Source: a virus. Taken from it: 64,000 bases of DNA. This document shows positions 1 to 64,000 of the stretch, piece after piece (the stretch's first letter is position 1; every line of letters begins with the position of its first letter). The stretch lies in the IMG/VR virus record IMGVR_UViG_3300044701_002822, positions 1 to 64,000 of that record. One strand, 5' to 3'. The position numbers were made by a program, and so were the translations under genes. Under the pieces are notes generated by a model, which did no database searches, was not told where the DNA came from, and saw only the letters and a program-made list of their open reading frames with translations.

Positions 1-594
1 ATTGTCCCAGTCACGTTCAAACCATTCAGGTACCATAACCATGTTGATAGTAACTTGAACATCGTGTTCTTGACATAGTATTAGTTTGTCTGCAAAGTCC
101 TGCATCTTTGCTGTTGTATCTAAATGCTCAGTATGCAAACTTGCTGTAATGCTTGCTCTGTGAAACGGCTTTGCATAATCTACGTATGTTTCAAACCATT
201 TCATAGGTCGAGAACAGTTTGATGTCATGTGTATGCTAGTATAATTGGTATTAGGCGTATCGTCTGCTAGATACTTTAGAATATCTAAGTAACCTGGATG
301 GAATGTAGGTTCACCTCCACTTAACGAAAAGTGGAAACTATTGAATCCATTGTCACGTGCTTGTCGTTTTATTTCGTCGATGGTTTTGAGACATAACTCT
401 GTAGGTCTATGATCTTTTTTGTCGGATCTTGCATATGGCCAACAGTAGCTACATCTGTAGTTGCAGAATCTGCCGAGGAGCCAAGATACAGTAAATATGT
501 CTCTATATAAGAGTGTCCGCTGTCCGACTTGAACAATTTCGTCAAACGGGATTTTGGTAAAATCATAGTTGCTCCATTTTAAATCTTCAGTCAT
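1..594 (-). CDS. Radical SAM protein, QueE-like short type (C-terminus cut by window edge)
   Basis: The first 198 residues are visible; the rest lies left of the window. The radical SAM cluster motif CxxxCxxC is at C44, C48 and C51 (CNYRCSYC), followed by the SAM-binding GGEP motif near residue 95. Enzymes of this family bind a 4Fe-4S cluster and cleave S-adenosylmethionine to a 5'-deoxyadenosyl radical; the substrate cannot be read from sequence. The order of motifs resembles the other short radical SAM proteins in this window (for example 37523-38410). The ATG at 594 is chosen because a sigma70-type promoter lies directly before it. Family assignment is firm; function is unknown. Confidence 0.88.
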   Translation of the reverse strand, partial: MTEDLKWSNYDFTKIPFDEIVQVGQRTLLYRDIFTVSWLLGRFCNYRCSYCWPYARSDKKDHRPTELCLKTIDEIKRQARDNGFNSFHFSLSGGEPTFHPGYLDILKYLADDTPNTNYTSIHMTSNCSRPMKWFETYVDYAKPFHRASITASLHTEHLDTTAKMQDFADKLILCQEHDVQVTINMVMVPEWFERDWDN

Positions 595-599
595 TTCTT

Positions 600-628
600 A
601 TTGTACTATATTTTTTTCTTTTTGTCAA
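600..628 (-). promoter_or_regulatory. Candidate sigma70 promoter for the radical SAM gene ending at 594
   Basis: On the minus strand TTGACA (628-623) is followed after exactly 17 bases by TACAAT (605-600). Only five bases separate the -10 box from the ATG at 594, so transcription would begin at or next to the start codon. The 595-642 gap holds nothing else recognisable apart from this promoter and an AT-rich run. Confidence 0.5.
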
Positions 629-642
629 AATTAATTTTAAAT

Positions 643-1719
643 TTATATATCTACTTGTAAGTTTTGTTCTGCTTCTCTTTTTACTATGCCGCAGGTTCTA
701 ATACAACGAGGAATAACATTGCTACTAGTCCAACTTTTTAAAAGATCTTTAAAAAACTGATGTGCTAAAACTTGACTCCACGATTGTTCTTTTAAATTTA
801 GCTGGCCAATAGGATACTTTAATTCTGCGTGTGACATAGTTTTAAAAGTTTCGTATTGGTCGCTAATATAACAACATGGAAAAACTTCCATTCTACTATT
901 GATATACATTTTTTGAGATTCTCGGTATATACATTCAATTTTCCAATCGGTGTTTGGCAACGGTTTATCTGCATATCTGAAATCTTCTAATGTATTAAAA
1001 TCGTTTTTATGATCTGTCTTCACCTGTTGTAAAAATTCAGTCATCTCTTTTAGACTAGGATGTCTATATTCAGGATCTAGTGGCGGTTCTAAATAGTGCG
1101 TAACATTACCTTCTGCATCTAACACAGGATATGGATTAAATCTGTCAAATCTCGGTGTACGTCTAAATCTAAAATTATCTACTCCTAATTCTTTTGCAAG
1201 TGCTTTACTGCTTTCCATTTCATGTTCGTTATGTTTAAACACAAGAAAGTCCCACCGTGTTCTTACAGGACTATCACAAACAATCTTTAGATGCTTCAGT
1301 ATTTTGTTTACATCAGTGTTTTGCCTATAAAGATGATTTGTTTCAATTCCATCAATACCAAAAGTAATTCTATCTCCACTGTCAAGGATGTCAACAAAAC
1401 GTTTCCACCAACTTTCAGTTTTAAGACTGCCATTGGTAAACATTTCAATCTGAGCACCGGCATCTTTTGCTGCTTTTACTGCTTCAAACACATTTTTTGC
1501 TGCAATAGGATCGCCGTGAGTTCCACAAAAATAAACAAATTTTAAGTTAGGTAGGTCTCTGAATGCTTTAGAAACATCAGTTAAATTCCATTCGGCAAGA
1601 CCCCTTCCGGGATTAGCCAGACCTCCAAATTGATTTCTATCGCACATAGGACATGCAGCATTGCACTTGTTTGTAATTTCAACGTGCAACTCACGTATAC
1701 TATCAGGTTCTAAAAACAT
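643..1719 (-). CDS. Radical SAM protein with C-terminal SPASM/twitch-like cluster domain
   Basis: 358 residues. The cluster motif is C19, C23, C26 (CNAACPMC). The usual GGEP is replaced by CGTHGDP at about residues 65-71, a signature shared with 9937, 12416 and 39389. The C-terminal third has a cysteine set (a single Cys near 263, a CC pair near 282, CxxxC near 340) typical of an auxiliary 4Fe-4S domain of the SPASM/twitch kind, as in enzymes that modify peptides or small molecules. The gene heads a minus-strand unit divergent from 1780, with AAGGT six bases before its ATG. Substrate unknown. Confidence 0.9.
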   Translation of the reverse strand: MFLEPDSIRELHVEITNKCNAACPMCDRNQFGGLANPGRGLAEWNLTDVSKAFRDLPNLKFVYFCGTHGDPIAAKNVFEAVKAAKDAGAQIEMFTNGSLKTESWWKRFVDILDSGDRITFGIDGIETNHLYRQNTDVNKILKHLKIVCDSPVRTRWDFLVFKHNEHEMESSKALAKELGVDNFRFRRTPRFDRFNPYPVLDAEGNVTHYLEPPLDPEYRHPSLKEMTEFLQQVKTDHKNDFNTLEDFRYADKPLPNTDWKIECIYRESQKMYINSRMEVFPCCYISDQYETFKTMSHAELKYPIGQLNLKEQSWSQVLAHQFFKDLLKSWTSSNVIPRCIRTCGIVKREAEQNLQVDI

Positions 1720-1725
1720 AAAACT

Positions 1726-1753
1726 ACCTTATAATAAATATAGTGTATTTAAC
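1726..1753 (-). promoter_or_regulatory. Late-type promoter variant and ribosome binding site for 643-1719
   Basis: The minus strand reads GTTAAATA (1753-1746), a variant of the T4-type late motif TATAAATA, then a 26-base leader containing AAGGT (1730-1726) six bases before the ATG. The same layout recurs upstream of the gene ending at 52617. Confidence 0.4.
1733..1740 (+). promoter_or_regulatory. Candidate late promoter for the 1780-7443 unit
   Basis: AATAAATA at 1733-1740 matches the T4-like late consensus except at its first base and lies 39 bases before the ATG at 1780. A purine-rich GAGAG before that ATG can serve as ribosome binding site, so this head has a normal leader. Confidence 0.4.
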
Positions 1754-1779
1754 AGTTAAAAAACTTACAGAGAGATTTT

Positions 1780-3294
1780 ATGACAGATATTGTGTTTTTA
1801 ACACTGCCGCGACTGGAACTTAGGGCACCTATAACAGCCCCTGCAATACTAAAGGCCATGGTAGAACAGCATGGGTTTAGTGCATTTTGTTATGACTTGA
1901 ATTTAGATCTTTGGCATAGTATTGACACAGAAAAGCACGGACATGTTTGGTTTGATACTGACTTAACTTTTAGATACGAAGATAAGTTTGAAGAATTTTG
2001 GAATGAACATATCGAGCCATGTGTTCCAAAATGGCTAGCAACTATACAAAGTAAAAATCCTAAATGGATAGGCATAACAATTTTTAGTCAGCGTAGCAAA
2101 TGGGTTACAATCCGCATTTGTAAAATGTTTAGAGAAAAGTTACCAAATGTAAAGATTGTTGTAGGCGGACCTTTTGCCGAGTTCACTGGCCCTAGCTTGT
2201 ACAAAAATAATCTAACCGATGCATATGTTATCGGCGAAGGTGAAGAAGCTATTGTTAATATATTAAACGGAAACCTAAACGCACCCGGTATAAATGGTAT
2301 TCCGCCTAGTCAAATAAATGACTTAGATACAATTCCTATTCCCGACTATAGCGATTTTCCAATGGACAAATATCCGAGTACTTGGTTTGACCCTAGAATA
2401 AAGGACAAAACCAAGATGGGCACTGAATTTGTTTACATAACTGGCAGCCGCGGCTGTGTACGCAAATGTACTTTTTGTGATATTCAAAGCGTATGGCCAA
2501 AATTTAGGTATCGCAGTGGTAAAAGTGTTGCAGAAGAAATGCAAACACAAAACAATGCTTATGGTAGTAAAAGATTTTTGTTTACAGACAGTTTGCTTAA
2601 TGGTAGTGTAAAGCAACTAAAAGATATTTGTACTACACTTATTGATTATAAAGACAAAGGTACAATGTCGCCTGTTCTGTGGCAAGGACAGTTTATAGCA
2701 CGACCAGAACATCAGATGAAAGAAGATGTTTACAGGTTAATGTATGAAGCAGGATTAAGATTTGTAAGTATCGGTGTAGAAAGTGGAAGCGAAAAGATAC
2801 GTGACGATATGCGTAAAATGTTCAACGATGAAGCTATGGACTTTACTTTTCGCATGTGTGCAAAATATAAAATAGAAATGGCATGGTTATTGCTTGTAGG
2901 CTATCCTACCGAAACTGAAGAAGAGTTCCAAAAAACTCTAGACATGTTGGAAAAATATAATTGGATTAATCAACAAGGGCTAATACGTAGTGTTGCACTT
3001 GGGCCAACGCTAGATATTGTTCCAGGATCTCCTTTGTGGAATAAACAGAAAGAACTCGGAATCACTTGGGACCAGAACGATCATTGGATATATAAAGATA
3101 ATACACGAGAAGTTAGAATACGTAGGTGGCTAACACTCAAAGAAAAATGTTTAGAACTAAACTACCCTATTGTTGAAAAAGCTACCGATCATTTACTAGC
3201 AGAGTTAGAAAAAATTACAGCACAAAAACAACAAACTGTACATATTTATGATCATTACAATGAAGGTGCAGGAGCGATGGGGCCAAGCGTATGA
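1780..3294 (+). CDS. B12-binding-domain radical SAM protein
   Basis: 504 residues. Residues 1-165 look like the Rossmann-type cobalamin-binding domain of B12-radical SAM proteins, ending in an IGEGEE stretch at 151-156 that is characteristic of this class. The radical SAM motif follows at C226, C230, C233 (CVRKCTFC). A conserved TDSLLNG segment downstream is shared with 55359-57485 (IDSLVNG), so the two are close relatives. Members usually methylate or rearrange unactivated carbons using cobalamin. It is the first gene of a plus-strand operon and overlaps 3291 by ATGA. The canonical DxHxxG cobalamin motif is not evident, so cobalamin use is uncertain. Confidence 0.88.
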   Translation: MTDIVFLTLPRLELRAPITAPAILKAMVEQHGFSAFCYDLNLDLWHSIDTEKHGHVWFDTDLTFRYEDKFEEFWNEHIEPCVPKWLATIQSKNPKWIGITIFSQRSKWVTIRICKMFREKLPNVKIVVGGPFAEFTGPSLYKNNLTDAYVIGEGEEAIVNILNGNLNAPGINGIPPSQINDLDTIPIPDYSDFPMDKYPSTWFDPRIKDKTKMGTEFVYITGSRGCVRKCTFCDIQSVWPKFRYRSGKSVAEEMQTQNNAYGSKRFLFTDSLLNGSVKQLKDICTTLIDYKDKGTMSPVLWQGQFIARPEHQMKEDVYRLMYEAGLRFVSIGVESGSEKIRDDMRKMFNDEAMDFTFRMCAKYKIEMAWLLLVGYPTETEEEFQKTLDMLEKYNWINQQGLIRSVALGPTLDIVPGSPLWNKQKELGITWDQNDHWIYKDNTREVRIRRWLTLKEKCLELNYPIVEKATDHLLAELEKITAQKQQTVHIYDHYNEGAGAMGPSV

Positions 3295-3920
3295 TAATAC
3301 CACAAAAATATAATATCGATGACCAGTTTAAAGATACACTCGAACAAATTCATCAATATGCTAAAAATATCAACAACGACGATGTAACTTTTGAACCAAA
3401 AATTAGGACAGGAAATACATTTAAAAGAGTACCAAAAGAACTTAAAAGTTTAGTAGAACAAATTCTATACAGTTTACCTGGTGCTGATTTGTTAGAATGG
3501 GAATTTGAAGTTTTTTGTTCTCGCAAACCTGTTACGCTACATAATGATAGAAATTATTATGAACATTTAGATAAACAGTGTCAGAGAGGTTTTATACTTC
3601 CATTAGAGTGGAAAGGGAAAACGCCCGGTACTTTAATATATGACAAATGGTATCCTGAAAAACTTGTTATCGGATATGACGAAATTAATGAAGCATTTAT
3701 ATTTAAAAAACTTGTAGGGCGTGAACAGATAGACGATCCTAATATTAATTTCAAAGTAGATGATTGTAATTTAATTGACGAATATATTTGGGAAAAGGGT
3801 ACCTGTTTAATATTTGACAGTAGTCAAATACATAGCAGTAGTGATTTTGTTATCGATAACGACAGTTACAAATTAAGTATCAACGCCTTGGGATACACAA
3901 TTGGAAAGAGAGAAGTATAA
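3291..3920 (+). CDS. Putative 2-oxoglutarate/Fe(II) oxygenase-like protein
   Basis: 209 residues. An HxD pair (VTLHND, about residues 82-84) and a distal histidine inside FDSSQIHSSS near residue 179 match the iron-binding facial triad of the double-stranded beta-helix oxygenases, with the usual beta-strand rich spacing. A clear 2-oxoglutarate-binding Arg/Lys is not obvious. It overlaps the B12 radical SAM gene by ATGA and the next gene by TAATG, so translation is coupled. The neighbouring 3920-4639 protein has the same triad layout and may be a paralogue. Substrate unknown. Confidence 0.6.
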   Translation: MIIPQKYNIDDQFKDTLEQIHQYAKNINNDDVTFEPKIRTGNTFKRVPKELKSLVEQILYSLPGADLLEWEFEVFCSRKPVTLHNDRNYYEHLDKQCQRGFILPLEWKGKTPGTLIYDKWYPEKLVIGYDEINEAFIFKKLVGREQIDDPNINFKVDDCNLIDEYIWEKGTCLIFDSSQIHSSSDFVIDNDSYKLSINALGYTIGKREV

Positions 3921-4639
3921 TGAACCAATCTACAATAATATTAGAAAATCATTTTAATTCTGAAGATTTGGAATATCTCCGTAAATTGAAAGCGATATGC
4001 AAAGAAGATCCTAACTCAATTAGATCAAGATTGTCTTTACAAAAAAGAAGTAACAAACTATATGTATGCAGTAATAAAACTATTGTAAATCACAATGATA
4101 TAGCAAAATGGATAAACGAGCGTTTGCCGTTTGAAAACAAAGACGAATACGAATTTCAATCCATTAACTTTTACGAAATACAAGTTCCTTTCGGCATGCA
4201 TTCAGATACTAGTGCTGACCAAAAATATTTTTATCAAGGCATAATACCGTTAGGCGTGGATCCTGCTGACAAGGATGCTTATACTCTTATTTTCGACCAA
4301 ACATCCGAAGAGAATGTAGAATGGATTCATCCTATATACGAAAAACCAGATGATTATAAACCGTTTTTTAATAAACCTGTTAGAGATCCATATTATTTTG
4401 ATAACTGGAAACCAGATTATAAACTTTCAGACGAGGATTGCAAAAAATGGTTTGGCAATCATTGGAAATATTGGCAAACTGCCTACGAAGGATTTACTGT
4501 ACACACCGAATACAAGTGGAACATAGGCGATTTATTTTTGTTTGATAGCAGACATATGCACTGTGCTACCGCTCTCGAAGAGAAAGGTATTAATTCAAAA
4601 GAAGGATTGCTTTTCATCCTAAAAAAGAAAGATGTGTAA
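3920..4639 (+). CDS. Putative 2-oxoglutarate/Fe(II) oxygenase-like protein
   Basis: 239 residues. HSD in the segment FGMHSD near residue 92 and the distal histidine in FDSRHMHCA near residue 214 form an HxD...H triad, preceded by the WxxGDLFLFD turn that commonly comes before the distal histidine in hydroxylases of this fold. The middle part has an insert of about 60 residues between strands. It sits second in the oxygenase pair and ends TAATG into the first QueC-like gene. Hydroxylation of a sugar, lipid or peptide is plausible; the sequence does not say which. Confidence 0.6.
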   Translation: MNQSTIILENHFNSEDLEYLRKLKAICKEDPNSIRSRLSLQKRSNKLYVCSNKTIVNHNDIAKWINERLPFENKDEYEFQSINFYEIQVPFGMHSDTSADQKYFYQGIIPLGVDPADKDAYTLIFDQTSEENVEWIHPIYEKPDDYKPFFNKPVRDPYYFDNWKPDYKLSDEDCKKWFGNHWKYWQTAYEGFTVHTEYKWNIGDLFLFDSRHMHCATALEEKGINSKEGLLFILKKKDV

Positions 4640-5466
4640 TGTTTAAACATTTAGATACGTTAACTTATATTACTAAATTAAATAGAACATATTCAACTGC
4701 TTCTGCAAATACAGGAGCAGGAGAATTATCAATAGTAAATTATTCCTATACAGATGTAGATAAAATTGAAATTGGTATACCATTAGGTGACAAACCTGTT
4801 GCAGTGTTTATATCCGGCGGGCCTGATAGTGCTATAACAACATATTTGGTAGTAAAAACAATCAAAGACTTAGGATTCAACAATCCTGTTTATCCGATTA
4901 CTACAGAGTTTATGGCAAGGCCGTATAATATAAGACATGCATGGAATGTATTAAATAAAATCGAAGAATTACTGGATTTTAAATTTGCACAGCATCTTAT
5001 ATTTCCTATGCCTAATCATGCATTAAAAATAAGCGACGAAGATAAAAAAGTAATAATGTCTAAAAATATAGACGAGTACTTTAATCGTTATCAAATTTAT
5101 ACATTGTTCAACGGATTAACTGCAAACCCACCAGATGATGCTATAGTGGATACAATTTATGCACAACGCCAAGCTGAACGTAATAGCGTTGATGCTGTAT
5201 TACAAAAACTAAAACAAAGTTATAATCAATATCCGTTGTTGTTTTCTCATAAACAAATAGCAGCATACTTTTTTGAAAAATTTGATTTACTAGAATCTCT
5301 ATTTCCATTAACAAGAAGTTGCGAAGCAGAACTCGAAGAATCACATTATTTTACTAAAACATGTTTCGAAATAAGACATGCTGAGCAGTTGTGTTGGTGG
5401 TGTCAAGAACGTAAATGGGGATTCAATCATTATCGTCCTGCTGATTTTATACAAAAGGTGAAATAA
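4639..5466 (+). CDS. QueC-like PP-loop ATPase, variant zinc site
   Basis: 275 residues. The PP-loop SGGPDS is at residues 59-64 within VAVFISGG. PP-loop enzymes adenylate a carboxylate or carbonyl; QueC turns 7-carboxy-7-deazaguanine into preQ0. The C-terminus carries the QueC-like pattern RSC ... CWWCQERKWGF. In QueC the zinc is held by one Cys plus CxxCxxC; here the first Cys of that triplet is a Glu (EQLCWWC) and another Cys (TKTC) lies upstream, so the site is altered. It is followed by a second QueC-like gene through TAATG. Likely a PP-loop ligase acting on a substrate other than the standard queuosine precursor. Confidence 0.78.
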   Translation: MFKHLDTLTYITKLNRTYSTASANTGAGELSIVNYSYTDVDKIEIGIPLGDKPVAVFISGGPDSAITTYLVVKTIKDLGFNNPVYPITTEFMARPYNIRHAWNVLNKIEELLDFKFAQHLIFPMPNHALKISDEDKKVIMSKNIDEYFNRYQIYTLFNGLTANPPDDAIVDTIYAQRQAERNSVDAVLQKLKQSYNQYPLLFSHKQIAAYFFEKFDLLESLFPLTRSCEAELEESHYFTKTCFEIRHAEQLCWWCQERKWGFNHYRPADFIQKVK

Positions 5467-6260
5467 TGCTTACAAGACAAATAGCAAATTCAAACGAAAC
5501 AGCTGAAATATACGCAGATATAGAAATCAAATTTACAGCCGACAGCGGATCTAGTACAATTGTTCCATTAGGAAAAGATTGGAACACAGTTGGCATACAA
5601 TTATCAGGCGGCTTAGACAGTGCTTTACTTTTATACCTAACTACAAAGGCTATACAAGAATCCGGATTTAATATTTGCATACAACCAATTAGTGTGTTTA
5701 TTCCTACTAAGGCAAAAAATATTGTTGCTACAGAAGCTATTATTAAAAAAGTTAAAGAATTAACTGGTGCCAATTTTATTAATGATGGATTAGTTTTCAA
5801 TATGTCGATTTCTGATACAAGCACTAATGATGGTAAAAAAGATAGATTTTTTGACTCTACTATTTTAAAACTGTTTGAAGATAGAGTAATAGATTTTGAA
5901 TATAACGGTAACACAAAAAATCCGCCGGAGCATATTAGAAAACACTTTCGTTATGATCAGTATAGACAAAAAAATAGAGACAATGCTGAATCTATATACA
6001 ATAATCCTTATGGTGCCAGTCCGCACTACAACATGGATAAAAAAGATATTGTAAATCTATATGTTAAACACAATCTTATAGAAGAACTAGCACCGTTAAC
6101 GCTTTCGTGTGACGAGGATGTCGATATAGTTTACGCAAACAAATTAAATGTACCATGCGGATCATGCTGGTGGTGTGAGGAACGCAAGTGGGGATTTAGT
6201 TCTAACAATGTAAAAGACCCTGCACCTATACTAACTTTTGAAGAATACAAGAATCTGTAA
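5466..6260 (+). CDS. QueC-like PP-loop ATPase
   Basis: 264 residues. The PP-loop SGGLDS is at 47-52, preceded by VPLGKDW, a lead-in also seen in the 34778 paralogue. The C-terminus has LSC ... CGSCWWCEERKWGF, which keeps all four cysteines expected for the QueC zinc site. Its closest partner is the gene directly upstream. One base separates its stop from the start of the twitch radical SAM gene at 6262. The canonical queuosine partners (QueD, FolE, QueF) are not seen in the window, so a direct preQ0 role is unproven. Confidence 0.8.
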   Translation: MLTRQIANSNETAEIYADIEIKFTADSGSSTIVPLGKDWNTVGIQLSGGLDSALLLYLTTKAIQESGFNICIQPISVFIPTKAKNIVATEAIIKKVKELTGANFINDGLVFNMSISDTSTNDGKKDRFFDSTILKLFEDRVIDFEYNGNTKNPPEHIRKHFRYDQYRQKNRDNAESIYNNPYGASPHYNMDKKDIVNLYVKHNLIEELAPLTLSCDEDVDIVYANKLNVPCGSCWWCEERKWGFSSNNVKDPAPILTFEEYKNL

Positions 6261-6261
6261 T

Positions 6262-7443
6262 ATGGACATACCCAGTAAAACATTTTGCAGTATGGCATGG
6301 GATCATCAATTTATCGATCCTACAGGCAGAGTAAAACCGTGTTGTAGATTTGCAGAAAAATACAGGCCCAATGAGAACAATCTTAAAGAAAAAACTTTGA
6401 GCGAAGTTTTTTACGGGGGCTGGATGAATGATGTTCGCGATAAAATGATGCGTGGCGAACAAGTAAACGGGTGTATTCGTTGCTACCAAGAAGAAGCCGC
6501 TGGCAAACGCAGTCTGCGTGAACGCTATCACGATAGCAAGGAGTTACCGATTGATCAGTTAGTTGATTTAGATAATCCAAAGATTAGATGGATCGAACTT
6601 GCTATTAGCAATGACTGTAACTTAGCATGTCGCATGTGTGACAGTCGCTATTCTTGGAAATGGTTCAAAGAAGAACAAGCTATATTTGGCACTACTTATA
6701 ATACTGTTGAAAAAAGTAAAAGTGATATATCAAATATCTATCCATTTATAAACGATCTTGTACATATTAAATTCACTGGTGGAGAACCGTTGATGACCAA
6801 GGATCAATGGGCATTAGTGGATAAAATGTTAGCCGAACGTGATTGCAGTGATATACTTTTAAATTATAGCACCAATTGTACTATTATGCCCAAAGACAAC
6901 TGGATAAAAAAATGGAGTAAATTTAAACAGGTAGAATTTGCTTTAAGCTTTGATAGTTCAAATAAAGACGAAAGTGAGTATATACGTTGGCCAGCAAAGT
7001 ATGAAACAACAGAAGCTGTTACTAAAAGGTTTTTAGAACTTAAACAAAGTCATGGATTTCACGTGTTTTTACGCAGCACAATTAGTTTGTTAAACGTTTG
7101 GCATATGCCAGAAAGTATGCAATGGTGGGCAGAGCATGACCAAGGAGTGCAGATTATGAATCCTACGCACTTGACTTATCCGGAAATCCTTTGTGTTACT
7201 GTATTACCGGCACACATTAAAAAACGTGTTACAGAAAAGTTTGACAATTATATTTTAAATTCAAGTAACGAAAAAATAAACAAAAGTCTTGAATATATAA
7301 GAAACTTTATGAATAGCAAGGATGATAGTTACTTATTGCCGCAACTAAAAACTTATTTAGAGGGCACTGACAAATATAGAGAGCAAGATTTTTTTAAGTC
7401 TTATCCTCAATTTTTAGATCTATTTTTTCACTTAGATAGTTAA
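6262..7443 (+). CDS. Twitch-domain radical SAM protein (N-terminal twitch type)
   Basis: 393 residues. The N-terminal cysteine domain has C9, C27-C28, C71 and C74 (CIRCYQEEAAG), the arrangement of the family called twitch domain-containing radical SAM protein, in which an auxiliary cluster domain precedes the barrel. The radical SAM motif is C119, C123, C126 (CNLACRMC) and GGEP follows. The ATG at 6262 is preferred over an upstream in-frame TTG because it lies just after the previous stop and starts right before the conserved FCSMAW block. It ends the plus-strand unit and its last 50 bases overlap the convergent gene 7394. Substrate unknown. Confidence 0.92.
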   Translation: MDIPSKTFCSMAWDHQFIDPTGRVKPCCRFAEKYRPNENNLKEKTLSEVFYGGWMNDVRDKMMRGEQVNGCIRCYQEEAAGKRSLRERYHDSKELPIDQLVDLDNPKIRWIELAISNDCNLACRMCDSRYSWKWFKEEQAIFGTTYNTVEKSKSDISNIYPFINDLVHIKFTGGEPLMTKDQWALVDKMLAERDCSDILLNYSTNCTIMPKDNWIKKWSKFKQVEFALSFDSSNKDESEYIRWPAKYETTEAVTKRFLELKQSHGFHVFLRSTISLLNVWHMPESMQWWAEHDQGVQIMNPTHLTYPEILCVTVLPAHIKKRVTEKFDNYILNSSNEKINKSLEYIRNFMNSKDDSYLLPQLKTYLEGTDKYREQDFFKSYPQFLDLFFHLDS

Positions 7444-8614
7444 AAAGTTCTGGAGTGACATCTTTAAAATGTATACCACGTTCAAGTGTAAAATAATTTA
7501 GTGCATCAACTGTTAAGGGTACTTTGTCAACTTTGGTTCCAATATGTTTTTTGAAATTGTTTAAATTAAAAATTACCTCATCTAAGTTTGCTATTACATC
7601 ATGTTTATCAGACATGTATTCAATACATTTGTCAATATAAACTAAAAACCTTTTGTCTAAGACATCAATAGATAATGCATCGGGTTGATATACAATGTTA
7701 GCACTTATGTAAACTCCATTTGTATTGTACTTTTTACACAAATCAATAAAAAATTTAAAATAAGATAATGTATCAACAATAGACACACAGTTTATAGACA
7801 TGTTTGTCGATATGGTAAAGCCTGCTGCAAACCATGTATTTAAATTATCAACATATTGTTTATAACTGCTTCCATGTCTTACATATTCGTAATTTTTTCC
7901 TGTGCTTTCTCCACTGACTGAGATGTACACATGTAGATTTTTATAAGTTTTTTTATAATCTCCGAGTTGCTTTATTATTTTTTGTAATAGATTAGTAGGA
8001 GTATTGCAATTTGTTTGCAGCCCTATTGTTAAACTTTTATCGTGGTTGGTATTCTTATAAAAGCTAGTAATACATAATTCTAAAAGATTTTTTTTATTAA
8101 CAGTAGTCAACATAGGCTCTCCTCCTAATAATACTATTTCAGTTATTTTATTATCAGGTTGTGTGTTTCCGACGCTAGTTATATAATCAAATATTTTTTC
8201 AGAATTATTATTTTTTATATTCGTGTTTTTATTTGAACAAGAAAAATTTGGGGGCGTGTGTTTTGTAGTTTTCAATTCTGCTAACCATTGACTGCTATAT
8301 TGTGCATTACAATAGATGCATTTACTATCACATGTATTATCAAAAAATAATTCTATTTTTTTATAGATATCAAGTTTGTAAAATTTATAGAATTCGTTTC
8401 CAAGTTGTCTCCAACTTTTGGCATTTGCCTTTTCAGTATCCCAACAGATATTGCATTCACGTATACGTCTACCTTTAGTTAAAGCTTTTTCTGCTTTTTT
8501 TAGTTCTTTGCTGCCTATCTGATTTATATGAGCCATTTTACAGCAAAGAGACTCTGTATTTTGTAAGTTGTCAAAAATTCTTTCAATGGAAGACCTTTTG
8601 CAGAAATTACTCAT
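7394..8614 (-). CDS. Divergent twitch-domain radical SAM protein
   Basis: 406 residues. The twitch cysteines C5, C24-C25, C54 and C57 are kept although the surrounding sequence is strongly diverged and lysine/asparagine rich. The radical SAM motif is C95, C99, C102 (CDSKCIYC), with LLGGEP later. The ATG at 8614 overlaps the upstream stop by eight bases, the same overlap seen at several other junctions, and places the first cysteine at residue 5 as in relatives; an earlier ATG would add an unconserved tail. Last gene of a ten-gene minus-strand operon; tail overlaps 6262-7443. Confidence 0.85.
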   Translation of the reverse strand: MSNFCKRSSIERIFDNLQNTESLCCKMAHINQIGSKELKKAEKALTKGRRIRECNICWDTEKANAKSWRQLGNEFYKFYKLDIYKKIELFFDNTCDSKCIYCNAQYSSQWLAELKTTKHTPPNFSCSNKNTNIKNNNSEKIFDYITSVGNTQPDNKITEIVLLGGEPMLTTVNKKNLLELCITSFYKNTNHDKSLTIGLQTNCNTPTNLLQKIIKQLGDYKKTYKNLHVYISVSGESTGKNYEYVRHGSSYKQYVDNLNTWFAAGFTISTNMSINCVSIVDTLSYFKFFIDLCKKYNTNGVYISANIVYQPDALSIDVLDKRFLVYIDKCIEYMSDKHDVIANLDEVIFNLNNFKKHIGTKVDKVPLTVDALNYFTLERGIHFKDVTPELFNYLSEKIDLKIEDKT

Positions 8615-9947
8615 ATTTGTATCCCAATAATAACTCCCATGTTTTAGGACAAACATCTTTGAGATTTTCTTTGCGGCTTGCATCTAATGTACGAGTATAA
8701 TGCCAAAATTTGTCTAAATAATTGCTATAGTCCTCAGCCCACATATATTTGATATAGCTATCTAGTATTTTACAAAAGTGTTTGCGATTTAAACTATCTT
8801 GAATTTCTGTTTCGGCACGAGTTTTCCACTCTTCAAAATAGTTTTCAATCCACTGTTTGCTTTCTTTTGGAAATACTTTAATGTTTAAAAATCTAGGACT
8901 GTGAAGAGGATGAGGACTTATAACACTTTTATGTTTTACATCAACATTTATGCGTTTAAAGTTTTGTTGTATTTTCCACATCATCATTTCGGGCAAATGC
9001 ACTAAGTTGTATGCTTGTATTGTTGCAGCCCACCAAATCTTAAATTCACCTTCTGCTGCATCTAGTTTACGCATGTTCTCTTCAATCTTACGCCATTTGC
9101 TAGGATTGCGTATGTAATCGTTAATCGGTCCAACAGCATCAACACTCATGCCTATTTGTACACGTTGGAAGTGTTTCCAAATATTCCATGCACGTTCCGG
9201 TATGTTAGTAATATTAGTATTGTATTCGATTACAATTTTATCTGCTCTGTTTGCATCAATACATTTCTGTAAAAATTCATAGTGCTGATCAATCATCAAA
9301 GGCTCGCCGCCTACAATATACAACCGTTCTACAACAGGAATCTGTTTTTCTAAATCAATCCAAAAATCTTTGCTTTTATACCAACTGTAAATATCAACAT
9401 CTGGTTCATGTTTTCCTTTGGCATTTTTTACTAATTTTATTTTTTGACCGCTATCAGTATATTGCGGACCCCAAAGTTTTACTGTATCTTCGTACCACAT
9501 GTTACTGTCTGTCGGTCCGCACATGCGACATTTTAAATTACACAGGTTTCCAAAACGCAAATCCATATATTTTATAGGATTTTTTTCTACTTCTATAGTA
9601 CCGTCAATATCAGTCAAGCACTTAGAAGATTCCTCAGTTAAAACATGTTCCCAAATTGTACGTTCCCAGTCTGCTCTGCTTTCCATTCCGCTTTCGGCTT
9701 CACGTTTGCAACGCACACAGCTATCATGATATTCTCCTTTAAGCATACTCAATCTAATTTCTTTCATTAGATCTGCATTTCTAAAATCATGTATGCTGTC
9801 TTTGCCTAAATTATAATACGATCCGTCAGACTTGCTTACAAGACCTTGGTTGACACTCACGTTTGCATTACAGCAAACTCGTACATCTCCGTTGTTTCTC
9901 ACATTTAATCCAAGCCAAGGAAGCGGACACCATGCTCTATTTGACAT
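8607..9947 (-). CDS. Twitch-domain radical SAM protein
   Basis: 446 residues. Twitch cysteines C7, C25-C26, C77 and C80 (CVRCKREAESG); radical SAM motif C136, C140, C143 (CNLKCRMC); GGEP at 213-216. The N-terminal CPLPWLG block matches the family's usual entry sequence. It overlaps the preceding gene by 11 bases and the following one by 8, consistent with coupled translation in the minus-strand operon headed at 19185. The family is well defined by motif but biochemically uncharacterised. Confidence 0.92.
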   Translation of the reverse strand: MSNRAWCPLPWLGLNVRNNGDVRVCCNANVSVNQGLVSKSDGSYYNLGKDSIHDFRNADLMKEIRLSMLKGEYHDSCVRCKREAESGMESRADWERTIWEHVLTEESSKCLTDIDGTIEVEKNPIKYMDLRFGNLCNLKCRMCGPTDSNMWYEDTVKLWGPQYTDSGQKIKLVKNAKGKHEPDVDIYSWYKSKDFWIDLEKQIPVVERLYIVGGEPLMIDQHYEFLQKCIDANRADKIVIEYNTNITNIPERAWNIWKHFQRVQIGMSVDAVGPINDYIRNPSKWRKIEENMRKLDAAEGEFKIWWAATIQAYNLVHLPEMMMWKIQQNFKRINVDVKHKSVISPHPLHSPRFLNIKVFPKESKQWIENYFEEWKTRAETEIQDSLNRKHFCKILDSYIKYMWAEDYSNYLDKFWHYTRTLDASRKENLKDVCPKTWELLLGYKYE

Positions 9948-10998
9948 CTAATATCTCACTTTTAATATTTTTTCCGTGGCCGCTGCTAAATTCAAATTTA
10001 TCTCCGCATGTTCTACCACAAGTGTAAATTCTTTTAAATTTACTGTCTTGATTGTTCCAACTTTTATCTAAGTATTGTTGAAAAAAATCATGTTCAAAAA
10101 CACGCCAGCCATGTTTACGCATGTCGTTAAAATCTTTACCATACAATTTAAATAGATGATCAAAACTTGCAGTTTGTTGAGTTGATTTATGAAAATACGT
10201 AGGAGCACCTAACCAACAACAAGGCCATAATTTCATACACATATCAACAAAAACAGTTTGATCTCGTTGATATTTACAAGTAATAGTAGTGTTTTCTACA
10301 TATGTGTCAAAACTATTATACGTTTTACGTATATCTATTTTATCTTGTGTATTTTGATTAGCTTTTTCTTCTACAACATTACCTTTTCGGGTTTCTTGCA
10401 ATTTTTGATCTTGATCCGCAAAACGTGCTGTATATTTTGCAGTAAATTTTGCAAAACCCATGTTCTTGGCTAGTTGTTCTGCTTGTTCTATTTGATGATA
10501 ATTGTGTTGAAATTCTATAAATGCCCACTCTGCATAACCACCGGCATCGATATATGCTCGAGCATTTTCCATAATCTTGTTAAACTGACTACCAACACGA
10601 TACAGATGATTTGTATCTTCTAGTCCATCTATGCTAAAAATGACGCTTAGTTTGTTGCCACCTTTTTTTGCTAATTCACTCCACCAATCGGGTGTACGCA
10701 TACTGCCATTAGTAGCAATACGTATTTTTTTAGCACGAGTTAAGCTGTAATCATATGTTTCGTCCCAAGTAGGACTTACTAAAGCATCACCATAATTTCC
10801 ACAATGAAACAATGTAATTTTATTATCGTCAAATGGTTCGAGTAAGATTTTGTAATCGTCTACAGTAAGATCGGCAATAGGCATACTAGGATTAACAATT
10901 TTGCCATCGACTACTCTAGCACATTGTGGACACATACAGTTACATCTACTTGTGTGATCAATCTGTATACGGTTAATGTCTGTAATATTCAAATACAT
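9937..10998 (-). CDS. Radical SAM protein with C-terminal SPASM/twitch-like domain
   Basis: 353 residues. The cluster motif is C19, C23, C26 with an extra Cys at 21 (CNCMCPQC). The GGEP position reads CGNYGDA at about 66-72, the CGNxGDP signature of this subgroup with the final Pro changed to Ala. The C-terminus has a Cys before the conserved MKLWPCCWLG segment and a late CGRTCG pair, as expected for an auxiliary cluster. Its stop codon and the upstream start share one base (TAATG type). Related to 643, 12416 and 39389; all four presumably act on similar substrates. Confidence 0.9.
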   Translation of the reverse strand: MYLNITDINRIQIDHTSRCNCMCPQCARVVDGKIVNPSMPIADLTVDDYKILLEPFDDNKITLFHCGNYGDALVSPTWDETYDYSLTRAKKIRIATNGSMRTPDWWSELAKKGGNKLSVIFSIDGLEDTNHLYRVGSQFNKIMENARAYIDAGGYAEWAFIEFQHNYHQIEQAEQLAKNMGFAKFTAKYTARFADQDQKLQETRKGNVVEEKANQNTQDKIDIRKTYNSFDTYVENTTITCKYQRDQTVFVDMCMKLWPCCWLGAPTYFHKSTQQTASFDHLFKLYGKDFNDMRKHGWRVFEHDFFQQYLDKSWNNQDSKFKRIYTCGRTCGDKFEFSSGHGKNIKSEILDVK

Positions 10999-12407
10999 TA
11001 GACTAAACCTTTTAGTAAAGGAAATACTTCTCCAAACTTAGTTTCCCAGCCTCTTTGTTTATTAATTAGTTGTAGGTATTCTTTAGTTTCCGGTAATCTT
11101 GCACTCCAATCTTCTGCATTCATAAACTTTATAATACCTTTAAATCTTTTTAAACCATAAGATGCATTTAAAAATTCTTCTTTGCTGATTCCTGCTTCTT
11201 TTACACCTGTAAATTTTTGCCAATTGTCTTCCATCCAAGGATAGAACTCATTTTCATATTTTTCTGTAACCTGTTGTTTGATATCTTTAGGCAAAACTTT
11301 GACATTTAATTGCGGAGGCCAATAAGCAAAGTGCATGTTGATACCTCCAGCACCAAATGGCCAAGCATTTATTTTTTTAAACCTTTGATTAACTTTCCAT
11401 TGCACAAATTCAGGAATATAAGGAACGTTTAAAGCCATTAGGGTTGTAGCGGTTGTAACTTCTACTTGAGGTGCAGTGTTATCTAACTTATAAAAAACTT
11501 CTTCTTGATGTTCCCATACACTAGGGTAACGTATATAATTGTTCTGTTCACTATATGCATCAATACTATAATGAAATCTTACACGTTTAAATTCTGCCCA
11601 AAGATCAAACAAATCATCACGCCACTCTACTGCATTACTATTGTACCGCAGTTCAATTTTGTTAGCGTAACCACGTTTGATACATTCTTCTAAGAGGTCA
11701 TAGTGTTCGTCAATAATTAAGCTTTCACCTCCAGCAAAATATAATTGATATAAATTAGGAACTTGTTCAAACAGCTCTTGCCAAAACCTTGGGTTGTTTT
11801 TATGCCAATTGTAACTAGCCCCATGCACTCTGCCTTTGTTTTCCCATTGGCTGGTGGACTTTAGTTTTTCGTTTTGCATCTGTGGATAAATTGAATTCCA
11901 CTCTTTTACCCATCCACTACTGTCATGAGGACTGCACATTACACAAGCAAGTTGACATTTTGTGCCCATACGTAGATCTATATATCTTATCTTTGTAGGA
12001 ATACTTCCATCTTCTTGTGTTTCTGCAACTAACTGTTCAAGGTCGTATCTGGCACCCCAATATTCTGTTTCCCAGTTACGCTTACTTAAATGACCTGCTG
12101 CTTCTTCTTTATAGCACTTTAAGCAACTTGCTGGCTGCTCTCCACGTAACATCATATTACGAACATTACGCATGTAAGAACTGTTCCATGCATCTGCTAA
12201 TGTTGTATGGTTAAAGTTAGCAGGAATACCATCGTCATTTTTTACAACGCCAACTTCTCCCCCACCCACTTTTTTATTTGAATCCGGATCTTGTACACTA
12301 CTAGCATTACTAGTACAACAAGTACGCATTTTACCATCTGGACGACTGCTCAAATGCAGCCATGGTAATGCACAAAATGTAGGAGAAATTTTATCTGATA
12401 CTGACAT
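10998..12407 (-). CDS. Twitch-domain radical SAM protein with GGES instead of GGEP
   Basis: 469 residues. Twitch cysteines C12, C30-C31, C95 and C98; radical SAM motif C151, C155, C158 (CQLACVMC). The SAM-contact motif reads GGES at 226-229, where almost all relatives have GGEP. It is the closest paralogue of 44384-45769: both begin with FCALPWLH and share an extended glycine-rich loop ending INMH before the C-terminus. An eight-base gap separates it from 12416. Probably active, as Ser is tolerated at this position in some radical SAM enzymes, but this is inference. Confidence 0.9.
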   Translation of the reverse strand: MSVSDKISPTFCALPWLHLSSRPDGKMRTCCTSNASSVQDPDSNKKVGGGEVGVVKNDDGIPANFNHTTLADAWNSSYMRNVRNMMLRGEQPASCLKCYKEEAAGHLSKRNWETEYWGARYDLEQLVAETQEDGSIPTKIRYIDLRMGTKCQLACVMCSPHDSSGWVKEWNSIYPQMQNEKLKSTSQWENKGRVHGASYNWHKNNPRFWQELFEQVPNLYQLYFAGGESLIIDEHYDLLEECIKRGYANKIELRYNSNAVEWRDDLFDLWAEFKRVRFHYSIDAYSEQNNYIRYPSVWEHQEEVFYKLDNTAPQVEVTTATTLMALNVPYIPEFVQWKVNQRFKKINAWPFGAGGINMHFAYWPPQLNVKVLPKDIKQQVTEKYENEFYPWMEDNWQKFTGVKEAGISKEEFLNASYGLKRFKGIIKFMNAEDWSARLPETKEYLQLINKQRGWETKFGEVFPLLKGLV

Positions 12408-12415
12408 GCTACTAC

Positions 12416-13495
12416 TTATTTAAATTGTTCTGCAAAAGGATCAAATTCGACACCGCACTTCATAGCACACACTTTTAATCTTCCAGTTTCATAACTATTT
12501 TCTTGCCACGAGTCTTCTATTAGATCAAAAATTTCTGTTTCAAATACACGCTCTAATCCATGAAGTTTAGCATTTATTGCATCTTTTCCTCCAGCAAAGT
12601 CTATGAATTTCCATATCAGTTCTGTTTTTGGATCTTTATTCCACCATTTATACATACGACCAGCTGTCCAGCAGCAAGGTAATGCTAAACCTTCTGCTGT
12701 AATAAACAGACTTCCTTCGTCTTTTACTTTGCATCGAATAGGGGTTTGCTGATAGTATGCATCCATACTGCCATATTTAATTTCTAACAATGATTGTTTT
12801 TTTAATGCACTGTTAACGTATTTGTCATCGGGTTTTTTTAGTTCAGCAGTTTGATTTCCTTTGCGATCCATTGCTTGGTGAGATTGTTTAGCTTGAGAAT
12901 CGGATGTTACAAATCTTCCTGTTTTTTTAGCAACAAATTTTTCAAATCCCCAATCGTTAGCTATTTTTTCTGCTTCTTCTATTTGATGTTGATTATGTTC
13001 AAAAATTAAAAAATCCCATCGTGCTCTGCCCCCTGCACTAACGAACGCTTTCATACTGCGTTCTACAGCATCCCAATTAACGCCTTGTCTATATATGTGA
13101 TTGGTATCACGCAACCCATCTACACTAAAAATAACAGTTCCCATTCTGCCATATATTTTTGCAAGTTCTTGCCACCACGTTTCATCTCTTGCTCCTGCAT
13201 TTGTATTCATGCTTAACCACATGTTAGGGTTATGCTCTCTAAAATACTTAAAAATTTCCAAGGTGTCTCGTGCAACAATAGGATCGCCCAAATTGCCACA
13301 CATATACATTGTTTTTAGTTGTTTTATAAAATTGGGTTCGAATATTTTTTTACAATCTTCGAGTGTTAACTCATCTAAATTTATGTGAGGATTTAATGCA
13401 CCGCCGTTTTGATTGCGATCACACATAGGACAACTTGCTTGACAATTTTGTGTAACTTCTAAGTGAATTGTTTTTATATCTTTATATTCATACAT
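12416..13495 (-). CDS. Radical SAM protein with C-terminal SPASM/twitch-like domain
   Basis: 359 residues. Cluster motif C18, C22, C25 (CQASCPMCDRNQNGG), CGNLGDP in the GGEP position, and C-terminal cysteines including LPCCWTAG and VCAMKCG. The first 30 residues are nearly superimposable on 643 and 39389. It is preceded by the 74-residue gene 13488 with an eight-base overlap. In this operon each twitch-type gene alternates with a CPMC-type gene (8607/9937, 10998/12416), suggesting that the two classes work in pairs. Confidence 0.9.
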   Translation of the reverse strand: MYEYKDIKTIHLEVTQNCQASCPMCDRNQNGGALNPHINLDELTLEDCKKIFEPNFIKQLKTMYMCGNLGDPIVARDTLEIFKYFREHNPNMWLSMNTNAGARDETWWQELAKIYGRMGTVIFSVDGLRDTNHIYRQGVNWDAVERSMKAFVSAGGRARWDFLIFEHNQHQIEEAEKIANDWGFEKFVAKKTGRFVTSDSQAKQSHQAMDRKGNQTAELKKPDDKYVNSALKKQSLLEIKYGSMDAYYQQTPIRCKVKDEGSLFITAEGLALPCCWTAGRMYKWWNKDPKTELIWKFIDFAGGKDAINAKLHGLERVFETEIFDLIEDSWQENSYETGRLKVCAMKCGVEFDPFAEQFK

Positions 13496-13712
13496 TGTAA
13501 ATTAACTTTACGTCCTTTCCAGGTCCTGTTTTGCTAGGTAAATCGCCATGTTGTTCAACATACCAAATTATAACTGCTCGATACCAATTTTGACTATTGT
13601 GATGAGCTGCTTTGTTAAACTGCCAAATATTATTATTAGTAGCTTCCATAGTAGTTAGTGCCCTTGCACTTTCCTTTTGCAATTCTCGTAAACTTAACTT
13701 ATCTAAATCCAA
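13488..13712 (-). CDS. Small hypothetical protein
   Basis: 74 residues, mostly helical by composition, no signal peptide, no membrane segment, no cysteine. It overlaps the following radical SAM start by eight bases and the preceding methyltransferase-like gene by fourteen, which supports real translation. It was considered as a precursor peptide for the adjoining radical SAM enzymes, but it has no leader/core division, no glycine-glycine cleavage motif and no repeated core residues. A small accessory or DNA-binding protein is equally possible. Confidence 0.6.
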   Translation of the reverse strand: MDLDKLSLRELQKESARALTTMEATNNNIWQFNKAAHHNSQNWYRAVIIWYVEQHGDLPSKTGPGKDVKLIYNV

Positions 13713-14625
13713 TTTTCATAAACCTTTTATATTTAGGCAACTCTAATTTGCCTTCGTAAAGAACAGTAGTCATTGGAGCACTTGCACTAAATTCTTCTAA
13801 TGTATTGTAAGTATTTACGTGTTCTTCGACTTCGTGGTAATCGTTTGCTTGTATTACAACTAATTTACCAGTTGGTATTTTGCTATACCATACTATAAAA
13901 TCATTTAAATGTTCACAACTGGTATTGATAACAGTATCTGGACTATCTACAATTTCACTTTCAGACCCATCCGATCTTAACGTTTTATAACAATAATAGT
14001 CGTAATCTATATCCATAATATTTTTTGTAGTTGCTTTAAATTTCCAGTTATCCACTAACCAAGGTTTATTAAAAATTTCCGCAATACTTGCACAACTAGA
14101 ATCAATGTCAAAGCTACGAATTTTATCTACTTTGATTTTGCTTTCGAACAACATTGTAGCTAAAGTACCATACCATCCAGCACACAAAAACACTGTGCCT
14201 AAATCTACGTCACACTTTTTTAGTTGTTCAACTAACCATAATTTACTTTGAAGTTGTCCTCTACTAAAACAATCGGGGTCAATTTTTATATTGTTAACAA
14301 AAAAGTTTTTAAATGCAGCAACAAACTGTGTATCAACATATCTTTCAAGAATAGGCCATAGTTTCCATACATTGTCTTCGATAACTAATTTACGTAAATC
14401 TTCGTCATCAACAAGTCTAAAGATACTGTGTAGATTTTTTTCTAACACTGCTTTTCGTAAATCGTCGATATCACCAGATACTGTATTAGGCAATAATCTA
14501 AAAATACTGGTTAAATCACGATCGATATAAGATCTACGTAAGTCAGATAGTTTTGTATTATATGGATACAGTAATTCAAATCTGTCTAACAATTCGTATA
14601 TTTGCATTATATTTTTAAATTCCAT
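13699..14625 (-). CDS. Methyltransferase-like protein with N-terminal helical repeats
   Basis: 308 residues. Residues 27-97 hold three repeats of roughly 20-28 residues with the pattern LRxxxxxxNLxxIFRLL (for example LRKAVLEKNLHSIFRLVDD). Residues 140-308 match the paralogue 45766-46377: a QLxSKxWL helix, a glycine turn CAGWYGTLATMLFES, an acidic strand end SFDID, and a VINTSCEHL segment. This is the layout of a class I SAM-dependent methyltransferase-type Rossmann fold, with FLCAGWYG in place of motif I. No methyl acceptor can be named. It lies between a radical SAM gene and a ParB-like gene. Confidence 0.55.
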   Translation of the reverse strand: MEFKNIMQIYELLDRFELLYPYNTKLSDLRRSYIDRDLTSIFRLLPNTVSGDIDDLRKAVLEKNLHSIFRLVDDEDLRKLVIEDNVWKLWPILERYVDTQFVAAFKNFFVNNIKIDPDCFSRGQLQSKLWLVEQLKKCDVDLGTVFLCAGWYGTLATMLFESKIKVDKIRSFDIDSSCASIAEIFNKPWLVDNWKFKATTKNIMDIDYDYYCYKTLRSDGSESEIVDSPDTVINTSCEHLNDFIVWYSKIPTGKLVVIQANDYHEVEEHVNTYNTLEEFSASAPMTTVLYEGKLELPKYKRFMKIGFR

Positions 14626-15320
14626 TGTTTATTAGTATAACATGCATAACAAATACTGTCAACGTACAACTTATTATCTTCTAGTTTGTACTCTCTTGGA
14701 GGATTAGCTAGGGTAGGTTTTGCATAAAAATCGTTGTGGTCATTTAACTCTTTAAATACGGTGTTTTTTGCAACATCTCTATATACTCTTGGCGAATCAG
14801 ATAATTTAGTGTTGTCTATTGCAAATTTCATTCCTATAACACTTTTTTCAAAAATTTGGTTAGGTTCTACTAAATCTAACCATTTGTGCTTTTGTTTAAA
14901 CTTGTTTGTGTGATCTGTAATCACAAGAGGAATTTTTTCTTTATAAACGTCCGCAAGAAGTATACGAGTTGTTCCTGGATGAACTCCATACCTACCTTTT
15001 CCAAACCAACTCATACTCATTGGTGTCGTAATACCTGTTCCACAACGTATGTCATCAATAATTTTAGAAATTGCGTTTATCTTGCCTATGTGACCATCAT
15101 TTAGCCAAGGATCGCTACTGTAAACTACATGAGAAGAAAAAAATAGATTATCAATTAAATGTTTCAAGTAATTATAGATATTTCTATTTACAAAATTATC
15201 ATTGATTTCTTTTAACGTAAGATAAGTGATATAGGTTTTTGTTTGATAGAAACTGTCAAATTGATTAGCTAAATCGACAAATTGTTGGTAAGTTTCTATA
15301 GGTAAAACTTGTAAGTCCAT
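14607..15320 (-). CDS. Hypothetical protein with ParB-like nuclease-fold segment
   Basis: 237 residues. The central part reads KGRYGVHPGTTRILLADV followed by IPLVITDH, resembling the HPGxxR block of ParB/Srx-type N-terminal domains, which bind CTP, ATP or phosphodiesters. The rest of a ParB protein (helix-turn-helix, dimer domain) is missing. Its last 19 bases overlap the methyltransferase-like gene and its start shares one base with the stop of 15320-16291. Role unknown; a nucleotide-binding or kinase/nuclease activity is possible. Confidence 0.5.
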   Translation of the reverse strand: MDLQVLPIETYQQFVDLANQFDSFYQTKTYITYLTLKEINDNFVNRNIYNYLKHLIDNLFFSSHVVYSSDPWLNDGHIGKINAISKIIDDIRCGTGITTPMSMSWFGKGRYGVHPGTTRILLADVYKEKIPLVITDHTNKFKQKHKWLDLVEPNQIFEKSVIGMKFAIDNTKLSDSPRVYRDVAKNTVFKELNDHNDFYAKPTLANPPREYKLEDNKLYVDSICYACYTNKQWNLKI

Positions 15321-16291
15321 TATTGCTTAACCTTTAATTCAGTTCCAAGCATTTGACCTACTTTTGCTGTAGGACTGTTACTCCATATTAATACTTCGGC
15401 ATCGTCGTAGAGAAAATCGCAGTCCTTGCAGTATGGTATTTCGTCAAATCTACCCTGTTCATGCAACTCTCTCAAACGGTTGTATTTTTCTCCCCAATAG
15501 ATATCTTCAAAACTTTGTGAGTCAAAGTGTCCTAGAACACTTGCACTTTCAGTAGGAGGACCTAGAACTTGGCAACAAGGTGTTACTGCTGCACGATGTC
15601 CATTTATGCCGCCTGCTCTTACAGTAAGTTCATCGGCTTCAGGTCTACCGCAGGTTCTACGTTTACCTAGTCTAGTATAATTTGGTTTATAGTTTCCACT
15701 CCAGTTGTGCATTTTCCATATATATGCTTCTGTACCTATCGGAAAAATAAAGTTTTGCTGATATTGATTTACTTCATACTGTACCCGATTAGGATCTAAA
15801 ATTAAATGGTAACTGTCTAATCTACATTTGCTTGATGTTCGAGCAATATAATCTCTGGTATCACAAGCATACTGATATATCATGTCCCAATTATCTACAT
15901 TCATCCATTGCTTGTACATTTCTCTATTATAGCCTATAACACTAAAACGAAACAGACTCAATCCAGCATCTATGCTGTCACGCATTAGATCTCCGGTAAA
16001 ATTACTGCCGTTACTATAGATATAACTACGTAATCCTCTGCGTGTACATGCTTCAATATATTTAGGTAGATCTTTATTCATTGTAGGTTCGCCAGAGCCT
16101 TCTAAGTTTATAAGAGGCGTGCCGTATTTAGGCGTAACTTGATCAAGAATATTTTCAAACTGTTCAAGAGGCATAATTCGCAGAAAATGTTTTTCTCTAC
16201 CGGGAGAAGTCTGTGGACACATTTTACATGTGTAATTGCATCCGCCAAATATTTCTATCACTACACGTTGTAAATTTATTTTGTTTTCCAT
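15320..16291 (-). CDS. Radical SAM protein with C-terminal cysteine cluster
   Basis: 323 residues. Cluster motif C18, C22, C25 (CNYTCKMC) and LEGSGEPTM as the GGEP equivalent. The C-terminal region has RTCGRPEAD, a TPCC pair, and CKDCDF, which is an SPASM-like auxiliary cluster ligand set. It differs from the CPMC subgroup in having a GEP motif. The ATG at 16291 overlaps the 969-residue gene by 16 bases. Only the family is secure. Confidence 0.88.
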   Translation of the reverse strand: MENKINLQRVVIEIFGGCNYTCKMCPQTSPGREKHFLRIMPLEQFENILDQVTPKYGTPLINLEGSGEPTMNKDLPKYIEACTRRGLRSYIYSNGSNFTGDLMRDSIDAGLSLFRFSVIGYNREMYKQWMNVDNWDMIYQYACDTRDYIARTSSKCRLDSYHLILDPNRVQYEVNQYQQNFIFPIGTEAYIWKMHNWSGNYKPNYTRLGKRRTCGRPEADELTVRAGGINGHRAAVTPCCQVLGPPTESASVLGHFDSQSFEDIYWGEKYNRLRELHEQGRFDEIPYCKDCDFLYDDAEVLIWSNSPTAKVGQMLGTELKVKQ

Positions 16292-19185
16292 GTCTTGTAT
16301 AAATGTTCTGCATATAATTTATGATATTTTTCATCAAACTGTTTCATGAGCCAATCAAAATCGTTGATCTTTTTAAGTAATTCGATGTTACCTTGATTTT
16401 GTAATCCGTAAGCACTACCCATTTTAGCACCTTGTATTGCGTACTTGCCACATTGTCTACCTGCACCAACAGTACACCAAATTCTTAAACGTTCAGCAGT
16501 TTCTTCATCTTTTTGTCTATCAATAACTTTACTTGCTAATTTAGTGCATTCACGGAATGCACTTTTCCAAGTATTAAAAGGGTCTGTGTTGAATGCAGTA
16601 ATATTTGATATATCATGCACAGCCTTGAACTTGCTGCTAATACTTGTAGTCATGTCGGGCTTGCTGATATCCATGTTAATTGTCAATTCTGTAGGAAACA
16701 GTTTTACGCCACCATATCCGTATACCATGTCGTTTATAGGGTTTTGGCTACGCCACACATGAACTGTTTCTCGATCCCAACGAGCTACTTGATAATCGAA
16801 TTTAAAATCATCAACAATTATAGCATCGCCATCTACGATCCAAAACAAATCAGTATCACACAATTTAGCTGCTTCAATATGTGCTTGATGAATACCTTTG
16901 ACTCCGTGTACACGCTTTGTATTAGGAAATCGTTCTAATATACGATTATAATTTTTGTCAGCATTAGGTTCTTGATAACTGATAAACACAATATCGTAAG
17001 GTTTAGGGGTACTAATAACAATATTAATTTCTTTTTTTGCAGCTACAAATTTGTAATCAAATTCTCGTTTGCTAAATTTAGCATATTTACTGCACAGTAA
17101 AATACCATCATGATATTTTCCATTTAGATAAGCATGAGTTATTGTTCTATCATACTGTTCATCATGACTAAAATACGTGTCAAATCCAAACCTACTAGTA
17201 GGATTAACATAATCAGGTACAATCCAGAACATTTCAGTTTTGCTTGCATTAAGTGCGTCAATATAATCCTCATATGTTTTAGGATAGAATATTTCATATC
17301 GACATGGGCCACTTGCAACTATGTTCCATTCCTTCCTGTTTAGAATAAATCTGTGCTCCACTTCCTTTTTTGTTAGCAGGCGATGCTTGGATAGCAAGAA
17401 CAAACCATTATAAAGGTCTTTGCCTTTTACCCTATGTATGAATGCATGATTTTGCTGTCTGTCATATATATTATCGTGAGTAAAGTAAATATCAAACTTG
17501 AAATTTTCTGCAATAGAAATGTTATTACTGTTTGCCCAGAACAATTCAGTAGTGGTATTGTCATATGCGTTTAAATAATCTTCATAACTATCCACTACAA
17601 ATGTGTCGTACTGTTTAGGGCCACTGCCTACTATTTTCCATTCTTTGCGATTTACGATATGTCTAAATTCAACTTCTTTTTGTGTCAAGGGTCGATGCTT
17701 GCTACATAGAAAGAGTCCGTTATACAGATCCTTGTCTTGTACCTTGTGAATGAATGCATGATTTTGCATTCTATCATATTTGTTGTCATGAGTAAAATAT
17801 ACATTGGGTATTGTAGCAGAGATATTCCTACTGCTCATCCAAAACATTTCTGTTTTGCTATCTTCTACTGCTTTTAAGTATTCGTCGTAACTGTCAATTT
17901 CGTATACTGAATAATCAACACCAGTTGATGCTTCGATATTCCATTCTTTGGCATTTACAAGAAAACGATGTTCTACTTCACGTTGTGTAAGCGGTCTATG
18001 CTTACTACATAAAAACAATCCGTTGCGTTTATCTCCACAGTGTAAAAAGTTGTGATTTGTTTTTCTGTCAAATGCATTGTCGTGTGTAAAGTAGATGTTG
18101 GGTATATTTGCAGTAATATTTTTGCTGCTCATCCAAAACATTTCAGTTTTACTGTTTTCTAAAGCATACAGGTATTCGTCATAGCTATCGATATCAAATA
18201 CAGGATATGTTAGAGGACCACTAGCAACCACGTCCCACTCTTTTGCATTTACAATAAATCTATGCTCAAACTCACGTTGTGTTAGAGGTCTGTGTTTGGT
18301 TAACAGAAACACACCGTTGCGATAATCTTTGCCATCTACTCTATGTATAAAGTTGTGATTGGATTTTCGATCATACTCATTGTCGTGGGTAAAATATAAA
18401 TCCATTTTAAAGTTAGGATCTAACTTTACATTTGATGTAAATGTCCAAAATAGTTCTGTGGTATCTTTACTTTCAATAGCTGCAAGATATTCATCGTAGG
18501 TATTGCACTCTACTATGTCATAAAACTTTTTGGTACTTCCTACAATATTGTGTTCAATGCGATTCACAGGAAATCTATATTCCACTTCACGTTCAGATAG
18601 CTCTCTCCGCTTTGTGCATAAAAATAACCCGTTATACAGGCGTTGATCATCGACTTGGTTAATAAAAGCGTGGGTTTGATTTCTTAGCTGACTGTCGTGA
18701 TGCGAAATATAGAAAGTGTTAACAAGATGTAGGTCATGCGTTATAACATTACTGCTCATCCAAAACAATTCTGTAGTAGAATTTTCAAGAGCAAACTTAT
18801 AATCTTGATAACCATTTATAGCAAATAAGTCGTAGGGTTTAGGAACACTAGCTACTATGTCTATTTCTTTTTTATTAATATAAAATCTATGTTCGATTTC
18901 TTTGTTGGATACATATGAATTTTTTGGTATCAGTGCAATACCGTCATAAGAATTATTGTTCTTAAAAACATGTACATAATTTTGACTCCACTGGTCTGGA
19001 ACATAAGTAAAGTCAAATTCACTGTTCACTATTACATCGTCCGGAACTAACCAGAAGAAATCTGTTAAAGAAATTTTACGTGCATGTTCGAATGAATCGG
19101 CTTTTTTAGCAAGAGGAAATTTACTCTTTAGATCATTCCACTGTTTAGAATTTTTTTGTAATGTTATAAAAATAATATCATACAT
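16276..19185 (-). CDS. Glycosyltransferase (GT-A-like) with seven degenerate N-terminal copies
   Basis: 969 residues. The C-terminal ~290 residues are a GT-A-like domain: FISYQEPNADKNY, a DxD-type motif in DLFWIVDGDA, and GYGGVKLFPTE, closely paralogous to 62325-63254. Upstream are seven copies of about 95 residues, each with a (E/D)xFW block, YFTHDNxYDR, NHAFIHRV, GLFLCSKHRPLT and an EVEHRF/KEWxIVASGP end. In the copies the DGD is degraded (PDD, SSN, SSR), so only the last looks catalytic. The repeats may bind glycan or form a scaffold. The gene heads the ten-gene minus operon under a perfect sigma70 promoter. Confidence 0.78.
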   Translation of the reverse strand: MYDIIFITLQKNSKQWNDLKSKFPLAKKADSFEHARKISLTDFFWLVPDDVIVNSEFDFTYVPDQWSQNYVHVFKNNNSYDGIALIPKNSYVSNKEIEHRFYINKKEIDIVASVPKPYDLFAINGYQDYKFALENSTTELFWMSSNVITHDLHLVNTFYISHHDSQLRNQTHAFINQVDDQRLYNGLFLCTKRRELSEREVEYRFPVNRIEHNIVGSTKKFYDIVECNTYDEYLAAIESKDTTELFWTFTSNVKLDPNFKMDLYFTHDNEYDRKSNHNFIHRVDGKDYRNGVFLLTKHRPLTQREFEHRFIVNAKEWDVVASGPLTYPVFDIDSYDEYLYALENSKTEMFWMSSKNITANIPNIYFTHDNAFDRKTNHNFLHCGDKRNGLFLCSKHRPLTQREVEHRFLVNAKEWNIEASTGVDYSVYEIDSYDEYLKAVEDSKTEMFWMSSRNISATIPNVYFTHDNKYDRMQNHAFIHKVQDKDLYNGLFLCSKHRPLTQKEVEFRHIVNRKEWKIVGSGPKQYDTFVVDSYEDYLNAYDNTTTELFWANSNNISIAENFKFDIYFTHDNIYDRQQNHAFIHRVKGKDLYNGLFLLSKHRLLTKKEVEHRFILNRKEWNIVASGPCRYEIFYPKTYEDYIDALNASKTEMFWIVPDYVNPTSRFGFDTYFSHDEQYDRTITHAYLNGKYHDGILLCSKYAKFSKREFDYKFVAAKKEINIVISTPKPYDIVFISYQEPNADKNYNRILERFPNTKRVHGVKGIHQAHIEAAKLCDTDLFWIVDGDAIIVDDFKFDYQVARWDRETVHVWRSQNPINDMVYGYGGVKLFPTELTINMDISKPDMTTSISSKFKAVHDISNITAFNTDPFNTWKSAFRECTKLASKVIDRQKDEETAERLRIWCTVGAGRQCGKYAIQGAKMGSAYGLQNQGNIELLKKINDFDWLMKQFDEKYHKLYAEHLYKTWKTK
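17010..19185 (-). repeat. Seven ~95-residue repeats encoded in the glycosyltransferase-like gene
   Basis: The tandem units share (T/K)TE(L/M)FW, YFTHDN.YDR, HAFIHRV and SKHRPLT blocks and appear to be decayed duplicates of the C-terminal GT-A-like domain. Unit borders are approximate; the first and seventh units are closest to the intact domain in their FFWLVPDD and MFWIVPD blocks. Confidence 0.75.
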
Positions 19186-19191
19186 ACTGTT

Positions 19192-19220
19192 ATTATATAG
19201 CAGTTTTATTGTTGTGTCAA
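19192..19220 (-). promoter_or_regulatory. Consensus sigma70 promoter for the 19185-7394 operon
   Basis: TTGACA (19220-19215), exactly 17 bases, TATAAT (19197-19192): a perfect consensus match on the minus strand. Six bases separate TATAAT from the ATG at 19185, so the predicted +1 falls on or beside the A of the start codon and the message would be leaderless. Host RNA polymerase could read it early in infection. Confidence 0.75.
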
Positions 19221-19229
19221 CTTTTTTAC

Positions 19230-19249
19230 GATAAATAGTTTACAAGGAG
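19230..19249 (+). promoter_or_regulatory. Late-type promoter and ribosome binding site for the fibre-like gene
   Basis: GATAAATA at 19230-19237 matches the T4-like late motif in seven of eight bases. AAGGAG at 19244-19249 is a strong Shine-Dalgarno sequence seven bases before the ATG at 19256. The divergent neighbour uses a sigma70 promoter in the same 70-base gap. Confidence 0.6.
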
Positions 19250-19255
19250 ATTATC

Positions 19256-21088
19256 ATGGAATACTACGAAGGTGCATCTTATAAAATAAACATAGAAGGC
19301 TATGACAGCACATTAATTTTGGATGGCTATACCAGAACTCTTAAAGCTACCGTAATTGATCAAAATGACAACATTATGGTAGACCACGAAACTGGTACTC
19401 TATATGGAACGTTAGTAGGAAACATTGTTGACACTGATAATAACCTTATTTTTGATTCGGAAAGAAGAATCATTCATGCAGAGCAATTCAAAGGCAGTAT
19501 AGTCGACAAGCACGGTGACATAGTTTTTGACCATAATCAGACTACTTTTTCAGGAACATTCGTCGGCGACTTGCATGGCAATATCATGTCTGGCGAAACA
19601 GTTATTTACGATCGCGAAACACAAAGTATAAATGCAAACATCATTGGTAATTTGTTTTCAGCAGATGGCGGACTGTCTTATGATCACGACAGAAATATAT
19701 TTCAAGGAACCTTTGTAGGTAACTTTTTAGACCAAGACGGCAACCTGTTGTTTTCAAGCAGCGATACTACACAAAACTTTGGTGACAATGTATTAATGTA
19801 TTCAGATGGCACCATTGCATTAGATTTGCATACTAAAATTATCACAGGCAGTTTGTGGGGAAATATTGTTACACAAGAAGGTAATGTTCTGCTCAATGCA
19901 GAATCCGAAGGCTTTTACGGAAATGTACACGGCCATGTGTTTAGTCGAGATGGGGCAATATTGCTTGATGTTGATACAAAAACAATAACAGGCAATTTGA
20001 TTGGCGATATTTATAACGCAGATGGATTTTTAATATTTGACCACGAAACATTTGAACTTAGATCAAACGTAATGGGTAACATACTTGCTTCCGATGGCAG
20101 TATTATGGTTGATACACAAACAGGTGTTATAGTAGGTACAGTTGTAGGAAACGTATCAGGAAATATTGTAAATTCAGATATGATGACTGTATTTGACTCC
20201 GATAACGTAACTTTTGCTTTTCCAATTCGAGCTGATATTATCGGTTCAGTAACCGGTAATATATATGACATTGATGGTGATAAAATATTAGACGCAGATG
20301 AAAGAACGTTACAGATCAATTCAATTATTAGTAATTCAATATCTTCAAACTTCTTTGGTACCTTTATAGGCAATATTATAGACCCAGATGGTTTGGTTGT
20401 TTTAAATTCAGACTCAAATGAATTTTTAGGAACTGTAACCGGTCAATTAGAAGGAAATATCTTCAATAGCAGTGGCCAAATAGTATATAACTTTGAAGCA
20501 AAAGAGTTTAATCTTGATACAGTCAAAATTGTAGACCAATTGTTGTCGATAGATTATGAAAATAACTTGTTGAGTATTGGAAAAGCGTCTTCTAGTGTAC
20601 CATACAGCGGCGGTACTCTAGCAATATATTCAAACAAAGATATCACAGATGACTATGGTCCTTTGAGTATTTACGTTTCTAAAGACAATTCAAATTTAGG
20701 AGCTATTACTCTAGTAAAATCAAGAGGTACAATTGACCAACCTATGCCTGTACAACCAGGCGATAAGTTGAATGGCATATTATTTGGAGCACAATCAGGT
20801 TCATCATCCGAAACTATATGTGCAGTAGGTTCAATAGAATTTTCAGTAGAAGAAAATTCTGTTATTTCTGATTATAAAATTGCAGGACAATTTGATTTAC
20901 TATTATCCAACAGCAATGGCGAACTTGTAAACGTTTTGTCTGTAAACTCTGACGGATATTTAAAAACAAAGATCAAAGATCTAAGTATAGTAGGACAAAC
21001 TTCTAATACACCGACAAATAGTACTCCTAATAGATGGTTAGAAGTGCTAGTAAATGGTATTACACAGTATATTCCTCTATATTCATAA
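19256..21088 (+). CDS. Repetitive fibre-like or tail-surface protein
   Basis: 610 residues. Residues 40-430 hold about a dozen repeats of roughly 28 residues with the pattern GxxxGNIxxxDGxxxxDxxT, rich in Gly, Asn and Asp at turn positions; this is typical of beta-solenoid or fibrous proteins of phage tails. The C-terminus is a separate domain with PGDKLNGILFGA and it ends in RWLEVLVNGITQYIPLYS, the kind of short ending common on virion structural proteins of marine T4-like phages. No enzyme motif. It is the only gene in its unit, has a late-type promoter and a strong ribosome binding site, and is the best structural-protein candidate in the window. Confidence 0.65.
   Translation: MEYYEGASYKINIEGYDSTLILDGYTRTLKATVIDQNDNIMVDHETGTLYGTLVGNIVDTDNNLIFDSERRIIHAEQFKGSIVDKHGDIVFDHNQTTFSGTFVGDLHGNIMSGETVIYDRETQSINANIIGNLFSADGGLSYDHDRNIFQGTFVGNFLDQDGNLLFSSSDTTQNFGDNVLMYSDGTIALDLHTKIITGSLWGNIVTQEGNVLLNAESEGFYGNVHGHVFSRDGAILLDVDTKTITGNLIGDIYNADGFLIFDHETFELRSNVMGNILASDGSIMVDTQTGVIVGTVVGNVSGNIVNSDMMTVFDSDNVTFAFPIRADIIGSVTGNIYDIDGDKILDADERTLQINSIISNSISSNFFGTFIGNIIDPDGLVVLNSDSNEFLGTVTGQLEGNIFNSSGQIVYNFEAKEFNLDTVKIVDQLLSIDYENNLLSIGKASSSVPYSGGTLAIYSNKDITDDYGPLSIYVSKDNSNLGAITLVKSRGTIDQPMPVQPGDKLNGILFGAQSGSSSETICAVGSIEFSVEENSVISDYKIAGQFDLLLSNSNGELVNVLSVNSDGYLKTKIKDLSIVGQTSNTPTNSTPNRWLEVLVNGITQYIPLYS
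19380..20520 (+). repeat. ~28-residue repeats within the fibre-like gene
   Basis: Repeated GNI/GNV/GNL followed by four residues, DG, a short hydrophobic strand and D, then T/S and G. One copy near the middle (DNVLMYSDGTIALD) and another near residue 300 are interrupted by longer inserts. Borders are approximate. Confidence 0.7.
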
Positions 21089-22973
21089 TAGACGTGTGAT
21101 TATGTTTTTTTGTAATATTTGTAATCAAATTAGTGCCAAATCCTGATCTGTTAAGAAAATGTAACTTTGATCTAAAATCATAAAAATCATCCCAACTTTT
21201 TAGTGGTTCAAATGTATATTCAACAAACATGTTAACTAGGCTGTCTTCAAACATAATATATTCGTATATATTGTATCTAAAATTGTATTTTTCAAGATTT
21301 GGTCTATTATAATCAACTGAAAACATTTTATTAAATAACATAACATCTTCTTCTAAGGCATTGTTAACATTGTCAAAATACTTGCTTGCCCATTCAGCAA
21401 TGGCTGCTTCTACTCCGGATCTATTTTGATGCAGCTCGAATTGATTGTCATACAATACTACATCGTCTCTAGCTTCGCCGCCATTAGATGTTTTGTATTC
21501 AACTTGATCCCAGAAGAATGCTTTGTAAGCTTCTTCGTGTGACTTGTAGATTTTATTTAAAACAGGATTAGTTTGAATAAACTGTTTTAGATCTTCGTAC
21601 AGATCAAGATAACTAATGCCCTTGTATTTGTGCAAAAATCTTGCAATAATCTGTGTCCAACCATAGTTGTGAAAATTTACAAGAATCCAAGAAAACATCC
21701 ACGATTCTAACATCTCTTCTTTGCTCATATACTTGGTTTCAACTACAAGTCTACTGATCTCAGGAATACGTGTAGGTTGTCCGCCTTCAATGTGTGGAAC
21801 AGTTCTTGTTACTATTCCGTGCTTGTCTATTTGGTCTGCTAATGGTGAATTTCTAAGAACGTCAAGTGGATATATTTCCAATGATTTATGAAGTCCTAAA
21901 GTTAGTGCTTTATCTAAGCCAGTTTTCCAAGATGCAACAGTTTCTTTAGGTAACCCTAATATTAACTCAGTAAAATATGATATTCTATTTACATTACACT
22001 CATGGAAAATTTCGCTGATATCATTTATGCCTAAATTTCTTCTTTCAATTTCAACCAATACGTCATTGTCTAGAGATTGTAAACTAAGAGTAAAGCCTCT
22101 AAAAATTCCTCCTTCGTTTAATACTTTAGCAATGTCTAACAGTTGTTTAGTACTGTTTTTATACCAGTTGATAATTATACCATTTGGATATCCATATTTC
22201 TTTTTACATTTTACTATGTGTTTGGCTATAGCTAAATCTCTTTCGTAAAAGACACCAAAATTAGCATCTCCTACTGATACAAAATCGATTTTATTCTTTG
22301 CCATCCACTCAATCTCATTGAACACTCTGTCGTCGTGCATTTTTTTAATTTTACTAAATGTCATGCTACCCCAATCACAGAATGTACATTTAAACGGACA
22401 ACCTCGATTGGTTTCAATAGTTGTAGCCCAAACAAACTCTGGATGCTTTTTCATTACAATTTCATAAACGTTTGATTCATACATTGGACTAGGCAAAACG
22501 CTTGTTTCTAATCTAGGACTACGTGGATAAGTAGGTTTAACTTTACCTGTTTCATTTATATCACGTAGCATTTTAAGTAATATTTCTTCACCTTCTCCGT
22601 AATGAGCACTATCTATAAACTTGTGCTGTTCAAGATATTCTTCACAATGTTTGTCAACTTGATTTCCACCATATATAATAATGCAGTTAGGAAAACGCTC
22701 TTTGATTAATTTTGACAAAATTAGACAAAAATTTTCATTCCACACTTGTACACTAAACAAGCACACATCCGGATCTACTAATTCTTTTACAATATCTGCA
22801 GGTTCATTTCTTACAACATATACATCTATTAGTTCAAAGTTATTGTGTATGTCTTGATGTTGTACTGCATATGTCCAAACCGAAGATAGACTAAAAGGCA
22901 GCCAATGACTAGTAAAGTTCTTTCCAAAACCTGCCTGATAATTTGGTTGGAACAAATAAACTCTTTTCTTCAT
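21060..22973 (-). CDS. B12-binding-domain radical SAM protein
   Basis: 637 residues. Residues 1-140 form a cobalamin-binding-type Rossmann domain ending with HYGEGEE at 124-130. The radical SAM motif is C192, C196, C199 (CPFKCTFCDWG), followed by a FVSVGDANFG strand. After the barrel comes a long C-terminal region of about 200 residues without recognisable motif. The CDWG variant is characteristic of a B12-radical SAM subgroup distinct from 1780 and 55359. Last gene of the 27237-21060 unit; its final 29 bases overlap the fibre-like gene. Substrate unknown. Confidence 0.88.
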   Translation of the reverse strand: MKKRVYLFQPNYQAGFGKNFTSHWLPFSLSSVWTYAVQHQDIHNNFELIDVYVVRNEPADIVKELVDPDVCLFSVQVWNENFCLILSKLIKERFPNCIIIYGGNQVDKHCEEYLEQHKFIDSAHYGEGEEILLKMLRDINETGKVKPTYPRSPRLETSVLPSPMYESNVYEIVMKKHPEFVWATTIETNRGCPFKCTFCDWGSMTFSKIKKMHDDRVFNEIEWMAKNKIDFVSVGDANFGVFYERDLAIAKHIVKCKKKYGYPNGIIINWYKNSTKQLLDIAKVLNEGGIFRGFTLSLQSLDNDVLVEIERRNLGINDISEIFHECNVNRISYFTELILGLPKETVASWKTGLDKALTLGLHKSLEIYPLDVLRNSPLADQIDKHGIVTRTVPHIEGGQPTRIPEISRLVVETKYMSKEEMLESWMFSWILVNFHNYGWTQIIARFLHKYKGISYLDLYEDLKQFIQTNPVLNKIYKSHEEAYKAFFWDQVEYKTSNGGEARDDVVLYDNQFELHQNRSGVEAAIAEWASKYFDNVNNALEEDVMLFNKMFSVDYNRPNLEKYNFRYNIYEYIMFEDSLVNMFVEYTFEPLKSWDDFYDFRSKLHFLNRSGFGTNLITNITKKHNHTSIMNIEEYTV

Positions 22974-23620
22974 TATTTGTCCTCAAACAAAAATTCTGTG
23001 CTGTTATAAAATCTAAATGTTGCAACATTTCTCATTTCGTTTGTTGGATTATACACCCCATGAGGAACATTGACTCTCAAAACGGCTGGTTTGTCTAAAA
23101 CCAATCTTGCTACTTCTGTAACCGAATTAGGATCTACACCGCCACAAAAATAAAAATTAGGATAATAGCAATACTTTGGAGTCTCATCATTTATCTTATA
23201 AAATAGTGTTTCACTGTTTTCACAATTTTCTAGAGGAATATTAATTGCGTTTGTTGGCTCAAATTGAGTTTCTTCCCAGTCTTCTTCGTCCTTGGCATCT
23301 ATGTGTATAAAAACACAATCTTTATCCAGTGGGTCTTTAACCTCAATTTTGTTTGGAGCATTTACAAAATAAATTAGTTGGTGAACATCTAATCCCATTG
23401 ACTTAAATGTTGCATATAAATCTGGCAATTCTTTTTCTATTGTATCTTCAAAAAAACAATACCAGCTCACGTGGACTTCTTGTCCTTGTGGCGTCATTTT
23501 AGAGTATTCTTTAGTTAATTCATCCGGCGGTGGATTGTTATTTCTAAAATTTATTAGATCTGCTTGATGTTTTTTCCAATTAGGAATATCAAGATAATTA
23601 TAATATTTTTTATAAGACAT
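22973..23620 (-). CDS. Putative 2-oxoglutarate/Fe(II) oxygenase-like protein
   Basis: 215 residues from the ATG at 23620, chosen because it overlaps the upstream stop (23610) by 11 bases and begins the conserved MSYKKYY block. FIHIDAK supplies an HxD pair near residue 123-125 and NVPHGVYNP near residue 189 the distal histidine, followed by RNVATFRF, in which an Arg could bind 2-oxoglutarate. INIPLEN lies between them at the expected strand. The triad order and spacing match cupin-like hydroxylases. Substrate unknown. Confidence 0.6.
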   Translation of the reverse strand: MSYKKYYNYLDIPNWKKHQADLINFRNNNPPPDELTKEYSKMTPQGQEVHVSWYCFFEDTIEKELPDLYATFKSMGLDVHQLIYFVNAPNKIEVKDPLDKDCVFIHIDAKDEEDWEETQFEPTNAINIPLENCENSETLFYKINDETPKYCYYPNFYFCGGVDPNSVTEVARLVLDKPAVLRVNVPHGVYNPTNEMRNVATFRFYNSTEFLFEDK

Positions 23621-24818
23621 CTTCTTCCTTTGGTATTTGAATATATTTACCGAAATCGTAAGGCACAATAAATTTTCTGGCACTATCGTCAACACAAATG
23701 TTATTTAAAAAGTCAATTAAGTCAAGATGCTGTTGTTCAATTTTTTTACATATATTAAAATTGTGTTCAACTCCATCTCTTATTTTACTTTGATTTTTGT
23801 TAGCATTTTTTAAAAAATATTCTACGTTAGTAGCAACTGCACAATTTTTTTCATCCCAGTTGTCTATTTTATAATAATCCGGTATAGCAAAAAACTCTTC
23901 AAACGTACAAAATCCTAGACTTTTTACATATTCAATTCTATCTTTGTGATCAGCTAAAATAAAAGGAAGTCGATTTCTCATAGGTTTGAATAATCCTTGC
24001 GTTAAGTATTTCCAATTTGCATGAGGAGGATACGCCCATCCTTCGGTTATGACATCAATTGATACTTGGGCATATTCTTCATACGGCGATGATACCATCA
24101 AGAGTGCAGCAGGTCCATCCCAAACTTTATTATCCACAATTTGTTTACCGGTCATATCTGCATAACCTCTGTAAGCACCAGTATTCTCGTCGTGATTGTT
24201 AATTGTGTCTTTTAAAAACTTTCTATAATCCTCATCGGAGTATTCTTTAAAATAATTTCTAACATATTCTTTGTCACGTTCCGATTTTAATGAATAAAAA
24301 CTATATAAAGAGTTTTTTAACATATCTTTTTCGTAAAATGCTTTAAGCAATCCAATCCTATTTGGACGACTTATTTCACCTGTAAAAAACATAAATTTAC
24401 CAGTATCAGGATTCCATTCATGTTGAGAATACTCTAAACCATTATTTCTGCGAGAGTCCACAGATTTGATCATTTCTAATCCATAATGCATTTTTAATAA
24501 TTTAACATCTATGTTTCTATTTTCAAATTCTTTGTCAAAGTCATGTGCTTGACCTAATAATAGATAGGTTGTATTAATATTGATTTTTTTAAATTCTGCT
24601 ATTAAATCTTTTAACCAATCATAAAAAATATCATTATCTTTGTATGCCATTCCATCAATTAACATCAATCCTACTACTGTATCAATATTGTAATTTTTTT
24701 GATATTCTTTAACTTGCTTTAATATAAGCTTCCTATGAAACTCATACATTTCTATATCAGTATAAGTTTTGTCTGAGTATATCCACCATAACTCAAACTT
24801 TATTATAGCTGCTTTCAT
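23610..24818 (-). CDS. Glycosyltransferase-like protein (GT10/exostosin-like C-terminus)
   Basis: 402 residues. The C-terminal third has VITEGWAYPP, LFKPMRNRLPFILADH and a VKSLGFCTFEEF segment, matching the layout ITEK ... PFxIxG ... LGFxTF found in three other proteins here (46368, 48375, 52662). That layout resembles the donor-sugar-binding half of GT10 fucosyltransferases or exostosin-like GT-B enzymes. A FFTGEISRPNR block near the middle resembles the acceptor/donor hinge. It is more diverged than the other three (EGW for EKT). It overlaps 24815 by ATGA. Confidence 0.45.
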   Translation of the reverse strand: MKAAIIKFELWWIYSDKTYTDIEMYEFHRKLILKQVKEYQKNYNIDTVVGLMLIDGMAYKDNDIFYDWLKDLIAEFKKININTTYLLLGQAHDFDKEFENRNIDVKLLKMHYGLEMIKSVDSRRNNGLEYSQHEWNPDTGKFMFFTGEISRPNRIGLLKAFYEKDMLKNSLYSFYSLKSERDKEYVRNYFKEYSDEDYRKFLKDTINNHDENTGAYRGYADMTGKQIVDNKVWDGPAALLMVSSPYEEYAQVSIDVITEGWAYPPHANWKYLTQGLFKPMRNRLPFILADHKDRIEYVKSLGFCTFEEFFAIPDYYKIDNWDEKNCAVATNVEYFLKNANKNQSKIRDGVEHNFNICKKIEQQHLDLIDFLNNICVDDSARKFIVPYDFGKYIQIPKEEDVL

Positions 24819-25957
24819 TGATTCTTATCCCATATCATATCCATAAAGTTGTTCCAATATTCTTTTGCATCGTCAAGTGTTTTATTTACTTTATATGATT
24901 TTATATAGTTATACAACCATGGATTGGCATTTTTAATGCTTTCTTTTCGTATAACATCCAGTTCTTGAGTGTAATGTACAAAATAATCAAACAAATTTTC
25001 ACCAGGTTCGTTTAACCATTGCAAAACTTTTTTGTTTGTTATATTGTTATTAATATACAACTTAAAATTGTCAGGTGTATTTTGTATGTTTAGCTCTCTT
25101 GGATAAGTCACAAAGTTTTCATTAAACACAAACTTAGGATAGTTTTTTCTATAGTACGATTGTATATTATCAATCTCATTTGCATTGTAAACATTTATGG
25201 TACAGTTTATTGTAACAGAGATTGTCTCATTAATAATACTATGATAATAATCTAATACCGATTTAACTTTATTAAACTCCGCATTTTTTCTGATATAATT
25301 AAACAGTTTATCAGTACCATCTAAACTGACTGTTAACGCAACTGTTTTAAATCTTTGTATATATTTTTTTATTTTTTTAGTCGGCATTATTGTAGCATTA
25401 GTTGTCATCCATAATTCTATGTTTTCAATAGTATTTTCGTTGTCTAATCTATCTAGCATAGGTTCAAACTTCGGACTGTACAATGGCTCGCCGCCTTGAA
25501 AAACAATTCGTTGTAAATTATGTAAATTAACTGTATCAGTTAAAGTGTTTTTTAAATATTTTGTAGGTGATAATGTTCGGCCATACAATAGCTTTTCATC
25601 TGCATACCAATTGTGACTATAACCACTAGTACACATTCTGCATTTAAGATTACAAATATTATCTAACATAAAATCAAGTACAATGAGCTTTGGTTCTGTA
25701 ACAATACCAAATTCTTCATTTGCTTGTTGTCGTTCACTAATTAAGCCTGCTGCTTCTTTATTGTAACAGCTTTCACAACCTGATATACATTTACCTTGTA
25801 GCATATCTTGTCGAATATTATTCATCCATTCACTATCAAAAAAATTTTCAACAGAATCTGTTTGCGGAGGTTCTAAAAAGTTACAACATGGCATAACTTG
25901 ATTAAAATTTGCTACATACAAATTAACAAACGGATACGCACAATAAGTCTTATTCAT
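24815..25957 (-). CDS. Twitch-domain radical SAM protein
   Basis: 380 residues. Twitch cysteines C6, C24-C25, C57, C61 and C64 (CISGCESCYNKEAAG); radical SAM motif C102, C106, C109 (CNLKCRMC); a QGGEPLY motif follows. It is closest to 28491-29621, sharing the short N-terminus and a YPREL/YPEYL block before the C-terminal helices, and the two sit in neighbouring divergent units. It overlaps 25950 by eight bases. Substrate unknown. Confidence 0.92.
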   Translation of the reverse strand: MNKTYCAYPFVNLYVANFNQVMPCCNFLEPPQTDSVENFFDSEWMNNIRQDMLQGKCISGCESCYNKEAAGLISERQQANEEFGIVTEPKLIVLDFMLDNICNLKCRMCTSGYSHNWYADEKLLYGRTLSPTKYLKNTLTDTVNLHNLQRIVFQGGEPLYSPKFEPMLDRLDNENTIENIELWMTTNATIMPTKKIKKYIQRFKTVALTVSLDGTDKLFNYIRKNAEFNKVKSVLDYYHSIINETISVTINCTINVYNANEIDNIQSYYRKNYPKFVFNENFVTYPRELNIQNTPDNFKLYINNNITNKKVLQWLNEPGENLFDYFVHYTQELDVIRKESIKNANPWLYNYIKSYKVNKTLDDAKEYWNNFMDMIWDKNQ

Positions 25958-26435
25958 ATGCTGTTACCTGTAACACTACTCTCGGTGAATGGCTAATGTT
26001 TGCTGCACCATGAATATCTTGACTATTGTAGTACTCATAAGCTTCATAAGCTAGATAATTCGTTATCATTTTATCTTTGTAAATAAAAACATGTCCAGGT
26101 TCATAGTCTTGTAACGGAACCCATAATCTCTTACAATTAGCATCATGAGTGTGAGGATCGGTATGCATAGGCATAAACTGTCCAGGATATAATTTAGTGA
26201 TCCACCAGTGATACTTTTTAAAGGGTAAGTCAAGTTTTCCTAACTGAGCTTCTTCATACACCCACCAATGTATTGCATGTAAATCATATCCAGCTTCTTT
26301 TGCTCTACGATATTCGGCACTTTCAACTGCTGTTGCTGCTGGCCAATCTCTAGGTCTAGCTTGTCCTACTGTATCAAGAACACGCTGTCTTAAATTTGCA
26401 GGAATTAATTCTTTCCAATTGTCAATATACATCAA
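25950..26435 (-). CDS. Putative 2-oxoglutarate/Fe(II) oxygenase-like protein
   Basis: 161 residues. GQFMPMHTDPH provides HxD near residues 96-98, and DIHGAANISHSPRVVLQV provides the distal His and an Arg eleven residues on, the aspartyl/asparaginyl-hydroxylase arrangement H...H...R. The short N-terminal part is helical and rich in Trp and Arg. Overlaps both neighbours (14 bases with 26422, 8 with 24815). Paralogues 32300 and 32842 share the W-rich layout. Substrate unknown. Confidence 0.62.
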   Translation of the reverse strand: MMYIDNWKELIPANLRQRVLDTVGQARPRDWPAATAVESAEYRRAKEAGYDLHAIHWWVYEEAQLGKLDLPFKKYHWWITKLYPGQFMPMHTDPHTHDANCKRLWVPLQDYEPGHVFIYKDKMITNYLAYEAYEYYNSQDIHGAANISHSPRVVLQVTAYE

Positions 26436-27237
26436 GATGTTCTATTCCTAATGTTTTTCTAAACTCATTGCTAAATTTGCAGTCAATGCGAAGCCCGTAT
26501 TCAATTTCTTTTGATTCTTCGCCGCCGTGCCAATCCTGATCATTCCAAAATGCAGCATTAGCGTTTATATAATGTTTATTTTCTGTTTCTGGATCCCAAA
26601 TATAAAATCCACGCTTGGTTCTATATCTTATGTGTATAAATTCATTGTTATGACGAGAATATTGTTTGTCATCTAATATACCGTTACGTGCATCTAAGTC
26701 TCTATGCTCAAATGCTCTACCATTATGATCGCAATGAAAAAATATCACTCGTCCAATTCTATCGATGATACCACTGTGTTGCAAATCTTCAACCCAGTTA
26801 ACAACACCAGGAAAGTATTTTGATTCTTCAGTTTTTTGACGTTCAGCATTTCGTAAGTTCCAATCACCCTGTTCCCAGAGGAAATAATATATGTATGGGT
26901 CATTGGCACCCATTACAGTTTTTAAATATCTAGTAAAGATATTACGGTTTCTAAAATCTTTTAAATCTGTAAAATACATAGGATCGCCTGTGACACGTAT
27001 AGGATGTGTTTCCGGTAATGCTAAATATTCTTCGACTGCCTTGTAAATAGGTTTCCAGTTCATAATATAACTAGCATCGTGCCAATCAAATCCAGGAGCC
27101 ATCCAAGTGCCTTCTTTTGCATAATCTCTTGCTAATGAAAATCCCTTTGCAATTTCAGGATGCAATTCTCTAAACTTACTTATAGGCAAATATGGATCTA
27201 AATTTATATAAGGTTTACCACCAATTCCTCTAATCAT
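26422..27237 (-). CDS. Putative 2-oxoglutarate/Fe(II) oxygenase-like protein
   Basis: 271 residues from the ATG at 27237; a second in-frame ATG at 27243 would overlap the promoter-like motif, and the five-base rule seen at other heads favours 27237. FEHRD near residue 182 supplies HxD, and WHGGEES near residue 242 with RIDCKF supplies the distal His and a possible 2-oxoglutarate-binding Arg. The family is weakly conserved. It heads the minus unit and is divergent from 27265 across a perfect palindrome. Confidence 0.5.
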   Translation of the reverse strand: MIRGIGGKPYINLDPYLPISKFRELHPEIAKGFSLARDYAKEGTWMAPGFDWHDASYIMNWKPIYKAVEEYLALPETHPIRVTGDPMYFTDLKDFRNRNIFTRYLKTVMGANDPYIYYFLWEQGDWNLRNAERQKTEESKYFPGVVNWVEDLQHSGIIDRIGRVIFFHCDHNGRAFEHRDLDARNGILDDKQYSRHNNEFIHIRYRTKRGFYIWDPETENKHYINANAAFWNDQDWHGGEESKEIEYGLRIDCKFSNEFRKTLGIEHLDVY

Positions 27238-27242
27238 ACACA

Positions 27243-27250
27243 TACTTAGC
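27243..27250 (-). promoter_or_regulatory. Late-type promoter variant for the 27237 gene
   Basis: Minus strand GCTAAGTA (27250-27243), five bases before the ATG at 27237. It mirrors GATAAGTA on the plus strand within the palindrome. Confidence 0.35.
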
Positions 27251-27251
27251 C

Positions 27252-27259
27252 GATAAGTA
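27252..27259 (+). promoter_or_regulatory. Late-type promoter variant for the 27265 gene
   Basis: GATAAGTA at 27252-27259, five bases before ATG 27265. The same octamer with a four-base spacer lies before the gene at 34778. Confidence 0.4.
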
Positions 27260-27264
27260 TGTGT

Positions 27265-27837
27265 ATGATGGATTTTCTTGGGACACTACTTATAATTGCT
27301 GCAAAATATTATTACAAAGTTGTACACTTTTTTAATAAAAAATTAGCAGTCAATATTGATTATAAAAAATACTACAAAGACAACAATATAACAAAAATAA
27401 TTAACAGTTTACATTCTAAAAAAGCAAATATAATAAATGAATTCGATTTATCATCATACGTTTATATAAAAATGTGGAATTCTCGTGTTATAGATTTATT
27501 AGATGGTGACGAAAAAGTGTATAAAACATTTCAAAAAGAAATTGCAATGTTAGAAAAACTTCCAAACATAGAACGAGCATTGTATATGTTTGTTGATCCT
27601 AATTCTGATATAACCGAGCACCTTGACGACGATGATAAAACAACTTACCGTATATTAATAGGAGTTTGTGGCGAAGGAGAATTTTCTAATGTCAGCAAAA
27701 AACAAACAAATGTTTTAACTAAAGGAAAATCTATTGGAGTTGATGTAGAAGTTGAACTACACAAAGGTAAAAACTATACTAACAATCTTTGGTCAGTGCT
27801 GATCGTTTGTATCTCGAAAGAATCATACCGTGTTTGA
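27265..27837 (+). CDS. Aspartyl/asparaginyl beta-hydroxylase-like protein, possible membrane anchor
   Basis: 190 residues. Residues 3-20 (FLGTLLIIAAKYYYKVVHF) are hydrophobic and basic-flanked, compatible with a signal anchor. Further in, DITEHLDDDDKTTYRILIGV has the HxD start followed by the R-x-L-x-G strand of aspartyl/asparaginyl hydroxylases, and VELHKGKNYTNNLW gives the distal His and Asn. The expected Arg after the distal His is not clear, so activity is uncertain. The start at 27265 fits a leaderless message; ATG 27259 in the same frame cannot be excluded. Overlaps the next gene by eight bases. Confidence 0.5.
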   Translation: MMDFLGTLLIIAAKYYYKVVHFFNKKLAVNIDYKKYYKDNNITKIINSLHSKKANIINEFDLSSYVYIKMWNSRVIDLLDGDEKVYKTFQKEIAMLEKLPNIERALYMFVDPNSDITEHLDDDDKTTYRILIGVCGEGEFSNVSKKQTNVLTKGKSIGVDVEVELHKGKNYTNNLWSVLIVCISKESYRV

Positions 27838-28504
27838 GTACTATTATAATAATGTACCAGGAAAAGGATTGTGCAGAAACAATCTTATCTACACAAGTTT
27901 AATTTCACGAGATCGAAAGACTTTTTGTCAGTGGTATTACAACGACGAAAACTATCACGGCGGGCACAACGAAGTTGTTGATCCACGGTTAATGGAAGAA
28001 AAATGGCATAGAGAAATTAAATTTTTAACTATTATGTCCAGACATTATCCCCAGCATGTTCCGACAATTGACACTGTAGATCACATAAACAAAAAAATAT
28101 ACTTTGATATAGATGGAGCAGATTTTTGGGAATTGTCCGGATGTAACAAAAACAATTTCGATAGTGTTTTACCCAATTGGCGAGAACAAATGCTAGATAT
28201 TTTGAAGTCACATCAAAACTTGGGCATTTACAAATATAGTTTGCATCCTAGCAGTTATTTTATTGTAAATGGAAAACTAAAAAGTATCAATTATTTTTTT
28301 GCATATGATGGCAACGATAAACCTATCAGTCTTAAAAGTGTGTTGAGTCATATAAGTGAAAATAGGCGTAATCTGTTGTTTCCGCAGATGGAACAAATGG
28401 GAATCAACTTGTACATGTCAACAGAATTTAAAGTTATTCAAAAGTTAGCATATCGCAGTTTTGCCACAGATTATCCAGAAGGGTTGTTTGATGAGTTATT
28501 GTAG
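27830..28504 (+). CDS. Atypical kinase-like protein
   Basis: 224 residues from a GTG start at 27830 that overlaps the preceding stop by eight bases. The order of blocks matches 33404-34081 and 54730-55365: a beta-rich opening with SRDRKTFCQWYY, an E/IKFLTIMSR helix, a PTIDTVD/IYFDID strand pair, then YKYSLHPSSYFIVNGKLKSINYFF. This imitates the N-lobe, hinge and HxxDxxxxN ... IxDF elements of aminoglycoside/lipopolysaccharide kinases, but the catalytic Asp is Pro/Ser and the DFG-like Asp is Asn here. Probably a pseudokinase or diverged phosphotransferase. Confidence 0.45.
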   Translation: MFEYYYNNVPGKGLCRNNLIYTSLISRDRKTFCQWYYNDENYHGGHNEVVDPRLMEEKWHREIKFLTIMSRHYPQHVPTIDTVDHINKKIYFDIDGADFWELSGCNKNNFDSVLPNWREQMLDILKSHQNLGIYKYSLHPSSYFIVNGKLKSINYFFAYDGNDKPISLKSVLSHISENRRNLLFPQMEQMGINLYMSTEFKVIQKLAYRSFATDYPEGLFDELL

Positions 28505-29621
28505 TATGCTGTACAGAGAACTAACAGTTGCAACTGGTAACAAATTGCTTCCATGTTGTTTATACAAAGAAGATATCGACGTTGTTGGATCTGTGAAAGA
28601 AACATTTTATCACGGGGAGTTCGAAACACTAAGACAACGTATGCTTTCAGGAGAACGTATAAGTGCATGTGAGCAATGCTATGATAAAGAAGCACTAGGG
28701 CTATCATCTCTTAGAACAGAATCAAATACCAAATGGAACAATCCTCAAAACGTTAAACTAAAAGTATTAGAATTAGAGTTTGATAATATTTGTAATTTAA
28801 AATGCAGAAGCTGTAATAGTGTTCACAGTCATCAGTGGTACAATGACGAAAACAAAATATTTGGAACATCACTGCTTGGCAAAAAGCATAGACAGATTGA
28901 CGATTATTTGAGTCTTGATTTATCCGAGATAGAAACACTAAAGTTTTACGGCGGCGAACCTTTTTATTCACCAATGTGCAAAGAGTTTTGTACACATCTT
29001 AAAAAAAGTACAGATGTTTCTCGATTAGAAATTGTTACATTTTCAAATTGCACTGTTTTACCATCCGACGAAATTTATACAATATTAAAAGAATGCAAGT
29101 CTTTGTACATGATTTTAAGCATCGATGGCTATGGAAATTTTAACGATTATTTTAGACACGGATCTAAATGGGACAAGATTGTCGAAAGTTTAAATTTTTA
29201 TACAGATTTGTTAAAAATTAGATCGGGCGAAACAGAGTTACTAGTAAACACAACTGTTAGTGTTTATAATGCTAACTTATTACAAGAATTTGATAGTTTT
29301 ATGATTAAACACTATCCACATATTAAATTGCAAAAAAGTGCGTTAACTTATCCAGAATATCTTTCGATTGCAAATTTACCAAAAGAATATAAAGTAAAAT
29401 TAGAATCATATTTACAAAGTTATCCTGATATACTAACTTACATGAATCAAGAAGGAAATAGTAAAATGTTTGATTACTTTTTGTATTTTCATCATTCATT
29501 AGATCAATTACGAAATGAAAAATTAGAAAACAATTTGCTAAACGATTTTATAAAACTTTATAACTGTAATATAACAAAAGAAGATATGAAAGTGTTAATT
29601 GAATCTTATGTACAAAATTAA
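28491..29621 (+). CDS. Twitch-domain radical SAM protein
   Basis: 376 residues from the ATG at 28491, which overlaps the upstream stop by 14 bases and places Cys at residue 4 as in 24815. Twitch cysteines C4, C22-C23, C60 and C63 (CEQCYDKEALG); radical SAM motif C101, C105, C108 (CNLKCRSC); YGGEPFY. The short twitch domain and the C-terminal YPEYL block pair it with 24815-25957. It follows the kinase-like gene directly. Confidence 0.92.
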   Translation: MSYCSMLYRELTVATGNKLLPCCLYKEDIDVVGSVKETFYHGEFETLRQRMLSGERISACEQCYDKEALGLSSLRTESNTKWNNPQNVKLKVLELEFDNICNLKCRSCNSVHSHQWYNDENKIFGTSLLGKKHRQIDDYLSLDLSEIETLKFYGGEPFYSPMCKEFCTHLKKSTDVSRLEIVTFSNCTVLPSDEIYTILKECKSLYMILSIDGYGNFNDYFRHGSKWDKIVESLNFYTDLLKIRSGETELLVNTTVSVYNANLLQEFDSFMIKHYPHIKLQKSALTYPEYLSIANLPKEYKVKLESYLQSYPDILTYMNQEGNSKMFDYFLYFHHSLDQLRNEKLENNLLNDFIKLYNCNITKEDMKVLIESYVQN

Positions 29622-30216
29622 AGAATATAATAACAATTTAGATTTAACAGAATACTATTGTCTTGCACATGAGCGTGGATTTTATAATAACAACAGCAAA
29701 GAAAAACTAGTTGACACTTGGTTACACATGGACCGTTGGCAAGTATGGATCCTTTACTACAACGATCAAGTTGTGGGCTCAATTGCTGCACACAGTTTAG
29801 AAGAACTAGGAGTATTAGGTGATGCATATCGTATTGCTGCTAGAACTTGTACGTTCGACGATTTAACTGGGCAACGTAAAACTTTAAGAACAGCAAACAC
29901 TATTATTGCAAAGCATCAAAATTTAACAGCACAGTTGCTATTGCCATTGTGCGTTGAGTGGGCAGGCAAAGACAAAGACCTATACATAAGTTCAAACGAA
30001 AACGACACAGGCACACAAAAGTACGTTCATAGACTGTATTGCCCAGGGCTTAAAAAAGCGGGCGTATTAGAAGAACCCGTTGACTTAGAATACAGAGGTG
30101 CTATTCAAAGTTTTTGGCGTATGAATGTTGATGAATTTTATCGTCAAATGGATGAACATTGGTGGCCCGAAGCACGAGCAGCACTAAATGCATATAGAGC
30201 ATCTATTGCAGAATGA
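29608..30216 (+). CDS. GNAT-acetyltransferase-like protein
   Basis: 202 residues from ATG 29608, 14 bases inside the previous gene. VWILYYNDQVVGSIAAHSL resembles the central beta-strand pair of the GNAT fold and AARTCTFDD lies where an acceptor strand would be, but no clean Q/RxxGxG/A acetyl-CoA loop is present, so the call is weak. The end overlaps the convergent SDR gene by 73 bases, the longest tail overlap in the window. A different acyl- or aminoacyl-transferase is possible. Confidence 0.4.
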   Translation: MYKIKEYNNNLDLTEYYCLAHERGFYNNNSKEKLVDTWLHMDRWQVWILYYNDQVVGSIAAHSLEELGVLGDAYRIAARTCTFDDLTGQRKTLRTANTIIAKHQNLTAQLLLPLCVEWAGKDKDLYISSNENDTGTQKYVHRLYCPGLKKAGVLEEPVDLEYRGAIQSFWRMNVDEFYRQMDEHWWPEARAALNAYRASIAE

Positions 30217-30788
30217 TCTGAGTTAATACGTTTTAATTCTGTATAAACGTGATTGGTTAATTTCCATCTAAACTCCACTTGTCTAATACTGGGTTTTTGA
30301 GCCCAAAACATAATAGTCTCGACAACATCATCCAACGGGGTTGTGTAATCGCTGGTAAAAGCTGATGCATGATCTGTATCAACTGTTGTTCCTTCTAAGA
30401 AACTTAAATCAAGATGCAGTATAGGAATACCGTTGGGATTTATGCTTTCTAATCTGCAAGCTTCTGCAAGTGCTTGCTTGTCATGTACATAGTCAGTAGG
30501 AACAAGTTCCGGGTACAGTCTGCTTACACTACCCATTACGACCATCATACCAACTTTATCTTTTAGGGCGTGGAACAATTTCAATTGCTGAGAATCTCTA
30601 TAAGCATTATTGATAAACAATTCTGCACCGGATGCTTGCTCAACAATTTTATCAAAGTCTTTTTCAATGTCATAACCGTTGCTGCGACTCATACCTATTA
30701 TGTTATGACAGCTTACATCTTTAAATTTATCGTAAATGGCTTTTCCTATGCCACTTGTATGTCCTGTAATTATTATGTTTTTGCTCAT
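30144..30788 (-). CDS. Short-chain dehydrogenase/reductase
   Basis: 214 residues. The nucleotide-binding TGHTSGIG is at 8-15 (TGxxxGIG), NNAY follows at the NNAG position, MGSVS carries the catalytic Ser and YVHDK the YxxxK pair, so the triad is complete. SDR enzymes oxidise or reduce alcohols, often on sugars or polyketides, with NAD(P). It is shorter than usual (about 250) because the C-terminal substrate loop is trimmed. It shares four bases with 30785, a truncated SDR paralogue. Confidence 0.85.
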   Translation of the reverse strand: MSKNIIITGHTSGIGKAIYDKFKDVSCHNIIGMSRSNGYDIEKDFDKIVEQASGAELFINNAYRDSQQLKLFHALKDKVGMMVVMGSVSRLYPELVPTDYVHDKQALAEACRLESINPNGIPILHLDLSFLEGTTVDTDHASAFTSDYTTPLDDVVETIMFWAQKPSIRQVEFRWKLTNHVYTELKRINSDHSAIDALYAFSAARASGHQCSSI

Positions 30789-31258
30789 ACATTAAATCCT
30801 ATTTGTGTTATAGATGTATTTTTACACCAAAATTGTATAGTGTTCCAAATCAATTCATAATCCTCATATGACTTTCCAGTTAGTTTAAGATACAGCCACT
30901 GATGCCCTTCTAATACTGTTTTTTCAAAATATTTTTCTAATGTTTGTTTTTCTTGACTATACTGTGCCATTTTAGTATCAGCAAAGGTAGCTGCAATACT
31001 ACCCATCACTATAACTTTAATATCTTTTACATGTGTTAACTCTTTGAGATAATACAGCTGACTTCCGTTAGCGTGAGCATTTAATATTACAAAATCATCA
31101 GGTTCTACTTGATAACATATTTTCATAACATCTTTGCTAATATCATAACCGTTGTGTCTACTATAACCCCGCACTTCAGTTTTAGGCAATGACGTGTTAA
31201 ATTTGTCATACAAATATGCTCCTAATCCTCTGCTATTTCCTACAACATGAATTGTCAT
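30785..31258 (-). CDS. Truncated SDR-fold protein
   Basis: 157 residues. VVGNSRGLGAYLYDKF gives a GNSRGLG nucleotide-binding loop in place of TGxxxGIG, and MGSIAATF plus YSQEKQTLEKYF gives the Ser and YxxxK, but the substrate-binding C-terminal part is missing. It parallels 30144 block for block and is likely a duplicate that either dimerises with it or has a binding role. It overlaps 31255 by ATGA. Confidence 0.7.
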   Translation of the reverse strand: MTIHVVGNSRGLGAYLYDKFNTSLPKTEVRGYSRHNGYDISKDVMKICYQVEPDDFVILNAHANGSQLYYLKELTHVKDIKVIVMGSIAATFADTKMAQYSQEKQTLEKYFEKTVLEGHQWLYLKLTGKSYEDYELIWNTIQFWCKNTSITQIGFNV

Positions 31259-31425
31259 TTAACTAAATCATCAATACCATCAAAATAATCTATACCAACA
31301 ATATCTACAATTTGCTGATTTTCTTTTAAGGTTTTTAATTTTCTCCACAGTACAACATTTGCCCGTTGTATTTCCATAAACTTTTCTAAATAAAATTTGT
31401 CGGTTATTTCAGTTTTATTATTCAT
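31255..31425 (-). CDS. Small hypothetical protein
   Basis: 56 residues from ATG 31425, which overlaps the prolyl-hydroxylase gene stop (31418) by eight bases, the recurring overlap length. Lysine-rich helical N-terminus followed by IVGIDYFDGIDD. No recognised family. Start chosen by overlap pattern; an upstream in-frame start would run far into the next gene. Confidence 0.55.
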   Translation of the reverse strand: MNNKTEITDKFYLEKFMEIQRANVVLWRKLKTLKENQQIVDIVGIDYFDGIDDLVK

Positions 31426-32296
31426 AGTCTTTCCTTGAAGAATAGCCAACTCTAGGACGGTCGGCAAAAAAGCAACTGGCTATCCATTTAGTACCAGACG
31501 TAATTAATGTACTCTCGTGTATAGTGCTCCAGTTTGTTGCTTCGTCGTAACATTGTTTAAAATATAAAAAACTTCCTTTTTTAGGCTTTATATCTACACC
31601 AAGCTTAGGAAAACTTGTAATACCGCCTTCAAAGTCATCATTCAAATAAAATATGCCTGTTCCAACTCTATCGCCGCCGTGCTTGTAATAATTTATTTGC
31701 TTTGGATCATACGGATAGTCATGGTGTAAATCTAAGAATTGTCCTGTTTCATAATTGTAAATATCACAGGCTTCAATATGACTAAACGGTATTTGTGCAT
31801 ATTGTACAATAGCACTAGCTAGTATGTCATAATGTCTAGGATCCATGCCTAAACTTATACCTCTGTTTTCTACTTGTTCAGTAACTTGAGCAAAGCTTTC
31901 TTTCCTGCTTTGGTATCCGCTATTAGGATTCATGCTATCACGTATATGCTTTTCAACAATCGTATCACACTGCTCGTGTGTTAGTACATTTTCAAAAACA
32001 ACAATACTCGGAGTTTCGTAATACTCGACTTTTTTAACAATGGAATTTTCTTCAAAGCTGTTTTCAAAATCATAGTGTATTTTAAAATTGTTTGTATCTA
32101 ATACTCTTATATCAACTCCGTAATAACCGTACTCAGGATCTTCTTTTAAAATAAATTCAACAGTTTGATATTCAAACAATGTAGGTATATTGTGATTTAC
32201 CTCATGACGTTGTGCAATTACCATTTTACCTGTTTGTGATTTGATATAACCAAAGCCTTTGGCTTCATTGTACCATTTTACTATACCACGTTCCAT
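31418..32296 (-). CDS. Cold-shock domain fused to prolyl-4-hydroxylase-like 2-oxoglutarate oxygenase
   Basis: 292 residues. Residues 1-67 are a cold-shock (OB-fold) nucleic-acid-binding domain: ERGIVKWYNEAKGFGYIKS contains the RNP1-like KGFGYI block. Residues 95-280 are a prolyl-4-hydroxylase-type dioxygenase: H191-x-D193, distal H260 and K270 for 2-oxoglutarate, with the HGGDRVGT and GGITSFP strands expected between. The two domains are in one frame without a break. The fusion suggests hydroxylation of something bound to nucleic acid, or of a ribosomal/RNA-binding protein, but that is inference. Confidence 0.85.
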   Translation of the reverse strand: MERGIVKWYNEAKGFGYIKSQTGKMVIAQRHEVNHNIPTLFEYQTVEFILKEDPEYGYYGVDIRVLDTNNFKIHYDFENSFEENSIVKKVEYYETPSIVVFENVLTHEQCDTIVEKHIRDSMNPNSGYQSRKESFAQVTEQVENRGISLGMDPRHYDILASAIVQYAQIPFSHIEACDIYNYETGQFLDLHHDYPYDPKQINYYKHGGDRVGTGIFYLNDDFEGGITSFPKLGVDIKPKKGSFLYFKQCYDEATNWSTIHESTLITSGTKWIASCFFADRPRVGYSSRKDYE

Positions 32297-32299
32297 ACA

Positions 32300-32842
32300 T
32301 CACCATATGTTAAAAAGATATTTAGGCTTAAAGCCACTGTTGCCGCCGGCATGCCAACTGGTTCTTGCGGGCCATTCATACACAGATCCTTGTTCTTGAT
32401 AGTACAGGCATTCTTCGTTTACTATAAACACATGACCAAAATCTGGTTTACCTATGTGACAATGAAACCGACGTATACCTTCTACTTTTGAAAGTTGTTG
32501 TTCATCGTCATGAACGTCCCAATGCAACGCTGCAATTCTTCCAATATTAACTCTGCTTATCCACGCCGTCTTGTAAGAATCAATACCTACAAAATTACAA
32601 AATTTATCAACTACTGCTTGATCAAATTCGTGTCCCGGTAAAAACATATCCCATTCTACTGTGCCTCCCGAACTTGCTGTTTTTAATCCAGCCGCTTCCC
32701 ACATATCAAGAATTGAATCCAGTCCCGGTAAGTTATCGCCACGCTTGTGACTAGGACCCACATAATGCGGTTGTGTGTTTTCACAATCTGCTATTACTGC
32801 ATCCCAGTCTATTATATTAGAGCAGTTTCCTACATACTTCAT
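32300..32842 (-). CDS. Putative 2-oxoglutarate/Fe(II) oxygenase-like protein
   Basis: 180 residues. ALHWDVHDDE gives HxD near residues 107-109; TSWHAGGNSGF gives the distal His near residue 164; GIRRFHCHIGKPDFGHVF carries strand and Arg elements between. The same layout and order of blocks is seen in the gene directly upstream (32842-33411), so these are tandem duplicates. Its stop is four bases from the start of the cold-shock/hydroxylase gene. Confidence 0.6.
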   Translation of the reverse strand: MKYVGNCSNIIDWDAVIADCENTQPHYVGPSHKRGDNLPGLDSILDMWEAAGLKTASSGGTVEWDMFLPGHEFDQAVVDKFCNFVGIDSYKTAWISRVNIGRIAALHWDVHDDEQQLSKVEGIRRFHCHIGKPDFGHVFIVNEECLYYQEQGSVYEWPARTSWHAGGNSGFKPKYLFNIW

Positions 32843-33411
32843 TATCTTGGCTTTCCTAAAAAATGAAACAGGTAATGCGGTTCGAACCCAAGATTAATTC
32901 CACTATGCCAGTTTTTATAACTATCCCATTCCCACACATCGCCCTGTGGCATGTTATAGAATGCATGTTTTTCTAAAGGAAGTATATGTCCTGTTTGTGG
33001 TTTTTGCATAAACACTACATATCTACGTAACTCGCCTTCAGCTAACCATTCTTCTTCGTGATCCTCAATATCCCAATGCCATGGAACAATTTTTCCTGGA
33101 AACACTTCACTTACAAAAACACGACGAGGATCTGCGTTAACAAAGTTTGCAATTTTTTCTTGCACGTCAATTGCAAAATGTTCACCAGGATAATAGTCAA
33201 ACCATTCTATTTCTTTCATGTTGTATCCTGCATCAATCCAGTTTTTCATTAATACATGATAGTCACTTAATAGTTCTCCTTCGGCATATTCTTCAGAACG
33301 TTCTATTACACCAGAAGGAGTATTCTTGTCGCCGTGATTGCTTTCTCTGCAAATTTTTACAATACTGTTCCAATCTATAATGTCGGATGTGTTTCCGATA
33401 TATTTAGGCAT
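32842..33411 (-). CDS. Putative 2-oxoglutarate/Fe(II) oxygenase-like protein
   Basis: 189 residues from the ATG at 33411, which overlaps the previous stop (33404) by eight bases and restores the MPKYIGNTSDIIDW start matched in 32300 (MKYVGNCSNIIDW). VPWHWDIEDH supplies HxD and KNWHSGINLGF the distal His. A GHILPLEKHAF strand lies between. Tandem partner of 32300-32842; both may act as a heterodimer or on successive positions of one substrate. Confidence 0.62.
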   Translation of the reverse strand: MPKYIGNTSDIIDWNSIVKICRESNHGDKNTPSGVIERSEEYAEGELLSDYHVLMKNWIDAGYNMKEIEWFDYYPGEHFAIDVQEKIANFVNADPRRVFVSEVFPGKIVPWHWDIEDHEEEWLAEGELRRYVVFMQKPQTGHILPLEKHAFYNMPQGDVWEWDSYKNWHSGINLGFEPHYLFHFLGKPR

Positions 33412-34081
33412 CGAATATTTCCTCATATATGTAATTCATATTACTTTTGCCCCAAAGAACATGTGTGCTTAAACTACGTTTAAACATTTTTTCTAAATCG
33501 ATTAATCCGTTATTGCGTGGTCCAGTTTCGTCTAATCTAAATCTTGCACTATCATGAACTATTGCTTCCATGTATCGTTCTTCTATGTATGGACGATCAA
33601 TCGGAACAACTCCATACCAGTCTATTGCTCTCATATTACCGTGATTGTCAATGTAATGGCAATGAGGATACATTGTTAATTTATAGTAACCTGTATTATA
33701 TTGATCCGTTACAATATTTTTTATCATTTCAAACCAACGCAAATCTAGCATGAAATGTCGATATATTGTATGATTACAATTATTATTATACCACTTTATA
33801 AAAATACGTTTGCGTTGATGATCTATATCGATAACTTCTGGTGCATAAGGTTTATTAGCAAACAGTTCTATATACTTTACTTCTTGTTCGAAAAAATAAT
33901 CGCACACTTCTTTTGTGTACAAAGGTCTTTCGCCGTCTTGCCGCTGGTACTTGTTTTGCCAATCATAATTTGCACAAAACGTTTTTCCGTCTAAACTTAT
34001 CAACGGTTCATACGTCTGTTGAGCCATACCTATATTACTGTCGTGGTATTTTAGATATGGTATCCAATTACTGATATTCAT
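33404..34081 (-). CDS. Atypical kinase-like protein
   Basis: 225 residues from ATG 34081 (14-base overlap with the gene upstream). Blocks: SLDGKTFCANYDW; an EQEVKYIELF helix; APEVIDID and IFIKWY hinge strands; YYKLTMYPHCHYIDNHGNMRAIDWYG. The last segment imitates HxDxxxxN ... IDF of eukaryote-like kinases with Asp kept in the IDW element but His-Cys in place of the catalytic Asp. Closest to 54730-55365. It lies beside oxygenase genes. A small diverged phosphotransferase or pseudokinase. Confidence 0.5.
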   Translation of the reverse strand: MNISNWIPYLKYHDSNIGMAQQTYEPLISLDGKTFCANYDWQNKYQRQDGERPLYTKEVCDYFFEQEVKYIELFANKPYAPEVIDIDHQRKRIFIKWYNNNCNHTIYRHFMLDLRWFEMIKNIVTDQYNTGYYKLTMYPHCHYIDNHGNMRAIDWYGVVPIDRPYIEERYMEAIVHDSARFRLDETGPRNNGLIDLEKMFKRSLSTHVLWGKSNMNYIYEEIFDA

Positions 34082-34724
34082 ATTTAAACTGCTCCGGTAT
34101 TTGTTTGACACATTCGTTTATATAGATACTTTCCAAATCAAAGTAAACACTTGCCATACTTACTTCAAAATTATTGATTATACCACGCTTTACTGCATTG
34201 TTAAGCCACGGGCTAAGTGCATTATCAAATCTGTAACGTGCGTTTTCTCCAGATAAACGTATAAAAAAATTAACAGGATTGATCAACTTATTGTAAGGCA
34301 ATAATTCTCTTACTAACAATTGTACTCTAGAATATTCTCCTGCGTTTATTGCTGTGTGTATTCTTCCTGCATCCATACGATACCATATGCCATCTTGAGT
34401 TAAGGGGTACGAAACATTATATTCAAGATCATGTAGACTGCAATATGTGCCAGAAAGATTTAAATGATATCTATCGTCAATATCTGCATGAGCAAAATAA
34501 CACTTGCCAGGTTCTAATTTTACTAATCTTGCTTCACCTATAGGAAATGATAAAGCTTCAATTGCAGTGGCAATTGCAGTGTCTTTATATTCTGGCAATA
34601 TTTCCCAAGGATCATAAAAAAAATTTCCTGTAGAACGATTCAATGCTAGTTTGCCGTCTTGAGCATACTCCGCACACACAGGCAAAATATCTTTGTAAAC
34701 ACTATATTCTGTTTTTTGTAACAT
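34068..34724 (-). CDS. Aspartyl/asparaginyl beta-hydroxylase-like protein
   Basis: 218 residues. FAHADIDDRYHLNLSG gives H79-x-D81 and the RYHL strand typical of aspartyl/asparaginyl hydroxylases; GRIHTAINAGEYSRVQLLV gives H123 and R133, with Asn-127 in the expected HxxxN position. This is the clearest AspH-type sequence in the window. It heads the minus-strand unit ending at 30144; the ATG lies five bases after GGTAAATA. Confidence 0.72.
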   Translation of the reverse strand: MLQKTEYSVYKDILPVCAEYAQDGKLALNRSTGNFFYDPWEILPEYKDTAIATAIEALSFPIGEARLVKLEPGKCYFAHADIDDRYHLNLSGTYCSLHDLEYNVSYPLTQDGIWYRMDAGRIHTAINAGEYSRVQLLVRELLPYNKLINPVNFFIRLSGENARYRFDNALSPWLNNAVKRGIINNFEVSMASVYFDLESIYINECVKQIPEQFKYEYQ

Positions 34725-34729
34725 ACAGA

Positions 34730-34737
34730 TATTTACC
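34730..34737 (-). promoter_or_regulatory. Late-type promoter for the 34724 gene
   Basis: Minus-strand GGTAAATA (34737-34730), five bases (TCTGT) before the ATG at 34724, giving a predicted leaderless transcript. Confidence 0.45.
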
Positions 34738-34765
34738 GCATTATCTTTAAGTGCGTATATAACTT

Positions 34766-34773
34766 GATAAGTA
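34766..34773 (+). promoter_or_regulatory. Late-type promoter variant for the 34778 unit
   Basis: GATAAGTA at 34766-34773, four bases before the ATG at 34778. The same octamer occurs at 27252. Confidence 0.45.
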
Positions 34774-34777
34774 CGTT

Positions 34778-35473
34778 ATGTACATTGATGGCGTAAATAT
34801 ACCTCTAGAAAAATCTTGGAAGCGTATAGGTGTAAGTTTAAGCGGCGGTGCTGACAGTGCATTGCTTGCCTATTTGTTGTTGAGAAACACCGATGCAGAT
34901 TTTTATTTTACAACACAAATACGAATGTGGAAAACTAGACCATGGCAAAAATACGTTGCCAAGGATGTTGTAGGTTGGTTTACAGAAAAATTTAAAAACA
35001 AGATCTTTCATTTAGAAAATTTTGTTCCGCCGGAAATGGAAGAACCTAATACAACTTTTATTACTGACGAATACGGCAAATCTAAACCTGGAAATAGAAT
35101 TATTCTTAGGGCATACAACGAATATGCTGCCCATACATATAAATTAGATGCATGGTACGCTGGTGTAAATCTAAACCCTAGTGAAATATTCAACGGTGCT
35201 CCACAAGACAGAAACAATGCTGTTATTCCTGTTCAATTAGAACACATGGGTATTCCAGTAATTCATCCTTTTGTGAATATACAAAAAGACTGGATCATAC
35301 GACAGTATATAAATCAAGGTGTTGGTGAGTTGCTAGAAATTACACGCAGTTGCGAAGGTGAGTTTACAAACTTAGATTATACAAATTATAAACCTTATCA
35401 ACCGGTACCTGTATGTGGAACTTGTTTTTGGTGTAAAGAAAGAGAATGGGGCATATCAAATGCACTCAAGTAA
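34778..35473 (+). CDS. QueC-like PP-loop ATPase
   Basis: 231 residues. The PP-loop SGGADS is at 22-27 after IPLEKSWKRIGVSL, a lead-in like that of 5466. TRSCEGE and CGTCFWCKEREWGI at the C-terminus keep the four zinc cysteines. Compact relative to the pair at 4639-6260. Overlaps the twitch radical SAM gene 35460 by 14 bases, so the association of QueC-like and twitch radical SAM genes recurs. Likely an ATP-dependent ligase/amidating enzyme; substrate unknown. Confidence 0.8.
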   Translation: MYIDGVNIPLEKSWKRIGVSLSGGADSALLAYLLLRNTDADFYFTTQIRMWKTRPWQKYVAKDVVGWFTEKFKNKIFHLENFVPPEMEEPNTTFITDEYGKSKPGNRIILRAYNEYAAHTYKLDAWYAGVNLNPSEIFNGAPQDRNNAVIPVQLEHMGIPVIHPFVNIQKDWIIRQYINQGVGELLEITRSCEGEFTNLDYTNYKPYQPVPVCGTCFWCKEREWGISNALK

Positions 35474-36725
35474 AACCTTTTGTATGCATCCTTTTACAGG
35501 ACTTGCTACACGAGAAGACGGAGCAATTAAAGTTTGCTGCCGCAGCCAACCTGTTGGATGGATACAAAACGAAAGTTTAGAATCGGCTTGGAACAACGAT
35601 ACTATGAAACGTATACGTCGACAGGTGCTCAACGATCAACAACCTGCAGAATGTGTTCCATGCTTTGATTTAGAAGCACAGGGTGTCGAAAGTTTAAGAC
35701 AGCGGCACATACGAGATAGTTTTCCTGATGCTCGTGTTAATTTGTACCCAAATGCATTAGATAAATTAAACGACGATTACACTATGCCATTTGAATTTCC
35801 TACAATTGAAATCAAAATTAACAATCTATGTAACTTAAAATGTCGTATGTGCAACCCGTTAGACAGCACTCAATGGAAAGACTGGGAAAGTGTAGAAGAG
35901 TTTTATGCTGCGGAAAACAACTATCTTGTAGATGCTGTTCGTAAGCTAGGATTAACCAAGGCACCGTTTGTAGGACTGTTCGAAGATACAGCTGAGTTTT
36001 GGAACAATTTGGAAAAACTGTTGCCTTACTTTAGACGTGTAGAATTTGCCGGTGGCGAACCGCTGATGGATCCTACACATTACAAGATATTAGATGTACT
36101 TGCACGTAACGGTAAGAACATAGAAATAAAGTACGCTACAAACGGCACAGTGACGGGTATAAAGGGCGGAAGGACAATACACGACTATTGGCCCAAATTT
36201 AAAAGAGTAAGCGTAAACGTAAGCATAGACGGGCTGTATGACGTGTATGAATACATACGCGGCAACGGAGACTTTGAAACTGTAAAGCAGAATGTAGAAA
36301 TATTTAAAAGTTTTCCTAATGTAGATTATGTTGTAGGTGCATGTACAGTACAAGTTGGCAATATTATGCAGTTGCCCGACATCATTCCTTACTTCTTAAA
36401 CGAAATGGGCATTGTGTTTTATTCTCACAGAGTAAATTATCCTAATGTATTAAGTGCTCAAACCGTTCACCCTAAATTAAAACTTAAAGTAGTTAGACAA
36501 TTAGAAATGTTAAAAGCAGAAGTGGCAAATTATCCTATAATGAATTTGCACAAAGATGTGTTGCCAGTAACACTGAGACAAATTGATGACAACATAAACT
36601 TTTTACAAGCACGTGACTTGCACAGCAAATGGACACAAACTGTAGCATTTAATCATCGCTTAGACAGTACACGCAAACAAGGACCTTTTGAAAAGGTTAT
36701 ACCTGAATATGCTCCGTACATTTGA
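35460..36725 (+). CDS. Twitch-domain radical SAM protein
   Basis: 421 residues from ATG 35460, chosen because it overlaps the upstream gene by 14 bases and starts just before the conserved SKTFCMHPF block. Twitch cysteines C8, C26-C27, C65 and C68; radical SAM motif C124, C128, C131 (CNLKCRMC); AGGEPLM later. It has a longer central insert than most paralogues. The unit continues with an unknown protein and two short radical SAM genes. Confidence 0.92.
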   Translation: MHSSKTFCMHPFTGLATREDGAIKVCCRSQPVGWIQNESLESAWNNDTMKRIRRQVLNDQQPAECVPCFDLEAQGVESLRQRHIRDSFPDARVNLYPNALDKLNDDYTMPFEFPTIEIKINNLCNLKCRMCNPLDSTQWKDWESVEEFYAAENNYLVDAVRKLGLTKAPFVGLFEDTAEFWNNLEKLLPYFRRVEFAGGEPLMDPTHYKILDVLARNGKNIEIKYATNGTVTGIKGGRTIHDYWPKFKRVSVNVSIDGLYDVYEYIRGNGDFETVKQNVEIFKSFPNVDYVVGACTVQVGNIMQLPDIIPYFLNEMGIVFYSHRVNYPNVLSAQTVHPKLKLKVVRQLEMLKAEVANYPIMNLHKDVLPVTLRQIDDNINFLQARDLHSKWTQTVAFNHRLDSTRKQGPFEKVIPEYAPYI

Positions 36726-37542
36726 AATAGAAATAGGCAATAATGCCGACAGTAGTAAAATTGAGTTTTATATCCTACAAACTGATATTGCACAACTATG
36801 GGCAAAAGAAATTGCAAAAAAATATCCATTGTACGAAACCAACAGATTTACCAACTGGCCTAACAGTACAAAAAGCAAAGCATACTACGAATATTATCTT
36901 AAACTTCATATGAATAACATACAAGAATACGGGCATGTTATTGATATAGAAGATTTCGATTTTCAAAATGCACTGAACGAGATGCATAAACATTTTGAAG
37001 ATTTGCGTGGTCATATCGATTATCCTTCCAAATGGTACCAATCTGCACCGGCAAAAGTTAAAAACAGTGTTGATAAATTTAACGTGTTAATACACGAATA
37101 TGAAAACTTGTTAGAAGAAGAAAAACAAAGTTTTCGTAATCCTACTATTGTATGCACATTTAGTGACAGGCCTAAGTTTGATTTGTTGGAAGAACATTAC
37201 AAACATTTTACACATTGCTGGGAACACGGAACTGTTTATATAAATTATTGCGAGGTAGGAAAGCCATTATTAGATGTGTTTAAGGACAAGGACGATCATG
37301 CAGAAGCAATACGTCCTCAAAGCACATGGAGTGCAGATTTTATGATCAAGTTTGGTCCAAGTGTTACAGAATCTTTTGCTGCACACAAAGAAAAACAGTT
37401 TATAGAATGGTATAAACAAAAAGGATTTGACTTTGAACATCTTAGTTTAGGTATGATACCAGTTGCTAAAATTAAAAAACCAGTTGATTTAAACAAATAT
37501 AAAAGTTATAATAGAGTTATAAATGTTACGTGTAGAAAATAG
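36709..37542 (+). CDS. Hypothetical protein, conserved-looking, no recognised family
   Basis: 277 residues from ATG 36709, 17 bases inside the previous gene. The N-terminal 140 residues are mixed; a helix of about 25 residues rich in Lys, Glu and Asn precedes IVCTFSDRPKFDLLEEHY, and a HAEAIRPQSTW stretch with several His, Asp and Trp follows. No transmembrane segment or signal peptide. Genomic position between two radical SAM genes suggests a pathway role, but nothing in the sequence identifies it. Confidence 0.7.
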   Translation: MLRTFEIEIGNNADSSKIEFYILQTDIAQLWAKEIAKKYPLYETNRFTNWPNSTKSKAYYEYYLKLHMNNIQEYGHVIDIEDFDFQNALNEMHKHFEDLRGHIDYPSKWYQSAPAKVKNSVDKFNVLIHEYENLLEEEKQSFRNPTIVCTFSDRPKFDLLEEHYKHFTHCWEHGTVYINYCEVGKPLLDVFKDKDDHAEAIRPQSTWSADFMIKFGPSVTESFAAHKEKQFIEWYKQKGFDFEHLSLGMIPVAKIKKPVDLNKYKSYNRVINVTCRK

Positions 37543-38410
37543 ATGGCCGCACTATTATGATAGTTGCAAAATAGAATGGAACATAGGAAAAAGATGCAAC
37601 CTTGATTGCACATATTGCCCTGCTGAAATTCATGACAATCATAGTCAACACAGGCCTATAGAAGAATTAGAATCTGTTGCCAATACCATTTCATCTATTC
37701 CTAATGTTAGAGTTAGTTTAACCGGTGGCGAACCTTGTGTACATCCTAAATTTGAAAGTTTAATTTGGTATTTAAAAGCAAGAGTAAAATGGATTAGTGT
37801 TACAACAAATGCAACAAGAAACGGACGCTGGTACGCTAATCTTCCTGTTGATTACATAGTGTTTAGTTTACATTACGAAGATGTTAGTTGGAAAACAAGA
37901 TTACTAAGCATTTTAGATTTTGATAATTTTAAATATCAACAACAATACCATGTAAACATAATGGCACATCACGAACATATGGACAAAGTAAAAGAATCAG
38001 TTCGTGCGTTTCAAGCCCATAATGTTCCATATGCTATTCGAAGAATACGCTGGACAGAAAAACACGATTGGTTTGATGATTTAAAATATCAACCTGCTGA
38101 TTTAGAGTGGATAATCAGTAACGAAGCAACAGCAGCACCAAATACATTAATCGATAACAAAGAATTAGCACACACCAACGACTTAATCAAAGAACACAAA
38201 AATAAATTTAAAGGCTGGACTTGCAGAGCCGGTATAGAAAGTCTAATGATAAATTGGGATGGCGAAGTACATAGAGCTACATGTAGAGTAGGCGGGAGTT
38301 TAGGAAACATTTATACAGGAAATTTTCAAATACCTAGTGACCCAGTAGTATGCACCAGAGAATGGTGTACTTGTGCAGCAGATGTGAACATAACAAAATG
38401 GAAGCAATAA
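37523..38410 (+). CDS. Radical SAM protein, short type
   Basis: 295 residues. Cluster motif C25, C29, C32 (CNLDCTYC), SLTGGEPCVHP later, and a late cysteine-rich tail (WTCRAGIES, ATCRVGG, CTREWCTC) that may bind a second cluster. It overlaps 36709-37542 by 20 bases and 38398 by 13. QueE-like in size, but the tail is unlike QueE. Its gene follows a twitch radical SAM gene, with a possible paired substrate. Confidence 0.88.
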   Translation: MLRVENRWPHYYDSCKIEWNIGKRCNLDCTYCPAEIHDNHSQHRPIEELESVANTISSIPNVRVSLTGGEPCVHPKFESLIWYLKARVKWISVTTNATRNGRWYANLPVDYIVFSLHYEDVSWKTRLLSILDFDNFKYQQQYHVNIMAHHEHMDKVKESVRAFQAHNVPYAIRRIRWTEKHDWFDDLKYQPADLEWIISNEATAAPNTLIDNKELAHTNDLIKEHKNKFKGWTCRAGIESLMINWDGEVHRATCRVGGSLGNIYTGNFQIPSDPVVCTREWCTCAADVNITKWKQ

Positions 38411-39432
38411 ATTTAAAAAACAACGAACCTATGATGATTACCTGGGACACAGGTAGACGTTGTAACTTTGATTGTAGTTATTGTGATTTGTCTAGACATA
38501 ATTTAACTAGTCCGCTTACATCTTTAGAAGATCTTAGAAATACATATAAGTTTATACAAGATTATACAACAATATACAATCAACCAAATGCTAATATAGC
38601 ATTTACTGGTGGCGAACCAACAATTAATCCAAACTTTTGGATCCTAATCAACGAAATAGAAAAGTACACTCTAGGATTAACTACCAATGGCACGTTTGCT
38701 CCTAAACATTTAGATACTATAAAACAAAAGTTTGTAGCAGCAACTATTAGTTGGCATGCCGAGATTGATAAAAAATTGCGAGACAGAGCTATTAACAATG
38801 CCATTGAATTACATCGTTCAGGTTTTGATGTGCGTGTTAATGTAATGATGCACAGTGATTTATGGTTAGACTGTGTAATAGCACATGATAAACTGGTCAG
38901 CGAAGGTGTAAAAACAAATCCTGTAATTGTAGGCGACGGACTTACTGGCAATACTGATTTTTTCAAAGACGAAACTGGTATACTAAGAAGAACCAGCCAT
39001 TCTTATACTGTGGAACAGCAAGAATGGTTTTATAAAGTTAAAAATTTAGACATTCAAACAATCGATAAAATAAAAGCCGGTAATCAGCTGCCTAGAAGTT
39101 GTTGCGGTAATAGAGATCTAATGGGAAAATGCAACGGGTGCTGGTCAAATATAACTGCAATTGAAACAAACTTTAAAGGTTGGTATTGCAGTGTTAACAA
39201 ATATTTCATGCATATAGAACAGCATACAGGAAATGTTTATCATCATCAAACATGTCAAGCAACATTTCAAGGCAAAGGTCCTATCGGCAATTTAAAAAAT
39301 AGTGTCGGAATATTAGAATATGCAAAACAAAACTTACAAAATACAATTGTATGTCCTAATAATCGTTGCGGCTGCGGAATGTGTGCTCCTAAAGCACTTG
39401 ATAAGATTGAATTTGATCGTTTGGTTTATTAA
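38398..39432 (+). CDS. Radical SAM protein with cysteine-rich C-terminus
   Basis: 344 residues from ATG 38398 (13-base overlap with 37523). Cluster motif C22, C26, C29 (CNFDCSYC), TGGEPTI, and a C-terminal tail with SCCGNRD, KCNGCW, WYCSVNK, QTCQATF and the CGCGMCAPKA block; more cysteines than needed for one extra cluster. 42364-43446 is the clear paralogue, sharing CGGND, WSCAVDKFF, and CGLCAPKA. Its tail overlaps the convergent gene 39389 by 44 bases. Confidence 0.88.
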   Translation: MEAINLKNNEPMMITWDTGRRCNFDCSYCDLSRHNLTSPLTSLEDLRNTYKFIQDYTTIYNQPNANIAFTGGEPTINPNFWILINEIEKYTLGLTTNGTFAPKHLDTIKQKFVAATISWHAEIDKKLRDRAINNAIELHRSGFDVRVNVMMHSDLWLDCVIAHDKLVSEGVKTNPVIVGDGLTGNTDFFKDETGILRRTSHSYTVEQQEWFYKVKNLDIQTIDKIKAGNQLPRSCCGNRDLMGKCNGCWSNITAIETNFKGWYCSVNKYFMHIEQHTGNVYHHQTCQATFQGKGPIGNLKNSVGILEYAKQNLQNTIVCPNNRCGCGMCAPKALDKIEFDRLVY

Positions 39433-40435
39433 ATTTATTACCGCAGGTTCTTGCACAGGTCCACAATTTGTTAATAGTCCAATACTTTTCCCAAACAGTT
39501 TGAAAACTTTTAGATTCTAGTACACTTTGAATACTGCCAGTTGTGTCGCCTAGCTCTTGCAACAGCTTTTTGTATTGTATTTTTATTGTATCTTTTGCTG
39601 GTTGTAAAGAATCATTTTTTGTATAATAATCATATGGTATTGCTGCAAGAAAACAACAAGGCATAATGCAACGATGAGCATCTATGTACAATTCCGACTG
39701 ATGTTTAGCATAGCAAGAAATTTCTGTTTCGTCTACTAGATTTTGTATTAAATTTAAATCTCGTGCATTAAAGTATTTTGTGTCAGTTAAAGTAGGCGGT
39801 TCTAAATAATATTCGGTCTTGCCATACTTATTGTATACTGCAAAACGTTTTTCAAAGTTAAATCTACTGCTGTCTTTCACACTAAAATATTTAAACCCGT
39901 GAGTTTTGGCTAATGCTTCGGCTGCTTGTTCTTGATGCTGGTTGTGTTTAAATTTTATAAAACACCATTCTGCTATGCCGCCTGCATTTATAAACGTTTT
40001 AGCGTTATCCAATATACGATTAAAATCTGTTCCTATTCTGTACATGCTGTGAGTGTCTCCTAACCCATCGATACCAAAAACAACTCTATGAGAAGCAGGT
40101 AAGTGTTTAGGAAACGATGTCCACCATTTGCTGTTTCTCAAACTGCCATTGGTGTGAACATCTACATGTATATTTTTATTTTTAATTAAATCAGTCATTA
40201 ATTGCAGATTAATGTTTAAAAGAGGATCGCCAAAGTTTCCACAGAAATTAATTTTTTTTAATTGGTCTGCTACCGGCAAAACAATGTTTTGAAAATCACT
40301 TAAACTCCAGTCTGCATTTTTTATTAAAGTGTTATCTAGTCCGCCATGATAGTTGCGACTGCACATAGGACATGCTGCCTGGCAACGATTTGTAATTTCT
40401 AAATGTAAACTTTTTAAATCAGCTAGTGCAAACAT
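39389..40435 (-). CDS. Radical SAM protein with C-terminal SPASM/twitch-like domain
   Basis: 348 residues. Cluster motif C18, C22, C25 (CQAACPMC), CGNFGDPLL in the GGEP position, and MPCCFLA plus CARTCG near the C-terminus. Closest to 643 and 12416. A single-gene unit with a late-type promoter TATAAATA five bases before its ATG. Convergent with 38398 (44-base overlap) and divergent from 40475. Confidence 0.9.
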   Translation of the reverse strand: MFALADLKSLHLEITNRCQAACPMCSRNYHGGLDNTLIKNADWSLSDFQNIVLPVADQLKKINFCGNFGDPLLNINLQLMTDLIKNKNIHVDVHTNGSLRNSKWWTSFPKHLPASHRVVFGIDGLGDTHSMYRIGTDFNRILDNAKTFINAGGIAEWCFIKFKHNQHQEQAAEALAKTHGFKYFSVKDSSRFNFEKRFAVYNKYGKTEYYLEPPTLTDTKYFNARDLNLIQNLVDETEISCYAKHQSELYIDAHRCIMPCCFLAAIPYDYYTKNDSLQPAKDTIKIQYKKLLQELGDTTGSIQSVLESKSFQTVWEKYWTINKLWTCARTCGNKFNKPNDQIQSYQVL

Positions 40436-40440
40436 ATTTC

Positions 40441-40448
40441 TATTTATA
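40441..40448 (-). promoter_or_regulatory. T4-type late promoter for the 40435 gene
   Basis: Perfect TATAAATA on the minus strand (40448-40441), five bases (GAAAT) before the ATG at 40435. In T4 late promoters the octamer covers -13 to -6, so the A of ATG would be +1. Confidence 0.65.
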
Positions 40449-40461
40449 TGCGTATATTATC

Positions 40462-40469
40462 TATAAATA
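40462..40469 (+). promoter_or_regulatory. T4-type late promoter for the 40475 gene
   Basis: Perfect TATAAATA at 40462-40469, five bases (TTGTT) before the ATG at 40475. Two exact late promoters face away from each other within 30 bases here. Confidence 0.65.
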
Positions 40470-40474
40470 TTGTT

Positions 40475-41221
40475 ATGGAAACAGCAGACAGATTTTTTCA
40501 TCAAAATAATACATTCAAATACAAGCTAAACGGATTACCTAGTTTAACAATGAACGATGAAGAAATTGCATTGTGGATACTGCAAGGCGGTGCTGGTGCA
40601 TGGCTTGAATTAGATTTACATGTTGACCATAAAAGTTTTTTTGAAGAATACAATTGTGTCAAAGACATGTTTGTTACGCACAGAGATGGAGCAACAGGCG
40701 AAGGTACGCATGACGGATGGGAAGCATGTGCTTTGCATGGTATTGAGTGGGACAAAACCAATGTGTGGCAAACCTATGATTATGAAACAGAACCCGATTA
40801 TGCATGGACCAAAGCCGGCGTCAAATGTATAGAAATACAAAAGTTTTTTAATTCTTTACCTTGCCAACAGTTAGCTAGAGTAAGATTTATGAAATTAAAA
40901 AGCAAAGGTTGGATTTCACCTCACAACGACAAACCCGATTCGGATATAGACTGGAATATGATTTTTGAACATCCATTGCCGATTAATATTGCAATAGAGC
41001 ATCCACAGGATTGTCATATGGTTGTAAAAGACAACGGAGTAGTACCATTTGTCAATGGAAAAGCGTTTCTGGTCAATATTTTTAATGAACACTCAGTAAT
41101 AAATTATAGTAATAAAGACAGGATACACGTAATTGGACATTTGTTAGTAGGTAATCGCAAAAACGAATACTGTTCAATGCTGGCCAACAGCTACAGGAAA
41201 CAATATGTATTACAAGGGTAA
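40475..41221 (+). CDS. Aspartyl/asparaginyl beta-hydroxylase-like protein
   Basis: 248 residues from the ATG at 40475; an earlier in-frame ATG at 40448 lies inside the promoter region and is rejected. WISPHNDKPDSD supplies HxD and FNEHSVINYSNKDRIHVIGH the distal His, the HxxxN and the Arg of aspartyl/asparaginyl hydroxylases. The N-terminal 110 residues have no motif. Its tail overlaps the next gene by 17 bases. Confidence 0.65.
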   Translation: METADRFFHQNNTFKYKLNGLPSLTMNDEEIALWILQGGAGAWLELDLHVDHKSFFEEYNCVKDMFVTHRDGATGEGTHDGWEACALHGIEWDKTNVWQTYDYETEPDYAWTKAGVKCIEIQKFFNSLPCQQLARVRFMKLKSKGWISPHNDKPDSDIDWNMIFEHPLPINIAIEHPQDCHMVVKDNGVVPFVNGKAFLVNIFNEHSVINYSNKDRIHVIGHLLVGNRKNEYCSMLANSYRKQYVLQG

Positions 41222-42413
41222 AGAAAACAATACAGATTTATGTGTTTGTATAATAGATGATACAGATCAATATAACCCATGGATGCGTGAACTTGTAAAA
41301 AATACTGCCGACTATACAATTACAAATGTAACAGGGTTTGGGTATGATGTGTATGTAAGTCGTAATCAAGACCAAGTATTAAAACAAGTGTCAGGTCTAT
41401 ATAAAAAAGCAGTTGTGATAAGTGCTGGTACAGAATTTATCAATGGCAGAAAGTTTTTCGATAACATACCAGACGATTTCTTTATACTTGGACATATATT
41501 AGATATGGGCGAGGGATATTATGGGTTACATTATCAATGCTATATAATAAACCTTGATCTGTATGCAAAATTAAATTGTCCTGCTATAGGCGATACCAAT
41601 TTTCTGTCACAACATACTCAAAAGACACCAATAAGAAGTAAAGAAAATATTCACGACGATTATACACCATTGTGGATTAAGACAGGTAAGATACAAAATG
41701 TATACAAAAGTAAATTTCACGGGTGGAGAATAATCAGTGCCGGTCTTGAGGCAAATTATGAAATACGTGCTTTTGATGCAACACTTAGAGATAGTAAACA
41801 TTACTTGTATAGAGATGTCGATACCAGCGACTGGATATACAAAAGATACAATTATTGTTTAGCCAACCATATTTTTGAACAAAGCACAGGAAGCTTACTA
41901 TTTCCACGTCCGTATACATGTCCTATAACACACCTAATACATCCAGCAGCAGGCATGAATTGGTTAGAAAAAATAAAAAATTCCGGCGGCTACAATTCCG
42001 ATACGAAAGTTACTTTTTTTGATTACAACGAAAATGCATTAGAAGAAATGTATAACAAAACCAAAGGCATAAAAATGAATTTTGATTTTATACCTATAGA
42101 TGTTATTGCCGAGCCAGAAGAACTTGTTACCAAAGTAGATAGTTCACACGAACCTGTGGGTGTTGTTTTTCATATGAGTAATATTTTTGCTTACGAGGGT
42201 ACAGCAAGCTTGATGCCATTAAAATATAGAGTAGCACAAGAAAACAAATTTATAAAAAGTGTACAGAAATCTATGCCAATATGCTGTATAGATTTTGATC
42301 AACGGGCAGCTGAAGGATTTGTTTCATGGAGAGAAGAAACAGGATTAGCCAAGGATTTGTTGCTCACTGATCTTTCAACTGTGGACTTGCCGTTTTGGCA
42401 TACTTATGGTTGA
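41205..42413 (+). CDS. Hypothetical protein, possible transferase with Rossmann-like C-terminus
   Basis: 402 residues. The C-terminal half has HPAAGMNWLEKI followed by VTFFDYNENALEEMY, resembling motif I and the acidic loop of a SAM-dependent methyltransferase-like fold, and a KMNFDFIPID strand. The N-terminal half resembles nothing I recognise but has a FILGHILD and IINLD strand pattern. It runs tail to tail over the end of 42364 by 50 bases. Function unknown; methyltransferase is a guess. Confidence 0.4.
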   Translation: MYYKGKENNTDLCVCIIDDTDQYNPWMRELVKNTADYTITNVTGFGYDVYVSRNQDQVLKQVSGLYKKAVVISAGTEFINGRKFFDNIPDDFFILGHILDMGEGYYGLHYQCYIINLDLYAKLNCPAIGDTNFLSQHTQKTPIRSKENIHDDYTPLWIKTGKIQNVYKSKFHGWRIISAGLEANYEIRAFDATLRDSKHYLYRDVDTSDWIYKRYNYCLANHIFEQSTGSLLFPRPYTCPITHLIHPAAGMNWLEKIKNSGGYNSDTKVTFFDYNENALEEMYNKTKGIKMNFDFIPIDVIAEPEELVTKVDSSHEPVGVVFHMSNIFAYEGTASLMPLKYRVAQENKFIKSVQKSMPICCIDFDQRAAEGFVSWREETGLAKDLLLTDLSTVDLPFWHTYG

Positions 42414-43446
42414 TAATTTCAAAAGCTACTGGAGTTTCTGCTTTAGGAGCACACAGTCCACACCAACATTTCTTTTTCTTACAAACAATAGTAAGTGTAC
42501 CTAATAAAAGTCTATCTATAATGCTTTGAGTATCTTTAAGATTTCCAATTGGACCTACACTGTTATCCCAATTCATACGACAATCCTTGTTTGTAAAGAC
42601 TTCACCGGTGTGTTGTCGTATATACAAAAAGAATTTATCTACTGCACAACTCCAACCTTCGAAATTATTACCTTCTATATAGGTTGTATTGTAAGATGAA
42701 TTAACACACATGTCGTTGCCTCCACAACAGGCACGACCGGTACTATCTAAGTCAACACCTCGAGTAACAATTGCTTTTATTTTTTGAAGTAATTTAGTAG
42801 GAGGTTTTCCAGTCAGATATTCAACTTGGTCAGCAGTATAATTAAATCGAGTATCAAACCAATGATGGTCGATTTGTCTTTGCACAAACTTAAAGTTATG
42901 TTTCTTACAAAAATTGATTATTGACATGCATTTTTCCCAATACTTTGGATGCATCATAACATTGACTTGAAAATTCTTTTGTTCAAACTTTAGTGTTATT
43001 AAATTATGTCTAAACAGTAATTCTTGTTTGGAAGTCATTTCTGCATGATAACTTACTGTAAAATAATCCACATGCTTGACAACTTCTTGCCATTTTTTTG
43101 ATCCGGCAATTGAATTGGTAATTAATGCAACAGTTAATGTGTAATCAACCGATTTCTTTTTTTCTTGTATGTATTCAAGTATTTTTATAATATTAGGATG
43201 AAATATGCTTTCACCACCTTGAATATTTAATCCTGCAATTTTTAAATGATCGGGTTTCGAATTCATTTGTATTTGCAAATATTCAAATATAAAATCAACT
43301 GTTTTGATAATTTCATCTAAAGAAGGATGAGACAATTTGTTGTTATGTCCATCGCCACAATAGCTGCAATCCATGTTACATTTAAGTGTAATTTCCCATG
43401 CGATTTGAAAACTTAAATTTCCTACAGGTTCTACTGACTTAAACAT
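42364..43446 (-). CDS. Radical SAM protein with cysteine-rich C-terminus
   Basis: 360 residues. Cluster motif C23, C27, C30 (CNMDCSYC), IQGGESIF (GGES rather than GGEP), and the C-terminal cysteine tail (ACCGGNDMC, WSCAVDKFF, CKKKKCWCGLCAPKA) paralogous to 38398-39432. It overlaps 43431 by 16 bases. The shared tail suggests the two act at equivalent points on similar substrates in different units. Confidence 0.88.
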   Translation of the reverse strand: MFKSVEPVGNLSFQIAWEITLKCNMDCSYCGDGHNNKLSHPSLDEIIKTVDFIFEYLQIQMNSKPDHLKIAGLNIQGGESIFHPNIIKILEYIQEKKKSVDYTLTVALITNSIAGSKKWQEVVKHVDYFTVSYHAEMTSKQELLFRHNLITLKFEQKNFQVNVMMHPKYWEKCMSIINFCKKHNFKFVQRQIDHHWFDTRFNYTADQVEYLTGKPPTKLLQKIKAIVTRGVDLDSTGRACCGGNDMCVNSSYNTTYIEGNNFEGWSCAVDKFFLYIRQHTGEVFTNKDCRMNWDNSVGPIGNLKDTQSIIDRLLLGTLTIVCKKKKCWCGLCAPKAETPVAFEIINHKYAKTASPQLKDQ

Positions 43447-44387
43447 TTTTTAATTCCTATTTCTCCAGTACACCCACAAATTTCTTTTGTGCAAGTAACA
43501 GGTTTTATCACAGGAGAAAAACTAAAGTTAGGATCATTTATATTATAAGGTTTATCAAAAAGTTTTTGCTGACAGTTACCTGTAAGTAAGCCATTGGTTA
43601 TTTTTAAATGATCAACTCCTAAATTGCAACTCCATCCACGAAAATAATTTAAATTATTTCTAGTAATCCAACTGTCGCTGTTTGTAACAACTTTAGTATT
43701 GTCTGCTTGTGTAATTGTTATTTCAGTTTGCGGCTTACGAGAGGTATGTTCAAACCATTCTGTATCAGGGTATCGTTTAATTGGATCATCAAAGAATTTT
43801 AACTGTTCTATTTTATACTTGTGTATTCCATCAAAGTGTACTACCTTAGCAATTATTGGCCATGCATATACACTGGTTTGAAAATAATCTACTAGGCTAA
43901 CACATTTTTCAAATGCTGCTGGATCCATCAATACATCAACATTTACAAATACACCTGCTTGATATAAAAAATCAGCAAGTTTAGCAATTTTACCCTGCTT
44001 GGCATATTCATGATGAACACTAATATTAACATGATCTAAAACTCTGCCAGCCTTGGTCCACCAAATAATTCCTCTAGTGGCATTTGTACTAATTTCTAAA
44101 ATGCAATTGTAATTCTGTTTAAGCCATTCGATTAATGGTAAAAAATCATCCCATAGTGTAGGCTCTCCACCTACAAAAAAAATGTTAAAAATTTCTTTAC
44201 CATTATTTTTGTAATGATCTAAAACTTTTTTAAGATTTTTCTTAACTGTTTCTAATTCTGGCCAAGGCAAATCGCCTTCGTTACTTCCCGGAAAGCAGTA
44301 ATTACACTTTTGATTACAAGTGTTTCCTAACATGTATTCTATTCGCAGTACATTATCAGGCTGATTGTTTTCAACTTTAATAATCAT
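43431..44387 (-). CDS. Radical SAM protein, short type
   Basis: 318 residues. Cluster motif C24, C28, C31 (CNQKCNYC), FVGGEPTLW, and a C-terminal SCNLGVDHL, GNCQQKLF and CTKEICGCTG tail. Paralogue of 57475-58449, which shares the GGEPTxW block and the C-terminal IxxxxCxxExCxC end. Its ATG is coupled to the stop of 44384 by ATGA. Confidence 0.88.
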   Translation of the reverse strand: MIIKVENNQPDNVLRIEYMLGNTCNQKCNYCFPGSNEGDLPWPELETVKKNLKKVLDHYKNNGKEIFNIFFVGGEPTLWDDFLPLIEWLKQNYNCILEISTNATRGIIWWTKAGRVLDHVNISVHHEYAKQGKIAKLADFLYQAGVFVNVDVLMDPAAFEKCVSLVDYFQTSVYAWPIIAKVVHFDGIHKYKIEQLKFFDDPIKRYPDTEWFEHTSRKPQTEITITQADNTKVVTNSDSWITRNNLNYFRGWSCNLGVDHLKITNGLLTGNCQQKLFDKPYNINDPNFSFSPVIKPVTCTKEICGCTGEIGIKKCLSQ

Positions 44388-45769
44388 AGTAAATGAGCCA
44401 ACTCCGGAAAAACTTTTTTAGCTTCTAGTCCACGAATTTTGTCCAGTTTATTTACGTATTCTTTAAATCCAGATAAAAGATGGCTGTTGTCGGCACTGTC
44501 CATGTGATTAAGTATTGCTTCCCAACGTCTCCATCCATACGGATTATGTTCCCAAAAGTCTGTGTCAGTTGTATACCAGTTATACAGCCAACCTTTAAAA
44601 CTCATAAATGTATCTCTTATTTCTTCTTTATCTTCTTTAGGAAGCATTTGTATGCTTAAAAATGTAGGAATATAAAGCAAGTGCATGTTGATTAAGCCGC
44701 CGCCGGCTGCAACACCTCTTATAACTTCTGTGTTTACCTTTTTAAAATTGCTGGTTACTTTCCAGTGTATAAAATCTGGTAAGTGTTTGATATTAAAAAT
44801 TTGCACGGCTGTTGCAATACTAGGACGTATGTTTTCAGGTGTATTATCTAACATATGCAGATTGCGTTCAACAGTTTCCCAGTCTGTGGGATATCTTATA
44901 TAGTTATTGCGAGAACCTGCTGCATCTATACTAACTCCAACTTTGACTTTACCGAAATATTTCCATAGATTTATTAAATCTTCATCAATTAATATTCCGT
45001 TGGTGTTGTATCTTAATGTTATATTAGTGCTGAATCCTTGTCTTACAATTTCTTCTATAAACTTTTTATGCTCTTTAATCATAAGAGGTTCACCGCCAGC
45101 AAAATAAACTTCACGTAGATTTGGTATTTGTTTATAAAGTTGATTCCAAAATTCTTCGCTTTCGTGCCATTTATTGTTAAAGGAATCTTTGTCCCATTGC
45201 ATCTGATTTTTTACAGTTGCATTTTCAAGGTTAGGATATAATTCTTTCCAATCTTTTACCCACTTGCTACTGTCATGTGGACTGCACATCACGCACTTAA
45301 TGTTACAAGTGTGTCCTAGTCTTAGGTCAAGATAAACTAACTTTTCAGGAACTCTGCCATCAGCCTTGGTGTTATTTAATAGCGTTTTAAGATTTTGTCC
45401 TCGTTCCATCCACGATGTTGTTTCCCACATGCGTTTGCTAACTATGCCTTTGTCTTCTTCTTCGAAGCATTTAGTACAACTTGCAGGAACTTTTCCTTCC
45501 ATCATAGTTTTACGGACATTTCTCATGTAGTCGCTGTTCCATGCCTCCATAGGTGTAGTGTTTGCAAAATTGATATGTTCACCTATATCGTTTTTTACAA
45601 TGCCTATTGTGTGATCGTTACCAGCACCGCTGGCGTTGGCACTACAGCACAATCTCATATCACCATTGGGTCTAGTTGCCATATGTAACCACGGCAAAGC
45701 ACAAAATGTAGGAGTTGCTTGATCAGAAATTGTTTCTTGCCATGTTTCTAAATATTTTGCTACAGTCAT
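44384..45769 (-). CDS. Twitch-domain radical SAM protein
   Basis: 461 residues. Twitch cysteines C23, C41-C42, C98 and C101; radical SAM motif C155, C159, C162 (CNIKCVMC); AGGEPLM follows. The closest paralogue is 10998-12407: both have an extended, glycine-rich region before the C-terminal helices. It overlaps the methyltransferase-like gene 45766 by ATGA. Same family as the other ten. Confidence 0.92.
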   Translation of the reverse strand: MTVAKYLETWQETISDQATPTFCALPWLHMATRPNGDMRLCCSANASGAGNDHTIGIVKNDIGEHINFANTTPMEAWNSDYMRNVRKTMMEGKVPASCTKCFEEEDKGIVSKRMWETTSWMERGQNLKTLLNNTKADGRVPEKLVYLDLRLGHTCNIKCVMCSPHDSSKWVKDWKELYPNLENATVKNQMQWDKDSFNNKWHESEEFWNQLYKQIPNLREVYFAGGEPLMIKEHKKFIEEIVRQGFSTNITLRYNTNGILIDEDLINLWKYFGKVKVGVSIDAAGSRNNYIRYPTDWETVERNLHMLDNTPENIRPSIATAVQIFNIKHLPDFIHWKVTSNFKKVNTEVIRGVAAGGGLINMHLLYIPTFLSIQMLPKEDKEEIRDTFMSFKGWLYNWYTTDTDFWEHNPYGWRRWEAILNHMDSADNSHLLSGFKEYVNKLDKIRGLEAKKVFPELAHLL

Positions 45770-46377
45770 TTGTATCCTATTACTAGAAACCTATTGTACA
45801 AAGGTAATTCTAATGTATCTGTTTTTAATATATTACTTAGCCCGCTATGTGTAGCAAAATTTTCTACAGTATCAAAACACCGTATATGTTCAGGTAATGC
45901 ATAGTAATTGTTATTTTGTAAAACAATTAAACTGTCGTTTGGAACATTTTTTAGCCAGCGGTTGTATTTGTCTTGTGCTACATGTTCAGTGCTAGTATTG
46001 ATAACAATGTTAGGAGTTTTATTGTAAACGTAATACTCCATATCTTGTATAACTTGTAAAAATCTACCTTCAATTTCTTGACGTTTGCAGATATCACTAG
46101 CAGGACCTGCTGTTTCACTTTCAATGTCTACATTTTCTATACGATTAATACTTATACCACTGTTAAACAGTAAACTTGCTAGTACACCATTCCAGCCGCC
46201 ATGTATTACAATATCAAGTGGATTTCCGTTAACAGGTATATAAGGATAAAGATTTTTTATCAGCCACTCTTTACTGCGAAGTTGTCCTTTCCAAAAACTT
46301 TCTAAAACGCCATAGTGATTTTCACTGTTACGCACAGCGTCCATCCAATACGCTACGTCTTCTAAGCTTATGTACAC
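45766..46377 (-). CDS. Methyltransferase-like protein
   Basis: 203 residues. Aligns with the C-terminal part of 13699-14625: QLRSKEWLIKNL, then IVIHGGWNGVLASLLFNSG as the glycine-rich turn, VDIES, VINTSTEHV, and the shared LELPLYNRFLVIGYK ending. The helical repeats present in 13699 are absent. Predicted class I SAM methyltransferase-type Rossmann fold, but the motif I sequence is atypical, so the call is tentative. Both paralogues sit directly upstream of a radical SAM gene. Confidence 0.5.
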   Translation of the reverse strand: MYISLEDVAYWMDAVRNSENHYGVLESFWKGQLRSKEWLIKNLYPYIPVNGNPLDIVIHGGWNGVLASLLFNSGISINRIENVDIESETAGPASDICKRQEIEGRFLQVIQDMEYYVYNKTPNIVINTSTEHVAQDKYNRWLKNVPNDSLIVLQNNNYYALPEHIRCFDTVENFATHSGLSNILKTDTLELPLYNRFLVIGYK

Positions 46378-47510
46378 AACACTTCTCTTAGCGGAATGTC
46401 TAAATTTTTAATGCCAAATAAAAACTTTTTTCTATTTAGAATTCTTCTTTTTTGTGTTATTAGGTTTAGCTGTTGTATGTTGTTAGTTGACATTACTTTA
46501 TGCATACTTTCTATAGCTTTAAAAACACGAACACTATCATCGGCAGTATCGTAACTATGATCAACAATATCATCAAACATGTCAAACCCTAATAATCGTA
46601 ATCTTTGTACTAACCCTCTTGGTCCTATTATAACAGGTATTTGTCCTGCTGTAAAGACTTTCCATGTTTTTTCAGTAATAAATGTTTCATCTATAAAATT
46701 GTACTCGGGCAAATAATATGTTTCTGTAACCAAATTTATAAGTGTATTATCATAGATTTTTGGATGTAAATCATTTGGTAAACTTTTGTTTGATAAATCA
46801 TATGTGTCAACAACTAGAGGAAGTTTTTTATTTGTTATACTTACTTTTTGTTTTATAATATTTTGATATTCTGTGGGTATTTCGGGCAGGCGAGATAAAA
46901 TTGAGTTTTCAAAATTGTCGTCACTATCAAATTCATAACTACGATCGTTAGCTGTTACAATACCATCCTCTAAAATGTCAACAACGTCTAAGTAAGCAAT
47001 TGTAAATAATCTATGCAATCTTGGGCGATTATTCATACAGCAATACCAAATATTTTTTTGATACTTTACTGGAATTTCGCAATCATTTACCCAATCACGC
47101 ATCCGGTGATACCAAAGATTGTGACTCCACACATAAAAAGCACTTGGCACTTTTTTCTTTTCCAACCAATGGTCATATACTTTTTGTGATTCTAAGTGAC
47201 CTGTAGCATAAATTATTTTTTTGTGTAAAGTGTGTTTGTTTACAAATTCGTGTACATCACTAAAGCTAAGATAAGCATACCCCTCTTCGGTGTCATCAAG
47301 GACAATATAAAAGTGTTCACGCTGTCTTGCTAAGTCTATTAACCAAGTGGGTACAGGTTCGGATGCGTTTCTAAATCTTACAAAATAAAAATAGAATCCG
47401 TTTGGATTGTTTTGCCAAACGGATAACTCTTGTTGTATTAGTCCAATCTCATCGAGATTGTTTATTCCATTGTAATTTGTATAACAATTTACTTGATTAT
47501 TTGTTTCCAA
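46368..47510 (-). CDS. Glycosyltransferase-like protein (GT10/exostosin-like)
   Basis: 380 residues. ETFITEKTWKVFTAGQIPVIIG and LRLLGFDMFDDIVDHSY form the conserved C-terminal block, equivalent to ITEKxxxA ... PIxxG ... LGFxxFDDIxDxSYD in GT10 and exostosin-like GT-B enzymes, where the Glu-Lys pair contacts the nucleotide sugar phosphates. The N-terminal half contains PRLHRLFTI, an acceptor-side segment. Best match to the family in this window along with 48375. It overlaps the epimerase gene by 22 bases. Confidence 0.6.
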   Translation of the reverse strand: METNNQVNCYTNYNGINNLDEIGLIQQELSVWQNNPNGFYFYFVRFRNASEPVPTWLIDLARQREHFYIVLDDTEEGYAYLSFSDVHEFVNKHTLHKKIIYATGHLESQKVYDHWLEKKKVPSAFYVWSHNLWYHRMRDWVNDCEIPVKYQKNIWYCCMNNRPRLHRLFTIAYLDVVDILEDGIVTANDRSYEFDSDDNFENSILSRLPEIPTEYQNIIKQKVSITNKKLPLVVDTYDLSNKSLPNDLHPKIYDNTLINLVTETYYLPEYNFIDETFITEKTWKVFTAGQIPVIIGPRGLVQRLRLLGFDMFDDIVDHSYDTADDSVRVFKAIESMHKVMSTNNIQQLNLITQKRRILNRKKFLFGIKNLDIPLREVLCT

Positions 47511-48400
47511 TGATGGATAGTCCTATCAATACCTTCTTCATAAGAAATTTTAGGTGCCCAACCAGTTTTGCTGGTTAAAAGGTTATGGTTACTATTCAAC
47601 CAATAAATTTCCCCATGTCTTGGCGGCTTAGTATTCCAATTAACTTGACCATTCCATTGTAGCTGTTCAGCAATGTAGTTGGCACAGTCTTTGATTTTTC
47701 TAGGATCATCTGGGCCAATAGTGTAAAAGTTTCCTTTACACGCAGCTCTATTTTCAATAACAGCCATCCATGCGTCTAACAAGTCGTCAATGTATATAAA
47801 GTTTCTATAAGGCTCAGCATATCCTAAGTTACAAACATCACCCTTTAACATCTGGCTAATAATTTGTTCGGTTACAAAATAATTGTTGTCTTTACGACCA
47901 TAGCTGTTGGTTTGTCTAAAACTTGCAAATTCTAATCCGTATGCTCTTGAAGCGTACTCTAAATATTTTTCACAACCATATTTTGCTACAGCATAAGGTG
48001 CATTAGGGTTAGGTTGAGTATGCTCGTCAAATGCTACGCTGTTTACATAAGTTCCAGTTTCCTCTACTTCATCACTGATAGGTTGCCATCCATAAACTTC
48101 CATTGTGCTAGCAAACACAAAGTAAGGCATTGGATCTAGCTGTCTACAAGCTTCGATAAGATTTACAGTTCCTACATAATTTACTTCACTAAACTCAATT
48201 TGTTCATAGAAACTTTCTTGAACTTCAGTTCGTGCAGCAAGATGAACAATTATATCAGGTTTTGCTTGTGCAACTTCAGCCTTTACATCACTGTGTTTTT
48301 TTAGATCACTTTTTAACTCATGTACTTCTCCCATGGCCTTTAAACGCGGCAACAAATGTTGACCTATAAATCCGCTACTTCCTGTTATTAATATTTTCAT
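47489..48400 (-). CDS. NAD-dependent epimerase/dehydratase (extended SDR)
   Basis: 303 residues. TGSSGFIG (GxxGxxG) at 7-14, a HLAA segment near 53-56, ASTMEVYG with catalytic Ser/Thr, and PYAVAKYGCEKY with the YxxxK pair. These are the hallmarks of sugar-nucleotide epimerases and dehydratases (UDP-glucose 4-epimerase, GDP-mannose dehydratase type). FYTIGPDDPRKI and a PPRHGEI segment match the substrate end of the family. The substrate sugar cannot be fixed from sequence. Flanked by two GT-like genes. Confidence 0.85.
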   Translation of the reverse strand: MKILITGSSGFIGQHLLPRLKAMGEVHELKSDLKKHSDVKAEVAQAKPDIIVHLAARTEVQESFYEQIEFSEVNYVGTVNLIEACRQLDPMPYFVFASTMEVYGWQPISDEVEETGTYVNSVAFDEHTQPNPNAPYAVAKYGCEKYLEYASRAYGLEFASFRQTNSYGRKDNNYFVTEQIISQMLKGDVCNLGYAEPYRNFIYIDDLLDAWMAVIENRAACKGNFYTIGPDDPRKIKDCANYIAEQLQWNGQVNWNTKPPRHGEIYWLNSNHNLLTSKTGWAPKISYEEGIDRTIHHWKQIIK

Positions 48401-49478
48401 AATGCTCTCTCAAAAATTTAAATTTGTTTTGATAACCTTCGGTACTTGCTATATTTAAAAATTCTAAATGATTATGTACGTGAAAATGGTTAGAATTTTT
48501 TGGAAGCAATTTGTTTATGCGTTTGCGAGTTTTTTTATTTTCCACTATAGACAACATATTCAACCAGTTATGATGTACTTTAGACTGTACAGCATCTCTC
48601 AAATACTGAATGTTATAAGTAGTTAATTTTTTAATTTGCTGCATGTACATATCGCATCTTATTTCGTCGTCTTCAATTTCGTCAAAACTGTAGTCAATTA
48701 TGTCATCAAAAATTTCAAAACCTAAACTTTTCATATATGCGTTTGCCAATGGATGTCCGTAAATAACAAATGGTCTTCTGTGGTAGATAGGAATATATGT
48801 TTTTTCTGTAATGAATTGAACGTCAGTTGCTGATTCGCAAATTACACTGAATACACTATTTTTAAAATGTTGTGGCGGTCTTAGTATGTCTGCTATTCCA
48901 CCCTCTGGCCTTGTAAATTCTTCGTCAAACTTTAGTGACTCCGGCGACCACCATTTAAATTTGTAACTATCAAATGTTCTATTTTCAAAATTATGAAAAC
49001 TGATATAACCTTTTTCAAACAATTGTTCTTTATACATATAATCTAAAAACATTTGTCTGTGAGGATGAGCTCTACCATTCATACTAACAAAGTGTTTTGT
49101 TGGGTTAGCATTTATTCCATAAGGATTTAAATCGTGGGTTAGTGCATGACAGATAACTTGATGTGCAAACCAAGTTTCCCATGGCACTAAATTTTCTGAA
49201 AACATATTTAAGTCATGCCTGTATCCAAATTCGTTTGATATATTGTTACCAACTAAACACGTAAGTTCTACATTATAGTATTTGCAAAATCCTAGAAATA
49301 TGTCAAAACTTTGCTGGTCTTGAAACCAAGGTTGAAAATTATATTCTGACGGCATCAAAAGTATTATTTTGTATATTTTTTTATTTTTTACAGCATCAAC
49401 TAAAATTAAGTAATCTCGATGATCAAATCCCCATACGTCACAAAAATATACTCCATCTATTATTCTTCCGAAATTCAT
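48375..49478 (-). CDS. Glycosyltransferase-like protein (GT10/exostosin-like)
   Basis: 367 residues. SVICESATDVQFITEKTYIPIYHRR then PFVIYGHPLA and MKSLGFEIFDDIIDYSFD is the same C-terminal block as 46368 and 52662. FVSMNGRAHPHR lies in the acceptor half. Head of the minus unit ending at 42364; the ATG has AAAGG upstream but no clear late promoter. Overlaps the epimerase gene by 26 bases. Confidence 0.6.
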   Translation of the reverse strand: MNFGRIIDGVYFCDVWGFDHRDYLILVDAVKNKKIYKIILLMPSEYNFQPWFQDQQSFDIFLGFCKYYNVELTCLVGNNISNEFGYRHDLNMFSENLVPWETWFAHQVICHALTHDLNPYGINANPTKHFVSMNGRAHPHRQMFLDYMYKEQLFEKGYISFHNFENRTFDSYKFKWWSPESLKFDEEFTRPEGGIADILRPPQHFKNSVFSVICESATDVQFITEKTYIPIYHRRPFVIYGHPLANAYMKSLGFEIFDDIIDYSFDEIEDDEIRCDMYMQQIKKLTTYNIQYLRDAVQSKVHHNWLNMLSIVENKKTRKRINKLLPKNSNHFHVHNHLEFLNIASTEGYQNKFKFLREHYENINNRK

Positions 49479-49497
49479 TTTGTAATTGGCATCCTTT

Positions 49498-49505
49498 TAT
49501 AAATA
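49498..49505 (+). promoter_or_regulatory. T4-type late promoter for the 49510 gene
   Basis: Perfect TATAAATA at 49498-49505, four bases (TTTT) before the ATG at 49510, again predicting a leaderless message. Confidence 0.6.
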
Positions 49506-49509
49506 TTTT

Positions 49510-50106
49510 ATGTTTGATATTGTGTCTCAGTTTGAAGAAAAAATTGCAGATTTTTATGGTGCACCATATGCAGTAGCAACTGATTGTTGCACACATGCTA
49601 TCGAACTTTGTTTAAGATACACAAAATCAAACAATTTAACTATTCCTACTCATACATACTTATCGATTCCTATGACAGCAATGAAATTGAATTTGAACTG
49701 GCAGTGGAATGATTCGATCTGGGAAAATTACTATTATATTACAGAAAATATAATTGATGCTGCGGTTTTGTGGAAACCCAATAGTTACATACCAAATACA
49801 TATATGTGTGTGAGTTTTCAATTTAAAAAACATCTGAGCTTAGGAAGAGGCGGTATTATACTTTTAGATAATTTGCAAGCCAAAAATGATTTAATAAAAT
49901 TAAGTTATGACGGACGTCACAGAGATGCACCATGGCCGGCTCAATCTATAGATAGTTTAGGCTATCATTATTACATGACTCCTGAGACTGCACAATTAGG
50001 TTTAAACAAATTAGAAGATGCAATTATCAAGCAACCTAAAATATGGGGCACAAACGATTATCCCGATTTAAGAACTATGCCGGTTTTTGATACCAAACTT
50101 CAATAA
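49510..50106 (+). CDS. Miniature DegT/DnrJ/EryC1-type aminotransferase-like protein
   Basis: 198 residues from ATG 49510, supported by the promoter; an upstream TTG gives only a few extra residues. FEEKIADFYGAPYAVATDCCTHAIELCLRY and TIPTHTYLS match the N-terminal part of PLP-dependent sugar aminotransferases, IIDAAVLW the Asp strand, and SFQFKKHLSLGRGG the PLP-lysine loop (K107). Full-length relatives are 360-400 residues; here the middle is shortened and the C-terminal domain is missing. No frameshift is visible. It may need a partner, or be a decayed but translated gene. Confidence 0.7.
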   Translation: MFDIVSQFEEKIADFYGAPYAVATDCCTHAIELCLRYTKSNNLTIPTHTYLSIPMTAMKLNLNWQWNDSIWENYYYITENIIDAAVLWKPNSYIPNTYMCVSFQFKKHLSLGRGGIILLDNLQAKNDLIKLSYDGRHRDAPWPAQSIDSLGYHYYMTPETAQLGLNKLEDAIIKQPKIWGTNDYPDLRTMPVFDTKLQ

Positions 50107-50893
50107 TGTTATAGTGATCAATACAATTATCAAACACTGTTTTATATCGTATATCTACTAATCTATTAAAGTACTCTATAGTTTTTGGAACATTGGGTTT
50201 ATAAACTGTTTTTACATGATTTTCAACACAGGTTTGTAATTCGTTAAATAATTCAACTGTTGTGGATTTTAATGTTAATCCTAATTTTGGATATATCCAA
50301 TCTTTTACAATATTCATATGCCCTTTTATATCAGGATGACAATCAGGAATCACTCCAAATGGTTTGTTTGTTTCGGTTAATTCAAATGTATAAACAGGAA
50401 TTTCAGGCAACATAGCTGTGTAAAAATCTACTAATTCTTTTGATTTTTTACTTACATTTGTTATAAATGCCTCGTTGGTTGCTAATTCAAATGCACTGCC
50501 TTGCCAAACAATGTTTTTATGAAATAGGTCATTGGCAATCTTTATTGCTGTAGCATTTTTTACTATATCGTTGTCGTAACTCCAATATCGTTTAATATAG
50601 TAATTACTGTATTCTGGATTATTTGAATTGAATACACTACCAGCAGCTACCCATCGCCGATCTCTTACACGATCTTCTCGACTCCAACTTGTCCATAATA
50701 TAAAAATTTTATCATCATCTGTAAATTTTAATTTGTTGTTAGCTTCAATCATTCTATGCAAGATGCCAACATTACCCAACCCTGCAATGCCAAAGTTATG
50801 GTATTCAACTCCTTGATCGTAACCTATAACTTTAGCCCATGTTGGCCACCCATATTGAGTAAAACTACAACCAAAAAATATTAATCTGCTCAT
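50075..50893 (-). CDS. SGNH/GDSL-hydrolase-like protein
   Basis: 272 residues. FFGCSFTQYG at residues 6-15 is the GxS block I of SGNH hydrolases (Ser-10), AGLGNVG the block II Gly, and DCHPDIKGH near residue 190 the catalytic DxxH. These fit esterases and acyl hydrolases. It resembles 51862 and 53978 in the first two blocks; all three may remove or transfer acyl groups. Convergent with 49510 (32-base overlap); its promoter TATAAATA lies within the next gene's first codons. Confidence 0.65.
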   Translation of the reverse strand: MSRLIFFGCSFTQYGWPTWAKVIGYDQGVEYHNFGIAGLGNVGILHRMIEANNKLKFTDDDKIFILWTSWSREDRVRDRRWVAAGSVFNSNNPEYSNYYIKRYWSYDNDIVKNATAIKIANDLFHKNIVWQGSAFELATNEAFITNVSKKSKELVDFYTAMLPEIPVYTFELTETNKPFGVIPDCHPDIKGHMNIVKDWIYPKLGLTLKSTTVELFNELQTCVENHVKTVYKPNVPKTIEYFNRLVDIRYKTVFDNCIDHYNIIEVWYQKPA

Positions 50894-50900
50894 CCAAAAC

Positions 50901-50908
50901 CTTAAATA
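50901..50908 (+). promoter_or_regulatory. Late-type promoter variant for the 50914 gene
   Basis: CTTAAATA at 50901-50908, five bases before ATG 50914, giving the spacing seen at other leaderless heads. Confidence 0.45.
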
Positions 50909-50913
50909 ATGTT

Positions 50914-51888
50914 ATGAATATTTATAGTAAAAACGAATGGGATCCTCTAAAAAAGGTAATAGTTGGTGTTGCTGACTATTGTCGTATTCCTGAAATGGAT
51001 AAAAGTTTACGAGTAATAAATTATGCTGACCGTAAGGATGTCAGCGATGTTGTGTCCGGATTATATCCCGATCAAGTTGTTGAAGAAAGCAACGAAGACT
51101 TAGAAACCTTTGTAAAATTCTTAGAAGGTGAAAGTGTTGAAGTTGTAAGACCCAATCGCTCACCATCAGTTGAATATTACAACTACTGTCCTAGAGATAC
51201 TGTATTTGTTCACGGAAACAGATTGCTTGCAACTCCTATGAGTTTACGAGCAAGAAGTAGCGAGTTTCATCATATGCTCCCTCATATAGCAGGTGTAGAA
51301 CTTAGCCCGAGATATAAAGACGACGACTTGTATGATGAAACCTGTGTAGGTGATCCAGATCGTCTTGCTTTAACTGAAGTAGCACCTTGCTTCGATGCTG
51401 CTAATACAATACGTGCAAATGATGATATTTTGTATTTGGTAAGCAACAGTGGCAACAAAGCAGGTGCTGCTTATTTACAGGAGTGGGTAGGAAATCCAAA
51501 AGTTCATATACTTGAAAATGTATACAGTTATATGCACATAGATAGCACTATTGCATTTTTACGTGAAGGACTATTACTTGCTAATCCTAGTAGAATCAAA
51601 AGCCGTGATGCATTGCCAGGACCCTTCAAAAACTGGGATATTATTTGGGCACCAGAACCGATAGATATGGGTCATTACCCCGGATATTGTAATGCAAGCA
51701 CCTGGATAAATGTTAACTTGTTTAGTGTTAATCCTAATCTAGTTGCACTAGAGGAACATCAAGAACCTACACGCAAGGCGTTAGAAGCACATGGCATCGA
51801 ATGTGCTATGTTGCCACTTAGACATTCTAGAACCTTAGGCGGATGCTTTCATTGTTGCACATTAGACCTTGTGCGTGAAGTCGGGTAG
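50914..51888 (+). CDS. Amidinotransferase (glycine/inosamine amidinotransferase family)
   Basis: 324 residues, full-length and with all catalytic residues: PRD at 93-95, EVAPCFDAAN with D161, MHIDST with H208, and GGCFHCCTLD with catalytic C314. These enzymes move the amidino group of arginine to a primary amine, forming a guanidino compound; bacterial members (StrB and relatives) decorate aminocyclitols and sugars. The neighbouring aminotransferase-like gene (49510) would be a natural supplier of the amine. The annotation is the most secure functional assignment in this part of the window. Confidence 0.9.
   Translation: MNIYSKNEWDPLKKVIVGVADYCRIPEMDKSLRVINYADRKDVSDVVSGLYPDQVVEESNEDLETFVKFLEGESVEVVRPNRSPSVEYYNYCPRDTVFVHGNRLLATPMSLRARSSEFHHMLPHIAGVELSPRYKDDDLYDETCVGDPDRLALTEVAPCFDAANTIRANDDILYLVSNSGNKAGAAYLQEWVGNPKVHILENVYSYMHIDSTIAFLREGLLLANPSRIKSRDALPGPFKNWDIIWAPEPIDMGHYPGYCNASTWINVNLFSVNPNLVALEEHQEPTRKALEAHGIECAMLPLRHSRTLGGCFHCCTLDLVREVG
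50919..50926 (-). promoter_or_regulatory. T4-type late promoter for the 50893 gene
   Basis: Perfect TATAAATA on the minus strand (50926-50919), lying inside the first codons of the divergent amidinotransferase gene. Its leader to ATG 50893 is 25 bases and holds AAGG, so this head is a leadered type. Confidence 0.5.
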
Positions 51889-52617
51889 TTTTAACAACGA
51901 GGAAATAATTTCAGCAGTTTCTTTATGAAACTTCGGACCATCGTGTTGTCCATCTCTGGCTTTGTCTCTGGCTAACGGATGTATGTGCCAAATCTTATAT
52001 CTACTACGCTGTAGTTCTTCTTCTAAATCATCATCCCAAGTGAAATTAAGAACAGGCACGCCCAACATCTTCCAGCTATTGTTCACTGCTTCAAACCAAG
52101 ACCATACATTGAGACTAAGATCTCCTGTGTCTGTGATATAACGTTTTCCCCACCATCTGCCGTCATGAGTAGCTGTTTCGCTCATATCTTCAAATCTTAT
52201 TCCGTAGTTTTCTTTAAATCCAAAACTCTTTCTGTGTTTTTGAGGCCATTGAATTATCACAATTTTTGGTTTAGGCAGTTGTGAATTTATCCACATAAGA
52301 TTATTTAAATAAACAAAGTCAATACCTGTGGCTTGTTTAGCAGCATTGTAGTAATCTATACCAAGTGTTTTAGCAACTTGATCTATCCAAATTTGTTCTA
52401 CATTTAAACCAACACCTTCGGTATAACTACAGCCATAACTTAAAATAAAATCATTATCAAGAGTTTCAATTTCTTTTGTTCTATAGCCAAGACTGTTGAA
52501 TTTATATTGTATTGGCCAACGAGGATTGATAACTCTATCAGTACTAAAAATAGCAGAAGTTTTATTCATATATGAATAATCGATTATTATTGGTGCATCA
52601 GGTTTAATCAAGTACAT
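51862..52617 (-). CDS. SGNH-hydrolase-like protein
   Basis: 251 residues. SYGCSYTEGVG gives the block I GxS (Gly-Cys-Ser), AKQATGID a block II Gly, and the C-terminal DGQHDGPKFH the catalytic Asp/His. About 30% of the sequence is Trp/Asp-rich. Related to 50075 and 53978. Convergent with the amidinotransferase by 27 bases. An acyl-ester hydrolase or acyltransferase acting on a sugar or lipid is plausible. Confidence 0.6.
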   Translation of the reverse strand: MYLIKPDAPIIIDYSYMNKTSAIFSTDRVINPRWPIQYKFNSLGYRTKEIETLDNDFILSYGCSYTEGVGLNVEQIWIDQVAKTLGIDYYNAAKQATGIDFVYLNNLMWINSQLPKPKIVIIQWPQKHRKSFGFKENYGIRFEDMSETATHDGRWWGKRYITDTGDLSLNVWSWFEAVNNSWKMLGVPVLNFTWDDDLEEELQRSRYKIWHIHPLARDKARDGQHDGPKFHKETAEIISSLLKLPDFTHKV

Positions 52618-52628
52618 AAAAACTACCT

Positions 52629-52636
52629 TATAAATA
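52629..52636 (+). promoter_or_regulatory. T4-type late promoter for 52662-53981
   Basis: Perfect TATAAATA at 52629-52636. The 25-base leader to the GTG start at 52662 contains TTGGAG at about 52651-52656 as ribosome binding site. Confidence 0.65.
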
Positions 52637-52641
52637 CAACA

Positions 52642-52649
52642 TATTTAAA
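52642..52649 (-). promoter_or_regulatory. Late-type promoter variant for the 52617 gene
   Basis: Minus strand TTTAAATA (52649-52642), then a leader with AAGGT (52629-52625) seven bases before the ATG, the same arrangement as at 1719. Confidence 0.35.
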
Positions 52650-52661
52650 GTTGGAGAAACT

Positions 52662-53981
52662 GTGAGTTATCAAATTTGGTACTTGTCTATATATTTTAGA
52701 CCAAAAAACAAACTTTTACCAGAGTTAATTAAAAAAGACGGTACTAGAACACCCTTAATGGACATTGGTAAAATAGAAATGTTAATGCTAATGATAAAAG
52801 AAAGTTTTCTTAGAAATGAGGACAGACCGGTATTAATTTTTAATGGCACACATTCTATAGAACATCTAGATAAGTTGTTTATAACACCAAGACATAAGAA
52901 ATTATTACAAGAAGAAGAGTGTGCTTTTTATTTTTTCGAGCCTCTTACACATTACATTTGTAGAGAAGGACGTGATCCAAATTTAGAACCTCATATTTTA
53001 AGATGCAATAACGATCCTTACGAAATTGCCAATGTTCGCTGCTTAGAGTTAGACAGTTTGCAAGCATGGGTAGAAAAATACAACATAAAAAATTTGCATG
53101 TTTACTGTACAGATTATAAAAGCTGTGAATATTACAAAGATCTTTATCCAAATTTAGTTCTCAAAGAAATGGATTTTTTTGTAAGTTGGTACTGTACTAG
53201 ATATATGGCTCAAATAATTAGAGGTGATAGTTTAGGCCATTTAGAAAAAGAATATATGAAGCCCGAAAACATTACAAAAAAGTTTTGGAGCGGGGCTTGG
53301 CGATATGATCCTAGCAGACATTTTATTACTGCATATCTTGCTGGAAAAGATTTAATAAAAGAAAATAATGTAAGTTTTTATTTTAAACTTCCTAACTCAG
53401 AATTTAAAAGACGTATGTGGTTTGGATGGAAAGAGTTTTCATTAAAATTTCCTCGTATGGCCGAGATATTACTAGAAGGCAATACAAAATTACAAGAACT
53501 AGTTCCACTAAGTATAGAAATTGACAACCCAGCGGCTTTAGAGGAACGTGCTCAAGATCCCGAAGCAGACAGCGATGGCAAAAACACAAGAAAAAATCAC
53601 GATCCTGTCAATTCTTATTTAGAATCATTTTGTGCAATTGTACAAGAAACACGAGTTACACAACCGTGGGCAAACATCAGCGAAAAAACTCTTAACGCAA
53701 TGAAAAATTATAGACCATTTGTAATTGCAGGAGCACCAGGAACAATAAAAATGTTGAAAGACATGGGCTTCAAAACGTTCGATCGTTGGTGGGACGAAAG
53801 CTACGACGATGTAGTTGGAAACAAAGAACGTTTGGTAAAATTGTGTGAAACAATTGATTACATAAACAATTTTAGCATAGAAGAAATGAGAGAAATATAC
53901 AAAGAGATGACTCCCATACTAAAACACAACGTAGAAAATTTTGCTAAAATTGAAGACTGGTACAACAATCGGAATATTTAA
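52662..53981 (+). CDS. Glycosyltransferase-like protein (GT10/exostosin-like)
   Basis: 439 residues from a GTG start. AIVQETRVTQPWANISEKT, RPFVIAGAPGTI and LKDMGFKTFDRWWDESYDD make the same C-terminal block as 46368 and 48375, with SEKT in place of TEKT. The N-terminal half has no recognised motif. It is longer than the others by about 60 residues. Overlaps the convergent SGNH gene by four bases only. Confidence 0.58.
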   Translation: MSYQIWYLSIYFRPKNKLLPELIKKDGTRTPLMDIGKIEMLMLMIKESFLRNEDRPVLIFNGTHSIEHLDKLFITPRHKKLLQEEECAFYFFEPLTHYICREGRDPNLEPHILRCNNDPYEIANVRCLELDSLQAWVEKYNIKNLHVYCTDYKSCEYYKDLYPNLVLKEMDFFVSWYCTRYMAQIIRGDSLGHLEKEYMKPENITKKFWSGAWRYDPSRHFITAYLAGKDLIKENNVSFYFKLPNSEFKRRMWFGWKEFSLKFPRMAEILLEGNTKLQELVPLSIEIDNPAALEERAQDPEADSDGKNTRKNHDPVNSYLESFCAIVQETRVTQPWANISEKTLNAMKNYRPFVIAGAPGTIKMLKDMGFKTFDRWWDESYDDVVGNKERLVKLCETIDYINNFSIEEMREIYKEMTPILKHNVENFAKIEDWYNNRNI

Positions 53982-54733
53982 ACAAAGTTATCTTCAAACA
54001 ACTTGTTTGCCCAATATTCGTGAGCTTGTTCCTTATGATGATGTAATAGTTGTCCTTCAATGTTGAATCCATTGTTTAGACAATTTTCATAAAAACTTTG
54101 TTTAATATTTGTAAACCCTTTAAAATTAGAAGGATCAACTCTACTTCTATAATACAAATAACGATCGTTACTGTTGCACTCTTCAAGAGCATTTCTAAAA
54201 ATGTAAGGTATTTGATGTACCTTCAGCATATTTTGCAAATTAATAATATTCATATATCTGTTGATATCCCAATGAACATCGCTAAAAAAGTTAGACTTTG
54301 CAATATGTTGTGCCATCCACATTTCGTGTTCAGGTACAAAACTTTGATATCCAGGATGTACATGTCCAACATTTTCGTCAGGCACAAACGGAATAAATTG
54401 CCAAAAAATTTCATTTTTAATTTTTGGCATGCCTGTATGGAAAAATTCTGTTCTAGCACTGCCAGTCCAATGAATCAAAAACAAACTGTTTTTTGCTTTG
54501 TGAATATTATCTTGCAACCAAAAATTACTGGTTCTAAAAATGTAATCATTGCTAGCACCAGGCATTGCAATGTTGGTATAGTCAACACCTAAACGTCTTG
54601 CAAGTTTAGCACCAAAGCATTGCAGTCTGTTGTATTCAGTATCTCCAAGTCCGCTACCTTCAATTTCACTGCCTGCTGTATGACTGCACCCGTTTATAAA
54701 GATGTGTTCGAAGTTGTATTTTTTAATTATCAT
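53978..54733 (-). CDS. SGNH-hydrolase-like protein
   Basis: 251 residues. INGCSHTAG gives the GxS block (Gly-Cys-Ser) and AMPGASNDYI the block II Gly/Asn region (GASND). The catalytic C-terminal DxxH is not clear: only a HHHKEQAHEY segment is present, so activity is less certain than for 50075 and 51862. Overlaps the kinase-like gene 54730 by ATGA. Confidence 0.55.
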   Translation of the reverse strand: MIIKKYNFEHIFINGCSHTAGSEIEGSGLGDTEYNRLQCFGAKLARRLGVDYTNIAMPGASNDYIFRTSNFWLQDNIHKAKNSLFLIHWTGSARTEFFHTGMPKIKNEIFWQFIPFVPDENVGHVHPGYQSFVPEHEMWMAQHIAKSNFFSDVHWDINRYMNIINLQNMLKVHQIPYIFRNALEECNSNDRYLYYRSRVDPSNFKGFTNIKQSFYENCLNNGFNIEGQLLHHHKEQAHEYWANKLFEDNFV

Positions 54734-55365
54734 ATTATCTCAAAAGGCCATTCGCCCGAATTTACTTGTAACAATAATGCATACACTTGTTTCATATCAA
54801 CTAAACCGTCTGTATTATATTGTTCAAATCTCCAAATATCCATTTTACCAAGAATAGGTGTTAACATGTTCATGGGTAAAAAACTATTTGCATTAGACAC
54901 ACATCCATAAAAATCATGTACTCTTATATTGTTATTTAGGTCAACATAGGTGGTATGAGGATAGTAATTGATTTTTAAAACAGTTTTGCTTAATTCAGCA
55001 AGTATGTTTTTGATTTCGTTGTGATGTTCGTCAATTGTTTTTTTATCTTCTAGAATATGATTTAAACTGGTATCATACCATTTAAAAAATACACGTCTAC
55101 TAGTTTTGTCAATGTCAATTAAATCGGGTGCAAATGTTTTGTTTTGAAAATGTTCAAGCCATCTTATTTCATTATCGAAATAAAATTGAGCTATATTGTC
55201 TGTGTATAAAGTTCTATCAAAAAAGTATCTTTTATCAATATTAAAATCCATGCAAAAAACATTTCGGTCAGGACTAATACGTGGAACATAAACAAGGTTA
55301 GCACGTAATTTACCACCTTGTTTATATTTGTAAAAAATGTCCCAGGACGAAATGTCCATTACCAT
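54730..55365 (-). CDS. Atypical kinase-like protein
   Basis: 211 residues. SPDRNVFCMDFNIDK, EIRWLEHF, APDLIDID, VFFKWYDTSLNHIL, then KINYYPHTTYVDLNNNIRVHDFYG. The last segment resembles HxxDxxxxN ... DF with Asp kept in HDFYG, while the catalytic Asp is replaced. Closest relative in the window is 33404-34081, and 27830 is a more distant one. It sits directly before the SGNH gene and after the B12 radical SAM gene. Confidence 0.5.
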   Translation of the reverse strand: MVMDISSWDIFYKYKQGGKLRANLVYVPRISPDRNVFCMDFNIDKRYFFDRTLYTDNIAQFYFDNEIRWLEHFQNKTFAPDLIDIDKTSRRVFFKWYDTSLNHILEDKKTIDEHHNEIKNILAELSKTVLKINYYPHTTYVDLNNNIRVHDFYGCVSNANSFLPMNMLTPILGKMDIWRFEQYNTDGLVDMKQVYALLLQVNSGEWPFEII

Positions 55366-57485
55366 TTGCCTTTATTAATATATCTGTAATTAAAACTAAA
55401 ATCAATAGTATCATTTAGTTTTTGTTCTTCTTCTAGCAAATCAGTAAAATCTTGATCGCCTCTACCTGTTTCCAAATCCCAATCTGGCTTGGCAATACGT
55501 CTTGCACGTTTAGCTGTGTTACTCATCATACGCGAATAATCTTGTGCAAAAAACGGACCTTTACGGCCTTCGGGCGGAGGTAAACGATTGTCAAAAGGAT
55601 TGTCTATTTGTTTAAAATCCCAACTGAAATCTGCATCCCAGTTTCCTGCATCATTAATACTAAACTTGTAAACAGCATTTAACATTCCTGGGCCAAATTG
55701 ACTGCCAAATTCTTTTAAATCAATATCAGGATTAAATCTTATTTCGGCGTCATAACCTCCTCTTGTACGCCAAAGCATACGAAAGAAAGGCCACATCTCA
55801 TTTACAAGTGTATCTGCAAATGGACTAATACCAGGTTGAATAATGTTGTAGTCAAACTGTTCGTACTCGTCAATTTCTTTAATTGTATCAAGATTGTGCA
55901 AGTTGATTATGTAGTGTTCACGTTTAAGGCTATCACGAATAGGATATCCAAACGGCGTTTCTGTACATCCGCTTATAAGATCTAAAAACATATGAAATGC
56001 TTTTACACGATGCATAACATGAGTACCACCTTTTGTAAAGTCATTGGTAATCCAATGACCTTGGTACTTGTGATAACTTAGATTGAATTTGTGCGGATTT
56101 TGGCCCATAATAGTTTCAGGACCTTGTCCGTATCCAACACCTGCTCCAACGTTATTGATATTCATATTACGCATACGCCACAAGAATGTCATGCTGTCTG
56201 CAAAGTCTTTGTGATCTTCTGTAGGAAATCCTACAATCCAATTGGTTGCAGCATAAATGCCAACTTTTTTGCCGTCGCGGAAGTTTTGTTCCATTTCTTC
56301 AACAGTAACACCTTTGTGCATGTCATCAAGTACTTTTTGACTTCCACTTTCAATACCATAGTTAAGCATGATACAACCGCCTGCTTTGAGATCTTTGAAA
56401 TATTCAAGATCCATACGGCCATCACATCGTGCATAACCTGTCCAATGTATTTTTAGACCCTTGGCATCTACTGCTTTACAAAATGCTCGTAATTCATTTA
56501 CGTTACCATTTACAAGACTATCAATGAACCAAAAGATATCTGTACCTTTGTTGTAGTACAACCATTCAACTTCTTCAATTAAGTCAACTGCTTGACGTTG
56601 ACGGTATTTCCAGAAGTGAGTTTCTTCGCAGAATGTACATTTTGCAGTACATCCTCTACTAAATTCAGTGTTAACGCCATTTGGAATTTCGTATTGACTA
56701 AAATCAATACTTTCATAATCCGGCATAGGCATGCTGTTGATATTGATCTTTTGATTGAATTCTTGTTCAATGAATTGAGGTTCGTCGTGTTCTTTACCTA
56801 ATTCAATATCAGCAAGAATTTTTAATATTGCTGCTTCACCTTCTCCATTTACAACATAATCGTAATAAGGATGACGTTGAAACCAACTTTTTTGTGCATT
56901 ACTGCCGCCGACTGCGATCTTAATATCTGGACGCAGCTCTTTGATACGTTGTGCCATCCATTTTGTAGGTTCTTCACTAATATAGTATACTGTGAATCCT
57001 ACAACTTGAGGATTAAGTGCAAGAATTTCATGTACTGCTTCTTCAAGCATGGGTTCAAGTACAGGATGAATATCTCTCATGTAACTTTCGCCTTCCCAAT
57101 GCCAACTTGCACTAGGATCCCACAATCTAAATGGAAACAGTTTTAACGGACGCCATTCGTGTTGATACTTGTTGTATGCACGAACATTAAGATCTAAAAT
57201 GTGTGTTTCATAACCGGCAGTTTTTGCAACACCACTTAGACGTGCTAAATTAAAAGGTGGAAACTGTGGTGCCCATTCAGGACATAAGACTAATACTAAT
57301 TTTGTATTGCGTCTTTTATAATCTACATATACCGGAGTTAGATTTTTTTCTATTAATGCAGTAGGGCGAGCATAAGGCTTAATTGCCTCTAGCATATTAA
57401 GATGTTTATCATCAGCAGCATTAGCAGAAATCTTATCAGGTATTTCAGGTTGTGCTTTTGCTAATCCTTTTAGATTAAAGTCCAT
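55359..57485 (-). CDS. B12-binding-domain radical SAM protein
   Basis: 708 residues, the largest radical SAM protein here. Residues 62-220 form the cobalamin-type domain (LVLVLCPEW, VNGEGEAA at 212-219). The radical SAM motif is C279, C283, C286 (CTAKCTFC), followed by IDSLVNGNVNEL, which parallels 1780 (TDSLLNGSVKQL). A long C-terminal region ends with a glycine/arginine-rich stretch. Overlaps its neighbours by 7 and 11 bases. Confidence 0.9.
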   Translation of the reverse strand: MDFNLKGLAKAQPEIPDKISANAADDKHLNMLEAIKPYARPTALIEKNLTPVYVDYKRRNTKLVLVLCPEWAPQFPPFNLARLSGVAKTAGYETHILDLNVRAYNKYQHEWRPLKLFPFRLWDPSASWHWEGESYMRDIHPVLEPMLEEAVHEILALNPQVVGFTVYYISEEPTKWMAQRIKELRPDIKIAVGGSNAQKSWFQRHPYYDYVVNGEGEAAILKILADIELGKEHDEPQFIEQEFNQKININSMPMPDYESIDFSQYEIPNGVNTEFSRGCTAKCTFCEETHFWKYRQRQAVDLIEEVEWLYYNKGTDIFWFIDSLVNGNVNELRAFCKAVDAKGLKIHWTGYARCDGRMDLEYFKDLKAGGCIMLNYGIESGSQKVLDDMHKGVTVEEMEQNFRDGKKVGIYAATNWIVGFPTEDHKDFADSMTFLWRMRNMNINNVGAGVGYGQGPETIMGQNPHKFNLSYHKYQGHWITNDFTKGGTHVMHRVKAFHMFLDLISGCTETPFGYPIRDSLKREHYIINLHNLDTIKEIDEYEQFDYNIIQPGISPFADTLVNEMWPFFRMLWRTRGGYDAEIRFNPDIDLKEFGSQFGPGMLNAVYKFSINDAGNWDADFSWDFKQIDNPFDNRLPPPEGRKGPFFAQDYSRMMSNTAKRARRIAKPDWDLETGRGDQDFTDLLEEEQKLNDTIDFSFNYRYINKGKW

Positions 57486-58449
57486 GTATTCTCTCTTTGG
57501 GTATAATAATGTCTGTTCCGCAATGACAGTGTTCTTTATTACATATAACAGGTTTTAAATCAAATGTCAAGTTTTCATCTAATATGTTGCCGTGGCGATT
57601 TCCTACACCGCAACTTGCACTGCTAATTTGTCCAATAGGATTTATAAAAAGTGCATCATCTACATAACATTTCCACCCACTAAAAAAGTTTTGTCTGTCA
57701 GCAATAATTTTATTACTGTTTGTGGATTCTATTACTCCATTGTCATAATGACTAATACTAATAGCACTGTTTTCTCTATAAGGTTTTGGTAAACGCATCA
57801 TAGTTTCAAATCTTGCGTTTTCTAGAAACTCTACTTTTGCAGGATCATCATATTTCCACGGTCCAGCATTCACACTCATTTCATCAAACAGAGGTGTCCA
57901 TTCTAAGTTATAGTTAGGCACTTCGTTACGTACACGTTCACCAAACTCGGCTACTTCCCAAAAACGTTCTTCGTGCATCAACATCTTGGTGCAAAGATAA
58001 TCTACCTTATCGCAAAGAAAACGTGCATTTTCAATATAACGATCTTTTTTACTAAATTCAACATGAAAACTTGCAACAATGTCATCAAATAACTTGTAGT
58101 GTTCTTCCCAATAACGCAATGGTCGTGACAGGTTTGTATTAACTGCCACTGTTAAACTATTTCCTAGCCAACCTTTTAGATGCTGTGTTAATGGAATAAA
58201 GTTTTCCCAATGCGTAGGCTCGCCGCCACTGTAAAATATTTTAAAATGTTTGTAGCCACGATCTTTGTATTGTTGGAAAATATTAGTAACATTTCTAATA
58301 TAAACATCTAAGTTACTGTTGTTACGACTGTCACCAGACCAGTTTCCTGGGTTACAATAGCTGCACTGAAAATTGCAAAAATTGTTTACTTGCCAAGTAA
58401 TAGTTGCATACGGTTCTGCAATAGGAGTAATTTTTACTAACTTAGACAT
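57475..58449 (-). CDS. Radical SAM protein, short type
   Basis: 324 residues. Cluster motif C25, C29, C32 (CNFQCSYC), SGGEPTHW, and a C-terminal tail with GWKCYVDDALF, SASCGVG and CNKEHCHCG. Related to 43431-44387 and 37523-38410. It lies between the B12 radical SAM gene and a twitch radical SAM gene, so four radical SAM genes of three types stand in a row here. Confidence 0.88.
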   Translation of the reverse strand: MSKLVKITPIAEPYATITWQVNNFCNFQCSYCNPGNWSGDSRNNSNLDVYIRNVTNIFQQYKDRGYKHFKIFYSGGEPTHWENFIPLTQHLKGWLGNSLTVAVNTNLSRPLRYWEEHYKLFDDIVASFHVEFSKKDRYIENARFLCDKVDYLCTKMLMHEERFWEVAEFGERVRNEVPNYNLEWTPLFDEMSVNAGPWKYDDPAKVEFLENARFETMMRLPKPYRENSAISISHYDNGVIESTNSNKIIADRQNFFSGWKCYVDDALFINPIGQISSASCGVGNRHGNILDENLTFDLKPVICNKEHCHCGTDIIIPKERIHGL

Positions 58450-59731
58450 ACTTTCTTAACCACTCCATTTCTGGAAACACATTCCAAAAATCTTCTTGCC
58501 GATGTTGATCTAACCCATGGTTTTTTTCGAAAAACTGTTTTAATTTTTCTTGGTCTAGTTTTCCTGCATTCATAAATTGAATGACACTATCAATTTTGCC
58601 AAGTACGTCCTTAACTACACCTGGCTTTGCAATAATACGATCTTTGATCTTATCATATGCCCATGCTTTGTAGTCAATATACTTTGCTCGTAATTCTATT
58701 TTTACATCTTCAGGAATATTATCAATACGCATAAAATCTGGTCCAGTAAGCACATTAAGTCTACAGTTTTCAATATCTACCAATCCACGTTCTACCCAAT
58801 CCATATGAAAGTCTGGCCAATTCCAAGCGTTATACAAACTGATAGTAGGCGTAAGTTCAAAATAAACGTGCGGCAATTGTTCGAGCATTTCGATTCTGTT
58901 GCGTTCTATTTGCTGCCAATCAGTGCCGTGACGTATAAATTCAGCTCTTGCACCATTGGCATCAAGGCTTGCACTAACTTGTATGTCTTGGAAACTTTTC
59001 CAATAGTGGATGATACTTTTCTTTTTAAAACGTAAATTGCTAAAGTTTGTAGTATAACGCAATCTTACATCTGTTTTGCCTGCTGCAATCCATTCATCAA
59101 GTATTTTGTAGTGTTCGTTTGTAATCAAAGGTTCGCCGCCGGCCCAATACACTTCTTCTACATCCGGCAAATATTTTTGCAGTTGATCCCAATAATTCTG
59201 ATGTTTAGCAATATTAACAATGATGCTACCGTCGTTACGTAATATGTTAGCAACTTCATGCTCGCCATATAGTTCGCCGTGTTCTTGAGCATGTAAACTA
59301 CTAAGTTCAGGACCACAAGTTCTGCACTTCATGTTACAGATATTGCTGAATCTAATGTCCATGTATGCCATACGCATATCTGATTCAGGAATACTACCAT
59401 CAGATGCAGTCTTTTCAACCAAGTCAAAATGTTTATCACCAAACCACTGATTGTGATTTTTACGCAGTGTCCAAATATATGTGCTGTCTTCTAATTCGTA
59501 GCAACGTCTGCAACAGTCGAGTTTTTTACCTTCCAGCATAGCAAGACGTAGTTCTTTGTAGCGTTCACTGTTCCATACTTGCTCGATAGTGCCTTCTTTA
59601 ACATTACCAAAAGGTTGATCGCTATCTGCAATACAGCAAGGCATTGCACGACCATCTGGCCATACGTGCATATGAATCCAAGGTAAAATACAAAAGGCTT
59701 TGTTTTCGTTTAGTAATATATCTTTAAGCAT
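58442..59731 (-). CDS. Twitch-domain radical SAM protein
   Basis: 429 residues. Twitch cysteines C14, C32-C33, and C73, C74 and C77 (CCRRCYELED); radical SAM motif C132, C136, C139 (CNMKCRTC); AGGEPLI follows. It overlaps the next gene by eight bases on each side. Closest to 59724, with which it shares the CMFPW/CILPW entry and the twin-lysine acidic stretch after the twitch. Confidence 0.92.
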   Translation of the reverse strand: MLKDILLNENKAFCILPWIHMHVWPDGRAMPCCIADSDQPFGNVKEGTIEQVWNSERYKELRLAMLEGKKLDCCRRCYELEDSTYIWTLRKNHNQWFGDKHFDLVEKTASDGSIPESDMRMAYMDIRFSNICNMKCRTCGPELSSLHAQEHGELYGEHEVANILRNDGSIIVNIAKHQNYWDQLQKYLPDVEEVYWAGGEPLITNEHYKILDEWIAAGKTDVRLRYTTNFSNLRFKKKSIIHYWKSFQDIQVSASLDANGARAEFIRHGTDWQQIERNRIEMLEQLPHVYFELTPTISLYNAWNWPDFHMDWVERGLVDIENCRLNVLTGPDFMRIDNIPEDVKIELRAKYIDYKAWAYDKIKDRIIAKPGVVKDVLGKIDSVIQFMNAGKLDQEKLKQFFEKNHGLDQHRQEDFWNVFPEMEWLRKYV

Positions 59732-60950
59732 CTAGCATCTCTTTTAATTCTGGAAATACACTTACAAAACTTTCATTGCGGATTTCGTCTCGTCTCTTTA
59801 CATGATGTTGAAAATCAGTTTTATATTCGTTCCACTGATCTTCTTCATTGGTAAAATTAATAGCATCATTTACATGTACTCCTTGATACCAATCATTAGT
59901 AATCATAAAATCGTAAACTTTTTTTAGTTTATCCGATCCTACTTTTTTAATCGACGACGGTAAAATTTTAGAACAGTAGTATGTAGGAGTTAATGCACGA
60001 TAGATACTAATCATATCTTTTTGTCTTAACAAGCAGTTTTCAATCATGTAAAAAAGAAACTCGTCCATTGTAGCATAATTAAATGCACTCAAAACAGTAT
60101 TAAACTGAAAGTCAATATAGTCAACATCTCTGATACTTTTTAAGTTCTGTTCTACTACGCCCCAGTCAGTTCCGTGCCGCAAATACTCAGCACGTTCCCC
60201 GTAATGATCGAGACTTGCTGAGATTTCTACACGTTTAAACTTACTCCACATGTTCATTATGTCGTATTTTTTATATTTAAAATTACTCATGTTAGTGTTA
60301 TAACGAAGTGTAATACGTTTGTTTGCACCTGTGCGAATCATTTCTTCTAGAATAACATAATGCTCGTCTGTGATAAGAGGCTCACCGCCTGCAAAGTATG
60401 CAAGATCCATATGACACACTTGCGATTTAATTTCTTCTAATAAGGCACCTGTACTATCGGCATGTTGGATAATTCTATAATCAGGAGGCGTCCAATCGTG
60501 TTGCTTCATTTCTTGAGCCCACTGACTGCTGAATTCGCTACCGCATGTACGACACTTAAAGTTACAGATATTACTAAATCTCACATCAAAATATTTCATT
60601 TTGAATTCGGGTACAGTGCCATCCGATTGTGTAGTTGTTACAACTTCGTCAAAGTCTTTACCAAAATGTTCAATGCTATATTTGCGAAAACTAAACGGCG
60701 ATGTTTCTTCATGTTTATAACAGTAGTCGCATATGCTGCTTTTTTTACCTGCAAGCATGTCTAAACGGAGTTGACGTATCTTATCTCCATTGAATACTTC
60801 TTTTAGACTTTTTCCCTTGATGTTGTCAAACGGTGCAGTATAGTCTGAACTACAGCACGGATAAACATTACCCAACGGTGTAACATTCATATGTACCCAA
60901 GGAAACATACAAAATGTTTTACTTTCGTTTAATAACTTTTCTTTATCCAT
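59724..60950 (-). CDS. Twitch-domain radical SAM protein
   Basis: 408 residues from the ATG at 60950, which overlaps the upstream stop (60943) by eight bases, the recurring junction; an ATG at 60959 in frame would add three residues. Twitch cysteines C14, C32-C33, C74 and C77 (CDYCYKHEE); radical SAM motif C129, C133, C136 (CNFKCRTC); AGGEPLI later. Tandem partner of 58442. Confidence 0.9.
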   Translation of the reverse strand: MDKEKLLNESKTFCMFPWVHMNVTPLGNVYPCCSSDYTAPFDNIKGKSLKEVFNGDKIRQLRLDMLAGKKSSICDYCYKHEETSPFSFRKYSIEHFGKDFDEVVTTTQSDGTVPEFKMKYFDVRFSNICNFKCRTCGSEFSSQWAQEMKQHDWTPPDYRIIQHADSTGALLEEIKSQVCHMDLAYFAGGEPLITDEHYVILEEMIRTGANKRITLRYNTNMSNFKYKKYDIMNMWSKFKRVEISASLDHYGERAEYLRHGTDWGVVEQNLKSIRDVDYIDFQFNTVLSAFNYATMDEFLFYMIENCLLRQKDMISIYRALTPTYYCSKILPSSIKKVGSDKLKKVYDFMITNDWYQGVHVNDAINFTNEEDQWNEYKTDFQHHVKRRDEIRNESFVSVFPELKEMLDA

Positions 60951-62325
60951 TTGCTGCATCCTTACACAGTTGGAAGAAATCTGACATTTCTGGAAATGCA
61001 GATTCAAAATCTAGACTACGTCTACGATCTTGCTCTTTAAAAAAGTTCCAAAAATCTTTACGTCCTTCGAGTATGCGTTGAGGAGTATACTCTGTGGTTT
61101 TCATATAGTCAACTACACGTCTAAACTTTTCATATTCCAAATTACTAAAATGATGCTTGCTACCTTCTTTTACATGATACTTGATAAAGTCCAAATGACT
61201 TTCCATATACGGCATGTAATTTTCCTTAGGAAGTATATTCATATCATATTGTAGAGGCTCTTTGAGATAAGGAGTATCAAAATGAATACGTTGCCAACGT
61301 CCGCTGTCAACATCATTATATTTGCTTCTCCATTCCAACATTTTTTCTAGCAAACTTTGAAATGTTGTAACACTGAACAAATTAAATGTAATCATAAATG
61401 TTACAGGTGCGGTAGTATTGAGCATGAAATAATCTAAATTACGTTCAAATACTTCAAGGTCAAGTCCATCACGAATATATTCAGCACGTGGTCCCCAGGT
61501 GTCAACACTGGTAAACAACTTAAACTGCTTGATTTTATTCTGTGTCAGCAAACTGTTTACACTGTCGGTAAACTTTTCAAGTTGCTTTTCTTTGCCGCCA
61601 AGGTTGCTGTTAACATTCAACTCAAGATGCGGCTTTGGTTCTTTTTCTAGTTCTTCAAACAGTCGGTACGTGCTTTTTTGAATAGTAGGCTCGCCGCCTG
61701 TAATACGCAGGATGTTTAGTGTCTTGCTAACTTCCGGCCACCATTTCCACCAAGCACGTACATAAGGATTCGAATCTTCTTCGTAGATACGGAACCAGTC
61801 AATGTCATTGCGATGATTGCGAACATTGGTGTAAGGACCGTGTTGACGTATTTCGTTGTAGTAACGACTGCTAGCCTTGGGATGGCAATACCCGCAACGG
61901 AAATTACACTCGTTGCCAAATGAAATTTCAATGTACTCAGGATTTACGTTAAAGTCCCAGGGATTAAATTTTACTTCCTGCAAACGTTCTTCATTGTAGA
62001 TACTGCCACTGCGAATGTGACGATCACTGATGTAATCTTCACCCATGTTTTCAATATTCCAGCAGTACTGACAACCAACACACTGCTTGCCTTCTAACAT
62101 CTCTTTGCGTTCTTGCTTTTTTTGTTTTGTGTTATGCAACGCACTAGGATTGGTTAGTAGCTCATCTACATCAATTTGATGCGGAGCAGGGTGATAACAA
62201 CTGTGTGTTTCACCTGTTTGCAGATAGATTGTTGTATGATACCATTTAGCAAAACAAAATGTTGGACTAAAATGACGTTTTGTAATACCGTTAATTGTTT
62301 TTAAACGATCTTCATTCAATGACAT
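60943..62325 (-). CDS. Twitch-domain radical SAM protein with an altered cysteine pair
   Basis: 460 residues. The twitch domain has C24 and C82, C85, C88 (CVGCQYCWNIE), but where relatives have a CC pair this protein has only C43 (HSCYHP). Radical SAM motif C140, C144, C147 (CNFRCGYC); TGGEPTI follows. The sequence is longer and rich in Trp and Asn. The single Cys may still ligate the cluster if the neighbouring His substitutes. Its start overlaps 62325 by one base. Confidence 0.9.
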   Translation of the reverse strand: MSLNEDRLKTINGITKRHFSPTFCFAKWYHTTIYLQTGETHSCYHPAPHQIDVDELLTNPSALHNTKQKKQERKEMLEGKQCVGCQYCWNIENMGEDYISDRHIRSGSIYNEERLQEVKFNPWDFNVNPEYIEISFGNECNFRCGYCHPKASSRYYNEIRQHGPYTNVRNHRNDIDWFRIYEEDSNPYVRAWWKWWPEVSKTLNILRITGGEPTIQKSTYRLFEELEKEPKPHLELNVNSNLGGKEKQLEKFTDSVNSLLTQNKIKQFKLFTSVDTWGPRAEYIRDGLDLEVFERNLDYFMLNTTAPVTFMITFNLFSVTTFQSLLEKMLEWRSKYNDVDSGRWQRIHFDTPYLKEPLQYDMNILPKENYMPYMESHLDFIKYHVKEGSKHHFSNLEYEKFRRVVDYMKTTEYTPQRILEGRKDFWNFFKEQDRRRSLDFESAFPEMSDFFQLCKDAANG

Positions 62326-63254
62326 TAATTTTCACGATCTATAAATTGTTGTTGTGCGGTTCTTGCAGGATTTTGATATACTGTTTTAAAAAAGAGGCTG
62401 CCGCCAGCATCCAAAGGCGTGATACCGATTGGAAGATCTAGCTCTGCCTTTAACTTATCGCCGTAATCTTCGATTGCTTCTATCAAGTTTTCTTCGTTAA
62501 CAGTAAGCTCTAGATTTTTCCACATGTTATTTAGATAATCGAAATCACGTACATTTACAAAGTCCCAATCAGTAAGCATTGTCATGTATAGACCTTGTCT
62601 AGCACCATAGATTGCCCACAGACCATTTTCTACATCTGCACCAACCATCAACCAAATGTAAAGTCTATGAAGATTTTTCCAATGATTTTTTTGGAATTCA
62701 TTGATAGTTACTCGTAAACCGCGATCCAATGCCATTTTAACACCTTCTCTAAATCCAGCACGCCATGCCTGATGCGGTGTAGCGTTGTTGTAGATTTCAC
62801 TATAACAACTGTTCATTTGAATGTATTCAATGTCCCAACAAAAGTCTACTTGTGCGTGTTGATTATTAGGATCTGCGTTTTCGTGTGTACGCATATTTAA
62901 AACATACTCTTTTGGCCAGCATTTTAGGCCGCCGTTTCCGTACATTAATCCATTAATTGTATTGCGGGCTGTCCAACTAATAACACACTTTTCTAGATCT
63001 TTGTTTTCATCGAAATCGAATTCTTTAGTAAGGAATTCTGCATTGACAATATTATCGCCATCAACTGTAATAAATCTGTCAGTTTCAGAAAGTCTAGCAC
63101 AAGCCTTGTGTGCAGCATCACTGCCTTTGACACCATGTACACGTTTTGCCCATGGAATTTTTTTACACAAATTTGCGTAATTTTCTTCTGCGTTTGGTTC
63201 ATCATAGCTTAGATAGATAATATCGTAATCTAAAACTTTGAACTTGTTGCTCAT
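62325..63254 (-). CDS. GT-A-type glycosyltransferase-like protein
   Basis: 309 residues. YLSYDEPNAEENY opens the domain, DRFITVDGDNIV carries a DxD-type motif (DGD at 65-67), and YGNGGLKCWPKE follows, matching the C-terminal domain of 16276-19185. AWRAGFREGVKMA and YIWLMVGADVENG in the C-terminal half have exact counterparts there as well. A nucleotide-sugar-dependent transferase with unknown donor and acceptor. Overlaps the 195-residue gene by ATGA. Confidence 0.75.
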   Translation of the reverse strand: MSNKFKVLDYDIIYLSYDEPNAEENYANLCKKIPWAKRVHGVKGSDAAHKACARLSETDRFITVDGDNIVNAEFLTKEFDFDENKDLEKCVISWTARNTINGLMYGNGGLKCWPKEYVLNMRTHENADPNNQHAQVDFCWDIEYIQMNSCYSEIYNNATPHQAWRAGFREGVKMALDRGLRVTINEFQKNHWKNLHRLYIWLMVGADVENGLWAIYGARQGLYMTMLTDWDFVNVRDFDYLNNMWKNLELTVNEENLIEAIEDYGDKLKAELDLPIGITPLDAGGSLFFKTVYQNPARTAQQQFIDREN

Positions 63255-63838
63255 TTGGTTACCTCGTGTAGATAAGTTTCTAATCTCTTTGTAGTATATA
63301 CACTTAATGCAGTTGGGTCAAGTTCTATTTCGGATTCAAATTCAAATTCAACATAGTCGTTGACTAATAATTCAACAATACGCATAGTAAAAAATTTTTC
63401 CAACTGATGAGGATCATTATAACGGGTAATACTAAAAGTTAACGTTTTATCAAGATGAATTTTTTTTGTTTTAAAGTTTTCTTTAATTGCTTCATCTAAA
63501 CAAAATTGCCATTTTTTTCCTTTTATGTTTTGTATTACAACCAAGTCTGATCTATCAACCTTGTTTCTGGTAATTTTATGTACATCGACGTTTACATTAA
63601 GATTAATTTTTTCATTGTTAAACATATGTTTTAAAACATACGTTTTTTTAATTGTATCAAAGATTACTTGATAGTGCCAGAATTGTTCTTTTCCTGTAAG
63701 AATATTTTCAATTTCAAACAATTCAACTTGAATAAAATTTCCAGGTTCGGTGTTTGTATTCGAAACACTTATTAAATTTCCATTATCATCAAAGTAAACA
63801 TACTTTTGTGTAGGAATTTTTACAATAATATCATTCAT
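63251..63838 (-). CDS. Hypothetical protein
   Basis: 195 residues, beta-rich and charged, without signal peptide, membrane segment or cysteine motif. KYVYFDDNGNLISVSN near the start and a LIQVELFEIEN/YHYQVIFD run suggest a beta-sandwich or jelly-roll. It overlaps the glycosyltransferase gene by ATGA, and its own ATG overlaps the upstream gene. A virion or adaptor protein is possible, but nothing specific supports that. Confidence 0.65.
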   Translation of the reverse strand: MNDIIVKIPTQKYVYFDDNGNLISVSNTNTEPGNFIQVELFEIENILTGKEQFWHYQVIFDTIKKTYVLKHMFNNEKINLNVNVDVHKITRNKVDRSDLVVIQNIKGKKWQFCLDEAIKENFKTKKIHLDKTLTFSITRYNDPHQLEKFFTMRIVELLVNDYVEFEFESEIELDPTALSVYTTKRLETYLHEVTK

Positions 63839-64000
63839 AGTGTGTTTCCAAATAATTTTCGTAAATTGAAATTATTTCATCTGACATAAAATCTTTTTCT
63901 GTATAATGAAAAATTCCATTTTGTTTATAGTTGCCAATTTTTAAATTTAATTGCTTATCTAAGTATACGCCGACTTTGTCTTGCCACCGCTCAGTAACAT
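63831..64000 (-). CDS. C-terminal fragment of an unidentified protein (start beyond window edge)
   Basis: An open frame runs from the right edge to a TGA at 63833-63831 and gives 55 residues ending in ENYLETHYE. It shares bases with the ATG of 63251-63838, as do the other genes of this operon, which supports it as a genuine gene end. WQDKVGVYLDKQL and IGNYKQNGIFHYTEKDF are not diagnostic of any family. Confidence 0.6.
   Translation of the reverse strand, partial: VTERWQDKVGVYLDKQLNLKIGNYKQNGIFHYTEKDFMSDEIISIYENYLETHYE

Follow-up and report, generated by a model that had tools for sequence, protein, structure and literature searches.

A compact DegT-type protein accompanies StrB1-like amidinotransferases in marine phages and suggests the synthesis of guanidine-bearing sugars

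Two neighboring genes in a viral genome fragment raise the question of whether a DegT-type PLP protein of about half the usual size can form an amine by itself, and whether the amidinotransferase encoded beside it converts this amine into a guanidino group. The genes lie in a stretch of 64,000 bases, here called the window, which is part of a 76,827-base virus record.

The first ORF (49510–50106, plus strand), termed mini-DegT here, encodes 198 amino acids counted from the ATG, from which all its residues are numbered; an in-frame TTG at 49486 is a possible alternative start that would give 206 amino acids. It matches the Pfam profile PF01041 (DegT_DnrJ_EryC1) with 57.2 bits, above the membership cut-off of 19.8. 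The match comes in two pieces, covering profile positions 25–109 and 166–236 of 360, and leaves out positions 110–165 (about 55 in the middle) and 237–360 (approximately the last 120). Mini-DegT thus does not possess the full-length large domain and small C-terminal domain of PF01041 enzymes. Lys107 (SFQFKKHLSLGRGG; codon at 49828–49830, plus strand) aligns with the SFxxxK lysine of PF01041 and is predicted to form the Schiff base with PLP. These results bear out the initial annotation, which had read the ORF as a 198-residue miniature DegT with a PLP lysine loop. A displaced or frame-shifted second half was not found, because the rest of the 76,827-base record contains no further PF01041 match. 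NCBIfam made no equivalog call for mini-DegT. Judged by its sequence, the ORF encodes a DegT-type PLP enzyme that lacks an internal segment and the entire C-terminal domain, and it is classified here as a compact derivative of the DegT/DnrJ/EryC1/StrS proteins rather than a standard member.

Relatives of mini-DegT were found by scanning IMG/VR in at least 595 viral loci. The 87 distinct sequences from the loci that we fetched are mostly 194–209 amino acids long, and S102, F103, K107, D83, A85, T28 and Y50, as well as G115, G135, R136, G151, A161 and G164, never vary among them. The Schiff-base lysine (K107) and the PLP aspartate (D83) that mark PF01041 enzymes are thus invariant in all 87 members, and the Ser and Thr of the phosphate loop and the inter-subunit loop are kept in all or nearly all. 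Because so many distinct homologues share this length and have intact motifs, the small size of the ORF at 49510 does not result from chance or damage, and we rejected the interpretation of a pseudogene or truncation. In a wider alignment that includes a protein of Flavobacterium phage immuto with 29% identity, K107, D83, S102, R136 and parts of the GYHYYM loop remain invariant. The residue following the PLP aspartate is mostly Val, compared with the usual Gln or His (D-A-A-Q). One scan of 84,980 species genomes returned 16 mini-DegT loci, from Prochlorococcus single cells, Marinimicrobia, Alphaproteobacteria, Bacteroidota and others, and some of the contigs in question may themselves be phage. 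Overall, mini-DegT is a phage-dominated family with a stable, compact form. In phage immuto (L143, 4989–7064), the neighbors of the 214-aa mini-DegT are an epimerase and a PglD-like acetyltransferase, and the phage separately encodes a full-length DegT of the WecE type.

An AlphaFold2 model of mini-DegT based on 41 sequences has a mean pLDDT of 93.1, a pTM of 0.90 and six strands, so that a compact DegT fold is confidently predicted from a single chain. The best PDB matches identified by Foldseek are GDP-perosamine synthase, AHBA synthase, BtrR, ArnB, AtS13 and PglE, with E values down to 7e-10 and TM scores over the query of 0.63–0.74. In hhalign, mini-DegT aligns to full-length phage DegTs with a probability of 99.3% and one main internal gap, and the alignment stops at column 253 of 374 of the full-length profile. 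Fold-type-I PLP enzymes are normally described as having a seven-stranded large domain, a small domain at the C-terminus and an active site located where the subunits of the dimer meet (PMC9309667). Mini-DegT thus corresponds to the DegT core without its C-terminal domain and without a middle segment, which, judged from the gap in the profile and the number of strands, is probably one strand and the adjacent helix. It shares with DegT sugar aminotransferases (GDP-perosamine synthase, ArnB, PglE, AHBA synthase, BtrR) the PLP lysine loop, the aspartate of the DAA motif, the phosphate-binding Ser and Thr, a GxNxRM-type inter-subunit loop and the overall topology of the large domain. By contrast, these enzymes comprise approximately 360–400 amino acids including a C-terminal domain, their large domain has seven strands compared to the six modelled here, and Gln or His occupies the position of Val after the PLP aspartate. 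The inter-subunit loop reads GYHYYM in mini-DegT and GYNYRM in standard DegT enzymes, and its retention argues for a DegT-like dimer.

The second ORF (50914–51888, plus strand) encodes a predicted L-arginine:amine amidinotransferase of 324 amino acids. It has no match in Pfam or NCBIfam, and PHROGs places it in a family of unknown function. The best solved relative, aligned over the whole length with an E value of 1.9e-62, is the inosamine-phosphate amidinotransferase StrB1 (1bwd), and the profile match to StrB1 reaches 2.5e-90. The AlphaFold2 model (pLDDT 94.6) superposes on 1bwd with a TM score of 0.94 and an rmsd of 1.7; HsvA, SxtG and AGAT are the next fold matches. The catalytic triad of AGAT consists of Asp254, His303 and Cys407 (PMC3684758). 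These residues align with D161, H208 and C314 of the phage protein, all of which are invariant in 32 aligned relatives, and C314 (codon at 51853–51855, plus strand) is the predicted nucleophile. D95, D210, R227 and S262 are likewise invariant in the 32 relatives and align with AGAT active-site residues. By sequence, the ORF thus encodes an intact amidinotransferase of the StrB1-like type, in which, as the initial annotation had stated, no catalytic residue is missing.

The phage protein resembles StrB1, the L-arginine:inosamine-phosphate amidinotransferase of streptomycin biosynthesis, in whole-length homology, the Asp/His/Cys triad, the arginine-binding residues and the fold, but differs from it in its acceptor pocket and in belonging to a phage glycan locus rather than an antibiotic cluster. 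HsvA, SxtG and AGAT share the pentein fold and the triad, whereas their sequence similarity is lower than that of StrB1, and their acceptors are a polyamine, a toxin precursor and glycine, respectively. The acceptor of the phage enzyme cannot be read from its sequence because the pocket residues S205-Y206-M207 match neither A-S-T of StrB1 nor N-P-M of AGAT. A role in DNA modification was considered and dismissed; nothing supports it, and the one phage paper we found that names an amidinotransferase only cites an unrelated archaeal tRNA enzyme in its reference list.

The fetched loci contain 100 distinct phage amidinotransferases. A mini-DegT lies within 8 kb of 96 of them, on the same strand in 94 and upstream in 92, and the distance is usually one or two genes. 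Where the two genes are adjacent, their ORFs overlap or nearly overlap in most cases. Three of the four exceptions (L127, L135, L293) sit on a short stretch or at the edge of a contig, and the fourth is a 35-kb fragment without a DegT match (L119). The pairing is also kept for divergent amidinotransferases that are 38–42% identical to the protein encoded at 50914 (L137–L140), and it extends across islands with radical-SAM and GT10-like genes, as in the window, cassettes with GT25 genes, and a cultured cyanophage. By contrast, no amidinotransferase was found near full-length phage DegTs at any of 146 loci, a control that covers two full-length subfamilies only, and on this ground we rejected the idea that the pairing is a by-product of any DegT locus. 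A further base-rate scan, built on a radical-SAM protein, yielded 8 loci and does not enter this comparison. As judged from these sequences, mini-DegT and the amidinotransferase are in a real and specific functional association that is ancient and near-obligatory for the amidinotransferase.

The converse does not hold, since many mini-DegTs belong to a second setting. Where no amidinotransferase is present, mini-DegT adjoins an SDR in 69 of 86 cases and a WbuC-like cupin in 49 of 86, where WbuC refers to a sub-threshold NCBIfam match, and a small methyltransferase is often also present in this cassette. A search of the whole records of 35 such loci identified an amidinotransferase match of any kind in 3 and a strong one in 2. 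On a tree of 142 mini-DegTs, the presence of the amidinotransferase requires 8 changes, compared to 47 with shuffled labels, and most WbuC-type sequences fall into one group with a modest support of 88. Cassettes of WbuC-like cupin, methyltransferase, mini-DegT and SDR were also seen on contigs binned to Prochlorococcus, Marinimicrobia, Alphaproteobacteria and Bacteroidota, which may be of chromosomal or phage origin (L146–L158). Its gene contexts make mini-DegT look like a general-purpose enzyme for amine formation that has entered two long-lasting partnerships. The pair predicts guanidinylation, whereas mini-DegT by itself, given the second setting, does not.

The genes around the pair point to glycan synthesis. 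GT10-like or GT25 genes are among its commonest neighbors, and the window contains a GT10 (fucosyltransferase)-like protein at 46368–47510 (minus strand; sub-threshold PF00852 match, 2.4e-4, 21.3 bits against a cut-off of 23.9). Two glycosyltransferase-like paralogues were assigned to the same group by clustering, one at 48375–49478 (minus strand) and one without a Pfam match at 52662–53981 (plus strand). An extended SDR of the NAD epimerase/4,6-dehydratase type (47489–48400, minus strand; PF01370, 1.3e-40), whose best NCBIfam match, dTDP-glucose 4,6-dehydratase, is far below cut-off, is a possible source of a keto-sugar, although the supplier of the keto group is not constant from locus to locus. 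Two conserved genes without Pfam matches resemble SGNH esterases by eye; one lies between the two genes of the pair in opposite orientation (50075–50893, minus strand; family 5, in 65 loci) and the other flanks it (51862–52617, minus strand; family 8, in 64 loci). Asp/Asn-hydroxylase-like 2OG oxygenases with weak PF05118 matches (family f10) are located within three genes of 66 of the 100 amidinotransferases. In the window, our f10 profile has three matches, all far from the pair, including 25950–26435 (minus strand, E 2.2e-15) and 32842–33426 (minus strand, E 1.1e-14). Cyclitols had initially been named as a possible product class, and this variant has no specific support: among 50 window proteins scanned with Pfam, from a record that is a fragment, no cyclitol-forming enzyme was recognized.

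Beyond the window, the 76,827-base record goes on to genes that match tail-fibre and virion proteins. Host-recognition clusters of pelagimyophages likewise combine glycosyltransferase and radical-SAM genes near tail-fibre genes in marine phage, and the passages of that report covered here do not mention an amidinotransferase or a mini-DegT pair (PMC7029224). The density of radical-SAM ORFs in the window is striking for phage DNA, with 20 scanned ORFs matching PF04055 at E ≤ 0.01 between 643 and 62325, 15 of them above the Pfam cut-off. The radical-SAM core is preceded by an N-terminal SPASM-type cluster domain in 44384–45769, 58442–59731, 59724–61007, 35415–36725, 6238–7443 and 10998–12407, and the first of these matches NCBIfam N_Twi_rSAM (NF033640) with 401 bits. 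The ORF at 31418–32296 (minus strand) fuses a cold-shock domain to a 2OG-Fe(II) oxygenase domain. ORFs 4639–5466, 5466–6260 and 34778–35473 form one family, the third with a weak, sub-cut-off QueC match. A 969-aa protein encoded at 16276–19185 (minus strand) has no Pfam or PHROGs match but strongly matches the profile of family f13, which recurs in loci related to the window.

With family assignment, intact active-site residues, compact fold and gene association established by sequence comparison and modelling, a pathway can be proposed. An SDR such as that at 47489–48400, or an oxygenase, would supply a keto-sugar. Mini-DegT would bind PLP and transaminate the keto group of a (nucleotide-)sugar or a comparable intermediate, probably as a homodimer without a second half, given that the PLP site and the partner-reaching inter-subunit loop are kept. 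The StrB1-like enzyme would then transfer the amidino group of L-arginine onto the amine of this same substrate to yield a guanidino group. Glycosyltransferases of the locus would attach the guanidino-sugar to a glycan, either a host surface polysaccharide altered during infection or a decoration of the virion or its tail. In streptomycin biosynthesis, the DegT enzyme StsC makes the amine that StrB1 amidinates. The phage pair would follow the same logic, and differs in its compact DegT, its glycosyltransferase and 2OG oxygenase neighbors and its setting. The earlier prediction of a guanidinylated product from amine formation followed by amidination therefore holds in part: the association (96 of 100 against 0 of 146) and the streptomycin precedent favor it, mini-DegT alone is no mark of such a product, and the product itself is one that we infer. 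We consider it somewhat more probable than the opposite that a minimal, self-sufficient mini-DegT aminates a sugar and the amidinotransferase guanidinylates this amine inside a phage glycan locus. The chances appear evenly balanced that the amine step of a virus-encoded guanidino-sugar pathway in marine viruses is carried out by a fold-type-I PLP aminotransferase that is self-sufficient with about 198 residues, half the size of its known relatives, and no C-terminal domain.

Self-sufficiency can be questioned, as the loss of the middle segment and the C-terminal domain could abolish substrate binding. Mini-DegT might instead be a PLP-binding subunit that needs a host full-length DegT or an unrecognized protein to complete its active site, as its half size and the loss of the C-terminal domain and part of the large domain would suggest; the initial annotation had advised looking for a partner that supplies the missing half. 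We looked for such a partner by sequence and found none. PF01041 matches 38 of 42 amidinotransferase-bearing records, with mini-DegT alone in 34 and a full-length DegT as well in 4, and no free C-terminal half was detected by PF01041 in any of the 42, which speaks against a separate half of this kind. Nearly all records are fragments. The complete 244-kb genome of Synechococcus phage S-SCSM2R contains the pair with mini-DegT as its sole DegT. No neighboring gene is constant in all settings of mini-DegT, its fold is confidently predicted alone, and the family is stable and compact; dependence on a partner is thus quite improbable.

A change of chemistry, to another PLP reaction (elimination, epimerization or dehydration) or to a non-catalytic PLP protein, seems to us similarly hard to credit. 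The Val in place of the Gln or His that usually contacts O3', and the absent C-terminal domain, do count against an aminotransferase, and we found no biochemistry of this family in the literature. However, the lysine, the aspartate and the phosphate-binding residues are invariant, and the gene context is that of amino sugars, for example the SDR and the PglD-like acetyltransferase in Flavobacterium phage immuto. ColD-type dehydratases have lost the DegT Schiff-base lysine, which mini-DegT keeps. Less remote, if still doubtful, is the possibility that both enzymes are active on separate substrates of one glycan or metabolite, with mini-DegT making an amino sugar and the amidinotransferase acting on another amine, such as glycine, a polyamine, or a substituent of the amino-acid or ethanolamine type. 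Glycine, lysine and polyamines are also among the acceptors of known amidinotransferases (PMC3684758, PMC4887976). The fold of HsvA matches closely, and mini-DegT often occurs without the amidinotransferase. Against this, the pairing is near-obligatory and specific, and StrB1, to which the phage enzyme is closest among solved structures in both sequence and fold, acts on an inosamine phosphate.

In conclusion, the stronger result is twofold: compact DegT proteins form a widespread family, and their coupling to an amidinotransferase is near-obligatory for the latter. Neither turned up as described in the open-access full texts that we searched, and the idea of a missing partner is disfavored. 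Because the conserved mini-DegT nearly always accompanies the amidinotransferase, our results suggest that marine phages with this pair make guanidine-bearing sugars, probably for surface glycans. If true, a widespread natural family would show how little fold-type-I PLP enzymes need, and mini-DegT could serve as a small scaffold for making amino sugars. Its coupling to a StrB1-like amidinotransferase leads to the prediction of guanidino-sugars in marine viruses, and thereby of a testable chemistry by which host or virion glycans may be altered.
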